From Rhodobacteraceae bacterium HLUCCA08 (GTDB lineage: Bacteria; Pseudomonadota; Alphaproteobacteria; Rhodobacterales; Rhodobacteraceae), in contig LJSF01000016.1 in the NCBI GenBank assembly GCA_001314655.1, positions 219,131 to 283,130 of the forward strand: 64,000 bases of DNA, given 5' to 3'. The notes beneath the pieces are model-generated. The model was not told where the DNA came from. It was given only the letters and a program-made list of their open reading frames with translations, and made no database searches. Numbering within the stretch: the stretch's first letter is position 1; each line of letters starts with the position of its first letter. Of this stretch, positions 1 through 64,000 are shown in pieces. Position numbers and translations under genes: made by a program.

Positions 1-70
1 GCCGGGCCGGGGGCGCGGCCCCCCCGCGCCTGACGGCGCACCCCCCGGAGTTTTGCTGCCAAGTTGAAGA
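1..70. other. GC-rich window edge, no gene seen
   Basis: This short stretch lies downstream of the first leftward gene and is cut by the window edge. It contains two small GC hairpins, GCGCC-TGAC-GGCGC at 26-39 and a GGGGGCGCGGCCCCC palindrome at 9-23, but neither is followed by a T-run on either strand. They could act as processing or Rho-linked elements. I see no coding signal I can support. Confidence 0.3.
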
Positions 71-769
71 TCATAGCCGCTGCCTATGCATCGCCTCGTA
101 ATAAAGCAGGGCGGCGTTCAACAGGTCCTGCTGCGCCGCGCCAAGGTCGGGCAATGGCCCTTCGATCCCGGCGAAACCGGTGGAGGCGTGGACCGCTTCA
201 TACCAGACCGGTGCCCAGGGGCCATCATAGGGTTTCGGGCCGGCGGGCCAGGTTGTCATCGACTCCTGGTAGTCCAACCCGATGACATCGCAAAGGGTTC
301 GCAGCATTCGCTTCGGGTCGCGCCGGATATCGGCACTGTCGAGCACCGGGCCGGGAAAACGGTCGAACAGGGCCGCATGGCGGGCATATCCGATATCGTC
401 CAGCGTGGGATCCTCGCGCTTGGCGGCGTAGCTGGCGATCACCCGGGCCGGGTGGCGGATCAGGTGGACATGGACGCAGTCGCGCGCCCAGTCCAGCGGA
501 AAGCCCGGCCGCAGGTGCAGCGCCATATGTTTCTGATACCAATGGGTTTTCCCATCCGGCACCGGACCGGAAAGCCATTCGGATACGCGCGCCGGATCCC
601 GGCTCTGGCTGGCCAGGACCGCCTCGCGCATCGGGTGGTGCAGGCCGGTTTCGGCCAGATAGGCTGCGTAGAAGGGTTCGTCGGTCGCCGCGAAATCGGC
701 ACGGTTGCCGAAGGCATACATCATCGCCGTCGACAGGTTGCGCGGGCCGCTCCAGATGGCGAGTTTCAT
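71..769 (-). CDS. Sulfotransferase-superfamily protein
   Basis: A 232-residue soluble protein. WSGPRNLST at residues 6-14 resembles the 5'-phosphosulfate-binding P-loop of PAPS-dependent sulfotransferases, and LIRHPARVIASY at 103-114 resembles their 3'-phosphate-binding strand and helix. Members of this branch often sit beside class IV aminotransferases and have no proven substrate, so transfer of sulfate is only a family-level inference. The ATG at 769 is preferred over an in-frame GTG at 793, because an AGGA-type ribosome-binding site lies about 8 bases upstream of it and the GTG version would overlap the preceding gene. It follows the aminotransferase by 20 bases, so the two are probably co-transcribed. 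Confidence 0.7.
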   Translation of the reverse strand: MKLAIWSGPRNLSTAMMYAFGNRADFAATDEPFYAAYLAETGLHHPMREAVLASQSRDPARVSEWLSGPVPDGKTHWYQKHMALHLRPGFPLDWARDCVHVHLIRHPARVIASYAAKREDPTLDDIGYARHAALFDRFPGPVLDSADIRRDPKRMLRTLCDVIGLDYQESMTTWPAGPKPYDGPWAPVWYEAVHASTGFAGIEGPLPDLGAAQQDLLNAALLYYEAMHRQRL

Positions 770-789
770 CGGTCGGTGTCCTGTCGGTA

Positions 790-1716
790 TCACGTTGGCG
801 TGACGTCGGTGCCGGGCGCGCGGTCGATCAACGCCTTGTAAAGGCCGCGGATCCGCTCGGTCATCGGCCCGATCCCACCGTCACCGATCCGCCGGCCGTC
901 GATTTCGCCGACCGGGGTCTGGGCGCCGAAAGTGCCGGTCAGGAAGGCCTCGTCGGCACCATAGGTATCGACCAGGCTGAAGTTGCGTTCGAAAACCGGG
1001 ATGCCGTTCGCACGGCACAGGTCGATCACCTTCTGGCGGGTGATGCCGTTCATGCAATAATCGCCGGTCGAGGTCCAAACCGCGCCCCGCCGCACGATGA
1101 AGAAGTTGCAGGCATTGGTCGTGTTCACGAAGCCATGCACGTCCAGCATCAACGCTTCGTCCGCGCCGGCCTTTTCGGCGGCGATGCAGGCGAGTATGCA
1201 GTTGAGCTTGGAATGCGCGTTCAGTTTCGGGTCCTGGGTCATCGGCAACCCGCGGATATGCGGCACCGTGGCCAGCCGGATCGGACGAGGCAAGGAGGGG
1301 CGCGAATGCTCCATGATGATGACCATGGTCGGCCCCGAGCGGCTGAGCCCCGGATGCTGGAACGGGCGCGCCTTGATACCACGCGTGACCATCAGGCGGG
1401 CATGCACATCGGTGACCATGCCATTCGCCGTTTGTGTCTCTGACAAGGCGGAAATCACGCCGGCGCGTTCCATCCCGATATCCAGGTCGATGGCCTTGGC
1501 GGCCTCGAACAGGCGGTCGATATGGTCCTCTAGAAAGGCCCAACGCCCGTCGTAAAGGCGCAGCCCCTCCCACACGCCGTCACCCAGCAGGAAGCCGCTG
1601 TCATAGACGCTGACACTCGCCTCGGACCGGGGCTTCAACTGGCCGTTGACCCAGATCAGGATGTCTTGGTTCCTTGCGTCCTCTTCGGCTTGGTGGGTGG
1701 TCACGTGATCGGTCAT
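790..1716 (-). CDS. Class IV (D-amino acid/branched-chain) aminotransferase
   Basis: A 308-residue PLP-dependent aminotransferase of fold type IV, the family of IlvE, D-alanine aminotransferase and aminodeoxychorismate lyase. The N-terminal part carries the typical DSGFLLGDGVWEG substrate-pocket segment (residues 39-51), the likely Schiff-base lysine is K170 in AHSKLN, and the conserved PLP-pyridine glutamate is in GADEALML (near 187). The sequence does not separate branched-chain from D-amino acid specificity. About 14 extra residues precede the usual start of the fold. It is upstream of the sulfotransferase-like gene on the same strand and divergent from msrA, with a 120-base intergenic region. 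Confidence 0.8.
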   Translation of the reverse strand: MTDHVTTHQAEEDARNQDILIWVNGQLKPRSEASVSVYDSGFLLGDGVWEGLRLYDGRWAFLEDHIDRLFEAAKAIDLDIGMERAGVISALSETQTANGMVTDVHARLMVTRGIKARPFQHPGLSRSGPTMVIIMEHSRPSLPRPIRLATVPHIRGLPMTQDPKLNAHSKLNCILACIAAEKAGADEALMLDVHGFVNTTNACNFFIVRRGAVWTSTGDYCMNGITRQKVIDLCRANGIPVFERNFSLVDTYGADEAFLTGTFGAQTPVGEIDGRRIGDGGIGPMTERIRGLYKALIDRAPGTDVTPT

Positions 1717-1836
1717 GGCGTCAGGCTAGGGCGGCGCGGAAATGTTTCCAAGCAGTAAAGACGGCGTGACATCACGCCCGGGTGAATTGCCCGAACCGCA
1801 CCACCCGCGCAGTGTGACGGGGAAAGGAGCCCTGTC

Positions 1837-2499
1837 ATGGTCCGCAACATGAACAACGTCAAAGCCTTCGTTCTTGCCCTTGCCATCGGTATCGGCCTTG
1901 CCATCCAGTGCACCGGGGTCAACGCCCGCGACATGCAGGTTCTGACCGTCGCCGGCGGGTGTTTCTGGTGCGTCGAGGCGGATTTCGAAAAGGTCCGCGG
2001 CGTGCAGGAGGTCGTGTCGGGCTATACCGGCGGCACCGTCGCCAACCCGACCTATCGCCAGGTGACCGGTGGCGGGACCGGGCATTACGAGGCGGTGCAG
2101 ATCATCTATGACGCCGACCAGGTGAGCGCGCGGCGACTCTATGACCTGTTCTTCCGATCGGTCGACCCGACCGATGCCGGCGGGCAGTTCTGCGACCGGG
2201 GCGACAGCTATCGGACGGCGATTTTCGTCTCTGATCCGGCCCAACAACAGGATGCCGAGGCCGCCAAATCCGCCGCCGAGGCCGAGCTGGGCCAGCCGAT
2301 CGTCACCCCGATCCTGAGCGCCGGGCCGTTCTACACGGCCGAGGACTATCACCAGGATTACTATCGCGGCACCGATATCATCCTGACCCGCGCCGGTCCG
2401 AAATCCCAGGCCGCGGCCTATGATTTCTATCGCGAGGCCTGCGGGCGCGACCAGCGGGTGCGCCAGCTCTGGGGCGGAGATGCGCCTTTCGTGAACTGA
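1837..2499 (+). CDS. msrA: Exported peptide methionine sulfoxide reductase A
   Basis: Reduces the S-epimer of methionine sulfoxide in proteins. The signature GCFWC is at residues 41-45 with the nucleophilic cysteine at 42, followed by the MsrA patterns GYTGG and GHYEAV, and a resolving-type cysteine sits near the C-terminus (EACGRD). Residues 1-30 form a typical Sec signal peptide, with a basic N-region, a hydrophobic core and VNA before the mature part, so this copy probably works in the periplasm. AAGGAG lies 7 bases before the chosen ATG. No msrB is nearby. Its electron donor there is unknown; a membrane-borne thioredoxin-like reductant would be needed. Confidence 0.9.
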   Translation: MVRNMNNVKAFVLALAIGIGLAIQCTGVNARDMQVLTVAGGCFWCVEADFEKVRGVQEVVSGYTGGTVANPTYRQVTGGGTGHYEAVQIIYDADQVSARRLYDLFFRSVDPTDAGGQFCDRGDSYRTAIFVSDPAQQQDAEAAKSAAEAELGQPIVTPILSAGPFYTAEDYHQDYYRGTDIILTRAGPKSQAAAYDFYREACGRDQRVRQLWGGDAPFVN

Positions 2500-2503
2500 C
2501 GGC

Positions 2504-4759
2504 TTAGCCCACCTTGCAGGCTGCCAGCACCGCCATGTTGAGGATGTCGTTCACGGTCGATACGGTCGAACAGATCTGGATCGGCCGGTCGATCCCCGAC
2601 AGGATCGGGCCGATCACCGTCGCGCCGGCCATTTCCTGCATCAGCTTGACCGAGATCGAGGCCGAATGCCGCGCCGGCACCACCAGCACGTTGGCCGGGC
2701 CGGTGAGGCGCGAAAACGGGTAATGCTCCATCGCCTTGGGGTTCAGGGCGACATCGACGGTCATTTCGCCCTCGTATTCGAAATCGACCTTGCGTGCATC
2801 CAGCACCGTGGTCGCCACATGCATCTTGGTCGCGCGTTCCGACACCGGGTAGCCGAAGGTCGAGAAGGACAGGAAGGCCACCCGCGGCTCAAGCCCCAGG
2901 TCGCGGGCCACGGCGGCACCGCGTTCGGCGATATCGGCCAGGTCGTTTTCGTCGGGCCATTCATGGACCAGCGTATCGGCGACCAGCACGATCCGCCCCT
3001 TGTGCAGAACCGCGGTGACACCGACGGCGCCGTCATGGGGGCCGGCATCGAAGACGTGGTTGATCAGTTCCAGCACATGGGCCGATTTGCGGGTCGCCCC
3101 GGTGACCATGGCATCGGCATGGCCATGCGCCAGCATCAGGGACGAAAACACATGCCGGTCGCGGGCGGCCAGGCGGTGGATGTCGTGCCGGTCATGGCCC
3201 TTGCGCTGGAGCCGATCGTAAAGGAAATCCTTGTAGGTATCGAGGTATTCGGTGTTCGCGGCGTTGACCACGCGCAACTCGCGGACCGCATCGCCCAGCC
3301 CCTCGGCCTCCAGTTTCTGCTTCACGTCCGCTTCGCGGCCGACGACCAGCGCCCGGCCATAGCCGCCGCGCTGATAGGACACGGCCGCGCGCAGCACGCG
3401 GGGATCGTCGCCTTCGGCGAAGACCACGGTGGATTGATTGGCCCGGGCCCGGGCATTGATCCCGCGCAGGATCGAGGCGGTCGGGTCCATCCGGGTCTTG
3501 AGCGTTTCCTCGTAACCGTCCAGGTCGATGATCGGCCGCCGGGCGACACCGGTATCCATCCCGGCCCGGGCCACGGCCGGCGGCACCCGGTGGATCAGCC
3601 GCGGGTCGAAGGGCGTCGGGATGATGTAGTCGCGGCCGAAGGTCAGCTTGCGACCATAGGCCATCGCGACCTCGTCGGGCACGTCTTCCCGGGCCAGATC
3701 GGCCAGGGCCTGGGCGCAGGCGATCTTCATCTCGTCATTGATCGCGCGGGCGTGGATATCGAGCGCGCCGCGGAACAGGTAGGGAAAGCCCAGCACGTTG
3801 TTGACCTGGTTGGGATAGTCGCTGCGCCCGGTGGCGACGATGGCATCGACGCGGACCGCGTGCGCCTCTTCCGGGGTGATTTCAGGGTCCGGATTGGCCA
3901 TCGCGAAGATGACCGGGTTATCGGCCATCGCCTGGACCATCTCGGGCGTCACCGCGCCCTTCACGGAGACACCCAGAAAGACGTCGGCGCCCTCCATCGC
4001 CTCATCCAGGCTGCGCAGGTCGGTCTTGACCGCATGGGCCGATTTCCACTGGTTCATCCCCTCGGTCCGACCCTGGTAGATGACGCCCTTGGTGTCGCAG
4101 ACAATGCAGTTGTCGTGCCGTGCGCCCATGGATTTGAGCAGTTCGATACAGGCGATACCGGCCGCGCCGGCGCCGTTCAGGACGATCTTCACATCCTCGA
4201 TCTTCTTGCCCGACAGATGCAGCGCGTTCAGCAACCCGGCGGCACAGATCACGGCGGTGCCGTGCTGGTCGTCGTGAAAGACGGGGATGTCCATCTCTTC
4301 CTTCAGGCGCTGTTCGATGATGAAGCATTCGGGCGCCTTGATGTCTTCGAGGTTGATCCCGCCGAAGGTCGGGCCGATCAGCCGCACCGCCTTGCAGAAT
4401 TCATCCGGGTCTTCGGTATCGACCTCGATATCGACGGAATTCACATCGGCGAAGCGTTTGAACAGCACCGCCTTGCCTTCCATCACCGGCTTGGAGCCGA
4501 GCGCGCCCAGGTTGCCCAGCCCGAGCACGGCGGTGCCGTTCGAGATCACCGCCACCAGATTGCCCTTGTTCGTGTAATCATAGGCGGTGCCCGGGTTCTG
4601 GGCGATTTCCTCGCAGGGCACGGCGACGCCGGGGGAATAGGCCAGGCTCAGGTCGCGCTGGGTGGTCATCGGGACCGTGGCCTGGACCTCCCATTTGCCG
4701 GGGGTGGGTTCGATATGGAATTGCAGCGCGTCCTCGCGCGTGATGCGTTGCCTGGTCAT
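2504..4759 (-). CDS. maeB: NADP-dependent malic enzyme with phosphotransacetylase-like domain
   Basis: A 751-residue multidomain malic enzyme that converts malate to pyruvate and CO2 and reduces NADP. The first about 420 residues are the malic enzyme, with malate-binding SLAYSPGVA, the DDQHGTA loop and a nucleotide-binding NGAGAAGIA segment. Residues from about 430 to the end match the phosphate acetyl/butyryl transferase fold; in MaeB this part is regulatory and acetyl-CoA responsive rather than catalytic. Length and domain order are usual for the family. The stop codon is 4 bases from the end of msrA, so the two genes are convergent with no room for a terminator between them. Confidence 0.95.
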   Translation of the reverse strand: MTRQRITREDALQFHIEPTPGKWEVQATVPMTTQRDLSLAYSPGVAVPCEEIAQNPGTAYDYTNKGNLVAVISNGTAVLGLGNLGALGSKPVMEGKAVLFKRFADVNSVDIEVDTEDPDEFCKAVRLIGPTFGGINLEDIKAPECFIIEQRLKEEMDIPVFHDDQHGTAVICAAGLLNALHLSGKKIEDVKIVLNGAGAAGIACIELLKSMGARHDNCIVCDTKGVIYQGRTEGMNQWKSAHAVKTDLRSLDEAMEGADVFLGVSVKGAVTPEMVQAMADNPVIFAMANPDPEITPEEAHAVRVDAIVATGRSDYPNQVNNVLGFPYLFRGALDIHARAINDEMKIACAQALADLAREDVPDEVAMAYGRKLTFGRDYIIPTPFDPRLIHRVPPAVARAGMDTGVARRPIIDLDGYEETLKTRMDPTASILRGINARARANQSTVVFAEGDDPRVLRAAVSYQRGGYGRALVVGREADVKQKLEAEGLGDAVRELRVVNAANTEYLDTYKDFLYDRLQRKGHDRHDIHRLAARDRHVFSSLMLAHGHADAMVTGATRKSAHVLELINHVFDAGPHDGAVGVTAVLHKGRIVLVADTLVHEWPDENDLADIAERGAAVARDLGLEPRVAFLSFSTFGYPVSERATKMHVATTVLDARKVDFEYEGEMTVDVALNPKAMEHYPFSRLTGPANVLVVPARHSASISVKLMQEMAGATVIGPILSGIDRPIQICSTVSTVNDILNMAVLAACKVG

Positions 4760-4885
4760 CTCGTCCTCCCGGGTGCCGGAGACCCTTTAAGACCATGCGC
4801 GGGGCCGGGGCAACGGGGCAGTTTCGACTTTCACGGGCCCGGCGTGCTTTGTAGGGTCGCCGGACAGTCGCAACCGGGGGGTCGG

Positions 4886-7513
4886 ATGACGCAGGTCACG
4901 CCGATGATGGCGCAGTATCTGGAGATCAAGGAAGCGCATCGCGACGCGCTGCTGTTCTACCGGATGGGCGATTTCTACGAGATGTTCTTCGACGACGCGG
5001 TCAAGGCGGCCGGGGCGCTGGATATCGCCCTGACCAAGCGCGGCAAGCATCTGGACGCGGATATCCCGATGTGCGGCGTGCCGGTTCATTCCGCCGAAGG
5101 CTATCTGCTGACCCTGATCCGCAAGGGGTTCCGCGTCGCCGTCTGCGAACAGATGGAAGACCCGGCCGAGGCGAAGAAACGCGGGGGATCGAAAGCGGTG
5201 GTCCGGCGCGAGGTGGTTCGGCTGGTCACGCCCGGCACCCTGACCGAAGAGTCGCTGCTGGATGCACGTCAGCACAATTTCCTGGCCGCCTTTGCCGAAG
5301 TGCGCGAAGCGGGCGCCCTGGCCTGGGTCGATATCTCGACCGGGGCGCTGTCGGTCGTGGCCTGCCCGGGCGCGAGCCTTGGCCCGGAACTGGCGCGACT
5401 GGCCCCGCGCGAAGTCTTGCTATCCGAAGCGTCAGAGCCGATTTACGCCGATGCAGTGACTGAATCCGGCGCGTCACTGACCGGGCTGGGCAATGCGGCC
5501 TTCGACAGCGCAGGTGCGGAAAAGCGGCTTTGTGCGGTCTTCGGCGTGGGGTCGCTGGATGCCTTCGGCAGCTTCGGCCGAGCCGAGGTTTCGGCGCTGG
5601 GCGCGCTGGTCGAATACCTGGAAATCACCCAGAAGGGAAAGCTGCCGTTGCTTCGCCCGCCGGTGCTGGAACGGCGCGAGGCGGCGATGCAGATCGACGC
5701 GGCGACGCGGCGGTCACTGGAGCTGACCCATGGCATGGGCGGCGGTCGGGCAGGGTCGCTGTTGTCGGTGATCGACCGGACGCTGACCGCCGGCGGCGCG
5801 CGACTGTTGGAACGGCGGCTGTCCAGCCCGTCGCGGGATATCGGCGCGATCACCGCACGGCAGGACGCCATCGCCTGGATGCTGGACAATGGGGCACTGG
5901 CCGATCGGCTGCGCGAGGCGTTGCGTGGCGTGCATGACCTGGACCGGGCGCTGTCGCGTCTTGGCCTCGATCGCGGCGGGCCGCGCGACATGGCGGCGAT
6001 CCGCAACTCCATCGGCCAGGGCGCGGCGATGGCCGCGATGCTGCCCGGGGACTTGCCGCCGCTTCTGGCCGAGGCGGCGCGCGACCTGGTGGGCCATGAC
6101 GATCTGCTGGACCTGCTGGAGGCGGCGCTGGTCGCCGAACCGCCACTGCTGGCGCGCGACGGCGGGTTCATCGCCACAGGCCACGACGCGGAACTGGACG
6201 AAGCGCGCACCCTGCGGGACGAGGGCCGGTCGGTCATCGCCGGGATGCAGCGCGATTACGCAGAACGCGCCGGGGTGCAAAGCCTGAAGATCAAGCACAA
6301 TAACGTGCTGGGGTATTTCATCGAAACCACCGCGACCCATGCCGACAAGATGCTGTCGCCGCCGCTGAACGAAACGTTCATCCACCGCCAGACGACCGCG
6401 AACCAGGTGCGCTTCACAACTGTCGAGCTGAGCGCCCTGGAGACCCGGATCCTGAATGCCGGGGGGCGGGCACTTGAGATCGAAAAGCGGCTCTATTCCG
6501 GCCTGAAAGATGTGATTCTGGCACAGTCTGCAGGTTTGTCGACCCTGTCCCGGGCGCTGGCCGAACTCGATCTGGCCGCCGCATTGGCGCAACTGGCCCG
6601 ACAGGAGGATTGGGTGCGACCGGTCGTCACCGAAGACCGTGAGTTCACCATTTCGGGTGGGCGGCATCCGGTGGTCGAGGCCGCCCTGCGCAAGACGGGC
6701 GATCCGTTCGTGGCCAATGATTGCGACCTGGGGGAAACGCCGGTCTGGCTGCTGACCGGGCCGAACATGGCCGGCAAGTCGACATTCCTGCGCCAGAACG
6801 CGCTGATCGCGATCCTGGCCCAGATGGGCGCTTTTGTGCCCGCCGACGCGGCGATCATCGGCATCGTCAGCCAGGTGTTCAGCCGGGTCGGGGCCTCGGA
6901 CGATCTGGCGCGGGGCCGGTCGACCTTCATGGTCGAGATGGTCGAGACCGCGGCGATCCTGAACCAGGCCGATGATCGCGCGCTGGTGATCCTGGACGAG
7001 ATCGGTCGCGGCACCGCGACCTATGACGGGTTGTCGATCGCCTGGGCGACGCTGGAACACCTGCACGAGGTCAACCGCTGCCGCGCGATCTTTGCGACCC
7101 ATTACCATGAAATGACCGCCCTCGCCGGCAAGCTGGCGGGCGTCGACAACGCCACCGTGGCGGTCAAGGAATGGGAGGGTGAGGTGATCTTCCTGCACGA
7201 GGTGCGGCGCGGCACGGCCGATCGCAGTTATGGCGTGCAGGTGGCGCGGCTGGCCGGGCTTCCGCAGAGGGTGGTCGAGCGGGCGCGCGTCGTTCTCGAT
7301 GCGCTGGAAAAGGGCGAGCGGGAAGGCGAGGGAAGCCAGAAGGCGCTGATCGACGATCTGCCGCTTTTTGCCGCAAGCCCTGCACCCGCGCCGCCGTCAC
7401 CGAGATGCGCCAGCGCGGTCGAGGACCGCCTGGCCGGGGTTCTGCCGGATCACCTGACACCGCGTGAGGCGCTGGACCTGCTGTACGAGTTGAAAGCGCT
7501 GCAGGGCGAATAG
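4886..7513 (+). CDS. mutS: DNA mismatch repair protein MutS
   Basis: An 875-residue MutS. It recognises base mismatches and small loops and uses ATP to recruit MutL. The mismatch-stacking Phe-x-Glu is F30-Y31-E32 in RMGDFYEMFF. The C-terminal ATPase has Walker A GPNMAGKST at 625-633, Walker B VILDEIGRGT and the ATHYHE switch. Reading in this frame is open far upstream through the antisense of maeB, so automatic callers may extend the gene. The ATG chosen gives the normal family N-terminus and follows a GGGGGTCGG purine-rich stretch. The gene is divergent from maeB. Confidence 0.97.
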   Translation: MTQVTPMMAQYLEIKEAHRDALLFYRMGDFYEMFFDDAVKAAGALDIALTKRGKHLDADIPMCGVPVHSAEGYLLTLIRKGFRVAVCEQMEDPAEAKKRGGSKAVVRREVVRLVTPGTLTEESLLDARQHNFLAAFAEVREAGALAWVDISTGALSVVACPGASLGPELARLAPREVLLSEASEPIYADAVTESGASLTGLGNAAFDSAGAEKRLCAVFGVGSLDAFGSFGRAEVSALGALVEYLEITQKGKLPLLRPPVLERREAAMQIDAATRRSLELTHGMGGGRAGSLLSVIDRTLTAGGARLLERRLSSPSRDIGAITARQDAIAWMLDNGALADRLREALRGVHDLDRALSRLGLDRGGPRDMAAIRNSIGQGAAMAAMLPGDLPPLLAEAARDLVGHDDLLDLLEAALVAEPPLLARDGGFIATGHDAELDEARTLRDEGRSVIAGMQRDYAERAGVQSLKIKHNNVLGYFIETTATHADKMLSPPLNETFIHRQTTANQVRFTTVELSALETRILNAGGRALEIEKRLYSGLKDVILAQSAGLSTLSRALAELDLAAALAQLARQEDWVRPVVTEDREFTISGGRHPVVEAALRKTGDPFVANDCDLGETPVWLLTGPNMAGKSTFLRQNALIAILAQMGAFVPADAAIIGIVSQVFSRVGASDDLARGRSTFMVEMVETAAILNQADDRALVILDEIGRGTATYDGLSIAWATLEHLHEVNRCRAIFATHYHEMTALAGKLAGVDNATVAVKEWEGEVIFLHEVRRGTADRSYGVQVARLAGLPQRVVERARVVLDALEKGEREGEGSQKALIDDLPLFAASPAPAPPSPRCASAVEDRLAGVLPDHLTPREALDLLYELKALQGE

Positions 7514-7520
7514 GCGCAGG

Positions 7521-7539
7521 CCCCGGATCAGGTCCGGGG
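7521..7539. terminator. GC hairpin between mutS and grpE
   Basis: CCCCGGA-TCAGG-TCCGGGG forms a perfect 7-bp stem in the 39-base gap between the convergent ends of mutS and grpE. There is no T-run on either side, so it is either a weak bidirectional terminator or an mRNA-stabilising hairpin. Confidence 0.35.
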
Positions 7540-7552
7540 AATGCCGGGCACC

Positions 7553-8122
7553 TCAGGACGCCGGGGTCGAACTGACGCCGACCTGGGCAGGGCGCAGCAG
7601 CCGGTCATGCAGCAGGAAGCCGGCGGCAGAAACCTGCAGGATATCGCCGGCCTTGGTGCCGGGCACCGGCGCTTCGAACATCGCTTCGTGCAATTGCGGA
7701 TCGAACCTTTCGCCGATTTCGGGAAGGATGGGTTCGATACCGTGGCGTTTGAAGACATTGAGCAATTCGCGCATCGTCAGCTCGACCCCTTCGAGCAGGG
7801 CCTTGTCGCCATCCTTGCCGTCCTCTTTCGCGAGCTTCAGCGCCCGGTCGAGATTGTCGTAGACCGGCAACAGGTCGCGGCCCAGGCGGGTGGCGCCGTA
7901 GGCCTCGGCCTCGCGCTTGTCGCGCTGGGCGCGTTTGCGGGTATTCTCGGCATCGGCGAGCGCCCGCATATAGGCGTCCTTCAGATCGGCGTTCTCGGCG
8001 CGAAGCTGGTCGATCGGGTCGACCTCGTCCTCGGGCCCGTCGACAGGGTTGCCGTCGGTATCCAGCCCCTCCTCGTTCAGGATGTCTTCGATCATTTCCT
8101 GTTCGGTCTTCCGCTCTGCCAT
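7553..8122 (-). CDS. grpE: Nucleotide exchange factor GrpE
   Basis: A 189-residue GrpE, the co-chaperone that releases ADP from DnaK. An acidic N-terminal segment is followed by a long helix (QLRAENADLKDAYMRALADAENTRKRAQRD) and the beta-domain motif around HEAMFEAPV. It starts 10 bases after the end of hrcA, with AAGGA upstream of its ATG, so hrcA-grpE form one transcript. The dnaK and dnaJ genes are not in the window. Confidence 0.95.
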   Translation of the reverse strand: MAERKTEQEMIEDILNEEGLDTDGNPVDGPEDEVDPIDQLRAENADLKDAYMRALADAENTRKRAQRDKREAEAYGATRLGRDLLPVYDNLDRALKLAKEDGKDGDKALLEGVELTMRELLNVFKRHGIEPILPEIGERFDPQLHEAMFEAPVPGTKAGDILQVSAAGFLLHDRLLRPAQVGVSSTPAS

Positions 8123-8132
8123 GTCTTGTCCT

Positions 8133-9194
8133 TCATCCGCGGTCCGAGATCAGCCGGCCGACCAGCTGCGCGGTATAATCAACGATCGGAACGATGCGCC
8201 CGTAATTCAGCCGGGTCGGGCCGATGACCCCGACCGCACCGACGATCTTTCGGTCTGCGTTCATATAGGGAGAGACGACCAAAGAGGAACCCGAAAGTGA
8301 AAAAAGCTTGTTTTCGGATCCGATGAAGATCCGCACGCCGTCGCCGGCTTCGGCAAGTTCGAGAAACTCGGCGATATCCCGCTTGCGTTCCAGATCGTCG
8401 AACAGGACCTTGATCCGGTCCAGGTCGAGTTGGTCACCGTCTTCGAGCAGGTTTCCACGCCCGCGCACGATCAGTCGTTCGGTGCGTTCGCCCTTGTCGG
8501 TCCAGATCGCATCGCCGGATTCGACAAGCTCGGCGGCAAGCGAATCGATTTCCCGGCGACGGGTGGCGATTTCGCGGGCGATCACGCTGCCAAGCTCCGA
8601 CAGGGTGCGCCCCTCGGCCACCGCGTTGATGAAATTCGCGGCCTCTCGCATCGACGATGGCGTCTGGCCGAGTGGCGGCGTAAAGACGCGGTTCTCGACA
8701 TGGCCATCGGCATAGACCAGCACCACCAGCGCCCGGTCCAGCGCGAGCGAGACGAATTCGATATGGCGGATCGGGGCCTCGTGCTTGGGCGCCAAAACCA
8801 GGCTGGCACCGCGTGTGACACCGGACAGGGCCGACCCGATACGATCGAACAGGGTCGCATCTTCGTCGGTTGTGCCGCCCAGGGTCTGATCGAGCTTTTC
8901 GCGGTCGGCATCGTCAAGCTCTCCGACTTCGAGCAATCCGTCGACGAAAAGCCGCAACCCCAGTTCCGTCGGGACGCGACCGGCGCTGACATGGGGGCTG
9001 CCCAGGAGGCCGAGATATTCGAGATCCTGCATCACGTTGCGCACCGTCGCCGGGCTGACCTGTTCGGTCATCGTCCGGCTGAGCGTGCGCGAGCCGACCG
9101 GCGCGCCGGAATCGAGATATCCTTCGACCACGCGGCGAAAAACCTCGCGCGAGCGGGCATTCATGGAATCGAGCGATGGGGTCGGGTCTGTCAT
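8133..9194 (-). CDS. hrcA: Heat-inducible transcription repressor HrcA
   Basis: A 353-residue HrcA with an N-terminal winged helix ([27 protein letters not shown]) followed by the inserted and dimerisation domains. The family represses groESL and dnaK-type operons by binding the CIRCE inverted repeat. I find no CIRCE-like TTAGCACTC/GAGTGCTAA in its own upstream region, so HrcA here is probably not self-repressed, and its targets lie elsewhere. It is the first gene of an hrcA-grpE operon and divergent from rph. Confidence 0.95.
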
Positions 9195-9221
9195 GGTCCT
9201 GGATCCCTTCGGGCAAACCGC

Positions 9222-9249
9222 ATTAAATAACCACGGACGGTCACGTCAA
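9222..9249 (-). promoter_or_regulatory. Sigma70-type promoter of hrcA-grpE
   Basis: On the minus strand TTGACG (9249-9244) and TTTAAT (9227-9222) are separated by 16 bases and each match the -35 and -10 consensus at 5 of 6 positions. The predicted start is about 20 bases before the hrcA ATG, which is compatible with a short leader. Confidence 0.5.
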
Positions 9250-9321
9250 CGGGCCGCAATGCGGGTTGGAAAAGACGGGCAGCCCGCGTATCCCGGCGCG
9301 GAACAGCAAGGGATGACCGAT

Positions 9322-10032
9322 ATGCGACCCTCAGGACGAAAGCTAGACGAACTGCGCGAGATTTCCATCGAAACCGGGGTGACGAAACATGCGGAAGGGT
9401 CGTGCCTGATTCGATGTGGCGATACCCATGTTCTGTGCACCGCCAGCGTCGATGAACGCGTGCCGCCGTTCCTGAAGAACAGCGGGTTGGGCTGGGTCAC
9501 GGCGGAATACGGGATGCTGCCGCGGTCGACCAGCAGCCGGATGCGGCGCGAGGCCACGGCGGGCAAGCAGGGTGGCCGCACCGTTGAGATCCAGAGGCTG
9601 ATCGGGCGCAGCCTGCGGGCCGGGGTCGACCGGGTCGCGCTGGGCGAGCGGCAGATCGTGGTGGATTGCGACGTGATCCAGGCCGATGGTGGCACGCGCT
9701 GCGCCGCGATCACCGGTGGCTGGGTCGCGTTGCGGATCGCGATCAACAAGCTGATGCAGGCGGGACAGATCGCTTCCGACCCTCTGGGCGATCCGGTCGC
9801 CGCGGTCAGTTGCGGGATCTTTGCCGGGCAGGCGGTGCTGGACCTGGATTATCCCGAGGACAGCGAGGCCGGCGTCGACGGCAATTTCGTCATGACCGGC
9901 GACCGGTTGATCGAGGTTCAGATGTCGGCGGAGGGATCCACCTTTTCGCGGGATCAGATGGACCAGCTGATGGCGCTGGCCGAGAAGGGCGTCACGGCGC
10001 TGAGCGCGGCCCAGCGGGAGGCCGCGGGGTGA
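9322..10032 (+). CDS. rph: Ribonuclease PH
   Basis: A 236-residue phosphorolytic 3'-5' exoribonuclease that trims tRNA 3' ends. The protein begins with the family N-terminus MRPSGR. It also has [37 protein letters not shown] and the [11 protein letters not shown] active-site segment. The ATG at 9322 is preferred over one at 9313 because AAGGGA is 8 bases upstream and homologues begin MRP. Its stop overlaps the GTG start of rdgB by four bases, so the two are translationally coupled. Confidence 0.95.
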
Positions 10033-10637
10033 CCCGGAAATTCACCGGCGACCGGTTGCTGGTTGCCACCCATAATGCCGGCAAGCTGGAGGAAATGGTC
10101 GCCTTGTTCGCGCCCCATGGCGTCCAGGTGGTCGGTGCGGCCGAGATGGGCCTGGCCGAGCCTGCGGAGACCGAGACGACCTTCGTCGGCAACGCCCGGA
10201 TCAAGGCCCATGCCGCCGTTGGCGCGACCGGGCTGCCGGCCCTGGCCGATGACAGCGGGATTTCCGTCGATGCGCTGGACGGCGCGCCGGGTGTTCACAC
10301 CGCGGATTGGGCCGAAACGCCGACCGGGCGCGATTTCGTGATGGCGATGACGCGGACCTGGGAGGCGCTGGAACGGGCCAGGGCGCCCTATCCCCGCCGG
10401 GCCCGGTTCAACTGCACGCTTGTTCTGGCCTGGCCCGACGGACATGACGAAGTCTTCACCGGCGTGATGCCCGGGCAAGTGGTCTGGCCGATGCGCGGGG
10501 TGCAGGGACATGGTTATGATCCGGTTTTTCAGCCGGACGGCTATGCCATCACCTTCGGAGAGATGGGTGCGGCGGAAAAGAACCGGATCAGCCATCGTGC
10601 GCGGGCATTCGCCGCGCTGATCGAGGCCTGCTTTTGA
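10029..10637 (+). CDS. rdgB: XTP/dITP diphosphatase (RdgB/HAM1)
   Basis: A 202-residue house-cleaning pyrophosphatase that hydrolyses non-canonical purine nucleotides such as dITP and XTP. The family motifs are visible: [11 protein letters not shown] near the N-terminus, [29 protein letters not shown] in the middle, and [10 protein letters not shown] at the C-terminus. The start is the GTG embedded in the rph stop (GTGA), and its own stop overlaps the TTG start of hemW, giving a tightly coupled rph-rdgB-hemW unit. Confidence 0.93.
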
Positions 10638-11806
10638 CCGAGGCGAAATTCGGATTGTACCTGCATTGGCCGTTCTGCGCGGCCAAATGCCCGTATTGCG
10701 ATTTCAATTCCCATGTGTCGGCCTCGGTCGACGAAGAGCGCTGGCAACGCGCCTACCTGAGCGAGATCGACCGGGTCGGGGCCGAGACCTCGGGGCGCGT
10801 GCTGCGGTCGGTCTATTTCGGCGGCGGAACACCCAGCCTGATGAGCCCGGCATTGGTTGACGCGGTGCTGCGTCGGGTCCGGGCGACATGGCCGATGGCG
10901 AACGATATCGAGATCACACTGGAGGCGAACCCGTCCTCTGTCGAAGCCGCACGGTTCGCCGGGTATCGCGAGGCCGGCGTGAACCGGGTGTCGTTGGGGG
11001 TCCAGGCGCTGAATGACGACGATCTGCGCCGTCTTGGACGGTTGCACGATGTCGACCAGGCCTTGCGGGCGGTCTCTGTCGCCATGCAGGTCTTTGACCG
11101 GGTGAGTTTCGACCTGATCTATGCCCGCCAGCACCAGTCCCTGTCGGATTGGCGTGAAGAATTGTCACGTGCGCTGGAGTTGCGCCCGCGCCATCTGTCG
11201 CTCTACCAACTCACGATCGAGGATGGAACGGCCTTCGGAGCCCGATATTCAGCCGGCAAGCTGGCCGGGTTGCCAAACGAGGATCTGGGCGCCGACATGT
11301 TCGAATTGACAGGCGCGATGTGCCGGGATGCCGGCTTGCCCGCCTATGAAATTTCCAATCATGCGCACCCCGGAGATGAGGGCCGCCACAATATGTTGTG
11401 TTGGCAAGGCCACGACTATGCAGGCATAGGTCCTGGCGCGCATGGTCGGTTGACGTTGGACGGGCGCCGTCATGCGACCGAGACTGAATTGGCACCGTCA
11501 TCCTGGCTGGAGCGCGTTGAAACACTTGGATCCGGGGAAAACCGGCGCGAGGTGCTGTCGGTTCTTGATGTGTTCGAAGAGCGGGTGATGATGGGATTGC
11601 GCGTGACCGAAGGGGTTCCGGATCACCTTCTTCTGGACCAAATAAATTACAATGAAATCAATTATTTAGTCGAAATCGGGCTGATCGAGCACGATGCGGG
11701 CCGAGTGCGGGCGAGCGATCGCGGTCGACCTGTCCTGAATGCGATCTTGCGGAACTTGCTGGCCGATCAGCCGCCCGAAAGCACGCGAAGCAGATCGTCG
11801 AGCTGA
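10634..11806 (+). CDS. hemW: HemW-type radical SAM protein (heme chaperone)
   Basis: A 390-residue HemN-like radical SAM protein. The iron-sulfur CxxxCxxC is C15, C19 and C22 in PFCAAKCPYCDF, followed by YFGGGTPSL and the GVQALNDDDLRRLGR segment. It lacks the N-terminal extension of true coproporphyrinogen dehydrogenase HemN, so the HemW call (heme delivery) is preferred. The TTG start overlaps the rdgB stop, with GAGG 7 bases upstream. The 3' end runs 40 bases into the convergent parB. Codons near 11640-11668 are strikingly AT-rich (they encode INYNEINYL, including a TTA codon), unlike the rest of the gene. Confidence 0.88.
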   Translation: MTEAKFGLYLHWPFCAAKCPYCDFNSHVSASVDEERWQRAYLSEIDRVGAETSGRVLRSVYFGGGTPSLMSPALVDAVLRRVRATWPMANDIEITLEANPSSVEAARFAGYREAGVNRVSLGVQALNDDDLRRLGRLHDVDQALRAVSVAMQVFDRVSFDLIYARQHQSLSDWREELSRALELRPRHLSLYQLTIEDGTAFGARYSAGKLAGLPNEDLGADMFELTGAMCRDAGLPAYEISNHAHPGDEGRHNMLCWQGHDYAGIGPGAHGRLTLDGRRHATETELAPSSWLERVETLGSGENRREVLSVLDVFEERVMMGLRVTEGVPDHLLLDQINYNEINYLVEIGLIEHDAGRVRASDRGRPVLNAILRNLLADQPPESTRSRSSS

Positions 11807-12657
11807 GCCAAGGATTTGTATCGCAAGGTCAGTGACCCGGACTCCGCGCCTTGTTTGTGATCGATGTTGACGGCCATGTTGAGCGTGGCGGCGAGCTCTC
11901 GTTCGATCTGAACCGTGTCCGGGTCCTTTGGCGTCGCCGCGTTTTTGCTGGGTTTGGGCTTGCTCGGATCCGATTTGGCAAGTTTTTCGGCGGCGCGGAC
12001 TGACAAACCGCGGCGGATGATGTCACGCGCCAGATCGCCGGCGGCGGGATGGCCGACGAGCGTACGCGCATGTCCGGCCGATAAACGACCATCGACCAGG
12101 TAGGACTGGACATCCTCGGGTAATGACAGGAGCCGCACCTGGTTGGCGATATGGCTGCGGCTTTTTCCGAGCGCCCTGGACAGCTCATCCTGGGTATGGC
12201 CGAATCTGTCCATGAGCTGACGATATCCGGCAGCCTCCTCGATCGGGTTCAGATCGGCGCGCTGGACGTTTTCGATGATGGCGACTTCGAGAACCTCCTG
12301 GTCGTTGAAGTCACGCACAAGGATCGGCACCTCGTGCAACTGGGCGATCTGGGCCGCGCGCCAGCGACGTTCGCCGGCGACGATTTCGTAGTTCCCTGGT
12401 TCGCGGGAAGACGGGCGCACGATCAGCGGCTGGATGATTCCATGCTCGCGAACCGACGCGGCAAGATCATCAAGAGCTTCGGTATCGAAACTGCGCCTTG
12501 GCTGCTCGGGGTTGGGGTGAACCTTTTCGATCGCGATCCGAACATCAGGCGCCGGGGCGGCGACAGAGCCATCGGTGTCTTCCGCGGGGCGCACATCTGA
12601 CATAAGGGCCGAAAGACCGCGGCCGAGACCCCGGGTTCTAGGGGCTTTTTCGCTCAT
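11767..12657 (-). CDS. parB: Chromosome-partitioning protein ParB
   Basis: A 296-residue ParB/Spo0J. It binds parS, spreads along DNA as a CTP-dependent clamp and feeds SMC loading. Visible features are the N-terminal RGLGRGLSALM box that contacts ParA, GERRWRAAQIA (the CTP-binding box), ENVQRADLNPIEEA and a helix-turn-helix around TQDELSRALGKSRSHIANQVRLL. The ATG at 12657 is chosen over an upstream frame extension because AAGGAG lies 9 bases before it. parA is 13 bases upstream in the same operon. Confidence 0.96.
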   Translation of the reverse strand: MSEKAPRTRGLGRGLSALMSDVRPAEDTDGSVAAPAPDVRIAIEKVHPNPEQPRRSFDTEALDDLAASVREHGIIQPLIVRPSSREPGNYEIVAGERRWRAAQIAQLHEVPILVRDFNDQEVLEVAIIENVQRADLNPIEEAAGYRQLMDRFGHTQDELSRALGKSRSHIANQVRLLSLPEDVQSYLVDGRLSAGHARTLVGHPAAGDLARDIIRRGLSVRAAEKLAKSDPSKPKPSKNAATPKDPDTVQIERELAATLNMAVNIDHKQGAESGSLTLRYKSLAQLDDLLRVLSGG

Positions 12658-12670
12658 CAGGTGTTGCTCC

Positions 12671-13468
12671 TTATGGATTGCGCGCCAGGAATTCCCGGGC
12701 GAGTTCACGATACGCGAGGCTGCCCTTGGACATTGGGTCGTATTGCAAGACGGATTGGGCAAAGGACGGGGCCTCGCTGACCCGGACATTGCGGGGAATC
12801 ACCGTCTTGAAGACCAGTTCCTGAAGGTTGTCGCGGGCGTCAGCCTCGACCTGCTGCGACAGATTGTTGCGGATATCGTACATTGTAAGCACGACCCCTT
12901 CGATCCTCAGGTCTGGGTTTGCGGTTTGCCGGACTTCTCGAACCGTGAGCATGAGCTGGGAGAGCCCTTCGAGCGCATAGAACTCGCTTTGCAAGGGCAC
13001 CAGCACCCGATGGGCCGCGACCATAGCGTTGATTGTCAGAATACTGAGAGACGGGGGGCAGTCGATCAGGATGAAATCCAGTCGCAACTCATCGATAGAC
13101 GGTTGTCGGAGTGCGTCATGCAGCAGGAAGCTTCGCTTTTCGTTCGAAACGAGGTCGATATCAGCGGCGCTGAGGTCGGTGGTCGCTGGAACGACAAAAA
13201 GATTCGGGACGGTGGTGGCGGTTGCAGCTTCGACTGGTGTCGCTTCACCGGAAAGGAGCTCGTAGGACGTGACATCGCGATCCCGGGCATCGAGTCCCAG
13301 ACCGGTTGACGCATTTCCCTGGGGATCGAGATCAACGATCAATACGCGCCGGCCGGTTTCGGCGAGGGCGGCGCCAAGGTTTACGGTCGTCGTCGTCTTG
13401 CCGACCCCGCCTTTCTGATTGGCGACGGCGATGATCCTGGGATCCGTTGATCGCGATAGGTCAGGCAC
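12671..13468 (-). CDS. parA: Chromosome-partitioning ATPase ParA
   Basis: A 265-residue ParA/Soj ATPase. It has the deviant Walker A KGGVGKTT at residues 19-26, then VDLDPQGNASTGLG, and LDFILIDCPPSLS as Walker B. ATP-bound ParA coats the nucleoid and pulls ParB-parS complexes. The gene overlaps the end of rsmG by 8 bases and precedes parB, the standard chromosomal arrangement next to rsmG-mnmG. Confidence 0.97.
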   Translation of the reverse strand: MPDLSRSTDPRIIAVANQKGGVGKTTTTVNLGAALAETGRRVLIVDLDPQGNASTGLGLDARDRDVTSYELLSGEATPVEAATATTVPNLFVVPATTDLSAADIDLVSNEKRSFLLHDALRQPSIDELRLDFILIDCPPSLSILTINAMVAAHRVLVPLQSEFYALEGLSQLMLTVREVRQTANPDLRIEGVVLTMYDIRNNLSQQVEADARDNLQELVFKTVIPRNVRVSEAPSFAQSVLQYDPMSKGSLAYRELAREFLARNP

Positions 13469-14063
13469 GATGGATATCCTCGATGCGCAGGATGACGGAG
13501 TCCGGAGAGGTCTTACTCGGCAATTTCGTCAGAGCAAAGGACCATTCGGTACGGGCCGTAGCAATCTCGTCGGCTACCGTCCGGCCCTTGGGAAAAACCG
13601 CGGTGCCATCGGGCGACAGGTGCTTTTCGGCATAGCGCAACAAGGTCGTCAGCGGGGCAAGCGCCCTTGCTGATATGACATCCGCGCGCAACGGAGCCTG
13701 GTCCGCGACGCGGCCGACCGATACCTTGGCAGGCAACGCCAACTCTCGGATGACTGTTCGCAAAAACGCGGCTTTGCGCTGATCGGATTCGACGAGCGTT
13801 ATGTGCCGTCCGGATCCAACGGAATGGATTGCGATGACAAGGCCGGGAAGGCCACCGCCGCTCCCCAAATCCACCCAATGTTCCCATTCCATCGGCGCAC
13901 AATCAAGCAATTGAGCACTGTCTACGATGTGACGATGTTCGAGGTCGTCGAGCGTGGCGCGCGAAACCAGGTTGATCTTTCGTGTCCACTTTCTGAGCAG
14001 GTCGGCATAGGCCGCGAGCTTGGCTTCTGTTTCACGTGAAACATTGGCAGCGCCTGCCGGCAT
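13461..14063 (-). CDS. rsmG: 16S rRNA (guanine-N7) methyltransferase RsmG
   Basis: A 200-residue SAM-dependent methyltransferase that modifies G527 of 16S rRNA (formerly GidB). The motif WVDLGSGGGLPGLVIA binds SAM, and LVESDQRKAAFL follows. The ATG at 14063 overlaps the mnmG stop; a GTG one codon upstream (14066) is also possible. The first codons contain a perfect parS palindrome, read here as VSRET. Confidence 0.95.
   Translation of the reverse strand: MPAGAANVSRETEAKLAAYADLLRKWTRKINLVSRATLDDLEHRHIVDSAQLLDCAPMEWEHWVDLGSGGGLPGLVIAIHSVGSGRHITLVESDQRKAAFLRTVIRELALPAKVSVGRVADQAPLRADVISARALAPLTTLLRYAEKHLSPDGTAVFPKGRTVADEIATARTEWSFALTKLPSKTSPDSVILRIEDIHRA
14028..14043. promoter_or_regulatory. 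parS centromere site 1 (inside rsmG)
   Basis: TGTTTCACGTGAAACA, a perfect 16-bp palindrome identical to the canonical chromosomal parS sequence. It lies in the rsmG coding region about 20 bases after its start and 560 bases from parA, so ParB should load here. Confidence 0.93.
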
Positions 14064-15946
14064 CACGATACCGCAGCACGATCAGTCGATCGTCCTTGCA
14101 GCCGAGCAAGAAGCAGCATCAGGGCCGCTGGCGTTACGCCTTCAATTCTGCTGGCATGAGCGATGGTTTCGGGTCGCGTTTGGCTAAGCTTTTCGGCGAC
14201 TTCCCGGGACAATCCGGTGATGGCGTGAAAATCGAGGTTGGCCGGGATTTCAATCGCCGAATCACGTTGCAATGCTGCGACATCGCGCGCCTGTCGCGCC
14301 ACGTAGTGGGCATAGAGCGCGTCTCGCTTCACCTGGTCCTGGATTTCGGGCGCAATCGATGCAACACCCACGCCCAGACGCTCCAGAAGGGCGAAGTCCG
14401 CATTCGCGATCGACAACAGCTCCAACCCCGTGCGTCTTGGACCGTCAACGTTGATCGAGAACCCGTGTTCCGCCACTTCACGGGATGAAAAGTTGCAGTT
14501 GTCCAGCGTCTCCCGCGCAGCGTTCAGGGCGTTGGCCTTTTCCTCGAACGATCGCCAGCGCGATTCACCAACGCAGCCGATTTGGCGGCCCCAGGCTGTC
14601 AGACGCTGGTCGGCATTGTCGGCACGCAAAGACAAGCGGAACTCGGCCCGCGACGTGAACATCCGATATGGTTCCGTGACGCCGCGCGTGACAAGATCGT
14701 CGATCATGACACCGATATAGGACGTCGTCCTGTCGAAGTGGATGGGCGCCTCGCCAAACGCTTCGGAAACCGCATTCAACCCGGCAACCAAGCCCTGAGC
14801 CGCCGCTTCTTCGTAACCCGTTGTGCCGTTAATTTGCCCAGCGAGGTACAACCCGCCAATTTCCCGAACCCGAAGTGTTCGGCGCAGCGCTCGCGGGTCC
14901 ACATAATCATATTCGATCGCGTATCCAGGCTGAAGAATTTTGGCGTTTTCAAGCCCAGTTATGGAATGAACGTAGTCCTCCTGGACGTCTTCGGGCAAAG
15001 ATGTCGAAATTCCATTTGGATAGATCGTCGGGTCGTTGACGCCTTCCGGCTCAAGAAACACCTGATGCGAGGTCTTGTCGGCAAACCTGACAACCTTGTC
15101 TTCGATCGATGGACAATAGCGCGGCCCAACGCCGTCGATATGACCGCCATACATCGCCGAACGCGAGAGATTTCGGCGGATTATTTCGTGTGTACGCTCG
15201 TTCGTATGTGTGATCCCACAGGCGATCTGTTCCGCCGATGGTGCGTGGCTCAGAAAGGAAAACATGACCGGGTCGGCATCGCCCGGCTGCATTTCTAGAC
15301 CGGACCAGTCGATCGTTCGACCGTCCAGCCTGGGGGGCGTCCCGGTCTTTAAGCGACCAAGCGGCAATCCGAAGGTGTCGATCCGCTCCGCCAAACGCAC
15401 CGACGGACGATCTCCGATACGACCGCCTGGACGTGAGGATTCACCGATATGGATCACACCACGAAGAAACGTCCCCGTGGTAAGGATCACGGCCTGTGCA
15501 CGAATCTCGGACCCATCGGCAAGTGTGACGCCGTGAACCACTCTGTCGCGACAGATCAGGTCTGCGACCTCGCCCTCGAAGATCGTGATATTCGGGTGTG
15601 ACTGCATTTCCAGAAACATCGACCGGCGATAGATCGAACGATCCGCTTGCGCTCGTGGACCCTGAACGGCCGGCCCCTTGCGCCGGTTCAAAAGCCGAAA
15701 CTGGATACCCGCCGCATCGGCGACACGGCCCATGACGCCATCAAGGGCATCGATTTCTCGCACCAGATGGCCTTTGCCCAGGCCACCAATGGCCGGGTTG
15801 CATGACATGACACCGATCCCGGAAACACTGAGCGTCACCAGGATGACATCTGCGCCGATGCGTGCCGCGGCATGGGCGGCTTCACATCCGGCATGCCCGC
15901 CGCCGACAACCACGATTCTCGGCCTGTCATGTTTCACGTGAAACAC
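14063..15946 (-). CDS. mnmG: tRNA uridine 5-carboxymethylaminomethyl modification enzyme MnmG
   Basis: A roughly 627-residue FAD enzyme that, with MnmE, installs cmnm5 at the wobble uridine of certain tRNAs. [17 protein letters not shown] is the FAD-binding Rossmann motif, and [21 protein letters not shown] and GTFLRG are family signatures. The start is uncertain: GTG at 15946 (VFHVKH), GTG at 15937 (VKH) and TTG at 15964 are all in frame. The first leaves a 2-base gap after mnmE and is used here. The parS site overlapping this N-terminus forces the FHVK residues. Confidence 0.94.
15930..15945. promoter_or_regulatory. parS centromere site 2 (mnmG start)
   Basis: A second exact copy of TGTTTCACGTGAAACA, overlapping the first codons of mnmG. 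Together with the copy at 14028 it gives two parS sites 1.9 kb apart, both within 5 kb of the candidate origin. Confidence 0.93.
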
Positions 15947-15948
15947 TC

Positions 15949-17229
15949 CTATTTCCCAATGCAAAAGCTCGCGAAAATCTCGTCGAGAAGTGATTCGATA
16001 TCGACTCGCCCGACAATCCGTTCAATTGCCCGTATAGCGGATCTGAGGTCTTCTGCCAAAAGGTCAGCAGCGACATCAGGCTGAGCCGCCGCGGCGATAA
16101 CCATGTCCAACTTGTCGGCGGCCTCGATCATAGCTTCGCGATGGCGCTCCCGAGTGGCAAGACCGTCGCCGATGATACGCGCCCCCAATTCCGCCGCGAT
16201 ACCGTCCACCAGCCGGTCGACACCACGGCCTGTCAGCCCAGATACACCATCACCGTCGTCGTCCGCATCCGCTTTCCCGGTGATGACGATATCTCCGGCC
16301 ATGACCTCCATAATCGGGCCTTCACCTGGCACACACAAATGCACCCGCATATCCGCGGATCGCGCCCGCTCGGTGCCACGTTCGATTCCCAATTCCTCGA
16401 CCGCGTCGCGGGCTTCGCGCAACCCGGCCGTATCGAGGACAGTAACAGGAAGTCCTTTCAGATCCATCCGGACTTCGATCACATCCCGAGTCGTCCCGGC
16501 TATGTCCGAGGTCAGAGCGGCGTCGCGCCCAGCCAGACGGTTCAGCAAGGTCGATTTCCCGGCATTCGGCGGCCCGACGATCGCCACCTCGAACCCGTTT
16601 CTGATACGCTCGCGAATGCGCACGCCCTCGGCTTCGGTGCGCAGATCATCGAGGACGCCGGCCAACAAGGCCACCACTTCGGGCATGACATCGACCGGGA
16701 CATCTTCATCGACGAAATCGATCGTCGCTTCGATCAGCGCAGCAGCTCGGATCAACCGGGCGCGCCATGCCTCGGCCTTTTCACCCAATGCCCCGGAAAA
16801 AACGCGCAAGGCCTGAACTCGCTGGCTCTCCGTTTCAGCGTCGATCAGGTCGGCCAGACCTTCCACCTGAGCCAGATCGAGCCGCCCGTTCTCCATCGCT
16901 CGCCGTGTGAACTCGCCGGCTTCGGCCATGCGTAACCCGGGCATGTTACCAAGATCGCGCAGAACAACGCTCACGATCGCCGGGCTTCCATGCAGATGCA
17001 GTTCGACAACTTCTTCGCCCGTGAAACTGCGGCCAGCCGGGAAAACCAGGATCAACGCTTCGTCCAGCAAGGCGCCCGACGCATCCTTCAATCGCCGCAG
17101 ACCGCGACCTGAGTGGGGAAGATCGACCCCCATGCGACAGACTGCGTTCCGCGCACCGGGGCCGGATATACGCACGACGGCGATACCCGATCGCCCGGGA
17201 CCGCTGGCCAGCGCAAAAATCGTGTCCAT
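15949..17229 (-). CDS. mnmE: tRNA modification GTPase MnmE
   Basis: A 426-residue GTPase, partner of MnmG. The N-terminal folate-binding domain starts [19 protein letters not shown]. The G domain has GPPNAGKST (G1), DIAGTTRD and DTAGLRE (G3), and the protein ends with the diagnostic CIGK, whose cysteine is essential. It is somewhat shorter than the E. coli enzyme (454 residues), mostly in the helical and G regions. It sits 30 bases after rho and 2 bases before the preferred mnmG start, forming the conserved rho-mnmE-mnmG-rsmG-parAB block. Confidence 0.95.
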
Positions 17230-17259
17230 ATCATCAACCCATTGTAATTAAACAATAAG

Positions 17260-18534
17260 TCAGGTGTTCATGGAGTCGAAGAAATCCGAATTCGTCTTGG
17301 TCTGCTTCAGTTTCGAGATCAGGAATTCGATCGCATCGGTGGTGCCCATCGGGTTCAGGATCCGGCGCAGCACATAGGTCTTTTGCAAATCGGTCTTGTC
17401 GACCAGCAAATCCTCTTTCCGGGTTCCGGATTTGAGAATGTCCATCGCCGGAAACACGCGCTTGTCGGCCACTTTTCGATCCAGCACGATTTCCGAGTTG
17501 CCCGTGCCCTTGAATTCTTCGAAGATCACTTCGTCCATGCGGCTGCCGGTATCGATGAGCGCCGTCGCGATGATGGTCAGCGACCCGCCTTCCTCGATGT
17601 TCCGCGCCGCGCCGAAGAACCGCTTCGGCCGTTGCAACGCATTGGCATCCACACCGCCCGTCAGAACCTTGCCCGAACTCGGCACCACGGTGTTGAACGC
17701 TCGGCCCAGCCGGGTGATCGAGTCCAGCAGGATCACCACGTCACGCTTGTGTTCGACCAGTCGTTTCGCCTTCTCGATCACCATCTCCGCAACGGCGACG
17801 TGGCGCGTGGCCGGTTCATCGAAGGTCGAAGAGACGACTTCGCCCTTCACCGACCGCTGCATGTCCGTCACCTCTTCGGGACGTTCGTCGATCAGCAGCA
17901 CGATGACATAGCATTCCGGGTGATTGTGTTCGATGGAATGGGCGATGTTCTGCAGCAACACTGTCTTGCCGGTCCGCGGCGGCGCCACGATCAGCGACCG
18001 CTGCCCCTTCCCGATCGGCGCCACAAGATCGATGATCCGCGACGACCGGTCCTTCAGCGTCGGGTCTTCCTCGATTTCCAGCTTCAACCGCTGATCCGGA
18101 AACAAGGGCGTCAGATTCTCGAACGCGACCTTGTGCCGGGCCTTTTCCGGTTCTTCGAAATTGATCCGCTCGACCTTTACCAGGGCAAAGTAGCGTTCGT
18201 TGTCCGACGGTTCCTTGATCACCCCTTCGACCGTGTCACCGGTCCGCAGCGAATATTGCCGGATCATCTCGGGGCTGACATAGATATCGTCCGGGCCGGG
18301 CAGGTAATTCGCCTCGGGCGAGCGCAGGAACCCGAACCCGTCCTGTAGAACCTCCAGGACACCGTCACCGCCGATGATCCATTCCTCTTCCGCGCGCTCC
18401 TTCAGGATCGCGAACATCATGTCGCCCTTGCGCATGGTCGAGGCATTCTCGATCTCGAGTTCCTCTGCCATGGCAAGCAGGTCCTTCGGGCTGTGTGCCT
18501 TCAGGTCGGCCAGATTCAAACGGTCCTCGGACAT
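17260..18534 (-). CDS. rho: Transcription termination factor Rho
   Basis: A 424-residue RNA-dependent hexameric helicase. It has the N-terminal Rho helix-loop-helix, the cold-shock-like RNA-binding region ([19 protein letters not shown]), Walker A in [11 protein letters not shown], and [15 protein letters not shown]. Length is normal. It is the first gene leftward of the candidate origin, preceded by a leader of roughly 85-95 bases from the predicted promoter; rho leaders commonly mediate autoregulation. Confidence 0.97.
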
Positions 18535-18628
18535 GGGTCACCTCTGAACCGATCCAACCGCCTTGTCAGCGCGGACCGGTCTGTCATCGTTTCTTTGGAA
18601 AGTTCCACCCTAGGACAAGGGCGCCCCT

Positions 18629-18657
18629 GACCTAGTCCTTCCGACCGAACCTGTCAA
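18629..18657 (-). promoter_or_regulatory. Probable rho promoter
   Basis: On the minus strand a perfect TTGACA (18657-18652) is followed after 17 bases by TAGGTC (18634-18629). The -10 lacks the final T, a feature reported for many Rhodobacter promoters that depend on CarD. The same TTGAC-N17-TAGG arrangement precedes trxA. Confidence 0.42.
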
Positions 18658-18689
18658 CGTGCTGCGTCGGTCCGGCCGGTGAGGTCAAG

Positions 18690-19076
18690 CCGGTCGATTA
18701 CCACTTCTTTAACAAAAGATTATAGAAAGGTTATTGCTATGATGAGGACGTGGAAAACTCGTGCTGGCCTCACTATCCGCAGGTTTATACCCAGCCCTGG
18801 TCCATTACCGAACTGTTACACTCGCAAGGCAAATATAGAAAAATATATATATAACAAAGTCTTGGCGGAAAAACCCTTCACCCGGCCCTATTGACTTCTT
18901 CAAGTCTGTATCCGGATACTCAAATCATCCACAACAACGAGTCGTCCCGATCCACAGTGGAAAACCGCAACGGTCCTTGCGGATGGAACGAGAAACTTCG
19001 TAAGTCGGAACTGAGCCAGCGGCTTGTCTACATTCCGAACCCAGTGAGATCCCCGACCTATCCCGAACCTGTCCAC
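18690..19076. other. Candidate chromosomal replication origin (oriC)
   Basis: This is the AT-rich part of the 542-base gene-free interval between the diverging rho and maf genes. It holds an AT tract at 18835-18857 with an ATATATATAT run, and near-matches to the DnaA box TTATNCACA: TTATACCCA at 18785 and TCATCCACA at 18925 (one mismatch each), plus CGATCCACA at 18948 and CTGTCCACA at 19069 (two mismatches each). There is also a perfect 12-bp palindrome GTATCCGGATAC at 18908, and a CtrA-like TTAA-N7-TTAT at 18709-18723. Flanking synteny matches alphaproteobacterial origin regions (parAB-rsmG-mnmG-mnmE-rho on one side, maf-aroE-coaE-dnaQ on the other). No convincing gene lies in it. Confidence 0.62.
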
Positions 19077-19676
19077 ATGCCAGATCCCATGATCCTCGCC
19101 TCTGCCTCCACCAGTCGGGCCCGTCTGTTGCGCGATGCGGCCGTCGCATTCGAGGTCGTGGCGGCGCGAATCGACGAGGAGTCGTTGAAAGCCGCGCTTC
19201 TTGCCGAAGCCGCGAGCCCCCGGGATATCGCCGATGCCTTGGCCGAGATGAAGGCCCGGCGCGTCTCGGCCAGACGCCCCGATGCGGTTGTGATCGGGTC
19301 CGACCAGGTCCTGGACGATGGGACCACGATCCTGTCCAAGCCGGCGACTCCCGAAGAGGCGCGCGCACAGATCCGCGCTCTGTCGGGCCGGACCCACCAG
19401 TTGATCTCGGCGGTCGTGCTCTACCAGGGTGGCGCCCCGATCTGGCGCCATGCCGGGACGGCGCGGATGACCATGCGCGACATCTCCGATCGCTATCTGG
19501 ACGATTATGTCGACCGGAACTGGGGCCGGATCCGCCATTCCGTCGGCGGCTACCTGATCGAGGAAGAAGGCGTGCGCCTTTTCTCCCGGATCGAAGGGGA
19601 TCTGTTCACGGTTCAGGGTTTGCCGCTGCTCGAACTCTTGTCTTACCTCTCGCTTCGCGGAATTGTGCCGGCATGA
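19077..19676 (+). CDS. maf: Maf-like nucleoside triphosphate pyrophosphatase
   Basis: A 199-residue Maf/YceF-type pyrophosphatase that hydrolyses modified or wrong nucleoside triphosphates. It opens with the family S-x-S-x-x-R motif (ASASTSRARLL). It continues with VVIGSDQVL, LSGRTHQLISAV and SVGGYLIEEEG. The ATG at 19077 gives this N-terminus; an upstream in-frame extension would run into the candidate origin and is rejected. It is the first gene rightward of the origin, and its stop overlaps aroE by four bases. Confidence 0.9.
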   Translation: MPDPMILASASTSRARLLRDAAVAFEVVAARIDEESLKAALLAEAASPRDIADALAEMKARRVSARRPDAVVIGSDQVLDDGTTILSKPATPEEARAQIRALSGRTHQLISAVVLYQGGAPIWRHAGTARMTMRDISDRYLDDYVDRNWGRIRHSVGGYLIEEEGVRLFSRIEGDLFTVQGLPLLELLSYLSLRGIVPA

Positions 19677-20506
19677 CCGCCAAGCCCATTCCCCTGGCCG
19701 GGGTGATCGGCAACCCGATCTCCCATTCCAAGTCGCCGCGCCTGTTCCGGCATTGGCTGCGGACATACGATATCGCGGGTCATTACGTGCCGCTCCATGT
19801 CGCGGAACGGGACCTTGCCGACGTGATCCGCACGCTGCCACGGATGGGCTTTGTCGGGATCAATGTCACCATCCCCCACAAGGTCGCGGTGATGGAGATC
19901 GCCGACCTGGTCACCGACCGCGCGACCCTGATCGGTGCCGCCAATACCGTGATCTTCCGCAAGGACGGCAAGATACATGCCGACAATACCGACGGTTACG
20001 GCTTCATCGCCAATCTGCGCGCCGGAGCGCCCGGATGGCGACCCGATGTCGGTCCGGCCGCCGTGTTGGGCGCCGGTGGTGCGGCGCGGGCGGTCATCGC
20101 CTCGTTGCTTGACGTGGGTGTGCCGCAGATCCTGCTGTCGAACCGCACCCGGCCCAAGGCCGAGGCGCTCCAGGCCGAATTCGGCCGCCGGATCAAGGTC
20201 GTGGACTGGGTTCAGGCCGGCAATATGTTCGAGGATTCCGCGACGGTGGTGAACACGACCTCTTTGGGTATGGAGGGCCAGCCCGAACTGCGCGTTCCCC
20301 TCGATGGTTTGCAGCGCGGCGCCGTGGTGACCGATCTGGTCTATGCCCCGCTGCGCACCCGCCTGTTGCAGGTCGCCGACGAGGCTGGCTGTGTGACCGT
20401 CGATGGGCTGGGCATGTTGTTGCACCAGGCCGTGCCGGGGTTCGAACGCTGGTTCGGTGTCCGGCCCGAGGTCGATGTCGATACCCGCGCCGCGGTCCTG
20501 GCATGA
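19673..20506 (+). CDS. aroE: Shikimate 5-dehydrogenase
   Basis: A 277-residue NADP-dependent reductase that makes shikimate from 3-dehydroshikimate in aromatic amino acid synthesis. Recognisable segments are [26 protein letters not shown] with the catalytic lysine, ADNTDGYGF, and the nucleotide loop [10 protein letters not shown]. It is coupled by 4-base overlaps to maf upstream and coaE downstream, an arrangement typical of alphaproteobacterial origin regions. Confidence 0.96.
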
Positions 20507-21099
20507 ATCTGTCCATCGGACTGACCGGATCGATCGGCATGGGCAAATCCACCACGGCGGCGATGTTCGCGGAGGAAGGCATTCCGGTCTGGGACGCCGA
20601 CGCGGCGGTGCATCGGCTCTATGCGCCCGGCGGCGCCGGGATCAAGCCGATCGGCGCGGCCTTCCCCGATGCGATCGTCGACGGTGCCGTGTCGCGCGCG
20701 GTGCTGAAGGATCACATCGCCCGCGACCCGGACGCCCTGGCCCGGATCGAGGCCATCGTGCATCCGCTGGTCGCCGCCGACCGCGCCACGTTCCGTGTCG
20801 ATCACGCCGATGCGCCGGTGATCCTGTTCGACATTCCGCTGCTGTTCGAAACCGGGGCCGATTCCTGGCTCGACAAGGTTGTCGTGGTTACCGCACCGCC
20901 TGAAATCCAACGCTCCAGGGTCCTGTCGCGTCCCGACATGACACAGGCGGATTTCGACACTATCCTGGCCCGACAGCTTCCTGATGCCGACAAACGCGCC
21001 CGCGCCGATTTCGTCATCGAGACGCTGACGATGGAGGCGGCCCGCGCTCAGGTCCGTGCGGTGCTGGACCAGCTGCGACACGAGGTGGACGATGCGTGA
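20503..21099 (+). CDS. coaE: Dephospho-CoA kinase
   Basis: A 198-residue P-loop kinase that phosphorylates dephospho-CoA, the last step of CoA synthesis. Walker A is GSIGMGKST near residue 10, followed by [14 protein letters not shown] and the lid segment around [20 protein letters not shown]. It overlaps aroE by four and dnaQ by eight bases. Confidence 0.95.
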
Positions 21100-21778
21100 A
21101 ATCGTGCTCGATACCGAAACCACCGGCTTCGACCCTCAGGGCGGCGACCGCATCGTCGAGATCGGCGCGGTCGAGCTGGAAAACCACATGCCGACCGGGC
21201 GCACCTATCACCAATACATCAACCCCGAACGGTCCGTGCCCGAAGATGCCTTTGCGGTGCACGGATTGGGCGATGCCTTCCTGGCCGACAAACCGGTCTT
21301 TGCCGCCATCGCCGATGCCTTTCTGGATTTCGTCGCCGATGCCAAGCTGGTGATCCACAACGCGGCCTTCGACATGAAGTTCCTCAATGCCGAGCTTGGT
21401 TGGGTGAACAGGCCTCCGATCCCCTGGGAGCGCGCCATCGACACGCTGGACATGGCACGGCGCAGGTTTCCGGGTTCGCCGGCCTCGCTGGATGCGCTGT
21501 GCCGGCGCTTCGGGATCGACAATTCGTCACGCACGCTGCACGGCGCGCTGCTGGACAGTGAAATCCTGGCCGAAGTCTATCTGGAACTGATCGGTGGCCG
21601 ACAGCCAGGGCTGGTGCTGGCGGCAGTGCAGACCACGGTCTCGGTCGAGGCCGACAGCGATTGGCGCCCGTTGCCGCGGCCCGAAAAACTGCCCACGCGC
21701 CTGACCAAGGAAGAAGCCGCCGCCCATGAGGCCTTTGTCAAGGCGATGGGCGACGGCGCTCTTTGGTCCAAGGCTTGA
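21092..21778 (+). CDS. dnaQ: DNA polymerase III epsilon subunit (3'-5' exonuclease)
   Basis: A 228-residue DEDDh proofreading exonuclease. ExoI is [11 protein letters not shown], ExoII is [15 protein letters not shown], and ExoIII includes [14 protein letters not shown] with the histidine typical of DnaQ. The ATG at 21092 lies within the coaE 3' end, and a short in-frame extension upstream is dropped. The gene is convergent with secB; only four bases separate their stop codons. Confidence 0.95.
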
Positions 21779-21782
21779 TCGG

Positions 21783-22310
21783 TCAGGCGTCCGCCGGCTT
21801 GGCAGCGGCCTGTTGTGCCGCCGCGCGCTGGGCGATCTGCTGGCGATAGAGCTGCAGGAAATCGATGGTTTCCAGGTTCAGCGGTGGAAAGCCGCCGTCC
21901 CGGGTCACGTCGCTGACGATGCGGCGCACGAAGGGAAAGGTCATCCGCGCGCATTCCACGTGCAGATAGGGATGCATGTGCTCTTCCTTGACGCCTTCGA
22001 TGTGAAAGATGCCGGAATAGTCCAGCTCCATCACGAACAGGGTCTTGTCGGAGCCCTGGTTGTTCGACGTGATCTTGAGCTTGGTGATGACCTCGTACTG
22101 ATGTTCGGCGCTGCGCTTGCGGGCATCGAGCGCCACCTCGACCTTGATCTCGGGCTTCACCTCGCCTTCGATCCCGGTCTGGGCCATGATGTTCTCGAAG
22201 GACAGGTCCTTGACGAATTGCGCCAGGATGCGCTGCTTGATCTGCTGGGCCAGGGCGGCGGCATCGGCCGCGGCCTGGGCACCGTTGGTTTGCGTGTCGT
22301 TTTCGGCCAT
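21783..22310 (-). CDS. secB: Protein-export chaperone SecB
   Basis: A 175-residue tetrameric chaperone that keeps preproteins unfolded for SecA. The core runs from QRILAQFVKDLSFENIM to LHVECARMTFPFVRRIVSDVTRDGGFPPLNL, the family signature. The N-terminus has an alanine-rich extension, and the C-terminus ends in alanine/lysine-rich low complexity sequence. fxsA lies 56 bases upstream on the same strand. Confidence 0.96.
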   Translation of the reverse strand: MAENDTQTNGAQAAADAAALAQQIKQRILAQFVKDLSFENIMAQTGIEGEVKPEIKVEVALDARKRSAEHQYEVITKLKITSNNQGSDKTLFVMELDYSGIFHIEGVKEEHMHPYLHVECARMTFPFVRRIVSDVTRDGGFPPLNLETIDFLQLYRQQIAQRAAAQQAAAKPADA

Positions 22311-22366
22311 CGTCGGCTCTCCTCAGAATCCGGTTGCGCGATATCTAGCAGGCGGGCCCGGTGGCC

Positions 22367-22846
22367 TCAATGCTTGGTCCAACCGGAGGGTTCATGCGTC
22401 GGGCGTTTCCGGCTGTCCGAGACATCCCGGTACTCCGCATCGACGACCCGGTCGCCGGGCGGCGGCGGGCCGTTCTGCGGACCGACCCGGAACCGCGCGA
22501 TCCTGATCCGCTGACGAAGGTATCGATAGACGGCCCGGCGTATCCCCGGGATCAGCAACGCGAAACCGATCGTATCGGTGAAGAAGCCCGGCGTCAGCAA
22601 CAGCGCGCCGGAAAACAGGATCATCGCCCCATGGGCCAGGTGTTCGGTGGGATCCTCCAGGTCGTTCAGGGACTGACGCAAACCGGCCAGTGCGCCGGCG
22701 CCCTGGCTGCGCACCATCGTGGCACCGAGCACGGCGGTGACCACCACGATCGCAAGGGTGGGCCACAATCCGATCAGCTTTCCCGCCTGGATGAACAGCG
22801 CGATTTCGATGAGCGGAACGGCAATGAAGGCGACAAGCAGCCACAT
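22367..22846 (-). CDS. fxsA: FxsA family membrane protein
   Basis: A 159-residue small inner-membrane protein. Hydrophobic segments occur near residues 1-20 (LLVAFIAVPLIEIALFI), 25-45 (WPTLAIVVVTAVLGATMV) and 70-95, and the tail is proline-rich and charged. FxsA overproduction relieves phage T7 exclusion by F-plasmid PifA in E. coli; its normal role is unknown. The ATG at 22846 starts the first membrane segment directly. It is divergent from the timA-like gene. Confidence 0.88.
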   Translation of the reverse strand: MWLLVAFIAVPLIEIALFIQAGKLIGLWPTLAIVVVTAVLGATMVRSQGAGALAGLRQSLNDLEDPTEHLAHGAMILFSGALLLTPGFFTDTIGFALLIPGIRRAVYRYLRQRIRIARFRVGPQNGPPPPGDRVVDAEYRDVSDSRKRPTHEPSGWTKH

Positions 22847-22965
22847 CTTGGCGGAATCCTCTCTGACTTCGGCGGGCAGTGGCCTGCCATGGTGGACTTG
22901 ACCGGGTCCGCACCTTACATAAGTGCCGCAGGACGCAGTTACCATGCCACCCGGAAGGCCGCTTC

Positions 22966-23625
22966 ATGAACTCACCCATTCTTCAACTTCTGGTTCTTGC
23001 CGGGATCGCGGTTTTCCTGATCCTGCGGCTACGCAGTGTTCTGGGGACGCGCGAAGGGTTCGAAAAGCCGCCGCTGCCGCCGAAAGAACGCAGTTCGGCC
23101 GTAAGCCGGGATTTCGAGGTGATCGAGGGCGGGCCGGACCGCGACATCACCGACCACGTCGCCGAAGGCAGCGACAGCGCCGAGGCGCTGGCGGCGATGA
23201 AGCGCCTCGATCACGATTTCAACGTGACCGATTTCCTGACCGGCGCCCGCGGTGCCTACGAGATGATCCTGACCGCCTTCGAACGCAGCGACCTGGCCAG
23301 CATCAAGCCGTTCCTGTCAGAAGATGTCTATGACGCCTTCGCCGGGGTGGTCGAGCAGCGCGCGGCCGAAGGGCTGACTATCGATTTCACCTTCGTCGGT
23401 ATCTCGGAAATCCGGCTGGTCGATGCCACCTTCGACCAGGTCAGCAACGAGGCCGAGCTGAGCGTGCGGTTCACCGGGGAAATGACCTCGGTCGTGCGCG
23501 ATCGCGGCGGCGACGTAATCGAAGGCAGCGCAAGCGAGATCAAGCGCCAACGCGATGTCTGGACCTTTGCCCGGACCATGGGATCGAACGATCCGAACTG
23601 GGTGCTGGTCGCGACCGGCGAATAG
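22966..23625 (+). CDS. Tim44/TimA-like inner-membrane protein
   Basis: A 219-residue protein with an N-terminal membrane anchor (residues 4-21, LQLLVLAGIAVFLILRL) and a C-terminal Tim44-like domain (LTGARGAYEMILTAFERSDL to the end). The mitochondrial relative tethers the import motor; bacterial TimA is a membrane protein of unclear function. The gene starts a rightward unit with mltA 4 bases downstream and is divergent from fxsA, a pairing common near the origin in alphaproteobacteria. Confidence 0.88.
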   Translation: MNSPILQLLVLAGIAVFLILRLRSVLGTREGFEKPPLPPKERSSAVSRDFEVIEGGPDRDITDHVAEGSDSAEALAAMKRLDHDFNVTDFLTGARGAYEMILTAFERSDLASIKPFLSEDVYDAFAGVVEQRAAEGLTIDFTFVGISEIRLVDATFDQVSNEAELSVRFTGEMTSVVRDRGGDVIEGSASEIKRQRDVWTFARTMGSNDPNWVLVATGE

Positions 23626-23629
23626 ACGG

Positions 23630-24655
23630 ATGCGCGCCGGTCTGCTGGGCGCAGGTTCGGCGCGTGTGCCGACGGGGGCTGCCTTGGCCGAACCGCGCCG
23701 ATCTTTGCTGAGCTTCGACGATCTGCCCGGCTGGGCAGAGGACGACCTGCAGGCGGCCTTCGACGTGTTCCGTTCCACCTGTGGCGACATGGATCCGCCC
23801 GATCGGGCAGCCCTGCGCGCCATGGCCGATGCCAACCCCGATCCGCGGGAATTCTTCGAGCGGTTCTTTACCCCGGTGATGATCCAGGACGGCGTCGAGG
23901 CGCTGTTTACCGGCTATTTCGAACCCGAACTGCGCGGCGCCCGCCGACCCGGCGGTCGCTACCAGCACCCGGTTTATGGTTTGCCCGACCGATTGGGCCA
24001 TCCGACGCCGACCCGCCGCCAGATCGAGGAAGACACGCTTCTGTCCGGTCAGGGGCTGGAAATCGCCTGGGTCGATGACCCGGTCGACCTGTTCTTCCTG
24101 CAGGTCCAGGGATCGGGACGGATCCGGCTGGAGGACGGCACGATGATCCGCGTCGGATATGCCGGGACCAACGGGCACGATTATTCCTCGGTCGGACGCG
24201 AATTGGTGGCCCGCGGGATCCTTCAGCCGCATCTGGTCTCGGCCGACGCGATCCGCGACTGGGTGCAGAGCAACCCGGACGCCGGACGCGAATTGCTGTG
24301 GACCAACGCCTCTTACGTCTTTTTCCGAGAGGTGAACGACGTGCCGCCTGATCTGGGGCCACTGGGCGCGATGAACCGGCCGGTCACTGCGTTGCGCAGC
24401 ATTGCCGTCGACCCGGCCCATGTGCCGCTGGGTGCGCCGGTCTGGATCGAGACAGAGGGCGAGACGGCGTTTCGCCGCCTGATGATCGCGCAGGATACCG
24501 GATCGGCGATCAAGGGGGCGCAGCGGGCCGATATCTTTTTCGGCACCGGGGCCGAGGCGGGGCGACAGGCCGGGCGGGTCAGGGATGACGGGCGGATGGT
24601 CGTGCTGCTGCCGAACCAGCGCGCCTTGGCATCGTTGTCCGAAACGGTCGAATGA
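23630..24655 (+). CDS. mltA: Membrane-bound lytic murein transglycosylase A
   Basis: A 341-residue MltA. It cleaves the MurNAc-GlcNAc bond of peptidoglycan, leaving a 1,6-anhydro end. Characteristic segments are FTGYFEPELRGAR, FFLQVQGSGRIRL, IRVGYAGTNGHDY, and the C-terminal 3D motif IAQDTGSAIKGAQRADIFFG, which carries the catalytic aspartate. The N-terminus is only weakly signal-like and has no clear lipobox, so its export route is uncertain. The start 4 bases after the timA-like stop suggests coupling; the stop overlaps the smr-domain gene. Confidence 0.9.
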   Translation: MRAGLLGAGSARVPTGAALAEPRRSLLSFDDLPGWAEDDLQAAFDVFRSTCGDMDPPDRAALRAMADANPDPREFFERFFTPVMIQDGVEALFTGYFEPELRGARRPGGRYQHPVYGLPDRLGHPTPTRRQIEEDTLLSGQGLEIAWVDDPVDLFFLQVQGSGRIRLEDGTMIRVGYAGTNGHDYSSVGRELVARGILQPHLVSADAIRDWVQSNPDAGRELLWTNASYVFFREVNDVPPDLGPLGAMNRPVTALRSIAVDPAHVPLGAPVWIETEGETAFRRLMIAQDTGSAIKGAQRADIFFGTGAEAGRQAGRVRDDGRMVVLLPNQRALASLSETVE

Positions 24656-25239
24656 CCCGGAAACGCAGGCTCCGCCCCGAGGAACGGGCGCTGTGGGACA
24701 AGGTCGCGGCCAGTGCCGAGCGGCTGCCGAAGCACGGCAAGGTGATGACCGAACCGACGCCATCGCCGCCGGCGGCGCCAAGCCGGGCCAAGACCGAACC
24801 GATGGCGCCGTTCCGACTGGGCGCGCAGGTCGATCACCATGCCGATCACGATCTGCTGCCCGGCCTTACCGAACAGATCAATACCGGCGGGGTGGCGATG
24901 GACCGCAAGGCTTTTGGCCGGCTGAAACGCGGCAAACTGTCGCCCGAGGCGCGGATCGACCTGCACGGCATGACGCTGGAGCGCGCGCACCCGGCGCTGA
25001 CCGGGTTCATCTTGAACGCGCATGCGGCCGGGCGTCGGCTGGTCCTTGTGATCACCGGCAAGGGCAAGGCCCGGGACGAAGGCGGGCCGATCCCGACGCG
25101 GTTCGGCGTGTTGCGCCACCAGGTGCCGCAATGGCTGCGGATGCCGCCGCTGTCCGGCGCTGTCCTGCAGGTGACCGAAGCCCATCGCAGCCATGGCGGT
25201 GCCGGCGCCTATTACGTCTACCTACGCCGCCGGCGCTAG
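24652..25239 (+). CDS. Smr domain protein
   Basis: A 195-residue protein with a C-terminal Smr domain. It contains the LDLHGMTLERA and GKGKARDEGGPI motifs, followed by HGGAGAYYVYLRRRR at the end. Smr domains (MutS2 C-terminus, SmrA/SmrB) are nucleases acting on RNA or DNA; the substrate here cannot be read from sequence. The first 100 residues are charged and proline-rich linker. It overlaps mltA by four bases and the convergent MFS gene by 18. Confidence 0.88.
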   Translation: MTRKRRLRPEERALWDKVAASAERLPKHGKVMTEPTPSPPAAPSRAKTEPMAPFRLGAQVDHHADHDLLPGLTEQINTGGVAMDRKAFGRLKRGKLSPEARIDLHGMTLERAHPALTGFILNAHAAGRRLVLVITGKGKARDEGGPIPTRFGVLRHQVPQWLRMPPLSGAVLQVTEAHRSHGGAGAYYVYLRRRR

Positions 25240-26445
25240 GTCGCGACGGCTGGTGGAAATGCCGATAGCGACGCTTGCACAGGTCGCCGCAAAATAGCCC
25301 GCGATCCAGAGGAACTGCGTTTCGATCCCGATCCCGGCACTGATCAGCGTGCCGGTCAGACCCGGCCCGATCGCCGATCCCAGCACCATGATCGCCGCCG
25401 CCATGGCCTTGATCGCGCCGATATGGGCGGTGCCGTAGAACTCGGCCCAGAAGGCCGACGGCAGTGTGGCGTTTGCACCAGAGGTAAGCCCCAGGAACAG
25501 GAAGGCAAACAGCGCGACGGCCGGGCTGTCCGCAACGGCGAACAGGGCAAAGCCCAGGATCATCGGCGCCTGGAACAGCGGCATCATCCGCGCCGTGCCG
25601 AACCGGTCGATCAGGAAGCCCGACAGGAACAGCGCGGTGACATTGGCCGCGGTATAGACCGGGAACAGGGCGACGAACTCCAGATGCGTCCAGCCCTTCA
25701 CCTCGGCCACGTGAACCTGCTGAAAGAACAGCGCGGTATTGAAGGCGGCGGGGCCCAGAAGTGCGGGCACCATGAACCAGAACAGCCGATGTCGCAGCAC
25801 CTGGCCTCGCGTCCAGTGCCGCCCGCCCATCCCGAAGGACACATTGCCCTTCGCCAGCGATTGCGGCGTCCGTTCCAGCCGCAGCAGACGCAACAGGATC
25901 GGGATCAGCAGCAGCGTCGCCAGTGCCGCCCCGACCCAGAGCAGACGCCAGTCATAAAGGGCCAGCAGCGCGACGAAGAGGATCGGCAGGCTCGCCTCGG
26001 CCGCGGCGAACCCTAGCCCCGCGATCGACAAGGCGCGCCCGCGCGAGGCGACGAACCAGCGCGCCATGGAGACCGCGCCCAGATGGCTCATCATGCCCTG
26101 GCCTGCGAAGCGCAACAGGAACACCGCCGGGACCAGCGCCCAGGCCCCCGGGGTCCAGGCCATGAACAGGCAGGCAAAGGCCAGGGTCAGCAACACGAAC
26201 AGGCCGGCGGCGCGAATGCGGAACCGGTCGACCAGTCCACCGGTCCAGACCATCACCGCGGCCGAAACCAGCGTGCCCAGCGAATAGGCCCGGCCCCATT
26301 GGCCATGAGACAGGCCGAACTCTGCCCGGATTTCACCAGCGAAGACCGAAATGAAGAAGGTCTGTCCGAAGGCCGACCCGAAGGTCAGCAGGAAGCCCGC
26401 CCCAAGAAAGGGGGCATTGTCGCGAAGAAAGTCGTGCAGGCGCAT
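25222..26445 (-). CDS. MFS transporter
   Basis: A 407-residue major facilitator with about 12 hydrophobic segments. RFRIRAAGLFVLL and similar short basic loops between helices 2 and 3 fit the family. It shows no close signature of a sugar, drug or monocarboxylate subfamily that I recognise, so its substrate is unknown. The ATG at 26445 is preferred, because the 14 residues before it are polar and arginine-rich. The 3' end overlaps the smr-domain gene. Confidence 0.82.
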   Translation of the reverse strand: MRLHDFLRDNAPFLGAGFLLTFGSAFGQTFFISVFAGEIRAEFGLSHGQWGRAYSLGTLVSAAVMVWTGGLVDRFRIRAAGLFVLLTLAFACLFMAWTPGAWALVPAVFLLRFAGQGMMSHLGAVSMARWFVASRGRALSIAGLGFAAAEASLPILFVALLALYDWRLLWVGAALATLLLIPILLRLLRLERTPQSLAKGNVSFGMGGRHWTRGQVLRHRLFWFMVPALLGPAAFNTALFFQQVHVAEVKGWTHLEFVALFPVYTAANVTALFLSGFLIDRFGTARMMPLFQAPMILGFALFAVADSPAVALFAFLFLGLTSGANATLPSAFWAEFYGTAHIGAIKAMAAAIMVLGSAIGPGLTGTLISAGIGIETQFLWIAGYFAATCASVAIGISTSRRDLAPAA

Positions 26446-26488
26446 GGCGCCCGGTCTGCGCCCGATCGGGCCGGATGAAAAGACCAAA

Positions 26489-27595
26489 TCAGCGCCGTTG
26501 TGGCGCGGCCGGTTCGAGGATGATCTGCGTGGCGTTCTGCATGGTCAGGATCGTGCCCGGCAAGAGCCCGGTGCGTCCGGCCTGGTCGCCGGCGAAAGCG
26601 TCGGAAACCTGGCCCATGGCGCTCAGCAAGCGCAGAAGCGACGGCGAGGTCGCCGCGGTCAGGTGTCGGGTTCCGTCACTGAAGTTCGACACGTCCAGGA
26701 TCGTGACGTCGAGGTCGGCAACCTGTGCGACGTCCGAGATGTTGCCCAGGCGTTCGCGCTGTCCGGTCAGCCGCGCGGCCAGGGCCAGAGCGGCATCGCG
26801 GCGCGAGGTAAAGATGATGAACGGCTGCGGCAGCTTGCCGATGCGCAGGGCCTGGGCGCGAAACAGATCGACATCGATATCGGGCGAAAACAGCACGACA
26901 CCGTCCACAGTGCGATGGGCGGTGCCGGGGCGGGCGATCTCGATCTGGCGCAGGACCTCCATGGTCATCAGCGCGCCCATGGAATGGGCGACGATGACCA
27001 CGTCGCGCGCACCGGCGGCATGAATATCGGCGATCAGCGCCTCGAGCCCGTCGCGGGCGAAAAGCTGGCTGTCGCGGTCGTAGGAATAACCCAGCGGATT
27101 GCCGGCGCTCGGCCAGGAATAGTGCACGCCGATGCCCGGGATCTGCAGATCCTGCATCAGCTGGGCCATACGAAACATGCCTTCACCGAAGGTCGCATTG
27201 AAGCCGTGGACAAAGATCACCACGTCGCGCCCGTCGTCGCGGCGCGCGGCAAGTTCGCGGCTGAGGGCGGCACGGAAGGCGCCGGACCCGTCATAGCTGT
27301 GCCGGTCGATCGCGAGGAATTCCGTTTCCGGATCGGGTTCGGCACGGTCGGGATAGGCGACCGCGCCCTGTTCCCGGTCGGGGGGCACGGAAATGTCGAT
27401 GCGGCCATAGCTGATGTCTTCGCTGCGCGCACCGTCAAAGATGCGGTCCGGATCCTCGGACGCGCCGCGCATGGTCGCGAAATAGACCGGCTGAACCTGG
27501 CCCACCGCGCCCGCCTCGGGCAGCATGACGATATCGCCCCGAGGCGCGCAGGCAGCAAGCAGCCCGACCAGCAGGGCCGCCGCCAATCGCATCAC
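26489..27595 (-). CDS. Lipoprotein alpha/beta hydrolase (DUF900 family)
   Basis: A 368-residue predicted lipoprotein esterase. Residues 1-16 form a signal peptide ending in the lipobox LAAC. The hydrolase domain has [12 protein letters not shown], which shapes the oxyanion region, and [16 protein letters not shown], with the serine nucleophile in AHSMG. The family (DUF900) is named for esterase/lipase-like proteins of unknown substrate. Its ATG overlaps the hslU stop by four bases, placing it last in the hslV-DUF2157-hslU operon. Confidence 0.83.
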
Positions 27596-28896
27596 AGCAC
27601 GTATCGGCTGAGATCGGTGGACCGGCTGAGTTCGCCAAGATGGGTTTCGACGAAATCGGCATTGACCTCGACCGCCTCTCCGGCGCGGTCGGGGGCGGTG
27701 AAGCTGAGCTCTTCGAACACGCGCTCCATGACCGTATAGAGCCGCCGCGCCCCGATGTTTTCAACGCTGGTGTTCACCTCGGCGGCGATCCGCGCAAGGG
27801 CCGCGATACCGTCATCGGTGAAGGTGACGCTGACCTCTTCGGTCCCCATCAGGGCGGCATATTGCCGGGTCAGGGCATTGTCGGTTTCGGTCAGGATGCG
27901 GACGAAATCCTCTTCGGTCAGCGCGCGCAGCTCGACCCGGATCGGCAGGCGCCCCTGAAGTTCGGGCAGCAGGTCTGACGGTTTCGAGATGTGGAAGGCG
28001 CCCGAGGCGATGAACAGGATATGGTCGGTCTTGACCGCGCCATGCTTGGTGCTGACGGTCGTGCCCTCGATCAGCGGCAGCAGGTCGCGCTGCACGCCTT
28101 CGCGGCTGACATCGGCGCCGCGCGCCTCGGAATTGCGGGCGACCTTGTCGATTTCGTCCAGAAAGACGATGCCGTTCTGTTCGACAGCCTCCAGGGCGGC
28201 CTTGGTGACGGTTTCATCATCCAGAAGCTTGTCGGCCTCGTCGGCGATCAGCAGCTCGTAGCTGTCGGCGACGGTCACCTTCTTCTTCACAATGCGACCG
28301 CCGAAGGCCTTGCCGAAGATCGCGCCCAGATCCATGCCGGGCGCCATGCCGGGCTGGCCGGGCATTTCGAACGCGGCCATCGGGTTCGAGGTATCGGCCA
28401 GTTCCAGTTCGATCAGCGTATCGTCCAGATCTCCGCTGCGCAGCTTCTTGCGGAACATCTCGCGCGTGCCGTCGCGTGCATCGGTGCCGGCGATGGCGGT
28501 GATCACGCGCTCTTCCGCAGCGGCTTCGGCCTTGGATTTCACGTCTTCGCGCATCCAGTCGCGGGTCTGGACGATGGCGGCATCGACCAGGTCGCGGATG
28601 ATCTGTTCGACATCGCGGCCGACGTAACCCACCTCGGTGAACTTGGTCGCCTCGACCTTGATGAACGGTGCGCGGGCGAGCTTGGCCAGGCGGCGGGAAA
28701 TCTCGGTCTTGCCGACGCCGGTTGGGCCGATCATCAGGATATTCTTGGGGTAGACCTCGTCGCGCAGGTCATCGGCCAGCTGCTTGCGCCGCCAGCGGTT
28801 GCGCAGAGCCACGGCGACGGCGCGCTTGGCGTCCTTCTGGCCGATGATGAACCGGTCGAGTTCACTGACGATTTCGCGGGGGGTCAGGTCGGTCAT
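27592..28896 (-). CDS. hslU: ATP-dependent protease ATPase subunit HslU
   Basis: A 434-residue AAA+ unfoldase that feeds HslV. Walker A GPTGVGKT is at 57-64, the pore/I-domain region lies between about 105 and 240, and Walker B is [13 protein letters not shown]. The C-terminus SRYVL resembles the tail that docks into HslV. The ATG overlaps the preceding DUF2157 gene by four bases. In most bacteria hslV and hslU are adjacent; here a membrane-protein gene lies between them. Confidence 0.97.
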
Positions 28897-29954
28897 GCGA
28901 TCTTTCCGGAATGGGAGGGCGGCAGGCGGTCCAGCGGCAGGAACGGGAACAGGCCCAGCACGCGGGCGCGGATCCGTTCCCAGAAGGCCCCCAGCAGCAC
29001 CAGAATGATCCCCAGTGCCAGGATGATGAAGGGCACGCTGCGGCCTTCGGACACGATGGTCGCCAGGATCACCGAATAGCCGATCCCGGCGATCAGGAAG
29101 GACCGCCGGTCGATGACGATGGCGACAAGGGCGAAGACCAGCAACACGACAAAGAGCAGCAGGTAGGCCTGGCCTTCCAGAAGCGTCAGCGCCAGGGTGT
29201 TGACCAGTGCCGGCGCGGCGACGATATGCAGCCAGAACCCCTGGGCCGAGCGTCGGGTGACGCGGTGCGGGTCGGACATGTCGAACCACATCGCGACCAG
29301 GAAGACGATCACCCCCAGCGCCAGGGTGATCCAGGCAAAGGGGCCGCCGGCGGACAGCAGAAAAAGCTCGGACGGGTCAGAGGGCGATCCGTTCACGGTG
29401 CTGGCAAAGACCAGCGCGGTGGCGAAGGCGCCGGTGGCGATCAGTGCCATGGCGAAGGGCACGCGGAACCGGAACCAGTAGGCCAGAAGCGTCAAGGTCG
29501 CGACCAGGAAGGGGAGCGACAGGCTGCTGAAATCCTCCTGCGCGACCATGAAGGGCTGGGCGAAGATCGCGAAGAAGCCGAACGTGGCGTTCAGCGCGAA
29601 CAGGATCGACAGCAGGATCGCCGGGGCGACCATCCGGCGGCGACGGATGAAATATTCCGACAACAGCCACAGCACGAAGCCCGAGATCAGGGCGATCATC
29701 CCGGCGGCGTCGAAGTAGTTGCTGCCGGCGAACATGACCGTCGTCACGCCATACCAGCCCGAGGCCAGGATGATCAGGCCGATCACGATGAAGATCTCGT
29801 TGAAGCCGCGAAACAGTTCGAACGGTTCGTCACCGGGGGCAAGCTCTTTGCGGGCGCCGCTTCGGGAATGGGCCAGGGAGGCCAGCGCGGCGGCCTGCCC
29901 TTCGGACAGGATGCCCGAGGCGACGCCGGCCTTCAGGTCGGTTTCGTCGATCAT
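28893..29954 (-). CDS. DUF2157 membrane protein inside hslVU operon
   Basis: A 353-residue protein. The first about 40 residues are soluble ([23 protein letters not shown], typical of DUF2157) and the rest forms roughly ten hydrophobic segments. No catalytic motif is seen. It overlaps hslV upstream and hslU downstream by four bases each, so it is translationally coupled to both halves of the protease. Function is unknown; the context suggests a stress-related membrane role, but position alone cannot prove it. Confidence 0.85.
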
Positions 29955-30508
29955 TTTCCCAGGCTTTCCACGGTCAGGTTTCCATTGGTGTAGACGCAGA
30001 TATCGGCGGCGATGGCCATCGCCTTGCGCGCGATGCCTTCGGCGTCCAGGTCGCTGTCCATCAGCGCCCGCGCCGCGGCCAGGGCGTAATTTCCGCCCGA
30101 GCCGATCGCGGTCACGTCGTGTTCGGGTTCCAGGACGTCACCGGCGCCGGTGATGACGAACAGATCGGCCCCGTCCGTCACGATCAGGAACGCCTCCAGT
30201 TTCTGCAGATACTTGTCGGTGCGCCAATCCTTGGCCAGTTCGACACTGGCGCGGGCCAGTTGGCCGGGCGTCGCCTCCAGTTTCTTTTCCAGCCGTTCGA
30301 GCAGGGTAAAGGCATCGGCGGTGGACCCCGCGAAACCGGCGATCACGTCATAGCCGCCGGGCGACAGGCGCCGTACCTTGCGGGCGGTGCCCTTGATCAC
30401 GGTCTGGCCCAGGCTGACCTGGCCGTCGCCGGCGATCACCACCTCGCCGCCCTTGCGGACGCCGATGATCGTGGTGCCGTGCCAGCCGGGAAAATCACTG
30501 TCTGCCAT
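29951..30508 (-). CDS. hslV: ATP-dependent protease peptidase subunit HslV
   Basis: A 185-residue N-terminal-threonine peptidase of the proteasome family. The catalytic threonine should be T12 in GTTIIGV, exposed after removal of the first 11 residues. [22 protein letters not shown] and [17 protein letters not shown] are conserved. It is the first gene of a four-gene operon in which every junction is a 4-base overlap, downstream of a sigma32-like promoter. Confidence 0.96.
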
Positions 30509-30533
30509 GGGGCCTCCGAAAACACTGGCCCCT

Positions 30534-30562
30534 ATATGGCCGTGGGGCCGGGCCGGGGCAAG
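30534..30562 (-). promoter_or_regulatory. Heat-shock (sigma32-type) promoter of hslV operon
   Basis: On the minus strand CTTGCC (30562-30557) and CCATAT (30539-30534) are separated by 17 bases, matching the alphaproteobacterial RpoH pattern CTTG-N17/18-CCATNT. The expected start is about 20 bases before the hslV ATG. It fits a protease operon known to be heat-inducible in other bacteria. Confidence 0.6.
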
Positions 30563-30570
30563 GCGGGCAG

Positions 30571-30598
30571 CAAAAAGGGCGCCGCGAGGGGCGCCCTT
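30571..30598 (-). terminator. Intrinsic terminator of trxA
   Basis: Read leftward, AAGGGCGCC-CCTCGC-GGCGCCCTT forms a perfect 9-bp stem followed by TTTG, so with the stem end the RNA has five uridines. It lies 19 bases after the trxA stop and upstream of the hslV promoter, insulating the two units. Confidence 0.75.
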
Positions 30599-30616
30599 GT
30601 CACGATCCGGTCCGGG

Positions 30617-30937
30617 TCAGATGCTGTCGTTGATCCAGCTTTGCAGCGCGGCCTTCGGCGCGGCGCCGGCGCGGTTCGAAATCACCTCGCCATCCTTGAA
30701 GATGAACAGGGCCGGAATGCCGCGCACGCCCAGTTGTGCCGGCGAATTGGGGTTCTGGTCGACATCCACCTTGACGATCTTGACCTTGCCGTCCAGCTCG
30801 GTCGACAGTTCCTCGAGGGCGGGGCCGATCATCTTGCACGGACCACACCATTCGGCCCAGAAATCAACCACGACGGGAATGTCGGATTGGCGGACTTCGG
30901 CGTCGAACGTGTCGTCGGTGACTGCAACGGTTGCCAT
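30617..30937 (-). CDS. trxA: Thioredoxin
   Basis: A 106-residue thioredoxin with the redox motif WCGPCK (cysteines 31 and 34) and the conserved cis-proline in RGIPALFIF. It reduces disulfides in the cytoplasm. AAGGAG is 7 bases before the ATG. It has its own predicted promoter and terminator, so it is likely expressed separately from addAB upstream. Confidence 0.97.
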
Positions 30938-30979
30938 TTGGTATCTCCTTGGCGCGGGGGCGATATATCTTGGGTGCGG

Positions 30980-31008
30980 AACCTATGGGTGCACCGATAG
31001 GTCGTCAA
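30980..31008 (-). promoter_or_regulatory. Probable trxA promoter
   Basis: On the minus strand TTGACG (31008-31003) and TAGGTT (30985-30980) are spaced by 17 bases. The -35 overlaps the addA stop codon. The arrangement is the same as the predicted rho promoter. Confidence 0.42.
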
Positions 31009-34000
31009 GCCACGCTCACCGTTGCGAGAGCGGCATCGAGCGGCGCATCGGGTAGCGGCATGAGCGTCGCGCTGGCGGTCCAGAGGATCGCGGTTTCGAC
31101 CCGCCGGTCGGGATAGATCTGGCGCAGCGCGTCGCGATAGGCGCCCATCTGAGCCAGCAGGCCGTCCGGCGTATCCTCGGCCCGATCCGGGACCAGCCGG
31201 TTGGTCTTGAAATCGACGGCCAGAACGACGTCGGGCCGCACGATCAGCCGGTCGATCGCGCCGTGAATCCGCCGCCCGCCCAGCGCGTCCAGATCGGCGG
31301 TAATGTCGACCTCGGCCAATGCCTCGGGACCAAAGATATGAGCCAGATCGGGGCGGTCGAGCAGCGCGACGGCCTCGTCCACCAGGGTCTGCAGATCGGG
31401 GAGCAGCAGCGCGTCGGGGTCGCTGTCGATCAGGCGCTTCCCGGCCTGGGCGCGCATGTCGGACGGGTGATCGGGCAGGTACTCCAGCAGCATGTGCACC
31501 AACCGCCCGCGGGCCAGGGCGGTGTCCCTGTCCTGGCCCGCAGGGTCACCGGGCAGCACCTTTGCACCGCCGAGGTCGGACGGGGACAGAGTCGTGTCCC
31601 GGCGCGGCACATCGGGTGGGTGAGGGGCGATTTCCGGCAGGTCAGAGACTGTTTCGGGTGTCGCATCCGGTTCGAGGGTCGGTCCCGTTTCCCAGTCCTG
31701 ATGGCGCAGGCGCTTGCCGGTGCCGAAGGGAAAATCATGCGCCTCGGCCCCGGCATGGTCCATCGCGTTGTCCAGCGTCCGATACCAGCCGTCATCGTCC
31801 TTTCCCAGGTCGCCGGCCGCGCAGGCGATCAGCCAGCTTTCCGCGCGGGTCATCGCGACATAAAGCAGGCGCCGCCGTTCACGGCGCTGGGCGTCACGCC
31901 AGGCCTCCATCGCGGGTTCAAGCGCGGCGGGCATGTCGTCCTTGTTGGGTCTCCAGACCGGCGGTCCGTCGGTCTCCAGGATCTTGCCCTTGTGCTCCAG
32001 CTTCCAAAGCCCGGTATCAGGCAGGATCACGATCGGCGCCTCGAGCCCCTTGGCGCCATGCACCGTCATCACCCGGATCCGGTTTCCGGCACTGCCCATC
32101 TGCCGCTTGATCTCGACCTCCTCGGTTTCCAGCCAGCTGAGAAAACCGGTCAGCCCGGGCACGGCGTTCTGTTCATAGGCCAGCGCCTGCGCCAACAAGG
32201 CGTCGATCCCGTCCTCGGCCTCGTCCCCCAGCCGACCGATCAGGCGCTGCCGCCCGCCATGGCGGGTCAGGATGCGGTTGATCAGGTCATAAGGGCGTAG
32301 AAAATCCGCTTTCCGCATCAGGTCATGGAGGATGTCGAGCGTTTCGGGAACATCGTCACGCTCTCGCAGCGCCTGCCAAAGCAGCCTTTTGCCGCGATGG
32401 TGCGCCAGGGTGAACAATTGCTGTTCCGACCAGCCGAACAAGGGCGAGCGCAAGGCGGCGGCGAGGCTCAGGTCATCCTCGGGCAGGGCGACGAAGGACA
32501 AGAGCGCGGCGATGTCGCGCACCGCCAGTTCACCGCCCAGACGCAGCCGGTCGGCGCCGGCGATCTGAAGCCCCTTTGCCTTGCAGGCGGCGATCACCTC
32601 GGCAAACACACCACTGCGACGGCGCACCAGGATCATGATGTCGCCCGGTTCGATCTTGCGCCGGCCGATCACCTGGTGGGTGTCCTTGTCGGTGACCGGC
32701 AGGGTCTCGTGGTCCAGCATCCGCCGGATTTCGCCCGCGATCCGGTCGGCCAGCTGGACCACATGATGCCGCTGCCCGCGCAGGTCACGCGGATCGTCCC
32801 AGGCGCGGTCGTCCTTGGCGTCAGCCTTGTCGATCACGGGCCATAGATCGACGCGTCCCGGCAGGTCGGCCTTGAAGGCGCGGTGCAGGATGTCGTCTTC
32901 CAATCCGTCGGCGCGCGGCCCCAGGAAGGTCTGGTCGACCAGGCGGAGAATGGCCCCGGAAGAGCGGAAGGAATGCTCCAGTCGGCAATCCTGCAGCGCT
33001 AGACCGATATCGACCAGGCGCTGCCCGAAATGGTCGCGCATCTGGTCGAACTTTTCCGGTGCGGCGCCTTGGAAGGAATAGATCGACTGTTTCTTGTCGC
33101 CGACGACAAAGATCGTCCGTTCGGCGCCCTGCGTCGCCCCGTCGCCGACCGCGAATTCGCCGGTCAGCAGCCGGACCACGTCCCATTGTTCGGGCGAGGT
33201 GTCCTGGGCTTCGTCCACCAGGATGTGTTCGACCCCGCCATCGAGCCGATACAGCACCCATTGTGCCACCGCCGGATCGGACAAAAGCGCCCGCGCCCGC
33301 TCGATCAGATCGGCGAAATCCAGCACCCCGCGCCGCTGTTTTTCGGCCTCGTAACGTGCGACGAAGCGATGGGCGAAGGCGTGCAGGGCGCGGGTGGAGT
33401 CGCGCGCGGCGATGGCGATCCTGTCGCGACGCGCCTGTTGGACACGTTCCATAAGCGGGTTCAACCGTTCGACAAGGTCAGGATGGGCCGTTCGCGTCGC
33501 CTTGGTCGGAAAGCTGTCCAGCTTGGCCGAAAACGGAGCATTGGCACCGCTACCGGTCAGCAGGACGGTTTCAAGCACCAGCAGTTCGGACAGGCCGAAG
33601 GCGGTCTTTCCGACGATCGGGTACAGCTTACCGGCCGCCGTCACATCCGCCGACGATCCAGCGGCACAGGCAGCGTGCAGGGCGCGGATGATGTCGGGCT
33701 CACCACCGGGGAAAGCACGCTCCAGAACGTCATTCAGAGACAATCCCGGCGGAACACCGACGAGATGAGCGATTTGCCGAAGACTGATTTCGTCTCGAAA
33801 CGCCTCGGCCTTGCCGGTGATCTCTTTCAACAGCTTGTCGGTTTCTTCGCCTGTAAAGACACGCGCCAACCCATCGACCAGGCCGGCATCGGGCCCGTCC
33901 GACATCGCATCGAGGATATCGAGGCGCATGAGGTCGGCGGCGCGGTCCTCCATCTCGGAAAACTGCGGGCTCAGGCCGGCCTCGAGCGGAAACCGGCGCA

Positions 34001-34391
34001 GGATGCCGGCGCAAAAGGCGTGGATCGTCTGGATCCTCAGCCCGCCGGGGGTTTCGAGCGCCGCCGCGAACAGCCGCCGGGCGCGGCCCAGCGTTTCGGC
34101 GTTGAACGGGCCCTGTTCGCCCAGGTCGCCCAGCGCCCGGACCAGCTGCGCATCGGGCATCATCGCCCATTCGCCAAGGCGTCGGAACAGGCGGTTCTGC
34201 ATCTCGGCCGCCGCGGCCTTGGTATAGGTCAGGCACAGGATGTGTTCGGGCCGCACACCGCCGAACAGCAGGCGCGCCACCCGGTCGGTCAGGACGCGGG
34301 TCTTGCCCGACCCGGCATTCGCCGACAACCAGGTCGAGGCACGCGGATCGGCCGCGCGGATCTGGGCAAGGGTCGCGTCGTTGGGGATCAT
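31005..34391 (-). CDS. addA: Double-strand break repair helicase AddA
   Basis: A 1128-residue UvrD-type helicase-nuclease, subunit A of AddAB (the alphaproteobacterial counterpart of RecBCD). SANAGSGKTRVLTDRVARLL is Walker A, ILVDEAQDTSPEQWD is motif II, and the C-terminal nuclease domain shows GAIDRLIVRPDVVLAVDFKTNR with the acidic metal ligands. The ATG at 34391 overlaps the addB stop, and 13 in-frame upstream residues lie within addB. Confidence 0.95.
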   Translation of the reverse strand: MIPNDATLAQIRAADPRASTWLSANAGSGKTRVLTDRVARLLFGGVRPEHILCLTYTKAAAAEMQNRLFRRLGEWAMMPDAQLVRALGDLGEQGPFNAETLGRARRLFAAALETPGGLRIQTIHAFCAGILRRFPLEAGLSPQFSEMEDRAADLMRLDILDAMSDGPDAGLVDGLARVFTGEETDKLLKEITGKAEAFRDEISLRQIAHLVGVPPGLSLNDVLERAFPGGEPDIIRALHAACAAGSSADVTAAGKLYPIVGKTAFGLSELLVLETVLLTGSGANAPFSAKLDSFPTKATRTAHPDLVERLNPLMERVQQARRDRIAIAARDSTRALHAFAHRFVARYEAEKQRRGVLDFADLIERARALLSDPAVAQWVLYRLDGGVEHILVDEAQDTSPEQWDVVRLLTGEFAVGDGATQGAERTIFVVGDKKQSIYSFQGAAPEKFDQMRDHFGQRLVDIGLALQDCRLEHSFRSSGAILRLVDQTFLGPRADGLEDDILHRAFKADLPGRVDLWPVIDKADAKDDRAWDDPRDLRGQRHHVVQLADRIAGEIRRMLDHETLPVTDKDTHQVIGRRKIEPGDIMILVRRRSGVFAEVIAACKAKGLQIAGADRLRLGGELAVRDIAALLSFVALPEDDLSLAAALRSPLFGWSEQQLFTLAHHRGKRLLWQALRERDDVPETLDILHDLMRKADFLRPYDLINRILTRHGGRQRLIGRLGDEAEDGIDALLAQALAYEQNAVPGLTGFLSWLETEEVEIKRQMGSAGNRIRVMTVHGAKGLEAPIVILPDTGLWKLEHKGKILETDGPPVWRPNKDDMPAALEPAMEAWRDAQRRERRRLLYVAMTRAESWLIACAAGDLGKDDDGWYRTLDNAMDHAGAEAHDFPFGTGKRLRHQDWETGPTLEPDATPETVSDLPEIAPHPPDVPRRDTTLSPSDLGGAKVLPGDPAGQDRDTALARGRLVHMLLEYLPDHPSDMRAQAGKRLIDSDPDALLLPDLQTLVDEAVALLDRPDLAHIFGPEALAEVDITADLDALGGRRIHGAIDRLIVRPDVVLAVDFKTNRLVPDRAEDTPDGLLAQMGAYRDALRQIYPDRRVETAILWTASATLMPLPDAPLDAALATVSVA

Positions 34392-37324
34392 TCCAGCACC
34401 TCGCCCGTGATCTCGCTGGTTTCGTCCCATTCGCCATAGCGCGACAGGTGGTCGTAATCGCCGGGAAAGCGCGTGGTTTGGTGGGCGCGCCGGGCGGTAT
34501 AGCCGCGCGCCGGGTCCATCCAGCCGGCGATCATCTCGTTGAAACGACGCCAGACCTCGTCCGCCGGGATCTTGTCGAGCGGGGCGGCCACTTCGATCGG
34601 GCTGGCGCCCAGACCGATGAACATCGCCGACGCGACCCGCCGCGCGCCCAGCGTATCGAACGCACCGCGTTCGATCATCGCCGCCTCCAGCAGCAGCTGG
34701 ATGTCGAAATATTCCTGCTCTTTGGCTGTCGGTGGCGTGCCGGTCTTGTAATCGTAGACGATCACGCTGCCATCGGGTGCGACGTCGATCCGATCAGCCT
34801 TGCCACGCAGTTCGACGCCGCAGGACTCGAGACTGATCCGCCCGAAAACCTCGAAAAACCGCGGCTCGCCAAGGGATCGTCGGGCCTGTTCCGAGGTCAG
34901 GAACCAGGTCGCGACACGGTCGATCCGGGCCAGCCACATACGGCGCGTTGCCGGCCAGGGACAGTGGGTGTCCAACTCTTCGGTCGCGATCTGCATCAGG
35001 TGGTCGCGCGCCTGCGGATCGTCGGGCGCCTGGCCTTCGACAAGGTGCCGTTCCAGAACCTTGTGGATGACCGTCCCGCGCAGGGGGGCATCGGCCGATT
35101 GCCGCAGCGGGCCAAGCCTGTCCAGCCGCAGGATCTTGCGGGCATAGATCGCGTAGGGGTCGCGGATCAGGGTCTTGACCTGGGTGACGGACAGCGTGCG
35201 CGGCCGTGCTGCGACCGGCGGGCAGGGCGCGGGGCGCGGGGCGGGATCGGCCAGGATCGCGGGGGCAAGCCGTTGTGCGGCGGCAAGCCAGCGGTCGCCT
35301 TCGGCCCGCATTGCTTTCAGGGCCTCGGGGCCATTTTGCGCGGGCAACCCGTCCAGAAGCGTGGTCAGGCGGTTGATCCAACGCGACGGGACCGTATCGG
35401 CATCCACCGACCGGATCGCCCGGGTGACAAGCACCTCGGGTGCGCCGATCGCCTGCTGATAGTCATGCGCCGAAAGCCCGATACGACGTTCAGGTAACAA
35501 CAGCCCGGCCCGCGCCCGCATTTGCCGGTTGAACCAGGGGTCGGGCCGGGTGGCTTCGGGCCAGGTGCCTTCGTTCATCCCCCCAAGGATGACCAGGTCG
35601 GCGCTTTGCACTCGCGCCTCCAGCGTGCCCCAGATCAGCAGGTCGGGGTGACCTGCCTCGGGCGTGCGGACCTCGGCACCGTTCAGAACCGAACCGAGCA
35701 ATCTGGTGTAATCCCCCGGTTCGAGGATGCCGCCGGCTTCGGCCGCGCCGGCCAGATCGGCCATCGTTTCGCGCGCCGAGCGCCCGGCGGCTTCGTCCCA
35801 CAGACCACCGGTTCCGGTCGTGTCGGGGCCGGCGGCCAGCGCTTCGGCCAGGTCGAGATGCCGCTTGACCAGGGTCGCCAGATCGGCGGCACATGCCGTG
35901 TCGAGTCCGCCGAGAAGATCGGCGATCCAGGCCGCCCAACCATGCCGCCCCGGATCATGCATGCCGGTGGTGTCGGCCCAGTCGAGCAGAGCGGCCCGCG
36001 TCGGAAACGGCATGCCTGCACCACGAACCTGCAATTCCAGTTCGCGCGACCGTCGCAGGTGCAGGTTGCGCTCGGGATGGCCGGAATGGGTCAGCGGGTG
36101 CTTGAGCAGCGCCAGAAGCGCCTCGGCGGTCAGCCGGGTTCCGAACAATTCGGCGGTTTGCCGCAGGAACCGGCCGGGCGGGGTGAGCGGCAAGGGAATG
36201 CCGGCGCTGTCGTCAGGCACCAGGGCCCAGCGATCGAGCGCGGCGGTGACCTGGCGCGTCAACATCCGGTCCGGGCTGATCAGGGCAACGGTCTTGCCCT
36301 GGTCCAGGGCATGACGCATGCGCAGGGCGATGGCGTCGGCCTCGGCGCGCGGGCTTGGCGCCTCAAGCAGGCCAAGCCCTTCGGTCGCGCTGATCAGATC
36401 GCCCAGCGCGTCACCGTCGCGCATCCAGTGATCGGTGACCGGGGCGGGCCGCAACGACAAGGAGACAAGTCGGTTGCGGGCGGGTCGAACAGGCTCTGTC
36501 CCGGCCCAAAGCGGTATGATCTCGGGTCGACAGCCCAAGGTTTCGGCGAACCGGCGAAACCGGTATTGGGGATGATCCTCGGCCTGCAGGGCGCTGTCCA
36601 TGCTGTCCCAGACCCGCGCCGGCAAGGCGACATCGAACCCCGGCAGGATCACGGCGCCTTGCGGCAAGTGCGCGACGGTTTCCATGAACAGCGCCGTCGC
36701 CCCACGAGACCCGGTGGACCCCGCGACGATCACCGGATGATCGGGCGGATCGATGGCCCAACGCGCGGCGAGCGTCTCGATCACCTGGCGCTGCCGTGCT
36801 TCGAGGTCGAGCGGGGCGTCGGCCTCGAAATACCGCGCGATCAGGCGCACAAAGGACAAGGCGCGCTGCCAATGCCCCGACTGGTCGCTGACATCGAGCT
36901 CCTCGATCACGTGCGGCGGCACGCCTTCGCCGTGCATCTCGTCCATCAAGGCGGTCGGGCTGTCGGCCAGGTCGAACCGCGCGGTGGCCGGGGCGAGGCT
37001 CGGGTCGGCGTCGATCAGACCGGCGACAAGCTGGGCCAGCTCAAGCTTCCGCCGCAAAGGATTGACCGGTGGCGGCAGATCGCTGCCGGTTCGGGCCAGA
37101 TCCGTGACCAGCCGCAGCCGAGGCAACAGACGCGCCGGGCCAGCATCGAAAACCCGGCGCAAATGGCGCTGCATGCGGCGGGTGTTGACGTAGATTTCGA
37201 CCCGGGCCAATGCCTCGGGCGGCGCGCCGCCGATCCGGTCGAGCAGGCCTGAAACCAGCGCCCGGCCGAAATCGACGCCGGGCGGAACGGCAAACACGCG
37301 GGGGGTGGAAACAGTCTCGAACAA
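34388..37324 (-). CDS. addB: Double-strand break repair protein AddB
   Basis: A 978-residue AddB of the alphaproteobacterial type. The C-terminal PD-(D/E)XK nuclease is visible in VELRGKADRIDVAPDGSVIVYDYKTG, preceded by a helicase-like region without an obvious active ATPase. AddAB processes broken ends for RecA loading. It overlaps addA by four bases and begins 3 bases after the uridylyltransferase gene. Confidence 0.93.
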   Translation of the reverse strand: MFETVSTPRVFAVPPGVDFGRALVSGLLDRIGGAPPEALARVEIYVNTRRMQRHLRRVFDAGPARLLPRLRLVTDLARTGSDLPPPVNPLRRKLELAQLVAGLIDADPSLAPATARFDLADSPTALMDEMHGEGVPPHVIEELDVSDQSGHWQRALSFVRLIARYFEADAPLDLEARQRQVIETLAARWAIDPPDHPVIVAGSTGSRGATALFMETVAHLPQGAVILPGFDVALPARVWDSMDSALQAEDHPQYRFRRFAETLGCRPEIIPLWAGTEPVRPARNRLVSLSLRPAPVTDHWMRDGDALGDLISATEGLGLLEAPSPRAEADAIALRMRHALDQGKTVALISPDRMLTRQVTAALDRWALVPDDSAGIPLPLTPPGRFLRQTAELFGTRLTAEALLALLKHPLTHSGHPERNLHLRRSRELELQVRGAGMPFPTRAALLDWADTTGMHDPGRHGWAAWIADLLGGLDTACAADLATLVKRHLDLAEALAAGPDTTGTGGLWDEAAGRSARETMADLAGAAEAGGILEPGDYTRLLGSVLNGAEVRTPEAGHPDLLIWGTLEARVQSADLVILGGMNEGTWPEATRPDPWFNRQMRARAGLLLPERRIGLSAHDYQQAIGAPEVLVTRAIRSVDADTVPSRWINRLTTLLDGLPAQNGPEALKAMRAEGDRWLAAAQRLAPAILADPAPRPAPCPPVAARPRTLSVTQVKTLIRDPYAIYARKILRLDRLGPLRQSADAPLRGTVIHKVLERHLVEGQAPDDPQARDHLMQIATEELDTHCPWPATRRMWLARIDRVATWFLTSEQARRSLGEPRFFEVFGRISLESCGVELRGKADRIDVAPDGSVIVYDYKTGTPPTAKEQEYFDIQLLLEAAMIERGAFDTLGARRVASAMFIGLGASPIEVAAPLDKIPADEVWRRFNEMIAGWMDPARGYTARRAHQTTRFPGDYDHLSRYGEWDETSEITGEVLE

Positions 37325-37327
37325 GGC

Positions 37328-38005
37328 CTAGGCGCCCCCCATCAACGCGTTGGCCAGGGGCAGGCTTTCCGGTCGGCCGACATCGCACCATTGCCCGCCA
37401 TGCAGCGTTCCGAACAGCGTTCCGGCGTCGATCATCGGTCGCCAGAGATCCCACATGGAAAACACCTTCGCCGTGATCGACTGCAACCGGTCCGTCCGGA
37501 TGATCTGGGCGCCGGTATAGACCGCACCGGGCCCGGGGGTCAGGCGTCCGGTCGTGTCGGACAGGAAATCGCCGGTCCCGAGATGGCCGACCGCGCGATC
37601 GCGCGGGATCAGAAGCAACAACCCCTCCATCCCGTCGCGCCAGGCGGCATAGAGTTGCCGGAACGGGTTGGCGCCGGCCCAGACCGCGTCGGTATTCATG
37701 GTAAAGACCGGGTTCTCACCCAGTATCGGCAGGGCCTTCTTCAAGCCGCCCCCGGTATCGCGCAGCGCGTCGCGTTCGTCCGAGAATGCGACACCGCGAC
37801 CGGCCAGATGGGCCTCGATCTGATCGCCCAGGTAATGGAGGTTGATGACCGGACGGGCCAATCCGGCCTGTTGGCCCAGATCCAGCGCATGGTCCAGAAG
37901 CGTCGTGGACCCGACGGGGATCAGCGGTTTCGGGCGGGTCGCGGTGAGGGGCGCCATGCGTGTGCCCAGCCCGGCGGCGAAGAACAGGCAGGATTTCGGG
38001 GTCAT
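37328..38005 (-). CDS. murU: MurU-type nucleotidyltransferase (MurNAc-1-P uridylyltransferase)
   Basis: A 225-residue nucleotidyltransferase with the N-terminal signature AAGLGTRMAPLTATRPKPL and MNTDAVW in place of the usual metal-binding segment. Directly after an AmgK-like kinase, the best assignment is MurU, which makes UDP-MurNAc from MurNAc-1-phosphate in cell-wall recycling (established in Pseudomonas putida and relatives). The specificity is inferred from context; a glucose-1-phosphate thymidylyl/cytidylyl transferase cannot be excluded by sequence alone. It overlaps amgK by four bases. Confidence 0.8.
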   Translation of the reverse strand: MTPKSCLFFAAGLGTRMAPLTATRPKPLIPVGSTTLLDHALDLGQQAGLARPVINLHYLGDQIEAHLAGRGVAFSDERDALRDTGGGLKKALPILGENPVFTMNTDAVWAGANPFRQLYAAWRDGMEGLLLLIPRDRAVGHLGTGDFLSDTTGRLTPGPGAVYTGAQIIRTDRLQSITAKVFSMWDLWRPMIDAGTLFGTLHGGQWCDVGRPESLPLANALMGGA

Positions 38006-38967
38006 GCCTTCACCTGCTCGGCCAGCCCTAGAGCGCGGCCGAGGACAGGGGCAAGGCGCGTCAAGGCGGGGTGTTCGAGATGTTGCGCGATATGGCCAAG
38101 CACGCGCGGAACGAAGCGCAGGTAACCGGGTTTGTCATCACGCTGGGCCAGTCGTGAAAAGACCCCGAGGATGCGCAAGTCGCGCTGGACGCCCAGCACG
38201 GCGACGGCCGCCGTCAGATCGGCCAACGACGCTCCGGTCGCCGCTGCGAACCGCACCATCATCTGGTTGCGCAGGTCGTCGGGAACATCGCGACGCGCAT
38301 CATGCAACAGAGAGGCCAGGTCGTAGGCCGGATCGGACAGGACGGCGTCCTGGAAATCGATGATCCCGACCCGGTCCAGACCCAGCCGGTCCGGGCGCCA
38401 GATCAGATTCTGGGCGTGAAAGTCACGCAACGCCAGGGTGGCCGGAGCGGGAACGAGCGCCGCCAGCTGCGCCCTGAGGGTCGCGGTGACCTCCTGGGCG
38501 AGGTCGGGCGGCGTGTCGGGAGCAAACCAGTCCCATGCGATCGCGGTCATTTTGGCCGCGTGTTCGGGTGTCAGGGCCGTCAAGTCGGGTGGCGGAAGGC
38601 TATCTTTCAAGCGAATCAAGACATCGACCGCGCTGGAATAGAGCCGCATTTCGTCCTGCGGCGCGTGAATGAGACGGGCTGCGAAATCCTCGGTCCCGAG
38701 GTCTTCGACCAGCAGCAGACCCGCGGCTTCGTCCCGGTCCAGGATCTCGGGCGCCGCGAGCCCCAGGCCACGCAGGTGCGTGTCGATACGGATGAAATCG
38801 GCCAGGCTATCGGACAAGGCGGGTGGAGTGATCATCAGGATCGCAGTGCCGTCCGGCCCGGTCAGCCGTTCAAAGCACCGGGCCGAAGCATCGCCCCGGA
38901 TCGGATCGCGCTGCCAGCCGGCGCAGGGGCCGTGCGCCAGGAAACGGGCAATCGGATCAGGCGGCAT
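38002..38967 (-). CDS. amgK: AmgK-type MurNAc/GlcNAc anomeric kinase
   Basis: A 321-residue aminoglycoside-phosphotransferase-fold kinase. The catalytic Brenner motif reads LRDFHAQNLIW and the metal-binding aspartate lies in IIDFQDAVLSDPAYDLASLL. AmgK phosphorylates MurNAc at C1, feeding MurU; the pair bypasses de novo UDP-MurNAc synthesis, which makes cells less sensitive to fosfomycin. The 11-base overlap with tsaE and the 4-base overlap with murU indicate one transcript. Confidence 0.82.
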   Translation of the reverse strand: MPPDPIARFLAHGPCAGWQRDPIRGDASARCFERLTGPDGTAILMITPPALSDSLADFIRIDTHLRGLGLAAPEILDRDEAAGLLLVEDLGTEDFAARLIHAPQDEMRLYSSAVDVLIRLKDSLPPPDLTALTPEHAAKMTAIAWDWFAPDTPPDLAQEVTATLRAQLAALVPAPATLALRDFHAQNLIWRPDRLGLDRVGIIDFQDAVLSDPAYDLASLLHDARRDVPDDLRNQMMVRFAAATGASLADLTAAVAVLGVQRDLRILGVFSRLAQRDDKPGYLRFVPRVLGHIAQHLEHPALTRLAPVLGRALGLAEQVKA

Positions 38968-39427
38968 TCAACACATTCTCCAAGCGGTCGGCCCAGAGGC
39001 CCGGGCCGTCGAAGCTCAGCGCATGACTGAAATCTTCCGCGACCAGGCGCAAGTTCAGCGCGTTTCGGGGCAGATCGGGGCCCATCCGGTCGGGCCATTC
39101 GACCAGGCAGATCGCGGTGTCGAAAGCCTCGGCCAGGCCGAGTTCGATGACCTCGTCCGAGCCGCTCAGGCGATAAAGGTCGGCGTGCCAGACCTCGCCT
39201 TTCGACGTGGCATAGGTCTGGACCAGCGTGAAGGTGGGTGAAGGGACCTCTTCCGAAGGGCTGGTCAGCGCCCGGATGAAAGCCCGTGCAAGGGTCGATT
39301 TGCCGGCGCCGATATCGCCCCAGAGCAGAAAGGTGTCACCGGGTCGCGCCAGACCGGCAAGACGCCGGGCAAGGCCTTCGGTGGCGATGTCGCCGGTCAG
39401 TCGGATCGGGCCCGCGGAAAACGTCAT
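38957..39427 (-). CDS. tsaE: tRNA threonylcarbamoyladenosine biosynthesis ATPase TsaE
   Basis: A 156-residue P-loop ATPase that drives the TsaBDE complex making t6A at tRNA position 37. Walker A is GDIGAGKST at residues 37-45, followed by VPSPTFTLVQTY, both diagnostic. It heads the run tsaE-amgK-murU-addB-addA and follows the divL-like gene by 53 bases; tsaD is elsewhere in the window. Confidence 0.95.
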   Translation of the reverse strand: MTFSAGPIRLTGDIATEGLARRLAGLARPGDTFLLWGDIGAGKSTLARAFIRALTSPSEEVPSPTFTLVQTYATSKGEVWHADLYRLSGSDEVIELGLAEAFDTAICLVEWPDRMGPDLPRNALNLRLVAEDFSHALSFDGPGLWADRLENVLNAA

Positions 39428-39480
39428 GACCCTTGTCTAAAGCGTTTTCCACCGGCGTTGAATTGGAAAAAGCGGTCCGT

Positions 39481-41058
39481 TCAGCCGGCGGCACCGGTGC
39501 TGCGAGAGGGTTCCGACAATGGCAGTTCGACGCCTTGTGGTTGGAATCCGATCAGCAAGGCGCCGGCCGGCAAGGGCACGGCCCGGACTCTGGCCCTGCG
39601 CCCGTCGGAAAGGTGCACGAGGCCGACGAAGGTGTCGCGCCGGGCCCCGGGTACCGCAACCCGGCGCAGATCGGCCCAGATCGCGGACGGCGCCGCCGCA
39701 TCCGACCAGGCGCCAAGCTCGTCCTCGAACCGCCGCTGATTGAGGGTTTCGTCGTCGTCCTTCTGCCAGAGGTCGCGATAGGCGCGGTTGGTGTGCAGCA
39801 GGCGACGATCCTCTGAAAAGATCGCGATCGCATCCTCGACCTCGTCGAGCGCGCCATGGGCGATTTCGATCTGCGAGCGGAACCGCCGGGTCAGGGACAT
39901 CTCGGCGCTTATGTCGTCGAACAGAAAGGCGATCGCTCCGTCGGGATGCGGCCGACCCGTGACGCGGTAGGTGCGGCCGTTCGATAGCGGCCAGGTTTCA
40001 CTATAGGTGCCATCCTCGGCCGCGGATTCCAGGGCGGCGAACCGGTCCCGCCAGCTTTGGTAATCGGGAGGCTCGGGGATCATCTGGCGCTGCCGCAACC
40101 GGTCCAGCACCGCCGTGAGCCCCGGTCGCGCGATCAGGAAATCGGCCGGAAGACCGGTCAGGGTCAGTAGCGCGGGGTTGAACATCACCAAGCTCCGGTC
40201 CCGGTCGAAGATTGCGATCCCGACGGTCAGCTGGGCAAAGGTCTTGGACAGGGTCTGGACGAACTGTCGCTGGGCGGTTTCGGCCCGGACCGCCGCATCC
40301 GCGTCCAATGCGAAATGCATTGTCCCGGTCCCGCGCTGGACGGTGGTGACCTCGAACCAGGCCGGATCGTCGCGGTCGGGCAGGTCAAGGGACTTGCGCG
40401 CCATGACGGGACCCGAGCCATTGACGCGAACCGGCACATCGAAAACCGGCTGCGGCGGCCACGACGGTGTCACCCCGTCGCCGGGTTCGCGTTGCGCCGA
40501 AAGCGACAGGAAGGCCCGGTTCGCCCATGTGATGACGCCGCTGGAATCCTGTTTCCAGACCGGGAACGGCGCTTCGTTTCCCAGCGCGCGGAGCGTTTCG
40601 AGTTCGTCTTCGATCGCTTCGAAGGTCAGCGCGTCGACAGCGGCACGGCCGGTTTCCGTCCCCTGCGCCTCCAGCGTGACGCGCGTATAACCGTCCCAGG
40701 TTTCAAGCATGATCCGCCCGGCCCGGTGGCCTTGGGCCTCGAGCGTGGCATTGCCGGTCAGACCGATGGTGTCGTATCGGGCGCGGAACTCCGGGAACCG
40801 GACCGAGACGAGGGCGACCAGCGCCTCCCAATCCGTCTGCCCGGGCTGGCGGTGGCGGACCAGGTCCTGGGCGGGTCGCGTTGCGTCGATCAGGTCTTCG
40901 CCGTCGAACAGGAAGGCGATCGTCCCCTCGACTTCCCGCATCAATTCGCGTCGCGACTGCCGCCGGCGGTCCGACAGGCGCAGCCAAAGCAGAACCGCGA
41001 TCGCCGCGAAGACAGCGCCCAGTGCGGCGGCGGCGAGATGCAGGGAAATCTGTGTCAC
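39481..41058 (-). CDS. divL: DivL-like PAS-domain protein without kinase domain
   Basis: About 525 residues. One N-terminal membrane segment (LHLAAAALGAVFAAIAVLLWL, residues 5-25) is followed by basic residues and several PAS-like units: around VWKQDSSGVITWANRAFLSL, IAIFDRDRSLVMFNPALL and IAIFSEDRRLLHTNRAYRDLW. A DISAEMSLTRRFRSQIE linker also occurs. It ends after the last PAS region, with no phosphoacceptor or ATPase domain. From memory, Rhodobacterales DivL, a regulator of the CckA-ChpT-CtrA phosphorelay, has such a PAS-rich form next to regB. A TTG at 41091 is an alternative start; the GTG at 41058 places the membrane segment at the N-terminus. Confidence 0.68.
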   Translation of the reverse strand: MTQISLHLAAAALGAVFAAIAVLLWLRLSDRRRQSRRELMREVEGTIAFLFDGEDLIDATRPAQDLVRHRQPGQTDWEALVALVSVRFPEFRARYDTIGLTGNATLEAQGHRAGRIMLETWDGYTRVTLEAQGTETGRAAVDALTFEAIEDELETLRALGNEAPFPVWKQDSSGVITWANRAFLSLSAQREPGDGVTPSWPPQPVFDVPVRVNGSGPVMARKSLDLPDRDDPAWFEVTTVQRGTGTMHFALDADAAVRAETAQRQFVQTLSKTFAQLTVGIAIFDRDRSLVMFNPALLTLTGLPADFLIARPGLTAVLDRLRQRQMIPEPPDYQSWRDRFAALESAAEDGTYSETWPLSNGRTYRVTGRPHPDGAIAFLFDDISAEMSLTRRFRSQIEIAHGALDEVEDAIAIFSEDRRLLHTNRAYRDLWQKDDDETLNQRRFEDELGAWSDAAAPSAIWADLRRVAVPGARRDTFVGLVHLSDGRRARVRAVPLPAGALLIGFQPQGVELPLSEPSRSTGAAG

Positions 41059-41107
41059 AGGGTCGTCCGTTCCGGTCCTTGCCGACCGCAACCATCGCGC
41101 GAATTGG

Positions 41108-41122
41108 TTAAGGCGCGGTTAA
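41108..41122 (-). promoter_or_regulatory. Perfect CtrA box upstream of divL-like gene
   Basis: TTAA-N7-TTAA in the 71-base gap between regB and the divL-like gene. Read toward the downstream gene it is TTAACCGCGCCTTAACC, the full CtrA consensus with the extra C bases. It ends 50 bases before the chosen GTG start. Confidence 0.7.
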
Positions 41123-41129
41123 CCTACGT

Positions 41130-42515
41130 TTACGAGGTGATCGGACGGTTCTGACCCAGCGGTTCGGATCCGCCGGTCGATCCTGCCTCGATCGCGCTGC
41201 GGGGCCAGTCGGCCGTGACGATCGCGCCGCCTGGCTCGCCCGAGATCACCCGCGCCCCGCCGTTGAAGAAATTCAGACGGGCCCCGGAGCGCTCCAGAAG
41301 GGTCTTGGCGATGAAAAGGCCCAGCCCCATGCCTTCGTAGCCGGGACGCGTGGCGGTGTCGGCCCCGCTGCGCCGGCGCCGCACGAACGGATCGCCGATC
41401 CGGCCGATCAACGACGCGGGGAACCCGTCGCCATCGTCGCTGATCCGCAAGGAGATCGTGTCGCGGGTCCAGGACAATTCGACCTGGACCCTACTGTCGG
41501 CGAAATCGACGGCGTTCTGGATCAGGTTGCGCAGCCCGTGGACGATGTCCGGCCGGCGATGGATCACCGGTTGCCGCAGGCCTTCGGATCCGTCGGGCTG
41601 GACCAGGAAATCGACCGGCTTGCCGCGGGTCAGATGCGGTTCTGCCGCCTCCCGCACCACGGTTTCGAACGGCGCGCGCTGCAGGTGCAGATCCTCCTTT
41701 CCGGCTCGGCCCATGGACCGCAGGATATCGCGGCACCGGTCGGCTTGTTCGCGAATCAACGCGGCATCCTCGAGCAGCGACGGGTGATCGGCCAGGTCGT
41801 CCATCAGTTCGGACGACACCAGCTTGATCGTGGCCAGCGGGGTGCCCAGTTCATGCGCGGCGGCGGCGACCACGCCACCCAGGTCGGTCAGCTTCTGTTC
41901 GCGGGCCAGGGCCATCTGGGTGGCCACCAGGGCTTCGCCCATCGACAGGGTTTCGCGCGTGATCTGACGGGCATAGGCGGCGATGAAGGCGATGCCGATC
42001 ACCAACCCGATCCAGAAGCCGAAGGTAAAGATGTCGGGCAGCACCAGCGGCGCGCCGGTGGCGTCACGCATCGGCAGGTGCCAGGCCCGCAAGGCGGTCA
42101 CCAGAGCGATCGCAAGCACGCCCAGCGCCACGGTGCTGCGCATCTGAAGAACCGTCGCGGCGATCGTGACCGGCGCCAGGATCAGCAGCGCGAAGGGGTT
42201 GTTGAGCCCGCCGGTCAGGTAGAGCAGCACCGCCAGCTGAACCAGGTCGAAGATCAGCATCAGCACAGCCTCGCCTTCCCGCAGGCGGCGGGTTTCGGGC
42301 GACAGGACGGTGAAGAACAGGTTGCCGATGACGGCCGCGCCGATAACGGTTGCGACCAGACCGACCTCGATCTGCACGCCGAAGGCGTAGATCGCGATCA
42401 GCACCGCGGCTGTCTGTCCGATGATGGCGACCCAGCGCAGCAGGACCAGGGTCCGAAGCCGGACCCAATTGCTGCGCCGGTGTTCGGCCAGCATGTTCGT
42501 GTCGATCTGCGCCAA
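41130..42515 (-). CDS. regB: Redox-responsive sensor histidine kinase RegB/PrrB
   Basis: A 461-residue kinase of the RegBA system controlling photosynthesis, carbon and nitrogen fixation and respiration genes in relation to redox state. About six membrane segments come first, with the quinone-related GGLNNPF loop around residue 102-108. The phosphoacceptor is H221 in AAAHELGTPLATI, and the redox-active cysteine is C261 in QADRCRDIL, equivalent to R. capsulatus Cys265. The N box (LRNLIQNAVDFA) and G boxes (DDGDGFP, GMGLGLFIAKTLL) complete an active kinase. It is divergent from senC-regA. Confidence 0.96.
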   Translation of the reverse strand: MAQIDTNMLAEHRRSNWVRLRTLVLLRWVAIIGQTAAVLIAIYAFGVQIEVGLVATVIGAAVIGNLFFTVLSPETRRLREGEAVLMLIFDLVQLAVLLYLTGGLNNPFALLILAPVTIAATVLQMRSTVALGVLAIALVTALRAWHLPMRDATGAPLVLPDIFTFGFWIGLVIGIAFIAAYARQITRETLSMGEALVATQMALAREQKLTDLGGVVAAAAHELGTPLATIKLVSSELMDDLADHPSLLEDAALIREQADRCRDILRSMGRAGKEDLHLQRAPFETVVREAAEPHLTRGKPVDFLVQPDGSEGLRQPVIHRRPDIVHGLRNLIQNAVDFADSRVQVELSWTRDTISLRISDDGDGFPASLIGRIGDPFVRRRRSGADTATRPGYEGMGLGLFIAKTLLERSGARLNFFNGGARVISGEPGGAIVTADWPRSAIEAGSTGGSEPLGQNRPITS

Positions 42516-42563
42516 TTTGGCCCACCGTTCCGGTTGAGGTTTCGCCCAAGCTATTTTGCGCTT

Positions 42564-42584
42564 ATCTGCGGATCAATCGCAGAT
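42564..42584. promoter_or_regulatory. Dyad in regB/senC divergent promoter
   Basis: ATCTGCG-N7-CGCAGAT, a perfect 7-bp inverted repeat in the 86-base gap between the regB and senC start codons, 17 bases before senC. It may bind RegA or another regulator; it does not exactly match the published RegA pattern that I recall (GCGNC-type half-sites). Confidence 0.45.
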
Positions 42585-42601
42585 GCGAAAGGAGAGGGAC
42601 C

Positions 42602-43246
42602 ATGTCCAGGGTCTATGCCATTGCCGCCGCAGCCGTCCTGGCCGCCTTGCTGGGTGGAACCTGGCTTGCCACCCGCGGGGGCGGCGGGGACGGGGACGTG
42701 TTCGCCCAGTGCCGTTCGGGTGCCGTGGCCGGCGGCGATATCGGCGGGCCCTTCACCCTGGTCAGCGAGACCGGGGAAACCGTCACCGACGCGGATGTCA
42801 TCACCGGGCCGACGCTGGTCTATTTCGGCTATACCTTCTGCCCCGATGTCTGCCCGATCCATTCCCAGCGCAACGCCCTGGCGGTGCAGGAGCTGGAGGA
42901 TCGCGGGATCATGGTCACGCCGGTCTTCATTTCGGTCGATCCGGAGCGGGACACACCCGAGCGGGTCGCCGATTTCACCCTCAATTTCCACGACCGGATG
43001 GTCGGCCTGACCGGCAGCCCAGAACAGGTCAAGGCGGCGTCGGACGCCTATCGCAATTACTATGCCCGCGGCGAAGGCGATGACGAATTCTATCTGGTCG
43101 ACCACATGACCAACACCTACTTCATGATGCCGCCTTACGGCTTCATGGATTTCTTCGATGGCGACATGGCGCCCGACGCCTTGGTCGAGGTGCTGCAATG
43201 CTATGTCGAGGCGGCCGAAAACGATCCGAATCCGCCGGTCAATTGA
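42602..43246 (+). CDS. senC: SCO1/SenC copper chaperone
   Basis: A 214-residue membrane-anchored thioredoxin-fold protein (PrrC/SenC). An N-terminal anchor (residues 4-22) precedes the copper-binding CPDVCP (cysteines 80 and 84) and a distal histidine in VDHMTNTYF. Such proteins deliver copper to cytochrome c oxidase CuA, and in Rhodobacter have been linked to signalling through RegB. AAGGAGAGGG precedes the ATG. regA follows in the same direction, 58 bases downstream. Confidence 0.94.
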   Translation: MSRVYAIAAAAVLAALLGGTWLATRGGGGDGDVFAQCRSGAVAGGDIGGPFTLVSETGETVTDADVITGPTLVYFGYTFCPDVCPIHSQRNALAVQELEDRGIMVTPVFISVDPERDTPERVADFTLNFHDRMVGLTGSPEQVKAASDAYRNYYARGEGDDEFYLVDHMTNTYFMMPPYGFMDFFDGDMAPDALVEVLQCYVEAAENDPNPPVN

Positions 43247-43304
43247 CCCCCCGGTCCTTTCGCTCTACCTACCCGCGAGGGTAAACGGAAAGCGAACAGG
43301 GCAG

Positions 43305-43850
43305 ATGGACGCATCGGAAATCGGCGACGACCGGACATTGCTGCTTGTCGATGATGACGAGCCGTTTCTGCGGCGCCTGGCCAAGGCGATGGAAAAGCGT
43401 GGGTTTCAGGTGGAAACCGCTGACAGCGTCGCCGGGGGCAAGGCGATCGCCACGGCCCGTCCGCCGGCCTATGCGGTGGTCGATCTGCGGCTGGAGGATG
43501 GCAACGGGCTCGACGTGGTCGAGACCTTGCGCGAACGCCGGCCCGATGCCCGGATCGTCGTCCTGACAGGCTATGGCGCCATCGCCACCGCCGTGGCCGC
43601 AGTCAAGATCGGGGCGACGGATTACCTGTCGAAACCCGCCGATGCCGATGATGTGATGAACGCGCTTCTGGTCAAGACCGATGCCCTGCCGCCGCCGCCC
43701 GAAAACCCGATGAGCGCGGATCGGGTGCGCTGGGAACATATCCAGCGGGTCTATGAATTGTGCGATCGCAATGTCTCTGAAACGGCGCGGCGGCTGAACA
43801 TGCATCGCCGGACCCTGCAGCGGATCCTGGCGAAACGCAGCCCCCGTTAA
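43305..43850 (+). CDS. regA: Response regulator RegA/PrrA
   Basis: A 181-residue two-domain regulator. The receiver domain has acidic residues D17-D18, phosphoacceptor D60 in VVDLRLEDGNG, and conserved lysine in YLSKPADA. After the proline hinge LPPPPENP, the C-terminal Fis-type helix-turn-helix is SETARRLNMHRRTLQRILAKR, near-invariant in RegA. The ATG at 43305 is used; an upstream frame runs within senC. The 3' end overlaps the convergent LysR gene by four bases. No hvrA gene follows, unlike R. capsulatus. Confidence 0.96.
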   Translation: MDASEIGDDRTLLLVDDDEPFLRRLAKAMEKRGFQVETADSVAGGKAIATARPPAYAVVDLRLEDGNGLDVVETLRERRPDARIVVLTGYGAIATAVAAVKIGATDYLSKPADADDVMNALLVKTDALPPPPENPMSADRVRWEHIQRVYELCDRNVSETARRLNMHRRTLQRILAKRSPR

Positions 43851-44776
43851 CGCACCGACCCGGACGACGGTATTTCGTCGGTCTCGCGTCGGGTCTCCGG
43901 TGGTGCGGCCTGGCGGAACAGCCATTTCACGAAGGCATCGCGATTGACCGAGACATGGCTCGGCCGGGTCAGCACGTGATAGGCCAGCGGGCTGTCGGTT
44001 TCCCGGACAATGGCGATCAGGCGGCCGGCCTTCAGCTCGTCCTCGACCAGCGGTTCGGGCAGGATAGCGACCCCCAATCCCGCCCGCGCGGCCTCGCGCA
44101 CGAGCTGTCCGGTGGCAAAGGATTGGGTGCGTTCCCGGGCCAGGTCGATGCCATGAGTCGCCGCCCATAGGGTTTCCTCGGAATAGTTGGCATCGACCAG
44201 CCAGGCGAAGCCGCTCAGATCGGCCAAGCCGCGGACATCGCGCCCTTCCAGGACCCGGGGTGTGGCGACGGCGACATGCCCGGCGGGGATCAGCGGGCGG
44301 ATGCTGACCCCCGGCCAGCCGCCGCGGCCATAGCGGATCGCGATGTCGATCCCGTCGGCGCGCAGATCGACCAGGGTATGGCTGGGCAGGATTTCAAGTT
44401 CGACCTCGGGATGGGTTTCCCAGAAGGACCCGATGCGCGGCATCAGCCAATTGGCGGCGAAGCTGGGCGTGACGGCGATGCGCAGCGGCCGGATCGCATC
44501 ACGTTCGGAGAGGTCGCGGCAGGCGGTGGCGATGGTGCCGAAGCCCTCGGCCAGGGCATTGGCCAGGGCCTGGCCATAGACCGTCGGCAACATGCCGCGT
44601 CCACGCCGTTCCATCATGCGGCAGCCGAAATGATCCTCGAGCCCACGCACATGCTGGGCGATCGCCGCATGGGTCACGTTCAGTTCGCGCGCCGCGGCCG
44701 AAAACGAACCCGTCCGGGCCGCGGCCTCGAAGGCGCGCAGGGCAGAGAGAGAGGGCAGGCCGCGCCACGCCATCAT
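43847..44776 (-). CDS. LysR-family transcriptional regulator (GcvA-like)
   Basis: A 309-residue LysR regulator. The helix-turn-helix is LRAFEAAARTGSFSAAARELNVTHAAIAQHVRGLE, preceded by the LPSLSALRAFE start typical of the GcvA branch, and an effector-binding domain follows. Two ATGs (44776, 44773) are in tandem and either may be used. In R. capsulatus a LysR gene, hvrB, lies in the region between regA and ahcY; the position here is compatible, but identity is not proven. It is divergent from a small ORF that may be its target. Confidence 0.85.
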   Translation of the reverse strand: MMAWRGLPSLSALRAFEAAARTGSFSAAARELNVTHAAIAQHVRGLEDHFGCRMMERRGRGMLPTVYGQALANALAEGFGTIATACRDLSERDAIRPLRIAVTPSFAANWLMPRIGSFWETHPEVELEILPSHTLVDLRADGIDIAIRYGRGGWPGVSIRPLIPAGHVAVATPRVLEGRDVRGLADLSGFAWLVDANYSEETLWAATHGIDLARERTQSFATGQLVREAARAGLGVAILPEPLVEDELKAGRLIAIVRETDSPLAYHVLTRPSHVSVNRDAFVKWLFRQAAPPETRRETDEIPSSGSVR

Positions 44777-44870
44777 GAAAGTCCAGCTAACATGTTGCAA
44801 GTCTTCCTGACTCGCGTTGCGGATGCAAGGGCGGTTAGGAAAGGGACACATCCAGCGATTGGAGGCAGAG

Positions 44871-45038
44871 ATGCTCGGAATTCTTGCAGAGACCCTGAAG
44901 ACCGCGACCCAGGCCGGACACCGCCGCTCGGCAAAACCTCTCGCCGACCGCCGCCGTCGCGCGCCATTGCGCCCCGGCCGTGCCACGCCGTGCCTGCGCA
45001 AGCCGACCCGCCCGATCCTTGGGCGCGACGCCTGGTAA
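44871..45038 (+). CDS. Small Arg-rich protein, unknown
   Basis: A 55-residue ORF (MLGILAETLKTATQAGH...) beginning 8 bases after a strong GGAGG ribosome-binding site, which is the main reason to accept it over the longer in-frame start at 44817. The first helix is amphipathic, and the remainder is rich in arginine and proline (RRRRAPLRPGRATP). It lies divergent to the LysR gene and convergent with the HD gene. I recognise no family. Codon shadow cannot be excluded. Confidence 0.45.
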   Translation: MLGILAETLKTATQAGHRRSAKPLADRRRRAPLRPGRATPCLRKPTRPILGRDAW

Positions 45039-45052
45039 ACGCCGCCGCCGGC

Positions 45053-45643
45053 CTAGAGCGCCGCCATCAGCGCGGCATGGCGGGCGGTGTAATCCGCCCG
45101 GACTTCGATCGGCGGACGCAGGCGAATATGCAGGTTTCGGGCCAATTCAGAGTCTGTTTTGCCGAAAAACCGGTCCGCTTCAGCGGTGGTGAATCCGGCG
45201 ATCTGCGTCGCCTCGAGCCAGGCCGAAACCTTGTCGGCCGCCTTGATCTGTTTCTTGACCCTGGGCGGCACCTGCGCCGGCAGGCCAAAGCGAATATGGA
45301 TTGCCGCTTGCAGCCGGTCGTCCAATTCCCCGTAAGCCGGACCGACGGCGGCCTTGACCGGGGAAATCATGTCGCCGATCACGTATTCCGGCGCGTCGTG
45401 CAACAGCGCCGCCAGCCGCCATTTCACCGGCGCATCGGGCTGTTGCAGGGCAAAGATACGCTCCACCAGAAGTGAATGCTCAGCTACGGAATAGGGCCAG
45501 TCGCCGCGGGTCTGGCCATTCCAGCGCGCGACGAAGGCCAGGCCGTGGGCGATGTCCTCGATTTCGATATCGACCGGGGTCGGGTCAAGCAGGTCAAGCC
45601 GCCGCCCCGACAGCATCCGTTGCCAGGCGCGGGGCCGCCTCAT
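45053..45643 (-). CDS. HD-domain phosphohydrolase (YfbR-like)
   Basis: A 196-residue metal-dependent phosphohydrolase. The HD motif is visible as VAEHSLLVERI then LLHDAPEYVIGDMISPVK, with a late aspartate in IKAADKVSAWLEA. This layout resembles YfbR (5'-deoxynucleotidase) and related predicted hydrolases. The substrate is unknown. It overlaps the preceding methyltransferase gene by four bases, so the two form a small operon. Confidence 0.85.
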   Translation of the reverse strand: MRRPRAWQRMLSGRRLDLLDPTPVDIEIEDIAHGLAFVARWNGQTRGDWPYSVAEHSLLVERIFALQQPDAPVKWRLAALLHDAPEYVIGDMISPVKAAVGPAYGELDDRLQAAIHIRFGLPAQVPPRVKKQIKAADKVSAWLEATQIAGFTTAEADRFFGKTDSELARNLHIRLRPPIEVRADYTARHAALMAAL

Positions 45644-46245
45644 GCGCCGGACCCGTAGCTGGGTGGCGGCGGCATCGCGTCATCGGGGACGGGCGCGTGC
45701 TTGCGGATCACCACCTGGTTTTCATCACAGGCGACGATCTGGGCGGTGCGGGCATTGGCGCCAAGGAATTCGTTGACCGCGCGCACCACGCCATCCTGCC
45801 ACCAATAGCCGGTGACGTGGTCATCCACCGCCATCACCCCGCCCTCGACCAGCTTGGGCCAGGCGAGCGCGATATCCAGGCGAACCGCCTCGTAACGGTG
45901 ATCGCCGTCGATATAGACGAAATCGAGGCTGTCATCGCCGATCTTCGGCAGCATTGCCTCGGAGGTGCCGCGCAGGATCTCCACCTGGCCGTTCTTGATC
46001 CGCTTGTCGTATTTGGCGGCGATCTTGTCGTGGATCGCGTCCATGTCGAACTCCGAGCCGTCCTTGTACCAGCTCTTGTCCAGCCCGGGATCGTCGAAAT
46101 TCACCCATGGATCGACAAGGTAAAGTTTGGTCGGCTTCACCTGGTTCAGGATCTTCTGGGAAAACCCGGCCATGAACACGCCGATCTCGGCCCCGCGGCC
46201 GTGTTCCCTGAAATGGTCCAGCACCGATGCCCGTGTGCGTTTCAT
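45640..46245 (-). CDS. Class I SAM-dependent methyltransferase
   Basis: A 201-residue methyltransferase of the class I (Methyltransf_24-like) type. It shows the SAM-binding loop GAEIGVFMAGFSQKILNQV, then LYLVDPW, and FVYIDGDHRYEAVRLDIA at the acidic motif, followed by VDDHVTGYW. Substrate unknown; family members methylate small molecules or sugars. The ATG at 46245 is preferred over an upstream extension. It is divergent from ahcY, whose product recycles the SAH such enzymes make. Confidence 0.82.
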   Translation of the reverse strand: MKRTRASVLDHFREHGRGAEIGVFMAGFSQKILNQVKPTKLYLVDPWVNFDDPGLDKSWYKDGSEFDMDAIHDKIAAKYDKRIKNGQVEILRGTSEAMLPKIGDDSLDFVYIDGDHRYEAVRLDIALAWPKLVEGGVMAVDDHVTGYWWQDGVVRAVNEFLGANARTAQIVACDENQVVIRKHAPVPDDAMPPPPSYGSGA

Positions 46246-46298
46246 GCCTGCCCTCCGACCCCCAGTTTTGCGCCGACCTTGCCCGGATCGGGAGGCTG

Positions 46299-46362
46299 GG
46301 CGCAAGCGCCTTGGCAGGCAGATTGCCCCCGTGGGGCCACGGTGCTACATGCCGCGCCAAGG
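46299..46362 (+). promoter_or_regulatory. Structured leader of ahcY
   Basis: CCTTGGC (46309-46315) pairs with GCCAAGG (46356-46362) and GGCA (46317-46320) with TGCC (46350-46353), giving an 11-bp stem with a small internal loop. Inside it lies GCCCC-CGT-GGGGC (46325-46337), and before it a competing GGCG-CAAG-CGCC hairpin (46299-46310). It ends 11 bases before the ahcY AGGAG. This is compatible with a translation-controlling RNA, but no known riboswitch is matched by eye. Confidence 0.35.
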
Positions 46363-46386
46363 TAAGCCATTCCAGGAGTGACGCGC

Positions 46387-47775
<1,389 letters not shown>

Positions 47776-47816
47776 CAGGCGACAGGTCCGTCCAACGCTG
47801 ACCAAGCCATTCTGCA

Positions 47817-47848
47817 ACGCCGCCGGATGTCATGTCCGGCGGCGTCTT
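47817..47848 (+). terminator. Intrinsic terminator of ahcY
   Basis: A perfect 11-bp stem ACGCCGCCGGA/TCCGGCGGCGT with a 7-base loop, followed by TCTT. It lies 41 bases after the ahcY stop. The T-run is weak but the stem is very stable. Confidence 0.65.
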
Positions 47849-48147
47849 CCGTGGGCCAGACAGCGCGCCGGACCTGCGCAGGTGCGACCCTGTTCCGGCG
47901 CAAGGCCGTCGGTTCCCGGGATACGCGGCCTTGCGTCACGCACCCTGCGGGGCTGTGCCGGCACCGAAAACCGATCCCCAGCCCGTGGACCATGCCCCGC
48001 GTGGCTGCCGCGGCCGGTGTGCCGACCGTCAGATCGGGGGGAGGCCGGCGGCGAATTTCCCTTTACCTGAGATGATCGAACCTCTTAACCTTCGCTCGAA
48101 GCCGCGCGGTCGCGCGGTGCCAACGAAGAACAGGTGGGAGCATTCAC
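47849..48147. other. Gap between ahcY terminator and DUF2853 gene
   Basis: A GC-rich stretch without a convincing gene on either strand. A TTAACC half-site (CtrA-like) is at 48085-48090, about 60 bases before the DUF2853 start, but the second TTAA is absent at the required spacing. A GGTGGGAGC sequence precedes the downstream ATG as ribosome-binding site. Nothing else was recognised. Confidence 0.4.
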
Positions 48148-48489
48148 ATGGGTAAAAGAGACGAACTGATCGCGCGATATGCCGACGATCTGCAGAACAA
48201 GTGCGGCATGACGCCGGATATGGACCTTCTGACCAAGGTCACGATCGGTTGCGGTCCGTCGATCTACAATGCCGACGCCAGCACCGTTGCCGGCAGCCAA
48301 CAGAGCGAACTCGAGACCGTCAAGGACAACTTTCTGATCAAGAAGCTGGGTCTGAAGGACGGTCCCGATCTGATGAAAGCCATCGACAGCGTGCTGGAAA
48401 CCTACGGCAAGTCCGAGCGTAACAAGTATCGCGCCGTGGTCTATTACATGCTGACCAAGCATTTCGGCAAGGAAAGCGTCTACGGCTGA
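48148..48489 (+). CDS. DUF2853 family protein
   Basis: A 113-residue all-helical protein starting MGKRDELIARYADDLQNK and ending LTKHFGKESVYG, the pattern of DUF2853. Its function is unknown. The compact size, its own terminator, and a leader of 300 bases after the ahcY terminator indicate an independent single-gene unit. Confidence 0.85.
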   Translation: MGKRDELIARYADDLQNKCGMTPDMDLLTKVTIGCGPSIYNADASTVAGSQQSELETVKDNFLIKKLGLKDGPDLMKAIDSVLETYGKSERNKYRAVVYYMLTKHFGKESVYG

Positions 48490-48513
48490 CGCCCGGCCGG
48501 ACCAGGGATGACA

Positions 48514-48543
48514 GCGCCCGCCGCCTTGGCGGGCGTTTTCGTT
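48514..48543 (+). terminator. Intrinsic terminator after DUF2853 gene
   Basis: CGCCCGCC-GCCTT-GGCGGGCG, a perfect 8-bp stem with a 5-base loop followed by TTTTCGTTT, 25 bases after the stop codon. A textbook Rho-independent terminator. Confidence 0.88.
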
Positions 48544-48681
48544 TAGGATGGATTTGATCCAAAACCACGGGGCTTTGACCTTGGCTCACGGCCCGATTTC
48601 GGGCTAAGCAGTCACGGCGGCCAGGACGGCCCGAACCGGCTTCGAATACACGTGTGGTGGGATATTGCACGTGGGTGAGTG

Positions 48682-48715
48682 AAAGGGTTCGGTCCATCGT
48701 GTCCGAACCCTTTTT
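48682..48715. terminator. Second hairpin terminator, bidirectional type
   Basis: AAAGGGTTCGG and CCGAACCCTTT form a perfect 11-bp stem around a 10-base loop. On the plus strand it is followed by a T-run and on the minus strand by CAC. It can end the leftward DUF1761 gene, and on the plus strand it looks like a strong terminator although no plus-strand gene precedes it between 48544 and 48681. Confidence 0.65.
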
Positions 48716-48732
48716 CACGTTCGACGAACGGC

Positions 48733-49128
48733 TCAGAACAGCGTGAGGACAACGCCGATGATCGCGCATCCGAACACAGCATAGCCGCCGTCGATCAGGG
48801 TCAGTGTGAAGGGCTTCATCCCGTAGGCGTTGTTGATCATCACCCAGGGTGCGATGAAGAAGGCACCGATGCCGAGGCCCGACAAAAGCCCGGCGCCGAT
48901 CGTCGCGATCCCCGCCATGCCGAAGATGTGCCGCATCATGCCCGCCACCACGATCATGGCGATCGCCGACAGAACGAAAGGCAACGGGTTGCCCCCGCCC
49001 TTGGGACGGCCGTTTTCATCGCATTCGATCCCGGCGGCCTGAAGCCAGGGTTTCGACAGGGCCATGTACCAGATGGCACCAAACACCCAGGACCCGGCCG
49101 CAGCGGCCAACACGTTCAGCACTTCCAT
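48733..49128 (-). CDS. DUF1761 membrane protein
   Basis: A 131-residue protein with four hydrophobic segments (about residues 3-25, 48-70, 75-95 and 108-130) and WYMALSKPW after the first, as in DUF1761. Function unknown. The ATG at 49128 has GGGGAG 6 bases upstream, while a GTG at 49140 lies directly in that purine stretch. Preceded by the EVE-domain gene 40 bases upstream. Confidence 0.85.
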   Translation of the reverse strand: MEVLNVLAAAAGSWVFGAIWYMALSKPWLQAAGIECDENGRPKGGGNPLPFVLSAIAMIVVAGMMRHIFGMAGIATIGAGLLSGLGIGAFFIAPWVMINNAYGMKPFTLTLIDGGYAVFGCAIIGVVLTLF

Positions 49129-49168
49129 GACGCTCCCCACGATGCGGAAATGGCGCCAGATTGCCCGA

Positions 49169-49591
49169 TCAATCGGGCTCTGTCTGCCCCAGATCGCAGA
49201 CGAGGCGCCATTCGGCCGTGGTCACCGGCTGTACGGACAGGCGGGAATTGCGGACCAGGATCATTTCGCTCAGGCGCGGATCGGCCTTGATCCGGTCCAG
49301 CGTCACCGGCCGGGCCATGGGGCGCACTGCCTTGATATCGACGCAGTCCCAACGGTCGTCATCGGTGGTGCTGTCGGGATGGGCCGTGGCAATCACCTCG
49401 ACGATACCGACCACGGCCTTTTCGCTTTGCGAATGGTAGAAAAAACCGCGATCACCCAGCGCCATGTCCCGCATGAAATTGCGGGCCTGGTAGTTGCGGA
49501 CCCCGTCCCATTCTTCGCCCGCATCGCCCTTGGCAACCTGGTTGTCCCAGGACCAGGTCGAAGGTTCGGACTTGAACAGCCAGTAGCGCAT
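49169..49591 (-). CDS. EVE-domain protein
   Basis: A 140-residue protein composed of one EVE (PUA-like) domain. It begins MRYWLFKSEPSTWSWDN and contains WDGVRNYQARNFMRDM and YHSQSEKAVVGIVEV, the typical pattern. EVE domains bind modified bases in DNA or RNA; this single-domain form has no assigned role. Its start overlaps the YciI stop by one base, so it belongs to the tsaD-gpsA-yciI-EVE run. Confidence 0.9.
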   Translation of the reverse strand: MRYWLFKSEPSTWSWDNQVAKGDAGEEWDGVRNYQARNFMRDMALGDRGFFYHSQSEKAVVGIVEVIATAHPDSTTDDDRWDCVDIKAVRPMARPVTLDRIKADPRLSEMILVRNSRLSVQPVTTAEWRLVCDLGQTEPD

Positions 49592-49860
49592 CAGCCGATC
49601 ACCTTCTTCCATTCGCGGATCTCGACGCTGTCGAACAGCCCCGCCTTGGCATAGGGATCGCCCTCGGCCCAGGCGCGCGCCGCCGCCATGTCGGGCACGT
49701 CGATCACGACAAGCGAACCGGTCATCTCGCCCTCTGCCAGGAACGGGCCGGCGAACAGGACGCAGCCGGTTTCGGCGATATAGGCCAGGTGCGCGTCGCG
49801 GTTCGCCTTGCGGATTTCAAGGTGTCCGGGCGTGTCATTGCAGATCAGGGCAAAGGCCAT
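49591..49860 (-). CDS. YciI-like protein
   Basis: An 89-residue dimeric ferredoxin-like fold protein. HLEIRKANRDAHLAYIAE, LFAGPFLAEGEMTGSLVVIDVPD and AWAEGDPYAKAGLFDSVEIREW match YciI, which has a putative His-Asp site. Its role is unknown. It follows gpsA by one base. Confidence 0.9.
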   Translation of the reverse strand: MAFALICNDTPGHLEIRKANRDAHLAYIAETGCVLFAGPFLAEGEMTGSLVVIDVPDMAAARAWAEGDPYAKAGLFDSVEIREWKKVIG

Positions 49861-49861
49861 G

Positions 49862-50827
49862 TCATTCCTCCTTCAGGGGTCGGGACAGCAAAAGATCGAG
49901 GGCGGTTTTCGCATCAATTCCGCCGGAACAGAGACGCATCACGACCTCGCAAATCGGCAGATCCAGGCCGCGGTCGCGGGCCAGCGCGACAATTGCACGT
50001 GCGGTGGCGGCGCCTTCGACGGTGATCGTGGCGTCAAAGCTGTCGCCATGTCCGATGGACAGGCCAAAGCGGTAATTGCGCGACTGGTCCGATGTGCAGG
50101 TCAACGCCAGGTCACCGAAGCCGGACAGACCGGCCAGCGTTTCGGGGCGTGCGCCCAGCGTGGCGCCGATCCGTGTCATTTCGGCGAAGCCACGGGTCAT
50201 GAGCGCGGCCCGGGCGCTTTCCCCGAAACCGGCACCGATACAGACCCCGCATGCGATGGCGATGACATTCTTGAGCGCGCCTCCGAGTTCGGCGCCGATC
50301 GTGTCGGTGCTGCGATAAAGCCGCAGGGCCGGCGTCGACAGGGTGCCTTGCAGGGCCGTTCCCGCGACATCATCCTCGCAGGCCAGGGTCAGGGCGGTCG
50401 GCAATCCGCGCGCGATATCGGCGGCGAAACTGGGGCCCGTAAGGATCGCGGGCATCGCATCAGGCACGAGCGCACGGATCGAAGCGACCGGGCCGGTCAG
50501 GGTTTCAAGGTCGATCCCCTTGCAACAGGCGACCAGAGCCTTGCCCCGCAACCGGTCCGCGTGGCTTTGCAGCCACGGTCGGAGGCGCTGGGCGGGCACC
50601 GCGATCAACACCGTTTCCGCAAGGACCAATACATTGTTTTCGGCCGTGACAGAGACGCTTTCCGGCAGGTTGACGCCCGGCAGCCTGTCGACGTTGCAGC
50701 GGGTTCGGGCGATCCGTTCGGCTGCCTCCCGGTCACGCGCCCACAGTGTCACCGGGCCGTTCGCCGACAAGGCGACGGCCAGCGCGGTGCCGAATGCGCC
50801 GGCACCGGCGACAACGGGCGCGGTCAT
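49862..50827 (-). CDS. gpsA: Glycerol-3-phosphate dehydrogenase (NAD(P)+)
   Basis: A 321-residue enzyme making sn-glycerol-3-phosphate from dihydroxyacetone phosphate for phospholipids. The dinucleotide loop GAGAFGTAL starts at residue 8, with later [21 protein letters not shown] and [29 protein letters not shown], which carries the active-site lysine. The ATG at 50827 overlaps the tsaD stop by four bases; longer frames upstream lie in tsaD. Confidence 0.95.
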
Positions 50828-51918
50828 GCCTTGGCTCCTTTCCTGCCGCCGCCCAGAAGCGGTGCGGCCCTGGTGTCGAGCGGCCAGCGCGGTCTCGCGG
50901 ACAGCGCGAGCCCGTCCTGGTCGCCAACGGCGAAACGACAGAGACCGGCATAGGCGATCATCGCCGCGTTGTCGGTGCACAATGCCAGGGGCGGTGCGTT
51001 GAAATCCGTCCCTGTTTCGGCGCAAAGCGTGGTCAGCGCGGCGCGGATTTCGGTGTTCGCGGCGACGCCCCCGGCGACGGCGAGGGTCGCATGGGGCGGC
51101 GTCTTGGCAAGATAAAGGTCAAGCGCTCGTCGCGATTTCTCGGCCAGGATATCGGCCACGGCGCGCTGGAACGAGGCACACAGATCCGCCCGGTCCTGCC
51201 GGGTCAACCCGCCCTTGTCGGCGATACAGGCATCCCGGGTCCGCAAAAGGGCGGTCTTGAGCCCGGAAAAGGACATGTCGCAACCGGGCCGATCCAGAAG
51301 CGGCCGGGGCAGGGCAAAACGCGCAGGATTGCCGGTTTCAGCCGCAGCCTGGACCGCCGGCCCACCGGGCTGCGGCAAGCCGAGAAGCCGCGCGGCCTTG
51401 TCGAAAGCCTCGCCCGGCGCGTCATCGATCGTGCCGCCCAGACGGGTGAAATCACCCGGGCCAGCGACCAGAAGGAATTGGCAATGCCCGCCCGACACCA
51501 GCAACATCAGGTAGGGAAAAGGCACCCTATCGGTCAGCCGCGGGGTCAGCGCATGCCCGGCCAGGTGATTGACGCCGATCAGGGGTTTGCCGGTGGCGGC
51601 GGAAATCCCCTTGGCACACATCACGCCGGACAACACGCCGCCGATCAACCCGGGTCCGGCCGTGACGGCCACCGCGTCGATGTCATCAAGGCTCAAATTG
51701 GCGCAATTCAGAGCCTGTTCCACCACGATATCAACCTTTTCCGCATGGGCGCGTGCGGCGATTTCCGGCACAACACCGCCAAAGCCGGCATGCAGCGCGG
51801 TCTGACCGTGAACGACCGACGACAGGATCGTTGCTCCGTCCGGCACGCCGCGGACCACGGCGGCGGCGGTATCGTCGCACGAACTTTCGATACCGAGGAT
51901 CGTGAGGGTTCTGGTCAT
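50824..51918 (-). CDS. tsaD: tRNA N6-adenosine threonylcarbamoyltransferase TsaD
   Basis: A 364-residue ASKHA-fold enzyme that makes t6A on ANN-decoding tRNAs with TsaB and Tsa[17 protein letters not shown] is the N-terminal ATP-binding motif, ARAHAEKVD contains a metal-binding histidine, and [14 protein letters not shown] and [17 protein letters not shown] are conserved. It begins the tsaD-gpsA-yciI-EVE run and is divergent from a glycosyltransferase gene, with a 75-base gap. Confidence 0.96.
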
Positions 51919-51993
51919 GGGGCTTTCGGTTGCGCGGCGGTCACATGCAGGTAACATCTGCCCTCTGATCGAACAATGGGCCGAGGCGGTGCG

Positions 51994-53013
51994 ATGACGG
52001 GGCAGACCGGGCAGACGGGTGGGCTGGCTGCCGTTGTCGTGACCTGCAACCGGCTGAAGCAATTGCGGTTGACCGTGTCGCGTTTGCTGGACAGCCCCGT
52101 GGTCGAAGCGCTGATCGTTGTCGACAATGCCTCGAACGACGGGACGGCCGACTGGCTTGCCGCCCAGGCCGATCCGCGCCTGCGGATCGTGACCGAGGCC
52201 GAGAACACGGGCGGTGCCGGCGGTTTCGCCCGCGGCATGCAGGAAGCGCGGGATGCGACGACCGCGCCCTGGATCCTGTTGACCGACGATGACGCGCGCC
52301 CGGAACCGGAGGTTCTGAGAGGCTTTTTCCGCCAGGATAGAGACGCGTTCGACGGGTGGCTGGCCGCGGTGCGCTATCCCTCTGGCCGGATCTGCGAGAT
52401 GAACCGGCCCTGGCTGAACCCGTTCCGGTCGGTCCGGGCGTTTCGGCGCACCCTGCGCCAGGGCCGGGCCGGTTTCCACTTGGCCGACAATGCCTATGAC
52501 GGCGACGTCCCGACCCGCGTGCATGGCGGGTCGTTCGTCGGGCTGTTCCTGTCCCGCGCGGCCTTGTCGCGCGGTGGCCTGCCGGACAGGCGGTTGTTCC
52601 TGTATGGCGACGATGTGTTGTACACGCTGGGCCTGACCCGCGCCGGTTTGCGTCTGGCGCTGGATCCGACCCTTCGGTTCGAGCACGATTGCGAGACGCT
52701 GAGCGAAGCCGGCCCGGTCCCGGTGCCGCTTTGGAAGACCTATTACCTGACGCGCAACCGGTTGCGGGTCTATCGGCGGGCGGCGGGACCGGTGTTGTTC
52801 TGGCCGGTGGCGGCCCTGGTCGCCTGGCGCTGGTCCCGGGCCGGTCGCCTGGCCGGAGACAAACGCGACGCCTGGCGCCGATTGTTCCGGGCCGGGCTGC
52901 GCGACGGGTTGACCGGGCAGCTTGGGCGCCGGCACCCGGAGGTCGTCGCGCTCAGCTGTTCTGCAGAATCCGGGCGTGATGGCGCCGCAACAGCAGAAGG
53001 CCAAGCGCCGTGA
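51994..53013 (+). CDS. Family 2 glycosyltransferase
   Basis: A 339-residue GT-A fold enzyme. [28 protein letters not shown] and the metal-binding TDDDARPEP are visible, followed by an acceptor region and FEHDCETL. The N-terminal part resembles the rhamnosyl/galactofuranosyl-transferase-like group. Its acceptor is unknown, but polysaccharide export genes next door suggest a cell-surface polymer. The ATG at 51994 has a GAGG-rich stretch upstream. The 3' end overlaps the convergent exporter permease gene by 62 bases. Confidence 0.87.
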
Positions 53014-53785
53014 GAACCAACCCCCAGCCAATCGGATAGGCGTTCACGACGTATTGCGGCGTATACATGGCAAAGAACCCTTCATGGGCGCGCCCGGTGA
53101 TGTGCAGCAGCGGGTTCCACCACAAGATGTCCTGCGCCAGCGGCGGCATGGATTCGTAGATCAGGATGATGCCCGAGGCGAGGAACAGCGGTCGGTTCAG
53201 AATTCGGTAGATCGGTTGCCAGACCGGAACCAGGCCGAACAGCACCGCATTGACCAGACCGACCCCAAGTCCAAGCAATGCGGCACATGCGAAGGCGAAC
53301 AGGATCGGCCCGAAGGACAGGACGACAGGGCTGTCGATCACCACGAGGATGCCGACCATCAGCACATAGGACACCAGCAATTGCGTCATCGTGTTCAACA
53401 CGAAGCGCGCGCTGATCGCGTCGAACCAGGACACGGCCGGATAGGTCAGCAGATTGCGCGAGAACGGCAGCGAGGTGCCGACGGTATTTGCCAACCGCTG
53501 GTACAGGTTGAACGGCAGGAACCCGGTTGCGTAGAACAGCAGGAAGCTGTTGCCCAGCGCCGGTGACCGCATCACCAGCGAGAACCCGATCGACAGCAAC
53601 AGGATCATGCCGAGCGGTTCCATCACCGCCCAGACATAGCCGCCCGGCGACCGACCATAGCGCGAGGCCATTTCGCGCAGCATCAGCGCGACGACGGTCC
53701 GGCCGAACCGGGTTGTCCGGGTCCGCATCCCGGTCTTGCCCGACCCGAAGCCGCGCGGTGTCTGTGGTGCGGGAAATCCAGCCAT
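52952..53785 (-). CDS. kpsM: KpsM-type polysaccharide export ABC permease
   Basis: A 277-residue permease of the ABC-2 capsule type with about six membrane segments and the family start [28 protein letters not shown]. It would move lipid-linked polysaccharide across the inner membrane with a KpsT ATPase. It is transcribed away from kpsE/kpsT, unlike the usual single operon. The long 3' overlap with the glycosyltransferase is unusual. Confidence 0.87.
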
Positions 53786-53905
53786 GCTCCGACCCGATCA
53801 TTCACCGGAATGCGCCGACCATGCCCGAGCATCGGACAAAGATCAAACACCGGCACCCGAGACGCGGCAATTGCGGAGGGTCAGCGATAGTGCGAATGTC
53901 GCGCC

Positions 53906-55177
53906 ATGGACAAGAGCGACGCCGAACAGCGCCAGGACACCACCCGCGAAGACCCAGCTTCGGCGGACAAGGCGCCGCGGAACGGGGAACGCGGCGGCAA
54001 GCGCAACGGCCCGCGGGCAAGGAAGCGGCCGGACCCCGAGGTCGTCGAGGTCGCGCCGATCGCCGGTGCCGCGCGCATGCGCCGGCGCCACTGGGGCGTA
54101 TTGTTCAGCTTTTTGCTGATGGTGCTGGCGCCGCTTGCCGTGTCGGTCTGGTACCTTTGGTGGGTCGCGACCGATCAATATGCCTCGACCGTCGGTTTTA
54201 CCGTGCGCCAGGAAGACAGTTCACCCGCGACAGCTTTTCTGGGGGGGGTTGCCGCAGAGCTGGGCGGTGGCGGAACCCAGACCGATACGGATGTGCTGTT
54301 CGAGTTCATCCAGAGCCAGGACATGGTCGCCCGGTTGAACGCGCGCTTCGACCTGGTCGGGCATTACGCCCGATATTGGGACCAGGATCCGGTCCTGGCG
54401 CTGTGGCCCGATGCGACGATCGAGGACCTGGTCTGGTACTGGGGCCGGATCGTGCGCACCTCTTACGATCAGTCCAGCGGGCTGATCGAATTGCGCGTTC
54501 TGGCCTTTGATCCGGATTTTGCGCAGACCCTGGCCAGTGCCATCGTCGAGGAAAGCCAGGACCTGATCAACGACATGAACGCCCAGGCCCGGGCCGACAT
54601 GATCAGCTATGCCCAGGAAGACCTGGATACGGCGCTTGATCGGCTGAAGCTGGCGCGCGAGGCGCTGACCCTGTTCCGCACCCGCACCCAGATCGTCGAT
54701 CCCGAAAGCGATCTGCAGGGTCGGTTGGGCGTGGTCAACAACCTGCAACAGCAACTGGCCCAGGCGCTGATCGAGCAGGACCTGCTGCTGGAACAGTCGA
54801 CCTCCGAGAACAATCCGCGTCTTGAACAGGCCGCGCGGCGGATCGACGTGATCCGCAACCGGATCGCACAGGAACGCGAGGCCGTTTCCTCGGGCGATGG
54901 TGAGGATTATCCGACCCTTCTGGCGGAATACGAGGGCCTGGTCGTGGATCGCGAATTCGCCGAGGAAAGCTATCGCGTCGCGTTGACCGCGCTGGATGTG
55001 GCACGCAACAACGCCACGCGGCAGAACCGATATCTGGCGACCTACCTGGCCCCGACGCGTCCGGAAACGGCCGAATTTCCGCGCCGGTTCATGGTCCTGG
55101 GCCTGGCGACATTGTTCCTGATGCTGGCCTGGTCGATCCTGGTGATGATCTACTATTCGGTTCGCGACAGCCGCTAG
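53906..55177 (+). CDS. kpsE: KpsE/CtrB-type capsule export inner-membrane protein
   Basis: A 423-residue polysaccharide co-polymerase-like protein. A basic, disordered tail (1-60) precedes membrane segment 1 (about 62-85), a periplasmic region with long helices (about 210-370), and membrane segment 2 near 395-418. Short YYSVRDSR ends the protein. It links the ABC exporter to an outer-membrane pore. It begins a kpsE-kpsT unit, 120 bases from the divergent kpsM. Confidence 0.85.
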   Translation: MDKSDAEQRQDTTREDPASADKAPRNGERGGKRNGPRARKRPDPEVVEVAPIAGAARMRRRHWGVLFSFLLMVLAPLAVSVWYLWWVATDQYASTVGFTVRQEDSSPATAFLGGVAAELGGGGTQTDTDVLFEFIQSQDMVARLNARFDLVGHYARYWDQDPVLALWPDATIEDLVWYWGRIVRTSYDQSSGLIELRVLAFDPDFAQTLASAIVEESQDLINDMNAQARADMISYAQEDLDTALDRLKLAREALTLFRTRTQIVDPESDLQGRLGVVNNLQQQLAQALIEQDLLLEQSTSENNPRLEQAARRIDVIRNRIAQEREAVSSGDGEDYPTLLAEYEGLVVDREFAEESYRVALTALDVARNNATRQNRYLATYLAPTRPETAEFPRRFMVLGLATLFLMLAWSILVMIYYSVRDSR

Positions 55178-55186
55178 GACGCCGCA

Positions 55187-55840
55187 ATGATCCGGTTCGA
55201 GAACCTGTCGAAAAGCTATTGGGCCAGGGGTCAGAAAAAGACCGTGATCGACCACCTGGATCTGACCCTGCCCACAGGCAAGTCGCTGGCCTTGCTGGGG
55301 CGCAACGGGGCGGGCAAGTCGACATTGCTGAACATCGTCGCCGGCGTGATTCCCGCCGATAGCGGCCGGGTCGTCAGTGACGGCACGATTTCCTGGCCGG
55401 TGGGATTCGGCGGATCGTTGCACAAGGCGATGACCGGTGCGCAGAACGTGCGCTTCGTCGCCCGGGTCTATGGCGTCGATACCGAAGAACTAAGCGATTT
55501 CGTCGAGGATTTCGCCGAACTGGGCCGGAATTTCCACCTTCCGGTCAAGACCTATTCCAGCGGGATGCGGGCGCGGCTGGGCTTTGGCCTGTCGATGGGA
55601 ATCCGCTTCGATACCTATCTGGTGGACGAGGCGACCTCCGTCGGCGACCCGGCCTTTGTCCGCAAGAGCCGCGCGGTGTTCCGGGAACGGCTGAAGAATG
55701 CCAGCGCGATCATGGTCAATCACAATCTTCGCCAGGTGCGTGATTTCTGTGATTCCGGGATCGTTCTGGAAAACGGCCGGCTGCTGTATTTCGACGACCT
55801 CGAAGAGGCGATCGCCCTGCACGAAGCCAATACCCGCTAG
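55187..55840 (+). CDS. kpsT: KpsT-type polysaccharide export ATPase
   Basis: A 217-residue ABC ATPase. Walker A is GRNGAGKST at 38-46, the signature is YSSGMRARLGFGLS, and Walker B is YLVDEATSVGD. The short length and TYSSGMRARLGFG motif place it in the capsule/O-antigen exporter group. It powers the KpsM permease and lies 9 bases after kpsE. Confidence 0.92.
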   Translation: MIRFENLSKSYWARGQKKTVIDHLDLTLPTGKSLALLGRNGAGKSTLLNIVAGVIPADSGRVVSDGTISWPVGFGGSLHKAMTGAQNVRFVARVYGVDTEELSDFVEDFAELGRNFHLPVKTYSSGMRARLGFGLSMGIRFDTYLVDEATSVGDPAFVRKSRAVFRERLKNASAIMVNHNLRQVRDFCDSGIVLENGRLLYFDDLEEAIALHEANTR

Positions 55841-55974
55841 CGACGCATTTGAAGCACATTCTTTGCGAATCCCGCGAAAATTGAACGCGCGATCCGCGGT
55901 TTCGCCGCGATCAGGCCCGTCCTTCAGCCATTCGGCGCACCCACTCTGCCTGTCGGTTTCGATGGAGCTGGGTT

Positions 55975-58900
55975 GTGGGAATCCGCGGGCTGGAAGTGGT
56001 CGGTCAGGTATCGAGCGGGCTCGACGCACTTGATTTCGGTATCTGCCATCTGGATGTGATCACACATCCGGACGGGTCGATGACGTTGCTGGCCGCAACC
56101 GGTCCCTGGGGGGGTCTGACCAGCTGGAATGTGACCGGCGATACGGTGCCGACCCTGGTTGACCAGTCTCTGTTTCAGCCCGAAACGGGACAATCCAGCA
56201 CGACCGGACTTGTCGTGCTTGATCAGGGCAGCGGTGGGACCGTCCTGGTCGGCGGCCTGCAGGGCGGTGCGCTGTGGGAAGGCGGGTTGAACGGAAATGG
56301 CGGTTTCACGGGCGGCGGAGCCCTTGCCGTCGACAGCAACGCCGGCACGACCCTGATCCAGACGCCGACCGGGTTCGTTCTGGCCGACCCGACCGGTTCG
56401 GGGCTGTCCGTCCATGCCCATGATCCCGGCGGACCGGCGCGCCTGGTGCAGGCCATCGCCGACGACGCGACCAGCTTTGCGGCCGGCGTGATCGACGGCG
56501 CGACCGTTTCCGTGGGCGGGACCGATTTTCTGGTCGCCGCCGGTCAGGGCGCCACCCAGTTGGACGGCGGGCTGACCGTCTGGCAGATCGCGGCCGGCGG
56601 CGATCTGGTGCAGCGCGACGCGTTCGGCGTGGCCGAGGGGTTGGGCATGATGACCCCGACCGCGCTGTCAGCCGTCACCCTGGGTGATATGACCTATGTC
56701 GTCGTCGCCTCGGCCGGAGGCAACAGCGGTGCGCTGTCGGTCTTTCGGCTGAATGGCAGTGGTGCGCTGGAACCGGTCGAACACGTGACCGATACGCTGG
56801 ACACGCGGTTCGGCGCCGCCCAGGCCGTCGCGGTGACCGAAGTCGACGGGATCGCCTATGTCGCCGCCGCGGGCGGTGACCTTGGGCTGAGCCTGTTCAT
56901 GCTTTTTCCGGACGGTCGGCTGGCACATCTGCAATCGATCGAGGACAGCTTGTCCTCGGGTTTGGGCGGCGTCCGGGCGTTGGACATGGCCTATGAGGAT
57001 GACACGCTGCACATCTTTGCCGCATCGGAATCCGAAGCCGGCATCACGCATCTGACCTTCGACACCTGGACGAATGCGCCGACATCGGTCGCCGCGCCCG
57101 GCGGCGACACGCTTGTCGGAACCAACGGTGCCGAAATCCTGGTCGGTGGCGCAGGCGACGATCTGATCGAAACCGGTTGGGGTCACGACACCATCTATGA
57201 CGGAGCAGGATCAGACACTATTCAAGCGGGATTCGGGCAGGACCTGTTCATTCTGTCCGGCGATGGCGCCCGCGATGTCATCGAGAATTTCGAACCCTGG
57301 AACGACCGGTTGGATCTTGGCAACTGGGCCTTCCTGCGACACCGCGATCAAGTCCAGATCACGGCTGTCCCGGGCGGTGCGCTCCTGCAATTCGGCGACG
57401 AAGAGCTGGAACTGCGCGATCGAGACGGAATGGATTTCAACCTGGATGCGGTGCGCGACACGATCGTGCTTGGACCGACCCGCCTGTTCGCCCCGCCTGC
57501 GCTGACGGTTGCCGGCACCTCCGGACCCGATGTTCTGGAGGGAAGTTGGGGTCAGGATACCCTGTATGGCGGTGCGGGAAACGACAGCTTGATCGGCGAT
57601 CTGGGCGACGACGTTATCGACGGCGGCGCCGGAACGCTGGACCAGATGATTCTGAATGTCGCCTCGAGCAGCGTGAGTGTCGAAGATGCGGACGACGGCT
57701 GGGTTGTGATCACGTCCGATCAGGGGACCGACCGCGTCCGGAACGTGGAGCGTTTTGTCTTTTCGGACATGACCCTGACGTTGGACGCGCTCCTGGCCTT
57801 GGGGCAGGCGCCGCAAGGTCCGATCACCCTGTTCGGCGGCGCGGGTGCCGACACGCTGGTCGGGACCGAATTGGCGGATTACCTGACCGGGTTGGGCGGC
57901 GATGATCATGTCGAGGGCGGCGCGGGAAACGATACGCTCCATGGCGGCGCCGGCAATGACCAACTGTTCGGCGGCGCCGGCGATGACGTGCTGACCGGAG
58001 GCGCCGGGGATGACCTGATCGACGGCGGTTCGGGGTGGGACAGGGTCGATTACACTGTCGCGTTGGACAGCATCACCATCACTGATCTGGGCAATGGCGC
58101 GATCCGCGTCGACACGGCCGACGGCAGCGATACCCTGACCGGGGTCGAGGTCATTGGCTTGACCGACGGGGTCGTGACCATCGAGGAGTTGCTGGCACCG
58201 CCGCCGCCTGTTGGCCTGACGCTGAACGGCGGCTCCGGAGACGACACGCTGATCGGAAGCAGCCATGGCGACCTGCTGGTCGGAAATGGCGGCCGCGACA
58301 AGATCAACGGCATGGCCGGCGACGACACGATCCATGGCGGCGACGGTGACGATTCCCTGCGTGGCGGGGCTGGGTCGGACACGATCTACGGGGACGCCGG
58401 CGATGATATCATCAAGGGCGGCAAAGAAACCGACTACCTTTATGGCGGACCCGGCAGAAACCTGATCAGCGGTCAGCACTATGGTGACGTCATGCATGGC
58501 GGCGATGATGGCGACATCCTGCGGGGCGGCGGTGGATCCGACACCATTTGGGGCCACGGAGGCGATGACAGGATCAAGGCGGGCACCCGCCGGGACATCG
58601 CCCATGGTGGCGATGGCGACGACATCATCTCGGGCAATCGGCACGATGACACCTTGTTCGGCGGTGCCGGCGATGACCGGCTGAACGGCGGTGGCGGCGA
58701 TGACTGGCTCGAGGGCGGGCCCGGGAACGACTGGTTGCGCGGCGGCGAAGGGGCGGACCGGTTCGTCTTCGATACCGGGTTCGGGCGCGACGAGGTGGAT
58801 GATTTCGACCCGCAGGAAGACCGGCTTGTGATCACAACCACGCTCTGGAGCGGATCGGCCGAGCAATTGGTGAGTGCCAGGGCCGAGATCACGTCGGTGG

Positions 58901-58992
58901 GGGTCGAGCTGGATCTCGGCGAAGGCGACGTGATCCTGTTCAGCAGCCTTAACTCCGTTTCAGGGCTCGCCGGGGCAATTGATTGGGCATGA
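55975..58992 (+). CDS. Large RTX calcium-binding protein with beta-propeller-like N-terminus
   Basis: A 1005-residue protein. Residues 1-370 show repeated blades with segments such as GDMTYVVVASAGGNSGALSVFRL and DGIAYVAAAGGDLGLSLF, resembling a lactonase-like beta-propeller. RTX nonapeptides (GGxGxDxxx) occur at about 375-427, 516-558, 619-694 and 750-952. RTX proteins of this kind are exported by type I systems through a C-terminal signal; no exporter gene is in the window. The GTG at 55975 is preceded by GGAG. No enzymatic motif was seen, so a structural or adhesive role is inferred. The last 276-base repeat region is nearly identical to the next gene. Confidence 0.82.
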   Translation: MGIRGLEVVGQVSSGLDALDFGICHLDVITHPDGSMTLLAATGPWGGLTSWNVTGDTVPTLVDQSLFQPETGQSSTTGLVVLDQGSGGTVLVGGLQGGALWEGGLNGNGGFTGGGALAVDSNAGTTLIQTPTGFVLADPTGSGLSVHAHDPGGPARLVQAIADDATSFAAGVIDGATVSVGGTDFLVAAGQGATQLDGGLTVWQIAAGGDLVQRDAFGVAEGLGMMTPTALSAVTLGDMTYVVVASAGGNSGALSVFRLNGSGALEPVEHVTDTLDTRFGAAQAVAVTEVDGIAYVAAAGGDLGLSLFMLFPDGRLAHLQSIEDSLSSGLGGVRALDMAYEDDTLHIFAASESEAGITHLTFDTWTNAPTSVAAPGGDTLVGTNGAEILVGGAGDDLIETGWGHDTIYDGAGSDTIQAGFGQDLFILSGDGARDVIENFEPWNDRLDLGNWAFLRHRDQVQITAVPGGALLQFGDEELELRDRDGMDFNLDAVRDTIVLGPTRLFAPPALTVAGTSGPDVLEGSWGQDTLYGGAGNDSLIGDLGDDVIDGGAGTLDQMILNVASSSVSVEDADDGWVVITSDQGTDRVRNVERFVFSDMTLTLDALLALGQAPQGPITLFGGAGADTLVGTELADYLTGLGGDDHVEGGAGNDTLHGGAGNDQLFGGAGDDVLTGGAGDDLIDGGSGWDRVDYTVALDSITITDLGNGAIRVDTADGSDTLTGVEVIGLTDGVVTIEELLAPPPPVGLTLNGGSGDDTLIGSSHGDLLVGNGGRDKINGMAGDDTIHGGDGDDSLRGGAGSDTIYGDAGDDIIKGGKETDYLYGGPGRNLISGQHYGDVMHGGDDGDILRGGGGSDTIWGHGGDDRIKAGTRRDIAHGGDGDDIISGNRHDDTLFGGAGDDRLNGGGGDDWLEGGPGNDWLRGGEGADRFVFDTGFGRDEVDDFDPQEDRLVITTTLWSGSAEQLVSARAEITSVGVELDLGEGDVILFSSLNSVSGLAGAIDWA
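58495..58770 (+). repeat. Direct repeat copy 1 (RTX gene 1)
   Basis: A 276-base stretch of the first RTX gene that aligns without gaps to 60293-60568 in the second. Counted by eye there are about 21 mismatches (roughly 92% identity), including an exact run of 56 bases and another of 47. Confidence 0.85.
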
Positions 58993-59032
58993 GCGGCGAA
59001 TCGGCGCCGCCTGGGTCAATGGAGTCCGGACC

Positions 59033-60796
59033 ATGTGTATGATGTGTGCCCTGTCCGTCGACGGACATCTGGACGGTTTTCACCCCCGGATCGACGGGTT
59101 GATCGGTTACCTTTCCGGGACTGGCGCGGCCGCCGTTGACCCTGGACCCTACGATCCGGTCGAATCATTGGATACCGGGGCCCGCATCGACGGGCGGGTG
59201 ATCGACGTTGTCTTCGCGCCGCCCGGCTATCAAACACCCTTGACCAGCTACGGCCGGATCGACGCAGAGGCGTTCAGTGACTACGAAATCGCGCGGTTCG
59301 AAAGCGCCTTCGACATGATCGAAGCGGTGATCGACGTGGAGTTTCGGATCACGACCGATCCGGACCGGGCCGACCTGACGCTGGTGCTTGATTCCGACGA
59401 CCTGGGCGGTGCCACGCTTGGCTTCATGTATTTCCCGTTGGGCACGGCCCTGGATGGGCTGGGGGTGTTCAACGGGGCGCTGTGGGACGATGGCCCGGGT
59501 GGCGACCTCGAAGACGGCGGAATCGGCATGACGACGATCGTGCACGAATTGTTGCATGGTCTTGGCCTTGCGCATCCCCATGACGATGTCCTGGGCACCG
59601 ACGTGCTGGCCGGGGTCCTGGCGTCCAGCGGCAGCTATGGTATCCACGAGCTTAACCAGGGCATCTTTACCACGATGTCCTATAACCGGGGCTGGAGCAC
59701 CGGCGAATGGGGTGCGCCGCGGGATTTCGACGGGCGCTGGGGGTCCGAACTGGGCCCGATGGCGCTGGATATCGCGGCGCTGCAACGGCTGTATGGCCCG
59801 AACCTGGCCCATGCCACGGGCGACGACGTCTATCGTTTGCCCGACGTCAATGACAGCGGCACCTATTGGCGTGCCTTGTGGGACGCGGGCGGTATCGACA
59901 CGATCGTCTATGATGGCATGCGCGACCTTCGGATCGACCTGAACGCCGCCACGTTGGAGGGCGATTACGGCGGCGGGGGGCCGATATCCTCGGCCATGGG
60001 GATCGCCGGCGGATTCACCATTGCCCATGGCGTTGTAATCGAAAACGCCTTTGGCGGCGCCGGGTCCGACAACATCACCGGCAACGGTGTCGCCAATACC
60101 CTGCGTGGAGAGGCCGGCGATGACGCGCTGCTGGGCGGTGGCGGTGATGATGAACTGCATGGCGGAACCGGGGACGATTGGCTGGATGGAGGCGAGGGCG
60201 ACGATGTTCTTCGTGGCGGGCCGGGACGCGACGTGCTGTATGGCGGGTCGGGGCAGAACGTGCTGAACGGTCAACGTCATGGGGACACGCTTCATGGCGG
60301 CGACGACCGCGACATTCTGCGCGGCGGAGGCGGTTCCGACACCATCTGGGGCCATGGTGGCGATGACAGGATCAAGGGGGGAACCCGCCGGGACATCGCC
60401 CATGGTGGCGATGGCGACGACATCATCTCGGGCAATCGCCATGATGACACCTTGTTCGGCGGCGCCGGCGATGACCGGCTGAACGGCGGTGGCGGCGATG
60501 ACTGGCTCGAAGGCGGGTCCGGGAACGATTGGCTGCGCGGCGGCGAAGGCGCGGACCGGTTCGTCTTCCGGCCGGATTTCGGACGGGATCGGATAGACGA
60601 TTTCGACCCCGGGCTGGATCGGCTGTTGATCGACAGCGCCATCGCGCCCGACCTGGACGCCGCCGAAATCGCAGCCAGGGTGTTGCGCGGCGCAGAAGGG
60701 CTGGTGTTGGATTTCGGCGCTGACCAGGTCCTGTTTCTGGACGGTCTGGACACGACGGATGGATTGGCCGGTGCGATCCTGTTGGGGTCCTGGTAG
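59033..60796 (+). CDS. Serralysin-type (M10) RTX metalloprotease
   Basis: A 587-residue secreted-type protease. The zinc site is HELLHGLGLAH at residues 171-181, and the Met-turn is FTTMSYN with M215, the M10 serralysin pattern. RTX repeats from about 340 to 510 bind calcium and precede the C-terminal region used by type I export. It begins MCMMCALSVDG, an N-terminus common in Rhodobacterales M10 proteins. The ATG at 59033 has GGAG 8 bases upstream; a TTG at 58979 overlapping the previous gene is rejected. The type I exporter is not in the window. Confidence 0.88.
   Translation: MCMMCALSVDGHLDGFHPRIDGLIGYLSGTGAAAVDPGPYDPVESLDTGARIDGRVIDVVFAPPGYQTPLTSYGRIDAEAFSDYEIARFESAFDMIEAVIDVEFRITTDPDRADLTLVLDSDDLGGATLGFMYFPLGTALDGLGVFNGALWDDGPGGDLEDGGIGMTTIVHELLHGLGLAHPHDDVLGTDVLAGVLASSGSYGIHELNQGIFTTMSYNRGWSTGEWGAPRDFDGRWGSELGPMALDIAALQRLYGPNLAHATGDDVYRLPDVNDSGTYWRALWDAGGIDTIVYDGMRDLRIDLNAATLEGDYGGGGPISSAMGIAGGFTIAHGVVIENAFGGAGSDNITGNGVANTLRGEAGDDALLGGGGDDELHGGTGDDWLDGGEGDDVLRGGPGRDVLYGGSGQNVLNGQRHGDTLHGGDDRDILRGGGGSDTIWGHGGDDRIKGGTRRDIAHGGDGDDIISGNRHDDTLFGGAGDDRLNGGGGDDWLEGGSGNDWLRGGEGADRFVFRPDFGRDRIDDFDPGLDRLLIDSAIAPDLDAAEIAARVLRGAEGLVLDFGADQVLFLDGLDTTDGLAGAILLGSW
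60293..60568 (+). repeat. Direct repeat copy 2 (RTX gene 2)
   Basis: Partner of 58495-58770 at a constant offset of 1798 bases. Both copies are in the same reading frame, so recombination between them would fuse the N-terminal part of the first RTX protein with the C-terminal end of the second, deleting the protease domain. Confidence 0.85.
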
Positions 60797-60916
60797 CGCG
60801 GTCGCGCGGCGCGTTGTCACCGGTTCGACCAGGAGTTGTGTCGCGTGCCGATATCGGGTCTAACGGATTGGACTTGCAACGATCACCTGGGGCGGCCTGA
60901 CCGTCAGATCAACACC

Positions 60917-62845
60917 ATGCTCTTTCGGTTCGTGACCGCGCTGACACCGGGACAGAAGCAGTTGATCCTGCTTCTGATCGACATGCTGCTGATCCCGATG
61001 TCGCTGTTCCTGGCGATCGGCCTGCTGCGCCCCTGGGTGGCCCTCGACGCCGGCGCCCTTTTCGCCCTGCTGCCATTGATTCTGTGCCTGGCCTGTGCCG
61101 GTGCGGTCTATGCGCATCTGCTTCGCCTGCCGCGGATCAAGCTGAATGCCTATGAAATGCAGGGGCTGCAGCTGACCGCGATCTATGCCGTCCTGATCGG
61201 CATGACCGCCGGGCTGAGCGCGCCTGTCCTGGTGACACAGGCGCCAATGCGGATGGTGGACGGCCAGGTGTTGACCGTATTCACCATGATCCTCCTGATC
61301 CTGGGTGCGACGGTCCGGGTCGCGATGCGGGCGATCCTGATCCGGATCTATCGCCGCCACAGCGGTTGCAAGCGGGTGCTGATCTACGGGGCCGGCAAGA
61401 CCGGACTGCAACTGGCCGCGGCGCTCAAGAACGATGATTCGATGATTCCCATCGCCTTCATCGACGACAACCCGGCCCAGCATGGCCGGATGGTCGAAGG
61501 TTTGCCGGTCTACGGCCCGATGAAGCTGGAGCGATTGATGACCGAGCGGCGGATCGACCGGGTGCTGCTGGCGATGCCGTCGATCCCGCGCGCGCGGCAG
61601 AACCAGATCGCCCATCGGATCGAGAAGGCCGGCGGAGAGGTGCGCGCGGTGCCGTCCTTTGCCGCATTGCTGAGCGAAGGGTCCTTGTTGGACAGGATCC
61701 AGCCGATCGATCACGACACGCTGCTGGGCCGCAAGGGTCTGGAGGCCGCATTGGTGTCCACCGGCGGGGTCTATGCCGGAAAGGTGGTGATGATAACCGG
61801 GGCCGGCGGGTCCATCGGTTCGGAACTGGCGCGGCAATTGCTGGCCAATGCACCGCGCAAGCTGGTTCTTTTCGAATTGAGCGAATTGGCGCTCTATCAG
61901 GTCGAGCGCGAATTGGCGGAGCTTGATGCGGCAACGCGATTCGAAATCGTCGCCGTTCTGGGGTCGGTGACCAGCGAGAACGCGGTGCGCCGCACGATCC
62001 GCGACCACGGCGTCGAGGTCATCCTGCACGCCGCCGCCTACAAGCATGTGCCGCTGGTCGAGACCAATCCACTGGAAGGGCTGCGCAACAACGTTCTGGG
62101 CACCAAGGTCCTGGCCGATGTCGCCCGGGACGAAGGCGTGACCGACTTTCTGCTGGTGTCGACCGACAAGGCGGTGAACCCGCGCAATGTCATGGGGGCG
62201 TCGAAACGGCTGGCCGAACTGGTCGTGCTGGATCTGGCGGCGCGCAGCGACGCGACCCGGTTCACCATCGTGAGATTCGGCAATGTGCTTGGATCCTCCG
62301 GCTCGGTCGTGCCGCTGTTCGAGGAACAGATCGCCCGCGGCGGGCCCCTGACCCTGACCCACGAAGAGGTCACGCGCTATTTCATGACCATCGGCGAGGC
62401 AGCGCGGCTGGTCCTGGTATCGGGCAGCCTGAATGATGATGGCGGGGTCTTTGTGCTGGATATGGGCCAGCCTGTCCCGATCCGCATGCTGGCCCGACGG
62501 ATGATCGAGGCGGCCGGCTATACCGTGCGCGACGATGACAATCCCGACGGCGATATCGAGATCGCGGTCACCGGCCTGCGCCCCGGAGAAAAACTGCACG
62601 AGGAACTGGTGCGCGGATCGGCGGAATTGATGCCCACCGGGCATCCGAAGATTCTGCAGACCTCGGAAACCGGCCTGTCCGAACTGGAGGTCGCCGCGGC
62701 GATCAAGGCCCTGAGGCAGGCGCTTGAAGAAGGCGATCCCGACCGCGCGTTCCAGGCGATCGCCCGTTTCGTGACAGATTATCGCGCCGCGCCTCGGGGC
62801 GGCGTGACGCTGAGCGGCCGGGTCGTGCCGCCTCAGACGCCGTAA
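60917..62845 (+). CDS. Membrane-bound nucleotide-sugar 4,6-dehydratase (CapD/FlaA1-like)
   Basis: A 642-residue protein. About four N-terminal membrane segments are followed by a first Rossmann domain ([17 protein letters not shown]) and a second ([21 protein letters not shown]), with the catalytic region [17 protein letters not shown]. This is the PglF/CapD layout, acting on UDP-N-acetyl sugars in surface polysaccharide synthesis. The ATG at 60917 matches family starts, but no ribosome-binding site precedes it. A GTG at 60845, nine bases after AGGAG, is a serious alternative. Confidence 0.87.
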
Positions 62846-63852
62846 TACTCCCTGTACCAACGCACGAACCGCGCCACGCCGTCGCGGAAATCGGTTTGTG
62901 GCGCATAGCCTGTAAGCGCCTTGAGCAGGGTCGCATCGGCCCAGGTCGCCGGCACGTCACCCTTTTGCATCTCCATCAGGTTGCGGATCGCGGGGCGGCC
63001 GATCTCGGCCTCGATCGCGTCGATGAAGTCCAGCAGCCGCACCTTGTCGGAATTGCCGATATTGACGATGCGGAACGGCGCGACAGGTGACAGGGTGTCG
63101 CCCGAAACAGGCTCTGTTCCGGCCCGATCCGCCACTTTGGGCGGCACGGCATCGATCAGCAGGGCGATGCCCCGCACCAGGTCCTCGACATAGGTGAAGT
63201 CGCGCCACATGTCGCCGTGATTGTAGATGTCGATCGGGTCGCCTTGCAGGATCGCGCGGGTGAACTTGAAATAGGCCATGTCGGGCCGCCCCCAGGGGCC
63301 ATAGACGGTAAAGAACCGGAACAAGGTCGTGGGCAGCGCGTTCAGATGCGCCCAGGCATGGCCCATCGCCTCGGTCGCCTTCTTGGTGGCGGCATAGATC
63401 GTCAGCGGCGTGTCGGCCTTGTGGACCTCGGCATAGGGCATGTCCGTGTTGGCGCCGTAGACCGACGAGGTGGAGGCCATCAGAAGGTGGTCCACCGCAT
63501 GCTCTTGCGCCAGTTCCATCACGTTGAAGGTGCCGACCACGTTGCTGTCGATATAGGCGCGCGGGTTTTCGAGGCTGTAGCGTACCCCGGCCTGGGCGGC
63601 GAGGTGGATGATCACGTCGGGCCGCGCGGCCGCGACCGCGCGGGCAAGCGCATCGCGGTCCTCCAGCGCGCCTTCGGTGGCGGTGAAGCCGGCATTCTGC
63701 AACAGCATCTGGTGGCGGCGTTGCTTCAGCCGGATGTCGTAGTAATCGGTCATCCCGTCGAAGCCGGCGACGCGCCAGCCCTGGTCCAGCAGCACCTGCG
63801 CCAGGTGAAACCCGATGAATCCGGCACTGCCGGTGATGAATGCGCTGCGCAT
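62833..63852 (-). CDS. UDP-glucuronate 4-epimerase-like NAD epimerase
   Basis: A 339-residue extended [14 protein letters not shown] is the NAD loop, [15 protein letters not shown] and the catalytic YAATKKATE (YxxxK) follow, and [20 protein letters not shown] is characteristic of UDP-glucuronate 4-epimerases. It would supply galacturonate-type donors for the nearby polysaccharide genes. The ATG at 63852 is chosen over an upstream extension. The 3' end overlaps the preceding gene by 13 bases. Confidence 0.88.
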
Positions 63853-64000
63853 GGTCGTCGTCCTGGTCCTGTGTCGGGCGGACCATGGCACGGATGGCGC
63901 CGGACCGGAATCCCGCGCGCGCCGGACCTGCGGTGAATTTCACCGGTCCGGTGGACCCGCGCGCATCGATGCACTAAGGACAGGGCCGCGTCACCACGCG
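63853..64000. other. Upstream region of epimerase gene, right window edge
   Basis: The epimerase upstream region. It is GC-rich, with an ACCGG-containing inverted element around 63935-63952 (TTTCACCGGTCCGG). No convincing gene start or promoter was recognised before the window ends. Confidence 0.3.

Follow-up and report, generated by a model that had tools for sequence, protein, structure and literature searches.

The stretch of DNA analyzed here (the window, 64,000 nucleotides) belongs to a 378,492-bp contig (C33) of the draft genome of Rhodobacteraceae bacterium HLUCCA08, and within it rho and maf point away from each other on either side of an interval that is intergenic and directly adjoins maf (Table 1). 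NCBIfam names place parB, a ParA-type ATPase, rsmG, mnmG, mnmE and rho on the left, all running leftward, and maf, aroE, coaE and dnaQ on the right, all running rightward, which is the divergent order given in a preliminary description of this DNA; hemW and hrcA lie further left, beyond the parB side, and dnaA is also found on C33, 100 kb to the right of the interval. The maf ATG was placed at 19077 instead of 19083, as the equivalent codon is the start in relatives. With a GC content of 51%, compared with 64.7% across the window, the interval ranks as the most AT-rich 548-bp stretch of the contig, bearing out the earlier remark on an AT-rich gap in a GC-rich genome. It had also been called the longest gene-free region of the window, and indeed no RNA genes were found within the window, but a scan with fixed ORF cut-offs gives longer ORF-free runs elsewhere, where it passes over short genes; with so crude a test the claim is plausible.

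Table 1. Features of the rho-maf locus, in positions of the window.
Feature	Coordinates	Strand	Remarks
parB	11767..12789	-	NCBIfam
parA (ParA-type ATPase)	12671..13468	-	NCBIfam; no equivalog cut-off reached
parS TGTTTCACGTGAAACA	14028..14043		Exact 16-bp match; 4.5 kb from interval
parS TGTTTCACGTGAAACA	15930..15945		Exact 16-bp match; 2.6 kb from interval
rho	17260..18534	-	NCBIfam; start at 18534, leftward
Candidate oriC interval	18535..19076		Between rho and maf; 542 bp
AT-rich block 1, candidate unwinding element	18700..18747		Aligns with conserved family AT-rich block ending in GGATGATGAT word
DnaA box TTTTCCACG	18749..18757	-	2 mismatches
DnaA box CTATCCGCA	18773..18781	+	2 mismatches
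DnaA box TTATACCCA	18785..18793	+	2 mismatches
AT-rich block 2, second candidate unwinding element	18832..18860		Contains ATATATATAT tract
12-bp palindrome GTATCCGGATAC	18908..18919		Perfect
DnaA box TCATCCACA	18925..18933	+	1 mismatch
DnaA box CGATCCACA	18948..18956	+	2 mismatches
DnaA box TTTTCCACT	18956..18964	-	2 mismatches
DnaA box TTGTCTACA	19024..19032	+	2 mismatches
DnaA box CTGTCCACA	19069..19077	+	Final A is first base of maf ATG; weakened copy of family TTATCCAC-ATG element
maf (Maf-like protein)	19077..19676	+	Start set by comparison with relatives

Counting matches to the reference word TTATCCACA with at most two mismatches, we found 8 DnaA boxes, including the one that overlaps the maf start codon, compared with a mean of 1.33 in dinucleotide shuffles (0/200 shuffles reached 8). 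These comprise one 1-mismatch and seven 2-mismatch boxes, where two of each had been counted before. By box number the interval is the best 548-bp stretch of C33, with 8 against 4 for the runners-up. It contains zero exact boxes and a single 1-mismatch box, among the fewest in the family, which counts against its being an origin. The two AT-rich blocks would, judging from their composition, offer an unwinding region within the interval. The ATATATATAT run noted earlier begins at 18843, and the palindrome GTATCCGGATAC is likewise as first described, with no visible conservation in the Rhodobacteraceae family alignment. There is a single GANTC site, at 18939. Two perfect parS sites were confirmed where sites 3-5 kb away had been reported, so that both parAB and parS lie close to the interval, and these are the sole sites in C33 at up to three mismatches. 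The proximity of parAB is used as an anchor for oriC in PMC6699656 and PMC8116508, as far as the consulted parts of these papers go.

The arrangement recurs across the family. The order maf-(hemJ)-rho-mnmE-mnmG-rsmG-parA-parB is repeated in the named Rhodobacterales loci, and the maf-rho interval is the best box cluster in 300 kb of the relative G154 and in 339 kb of the relative G006. In all 21 intervals compared with their own shuffles (the window, 17 named relatives and 3 congeners; L034, on a contig without maf, and L038 and L039, with unusual gaps, were left out), 2-mismatch boxes were more numerous than in the shuffles (0.015 or better). Across 52 Rhodobacteraceae regions, similar positions are occupied by boxes and AT-rich blocks; G154, which duplicates L126, was excluded from the AT and offset profile of this set and from its alignment. 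Counted from the reference codon of maf, mean AT content in these regions has two upstream peaks, at approximately -396 to -336 and -246 to -216, and the window peaks at roughly the same places. The alignment reads as a series, in which an AT-rich block with the GGATGATGAT word is followed by boxes in both orientations and then by a box abutting maf, and the window retains this series in degenerate form. Between the gap and rho an ORF of ~150 codons is present in 13 of the 22 relatives in which both maf and rho were measured; two of these ORFs were tested and both are UPF0093, which we take to be hemJ. The only match to PF03653 in the genome of the window lies on contig C36.

The preliminary description had likened the locus to the origin domain of alphaproteobacteria except for the lack of hemE. 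The synteny is supported: maf-aroE-coaE-dnaQ on one side and rho-mnmE-mnmG-rsmG-parAB on the other are common to the window and the hemE-type alphaproteobacteria. The absence of hemE is real, but it is no exception, being normal in Rhodobacterales, where hemE is missing from 20/20 named loci (L025-L044; L034 begins too near rho to show maf). Outside Rhodobacterales, 37 of 58 loci have the Caulobacter-type arrangement, with maf and hemE facing apart within 2.5 kb. We presume PF03618 to correspond to the COG1806 family, and it has no match in the genome of the window; hemE is carried on contig C39. The motif for CtrA is TTAA-N7-TTAA, and counted over the family set it is found in just 4 of the 52 regions. 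The Cori of Caulobacter crescentus lies between hemE and COG1806 (PMC1914354, in the text available), and the interval resembles it in having DnaA boxes in the gap and the same gene neighborhood, whereas it lacks a hemE or COG1806 flank. The Rhodobacterales origin, in contrast, is between maf and hemJ or rho. Conservation of oriC next to maf in Rhodobacteraceae is described in the excerpted text of PMC4793288 (Ketogulonicigenium vulgare Hbe602 and DoriC entries), and PMC6699656, also seen in part, assigned oriC with Ori-Finder in 101 Rhodobacteraceae with parAB proximity among its criteria. Like those origins (K. vulgare Hbe602, DoriC; PMC4793288) the interval is intergenic and directly adjoins maf; unlike them its boxes are weaker, and the hemJ that often stands between oriC and rho in relatives is missing. 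The locus is thus a further case of the known maf-adjacent oriC of Rhodobacteraceae, whose position is, on the portion of PMC4793288 consulted, already in print.

Were replication to start elsewhere, for example beside hemE or near the skew minimum ~39 kb to the left, the interval would be only a double promoter region for rho and maf. The scan for clusters of 2-mismatch boxes covered C33 and seven short stretches of the draft genome, and in the former a second stretch, at 202,362, is suggestive in having 4 boxes, compared with 8 in the interval. An origin next to hemE was rejected, as no 548-bp stretch in the surrounding 20 kb of C39 has more than 2 boxes. Three exact boxes were found elsewhere in the genome among the matches listed (C14, C31 and C38), and pairs of strong boxes, sought among the 100 of 144 matches listed, on C9, C15 and C5; stretches of 7.3-10 kb around these pairs and exact boxes gave no more than 5 boxes per 548 bp. 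One stretch of C9 (~42411-42958, L252) has five boxes with up to two mismatches, two of them 1-mismatch boxes 66 bp apart, and might be a promoter regulated by DnaA or belong to a second replicon. In the whole genome (G000), TTATCCACA occurs 144 times with at most one mismatch and the reversed word 295 times, a difference from a single control word that hints at avoidance of strong boxes outside special sites.

Cumulative GC skew, which had been proposed as a check, gave a divided answer. On C33 it falls steadily to a minimum at 198,688 and then rises weakly, placing the candidate (~237,700-238,200 of the contig) inside the skew trough but 39 kb to the right of its lowest point; this offset is either evidence against oriC here or local noise, and it goes part of the way toward the extremum at another locus that had been named as grounds for refutation. 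Separately, positions 1-14000 of the window, left of the interval, have a positive skew where most of the left arm has the opposite sign, a pattern such as a local inversion would leave. In four relatives with long contigs the sampled split falls at or next to the locus. We took 20 evenly spaced 20-kb samples each for G006, G102 and G143 and ten for G154, split them at every sampling gap and sought the strongest contrast, which fell at the gap holding maf-rho in G006, G102 and G154, and in G143 at the adjoining gap, with the maf-rho gap second. An origin at maf agrees with 16/20, 17/20 and 10/10 of the samples in G006, G102 and G154 and with 14/20 in G143, a poor split that speaks against the oriC reading, as do three samples right of the locus in G006 with slightly negative skew. 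At finer scale, G006 (339 kb) has a local skew minimum 2 kb from maf, and in G154 (300 kb) the skew turns at maf, yet a lower minimum lies 91 kb to the right. With the skew of four relatives dividing at or beside maf-rho, we regard an origin elsewhere, despite the minimum on the contig itself, as very improbable.

The family also often has a box at a fixed place on maf, the gene of a nucleotide pyrophosphatase named for septum formation. In 60 of 91 distinct regions (93 minus the duplicates G154 and L228) the last DnaA box, allowing up to two mismatches, has the A of the maf ATG as its final base (TTATCCAC-ATG); 22 of the 60 are exact, 27 have one mismatch and 11 have two. By comparison, a box ending on the A is seen at only 21 of the 1787 other ATGs that this DNA contains and at 2 of the 402 C33 ORFs that start with ATG and reach 250 codons. 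At offset -14, exact or 1-mismatch boxes are present in 32 of the 52 regions, compared with 5 for the next offset. The sample of regions is uneven: 30 were the best Maf matches, to which the following 20 and then the final 20 of the places listed were added, with the box in 14/20 of the former set and 9/20 of the latter. Kinship inflates these counts, and other offsets in the same regions are equally affected. In the genome of the window the element (19069-19079) is weakened. Among hemE-type alphaproteobacteria, 37 of 58 loci satisfied the gap rule, and in 28 of these the DNA to the right of oriC yielded an ORF of 150 codons or more (9 gave none); none of the 28 has an in-frame start-codon box, by a simple longest-ORF rule that may miss true starts. 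We met no description of the maf start-codon box in the literature searched, which included parts of PMC4793288, PMC6699656, PMC8116508, PMC6315104 and PMC1914354.

That the box so often ends on the maf start codon might suggest that the boxes serve in DnaA control of rho and/or maf and that replication starts nearby, outside the interval. The number of boxes, the AT-rich blocks and the skew suit an origin, however, and regulation can coexist with origin function, so that we give this explanation even less credence than an origin elsewhere. A tentative and rather doubtful extension is that the oriC of Rhodobacteraceae is joined at its end to the maf start codon, such that DnaA loading could directly gate maf, linking initiation with nucleotide clean-up or with division.

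Because synteny, box density, AT content, parS, family conservation and the sampled skew in four relatives agree, we consider the interval to be, with a probability of roughly 95% on this sequence evidence, the chromosomal oriC of the bacterium. As such, DnaA would bind the ordered series of boxes and open one or other of the two AT-rich blocks, the replicative helicase would be loaded and replication forks would depart both ways, while the new chromosome copies would be segregated by ParB on the two parS sites, 2.6 and 4.5 kb from the interval. This reading would locate the origin in a genome that is still unfinished and explain why hemE is absent from the locus, and across the family the start-codon box offers a modest connection, open to testing, from the initiator protein to the neighboring gene.

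Follow-up and report, generated by a model that had tools for sequence, protein, structure and literature searches.

A link between CtrA and divL in the Rhodobacterales is already known, from a prediction and from expression studies in two species. In 2010, Brilli et al. predicted that CtrA governs both cckA and divL in 'cluster B' Rhodobacterales, and they named the feedback (PMC2877005). In Dinoroseobacter shibae (Wang et al. 2014), CtrA sites were predicted at ctrA, cckA and divL, the last upstream of Dshi_3433, and the divL transcript was reduced in ctrA, cckA and chpT mutants (PMC4046655); chpT itself is reported not to be CtrA-regulated in this species (PMC7232146). Knockout of ctrA in Rhodobacter capsulatus significantly lowers the transcript of divL (rcc00042) (Fogg 2019, PMC6363796). 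The architecture of CtrA promoters has also been described: 5'-RACE in R. sphaeroides placed transcription start sites (TSSs) 23-24 nt past the box, and position -11 was an A in every case (PMC6180460). Where CtrA activates promoters in Caulobacter, its full motifs start near -35 (PMC4287350).

The locus considered here lies on the - strand of the window, by which we mean the whole stretch of 64,000 nucleotides that was analysed. The gene for the redox-sensing histidine kinase RegB/PrrB/ActS (regB) spans 41130-42515 and was assigned with NCBIfam NF045988 (721 bits, cut-off 570). It is followed by divL, a gene with a GTG start that encodes 525 aa (39481-41058), and then by tsaE (38957-39427; Pfam PF02367), which is possibly co-transcribed with divL and which, in most neighbouring loci, lies on the strand of divL, 32-133 nt past it. 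An alternative upstream TTG, at 41091, would fall within the predicted -10 element of divL. The divL product has PAS-type domains only (Pfam PAS_7 and PAS_4); Pfam gave no match to HisKA or HATPase_c, and a full-length Caulobacter-type DivL pseudokinase, with DHp and CA parts that bind DivK, was rejected on these grounds. A search of the Protein Data Bank with DivL gave no matches. When an alignment of 24 family members was used as query outside the family, the homologues found in other alphaproteobacterial families had open frames mostly of 560-1100 aa, and the alignments mostly stopped just before the kinase part. Eight of the long homologues carry HisKA and HATPase_c. The H-box of the long homologues reads [NH][VI]SY[QE]LR[TN]PL; here tyrosine replaces the catalytic histidine, the change that typifies DivL. 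The alignment of the window protein with these tyrosine-type proteins covers their PAS part and ends before their kinase part. Judged by its PAS domains and this homology, the gene is the DivL orthologue, in the short Rhodobacterales form described earlier (PMC2877005, PMC9430884). In a separate case, divL of Salibaculum griseiflavum (L195/L020) contains an in-frame TAG where its close relative S. halophilum has a glutamate codon, which reflects either a nonsense mutation or an error in sequencing; the CtrA box before this gene is intact.

The gap between the regB stop (ending at 41130) and the divL GTG (41058) is 71 bases long. Read directly from the window, its - strand carries TTAACCGCGCCTTAACC at 41122-41106. 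Within this, the CtrA box TTAACCGCGCCTTAA (41108-41122, - strand) is a perfect match to TTAA-N7-TTAA, and the flanking CC reaches 41106. Seven bases (41129-41123) separate the box from the regB stop codon, and 47 bases lie between TTAACCGCGCCTTAACC and the divL GTG. TTAA-N7-TTAA occurs nowhere else in the 64-kb window, and 100 dinucleotide shuffles of the window gave none. The whole genome (3.70 Mb) has 10 exact sites; at this motif density the gap should hold ∼0.00015 sites, and from base composition alone ∼0.00005. These results bear out the original prediction as to the locus: the box with its flanking CC, the 7 bases and the 71-base gap are as claimed, the neighbour is regB, the PAS gene is DivL-like by its domains and by homology to the long tyrosine-type proteins, and a chance occurrence in this gap is indeed improbable. 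In the genome as a whole, however, exact copies of the motif are no more frequent than those of a reversed control (10 versus 16). The motif alone is thus insufficient to identify a CtrA site, and the argument rests on its position and conservation; against chance, conservation among relatives is the stronger argument, compared with site density.

To assess conservation, we compared 90 divL loci of the same family (Rhodobacteraceae), almost every one from another genus. A perfect box precedes divL in 83 of them, six have a box with one mismatch and one has none, whereas coding control windows of equal length gave no perfect box in 1605 cases. Two of the perfect boxes (L014 and L037) were found by a wider scan, which left L104 as the sole locus without a box. 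A set of 80 named loci, which partly overlaps the first, gave 78 perfect boxes and two with one mismatch. The box consensus in relatives is TTAAC-N6-TTAACC[AT][AT]T; the spacer and the flanks beyond it vary freely. The original prediction was to fall if the box proved not to be conserved in relatives; this comparison has now been run, and the box is conserved. The exceptional locus, L104 in genome G024, has no box although divL adjoins regB and CtrA is present, and the box of its ctrA promoter is kept. This genome indicates that the link can be lost. Among 28 DivL homologues from other families, the weaker of which may not be true DivL, there were one perfect box and four with one mismatch, so the link is mostly limited to the Rhodobacteraceae lineage.

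The sequence behind the box has the features of a CtrA-activated promoter. When the relatives were aligned on the box, 71 of 83 showed an A and a T four bases apart, with the A at box offsets 26-29. The pair is found mostly at +27/+31 or +28/+32 (41 and 31 loci, compared with 0-8 at other scan offsets), that is, 12-13 nt past the box, and the divL of the window has A27 and T31. The A would fit position -11 and the T position -7 of a -10 element, which puts the start 23 nt past the box. In the window, the predicted -10 hexamer is GATGGT (41091-41096, - strand; A at -11, T at -7, the pair conserved in relatives), and the predicted start lies at about 41084 (41083-41085, - strand), as derived from the -10 position and the R. 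sphaeroides spacing. Relative to this predicted start, the box spans about -38 to -24 and is followed by a -10 element. A search of the regB-divL gap for a canonical sigma-70 promoter found none. The ctrA promoters of the window's genome and 30 relatives share the layout of divL (A27 0.90, T31 0.94).

Could an AT-rich octamer pair have arisen in this short gap by accident, without function? The absence of genome-wide enrichment would allow it. However, a box within one mismatch stands in 89 of 90 genomes while its 7-base spacer and its flanks vary freely, and a chance match has next to no likelihood in our view; on comparative grounds, the box should be functional. Its function might still concern the end of regB, for example if CtrA blocked or ended transcription of that gene rather than acting on divL, and the box does overlap the regB stop codon in some genomes. 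The spacing argues otherwise. From box end to divL start, the family loci average 51.4 nt with a standard deviation of 9.3, whereas the distance from regB stop to box varies widely (mean 25.5, s.d. 21.1 nt). regB lies upstream of divL in 86 of 90 loci, one of these at 859 nt, and in the five loci in which no regB was seen beside divL, regB is off the contig, or regB is distant (859 nt), the box is still before divL. Conversely, one genome with a CtrA match, G036 (L146), has no divL match; there, tsaE comes directly after regB, with no box between the two. In R. capsulatus, moreover, regB transcripts are unchanged on loss of CtrA-relay genes (PMC7232146). We consider a role at the regB end very unlikely; going by these comparisons, the box is anchored to divL, and regB is merely its neighbour.

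There is a similarly slim chance that the main binder is another regulator, for instance of the FNR type, with a half site like TTAAC, or that CtrA acts here as a repressor. FnrL is reported to bind beside divL in R. capsulatus, and its half site resembles that of CtrA (PMC7232146). Yet the single FNR-like pattern searched, TTG[AT][TC]-N4-[AG][AT]CAA, had no occurrence in 86 regB-divL gaps. The box also occupies an activating position, and divL expression falls, rather than rises, without CtrA in the two relatives.

The reading that remains, to which we assign a probability of about 0.93, is that the box is a CtrA-activated divL promoter through which CtrA would feed back on its own pathway. 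The box would be the activator-binding half of this promoter: phosphorylated CtrA would bind TTAA-N7-TTAA at about -38 to -24, taking the place of a -35 element, and would bring RNA polymerase to GATGGT, the -10 hexamer, so that transcription would begin near 41084, ∼26 nt before the GTG. As DivL feeds the CckA-ChpT-CtrA relay, CtrA would thereby adjust how much is made of a protein that regulates CtrA phosphorylation. For the organism of the window, we infer both that CtrA binds here and that it activates divL rather than repressing it. CtrA control of a DivL-like gene, the core of the original prediction, is supported by the conserved box, the activated-promoter layout and the presence of a CtrA gene in the genome. 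Feedback of CtrA on its own pathway gains support too, as a predicted site, and had already been proposed by Brilli et al. (2010). Published divL transcript levels in ctrA mutants of the two relatives (PMC4046655, PMC6363796) agree with the original prediction.

Other parts of the circuit are found in the same genome. CtrA is encoded there (C15; NF045991, 427 bits, cut-off 350), and its gene is preceded at -68 by a box with one mismatch. A gene for a CckA-type hybrid kinase, so assigned because its best NCBIfam matches are two CckA models, both below cut-off, starts directly behind a perfect box (C18). Upstream of the ChpT-type gene, a scan gave nothing better than four mismatches. It is very probable that CtrA likewise acts through cckA and ctrA. 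The ctrA promoters of relatives carry a box in 30 of 30 cases, with one mismatch in 29, and the spacing to the -10 element is as in divL. This box lies ∼65-86 nt upstream of ctrA (L109-L138); its left half is GTAA rather than TTAA in 29 of 30 relatives, and the conservation of the G suggests that selection may favour a weaker or asymmetric autoregulatory site. A perfect TTAA-N7-TTAA also lies 86 nt before a pheS-like ORF in the genome of the window (C39:195319, L009), where a CtrA site would not be expected. Across the family, a CtrA match (E 1e-60) is absent from 8 of 120 genomes. In seven of these, the search for divL gave no match; in the eighth, the sole match was weak and lay in a long protein. 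Most of the eight also have no RegB and may therefore be unusual or misplaced genomes, so this co-loss of CtrA and divL is weak evidence. Genomes without CtrA, with CtrA but no divL, or with divL but no box form a set of natural experiments on the reason for CtrA's control of regulators that act upstream of it.

The genes downstream of the box are tightly packed. From 41058 to 31005 on the - strand, the window holds divL, tsaE, phosphotransferase-like and nucleotidyltransferase-like genes, and two large ORFs resembling addB and addA, names that come from reading the sequence and not from a family search. The cluster from divL and tsaE to addB and addA is possibly one transcription unit behind the box. 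That a CtrA-driven divL transcript runs through tsaE to addAB is a speculative extension that we think is probably wrong; if true, it would mean that CtrA raises the recombination enzyme AddAB as well, for instance during DNA uptake. Strict dependence of tsaE to addB on the box is spoken against by G036, in which the box and divL are lost while tsaE to addB remain. tsaE is essential in other bacteria and, if it is so here, must have another promoter.

Among described systems, the locus is most readily compared with cluster B of Brilli et al. (2010), in which CtrA sites were predicted upstream of both cckA and divL, DivL lacks the kinase domain and DivK is absent (PMC2877005). Unlike the present survey, that study made its prediction from a smaller genome set. 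With D. shibae, the genome of the window shares boxes at ctrA, cckA and divL, and its lack of a box at chpT matches the reported absence of CtrA regulation of chpT there (PMC7232146); D. shibae is, however, another organism, and the regulation of its divL was deduced from mutants (PMC4046655). The R. capsulatus gene (rcc00042) likewise encodes a short PAS-type DivL; the study of it concerned how it contributes to the production of gene transfer agents (PMC6363796). The fla2 promoters of R. sphaeroides are built like that of divL, with the box ending 23-24 nt before the TSS and an A at -11, but they drive flagellar genes, and divL is not mentioned in that report (PMC6180460). A link proposed in 2010 from a modest set of genomes is thus kept in almost every genus sampled, with its promoter geometry fixed. 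To these systems, the present comparison adds breadth over genera, the apparent anchoring of the box to divL rather than regB, and a common -10 geometry.
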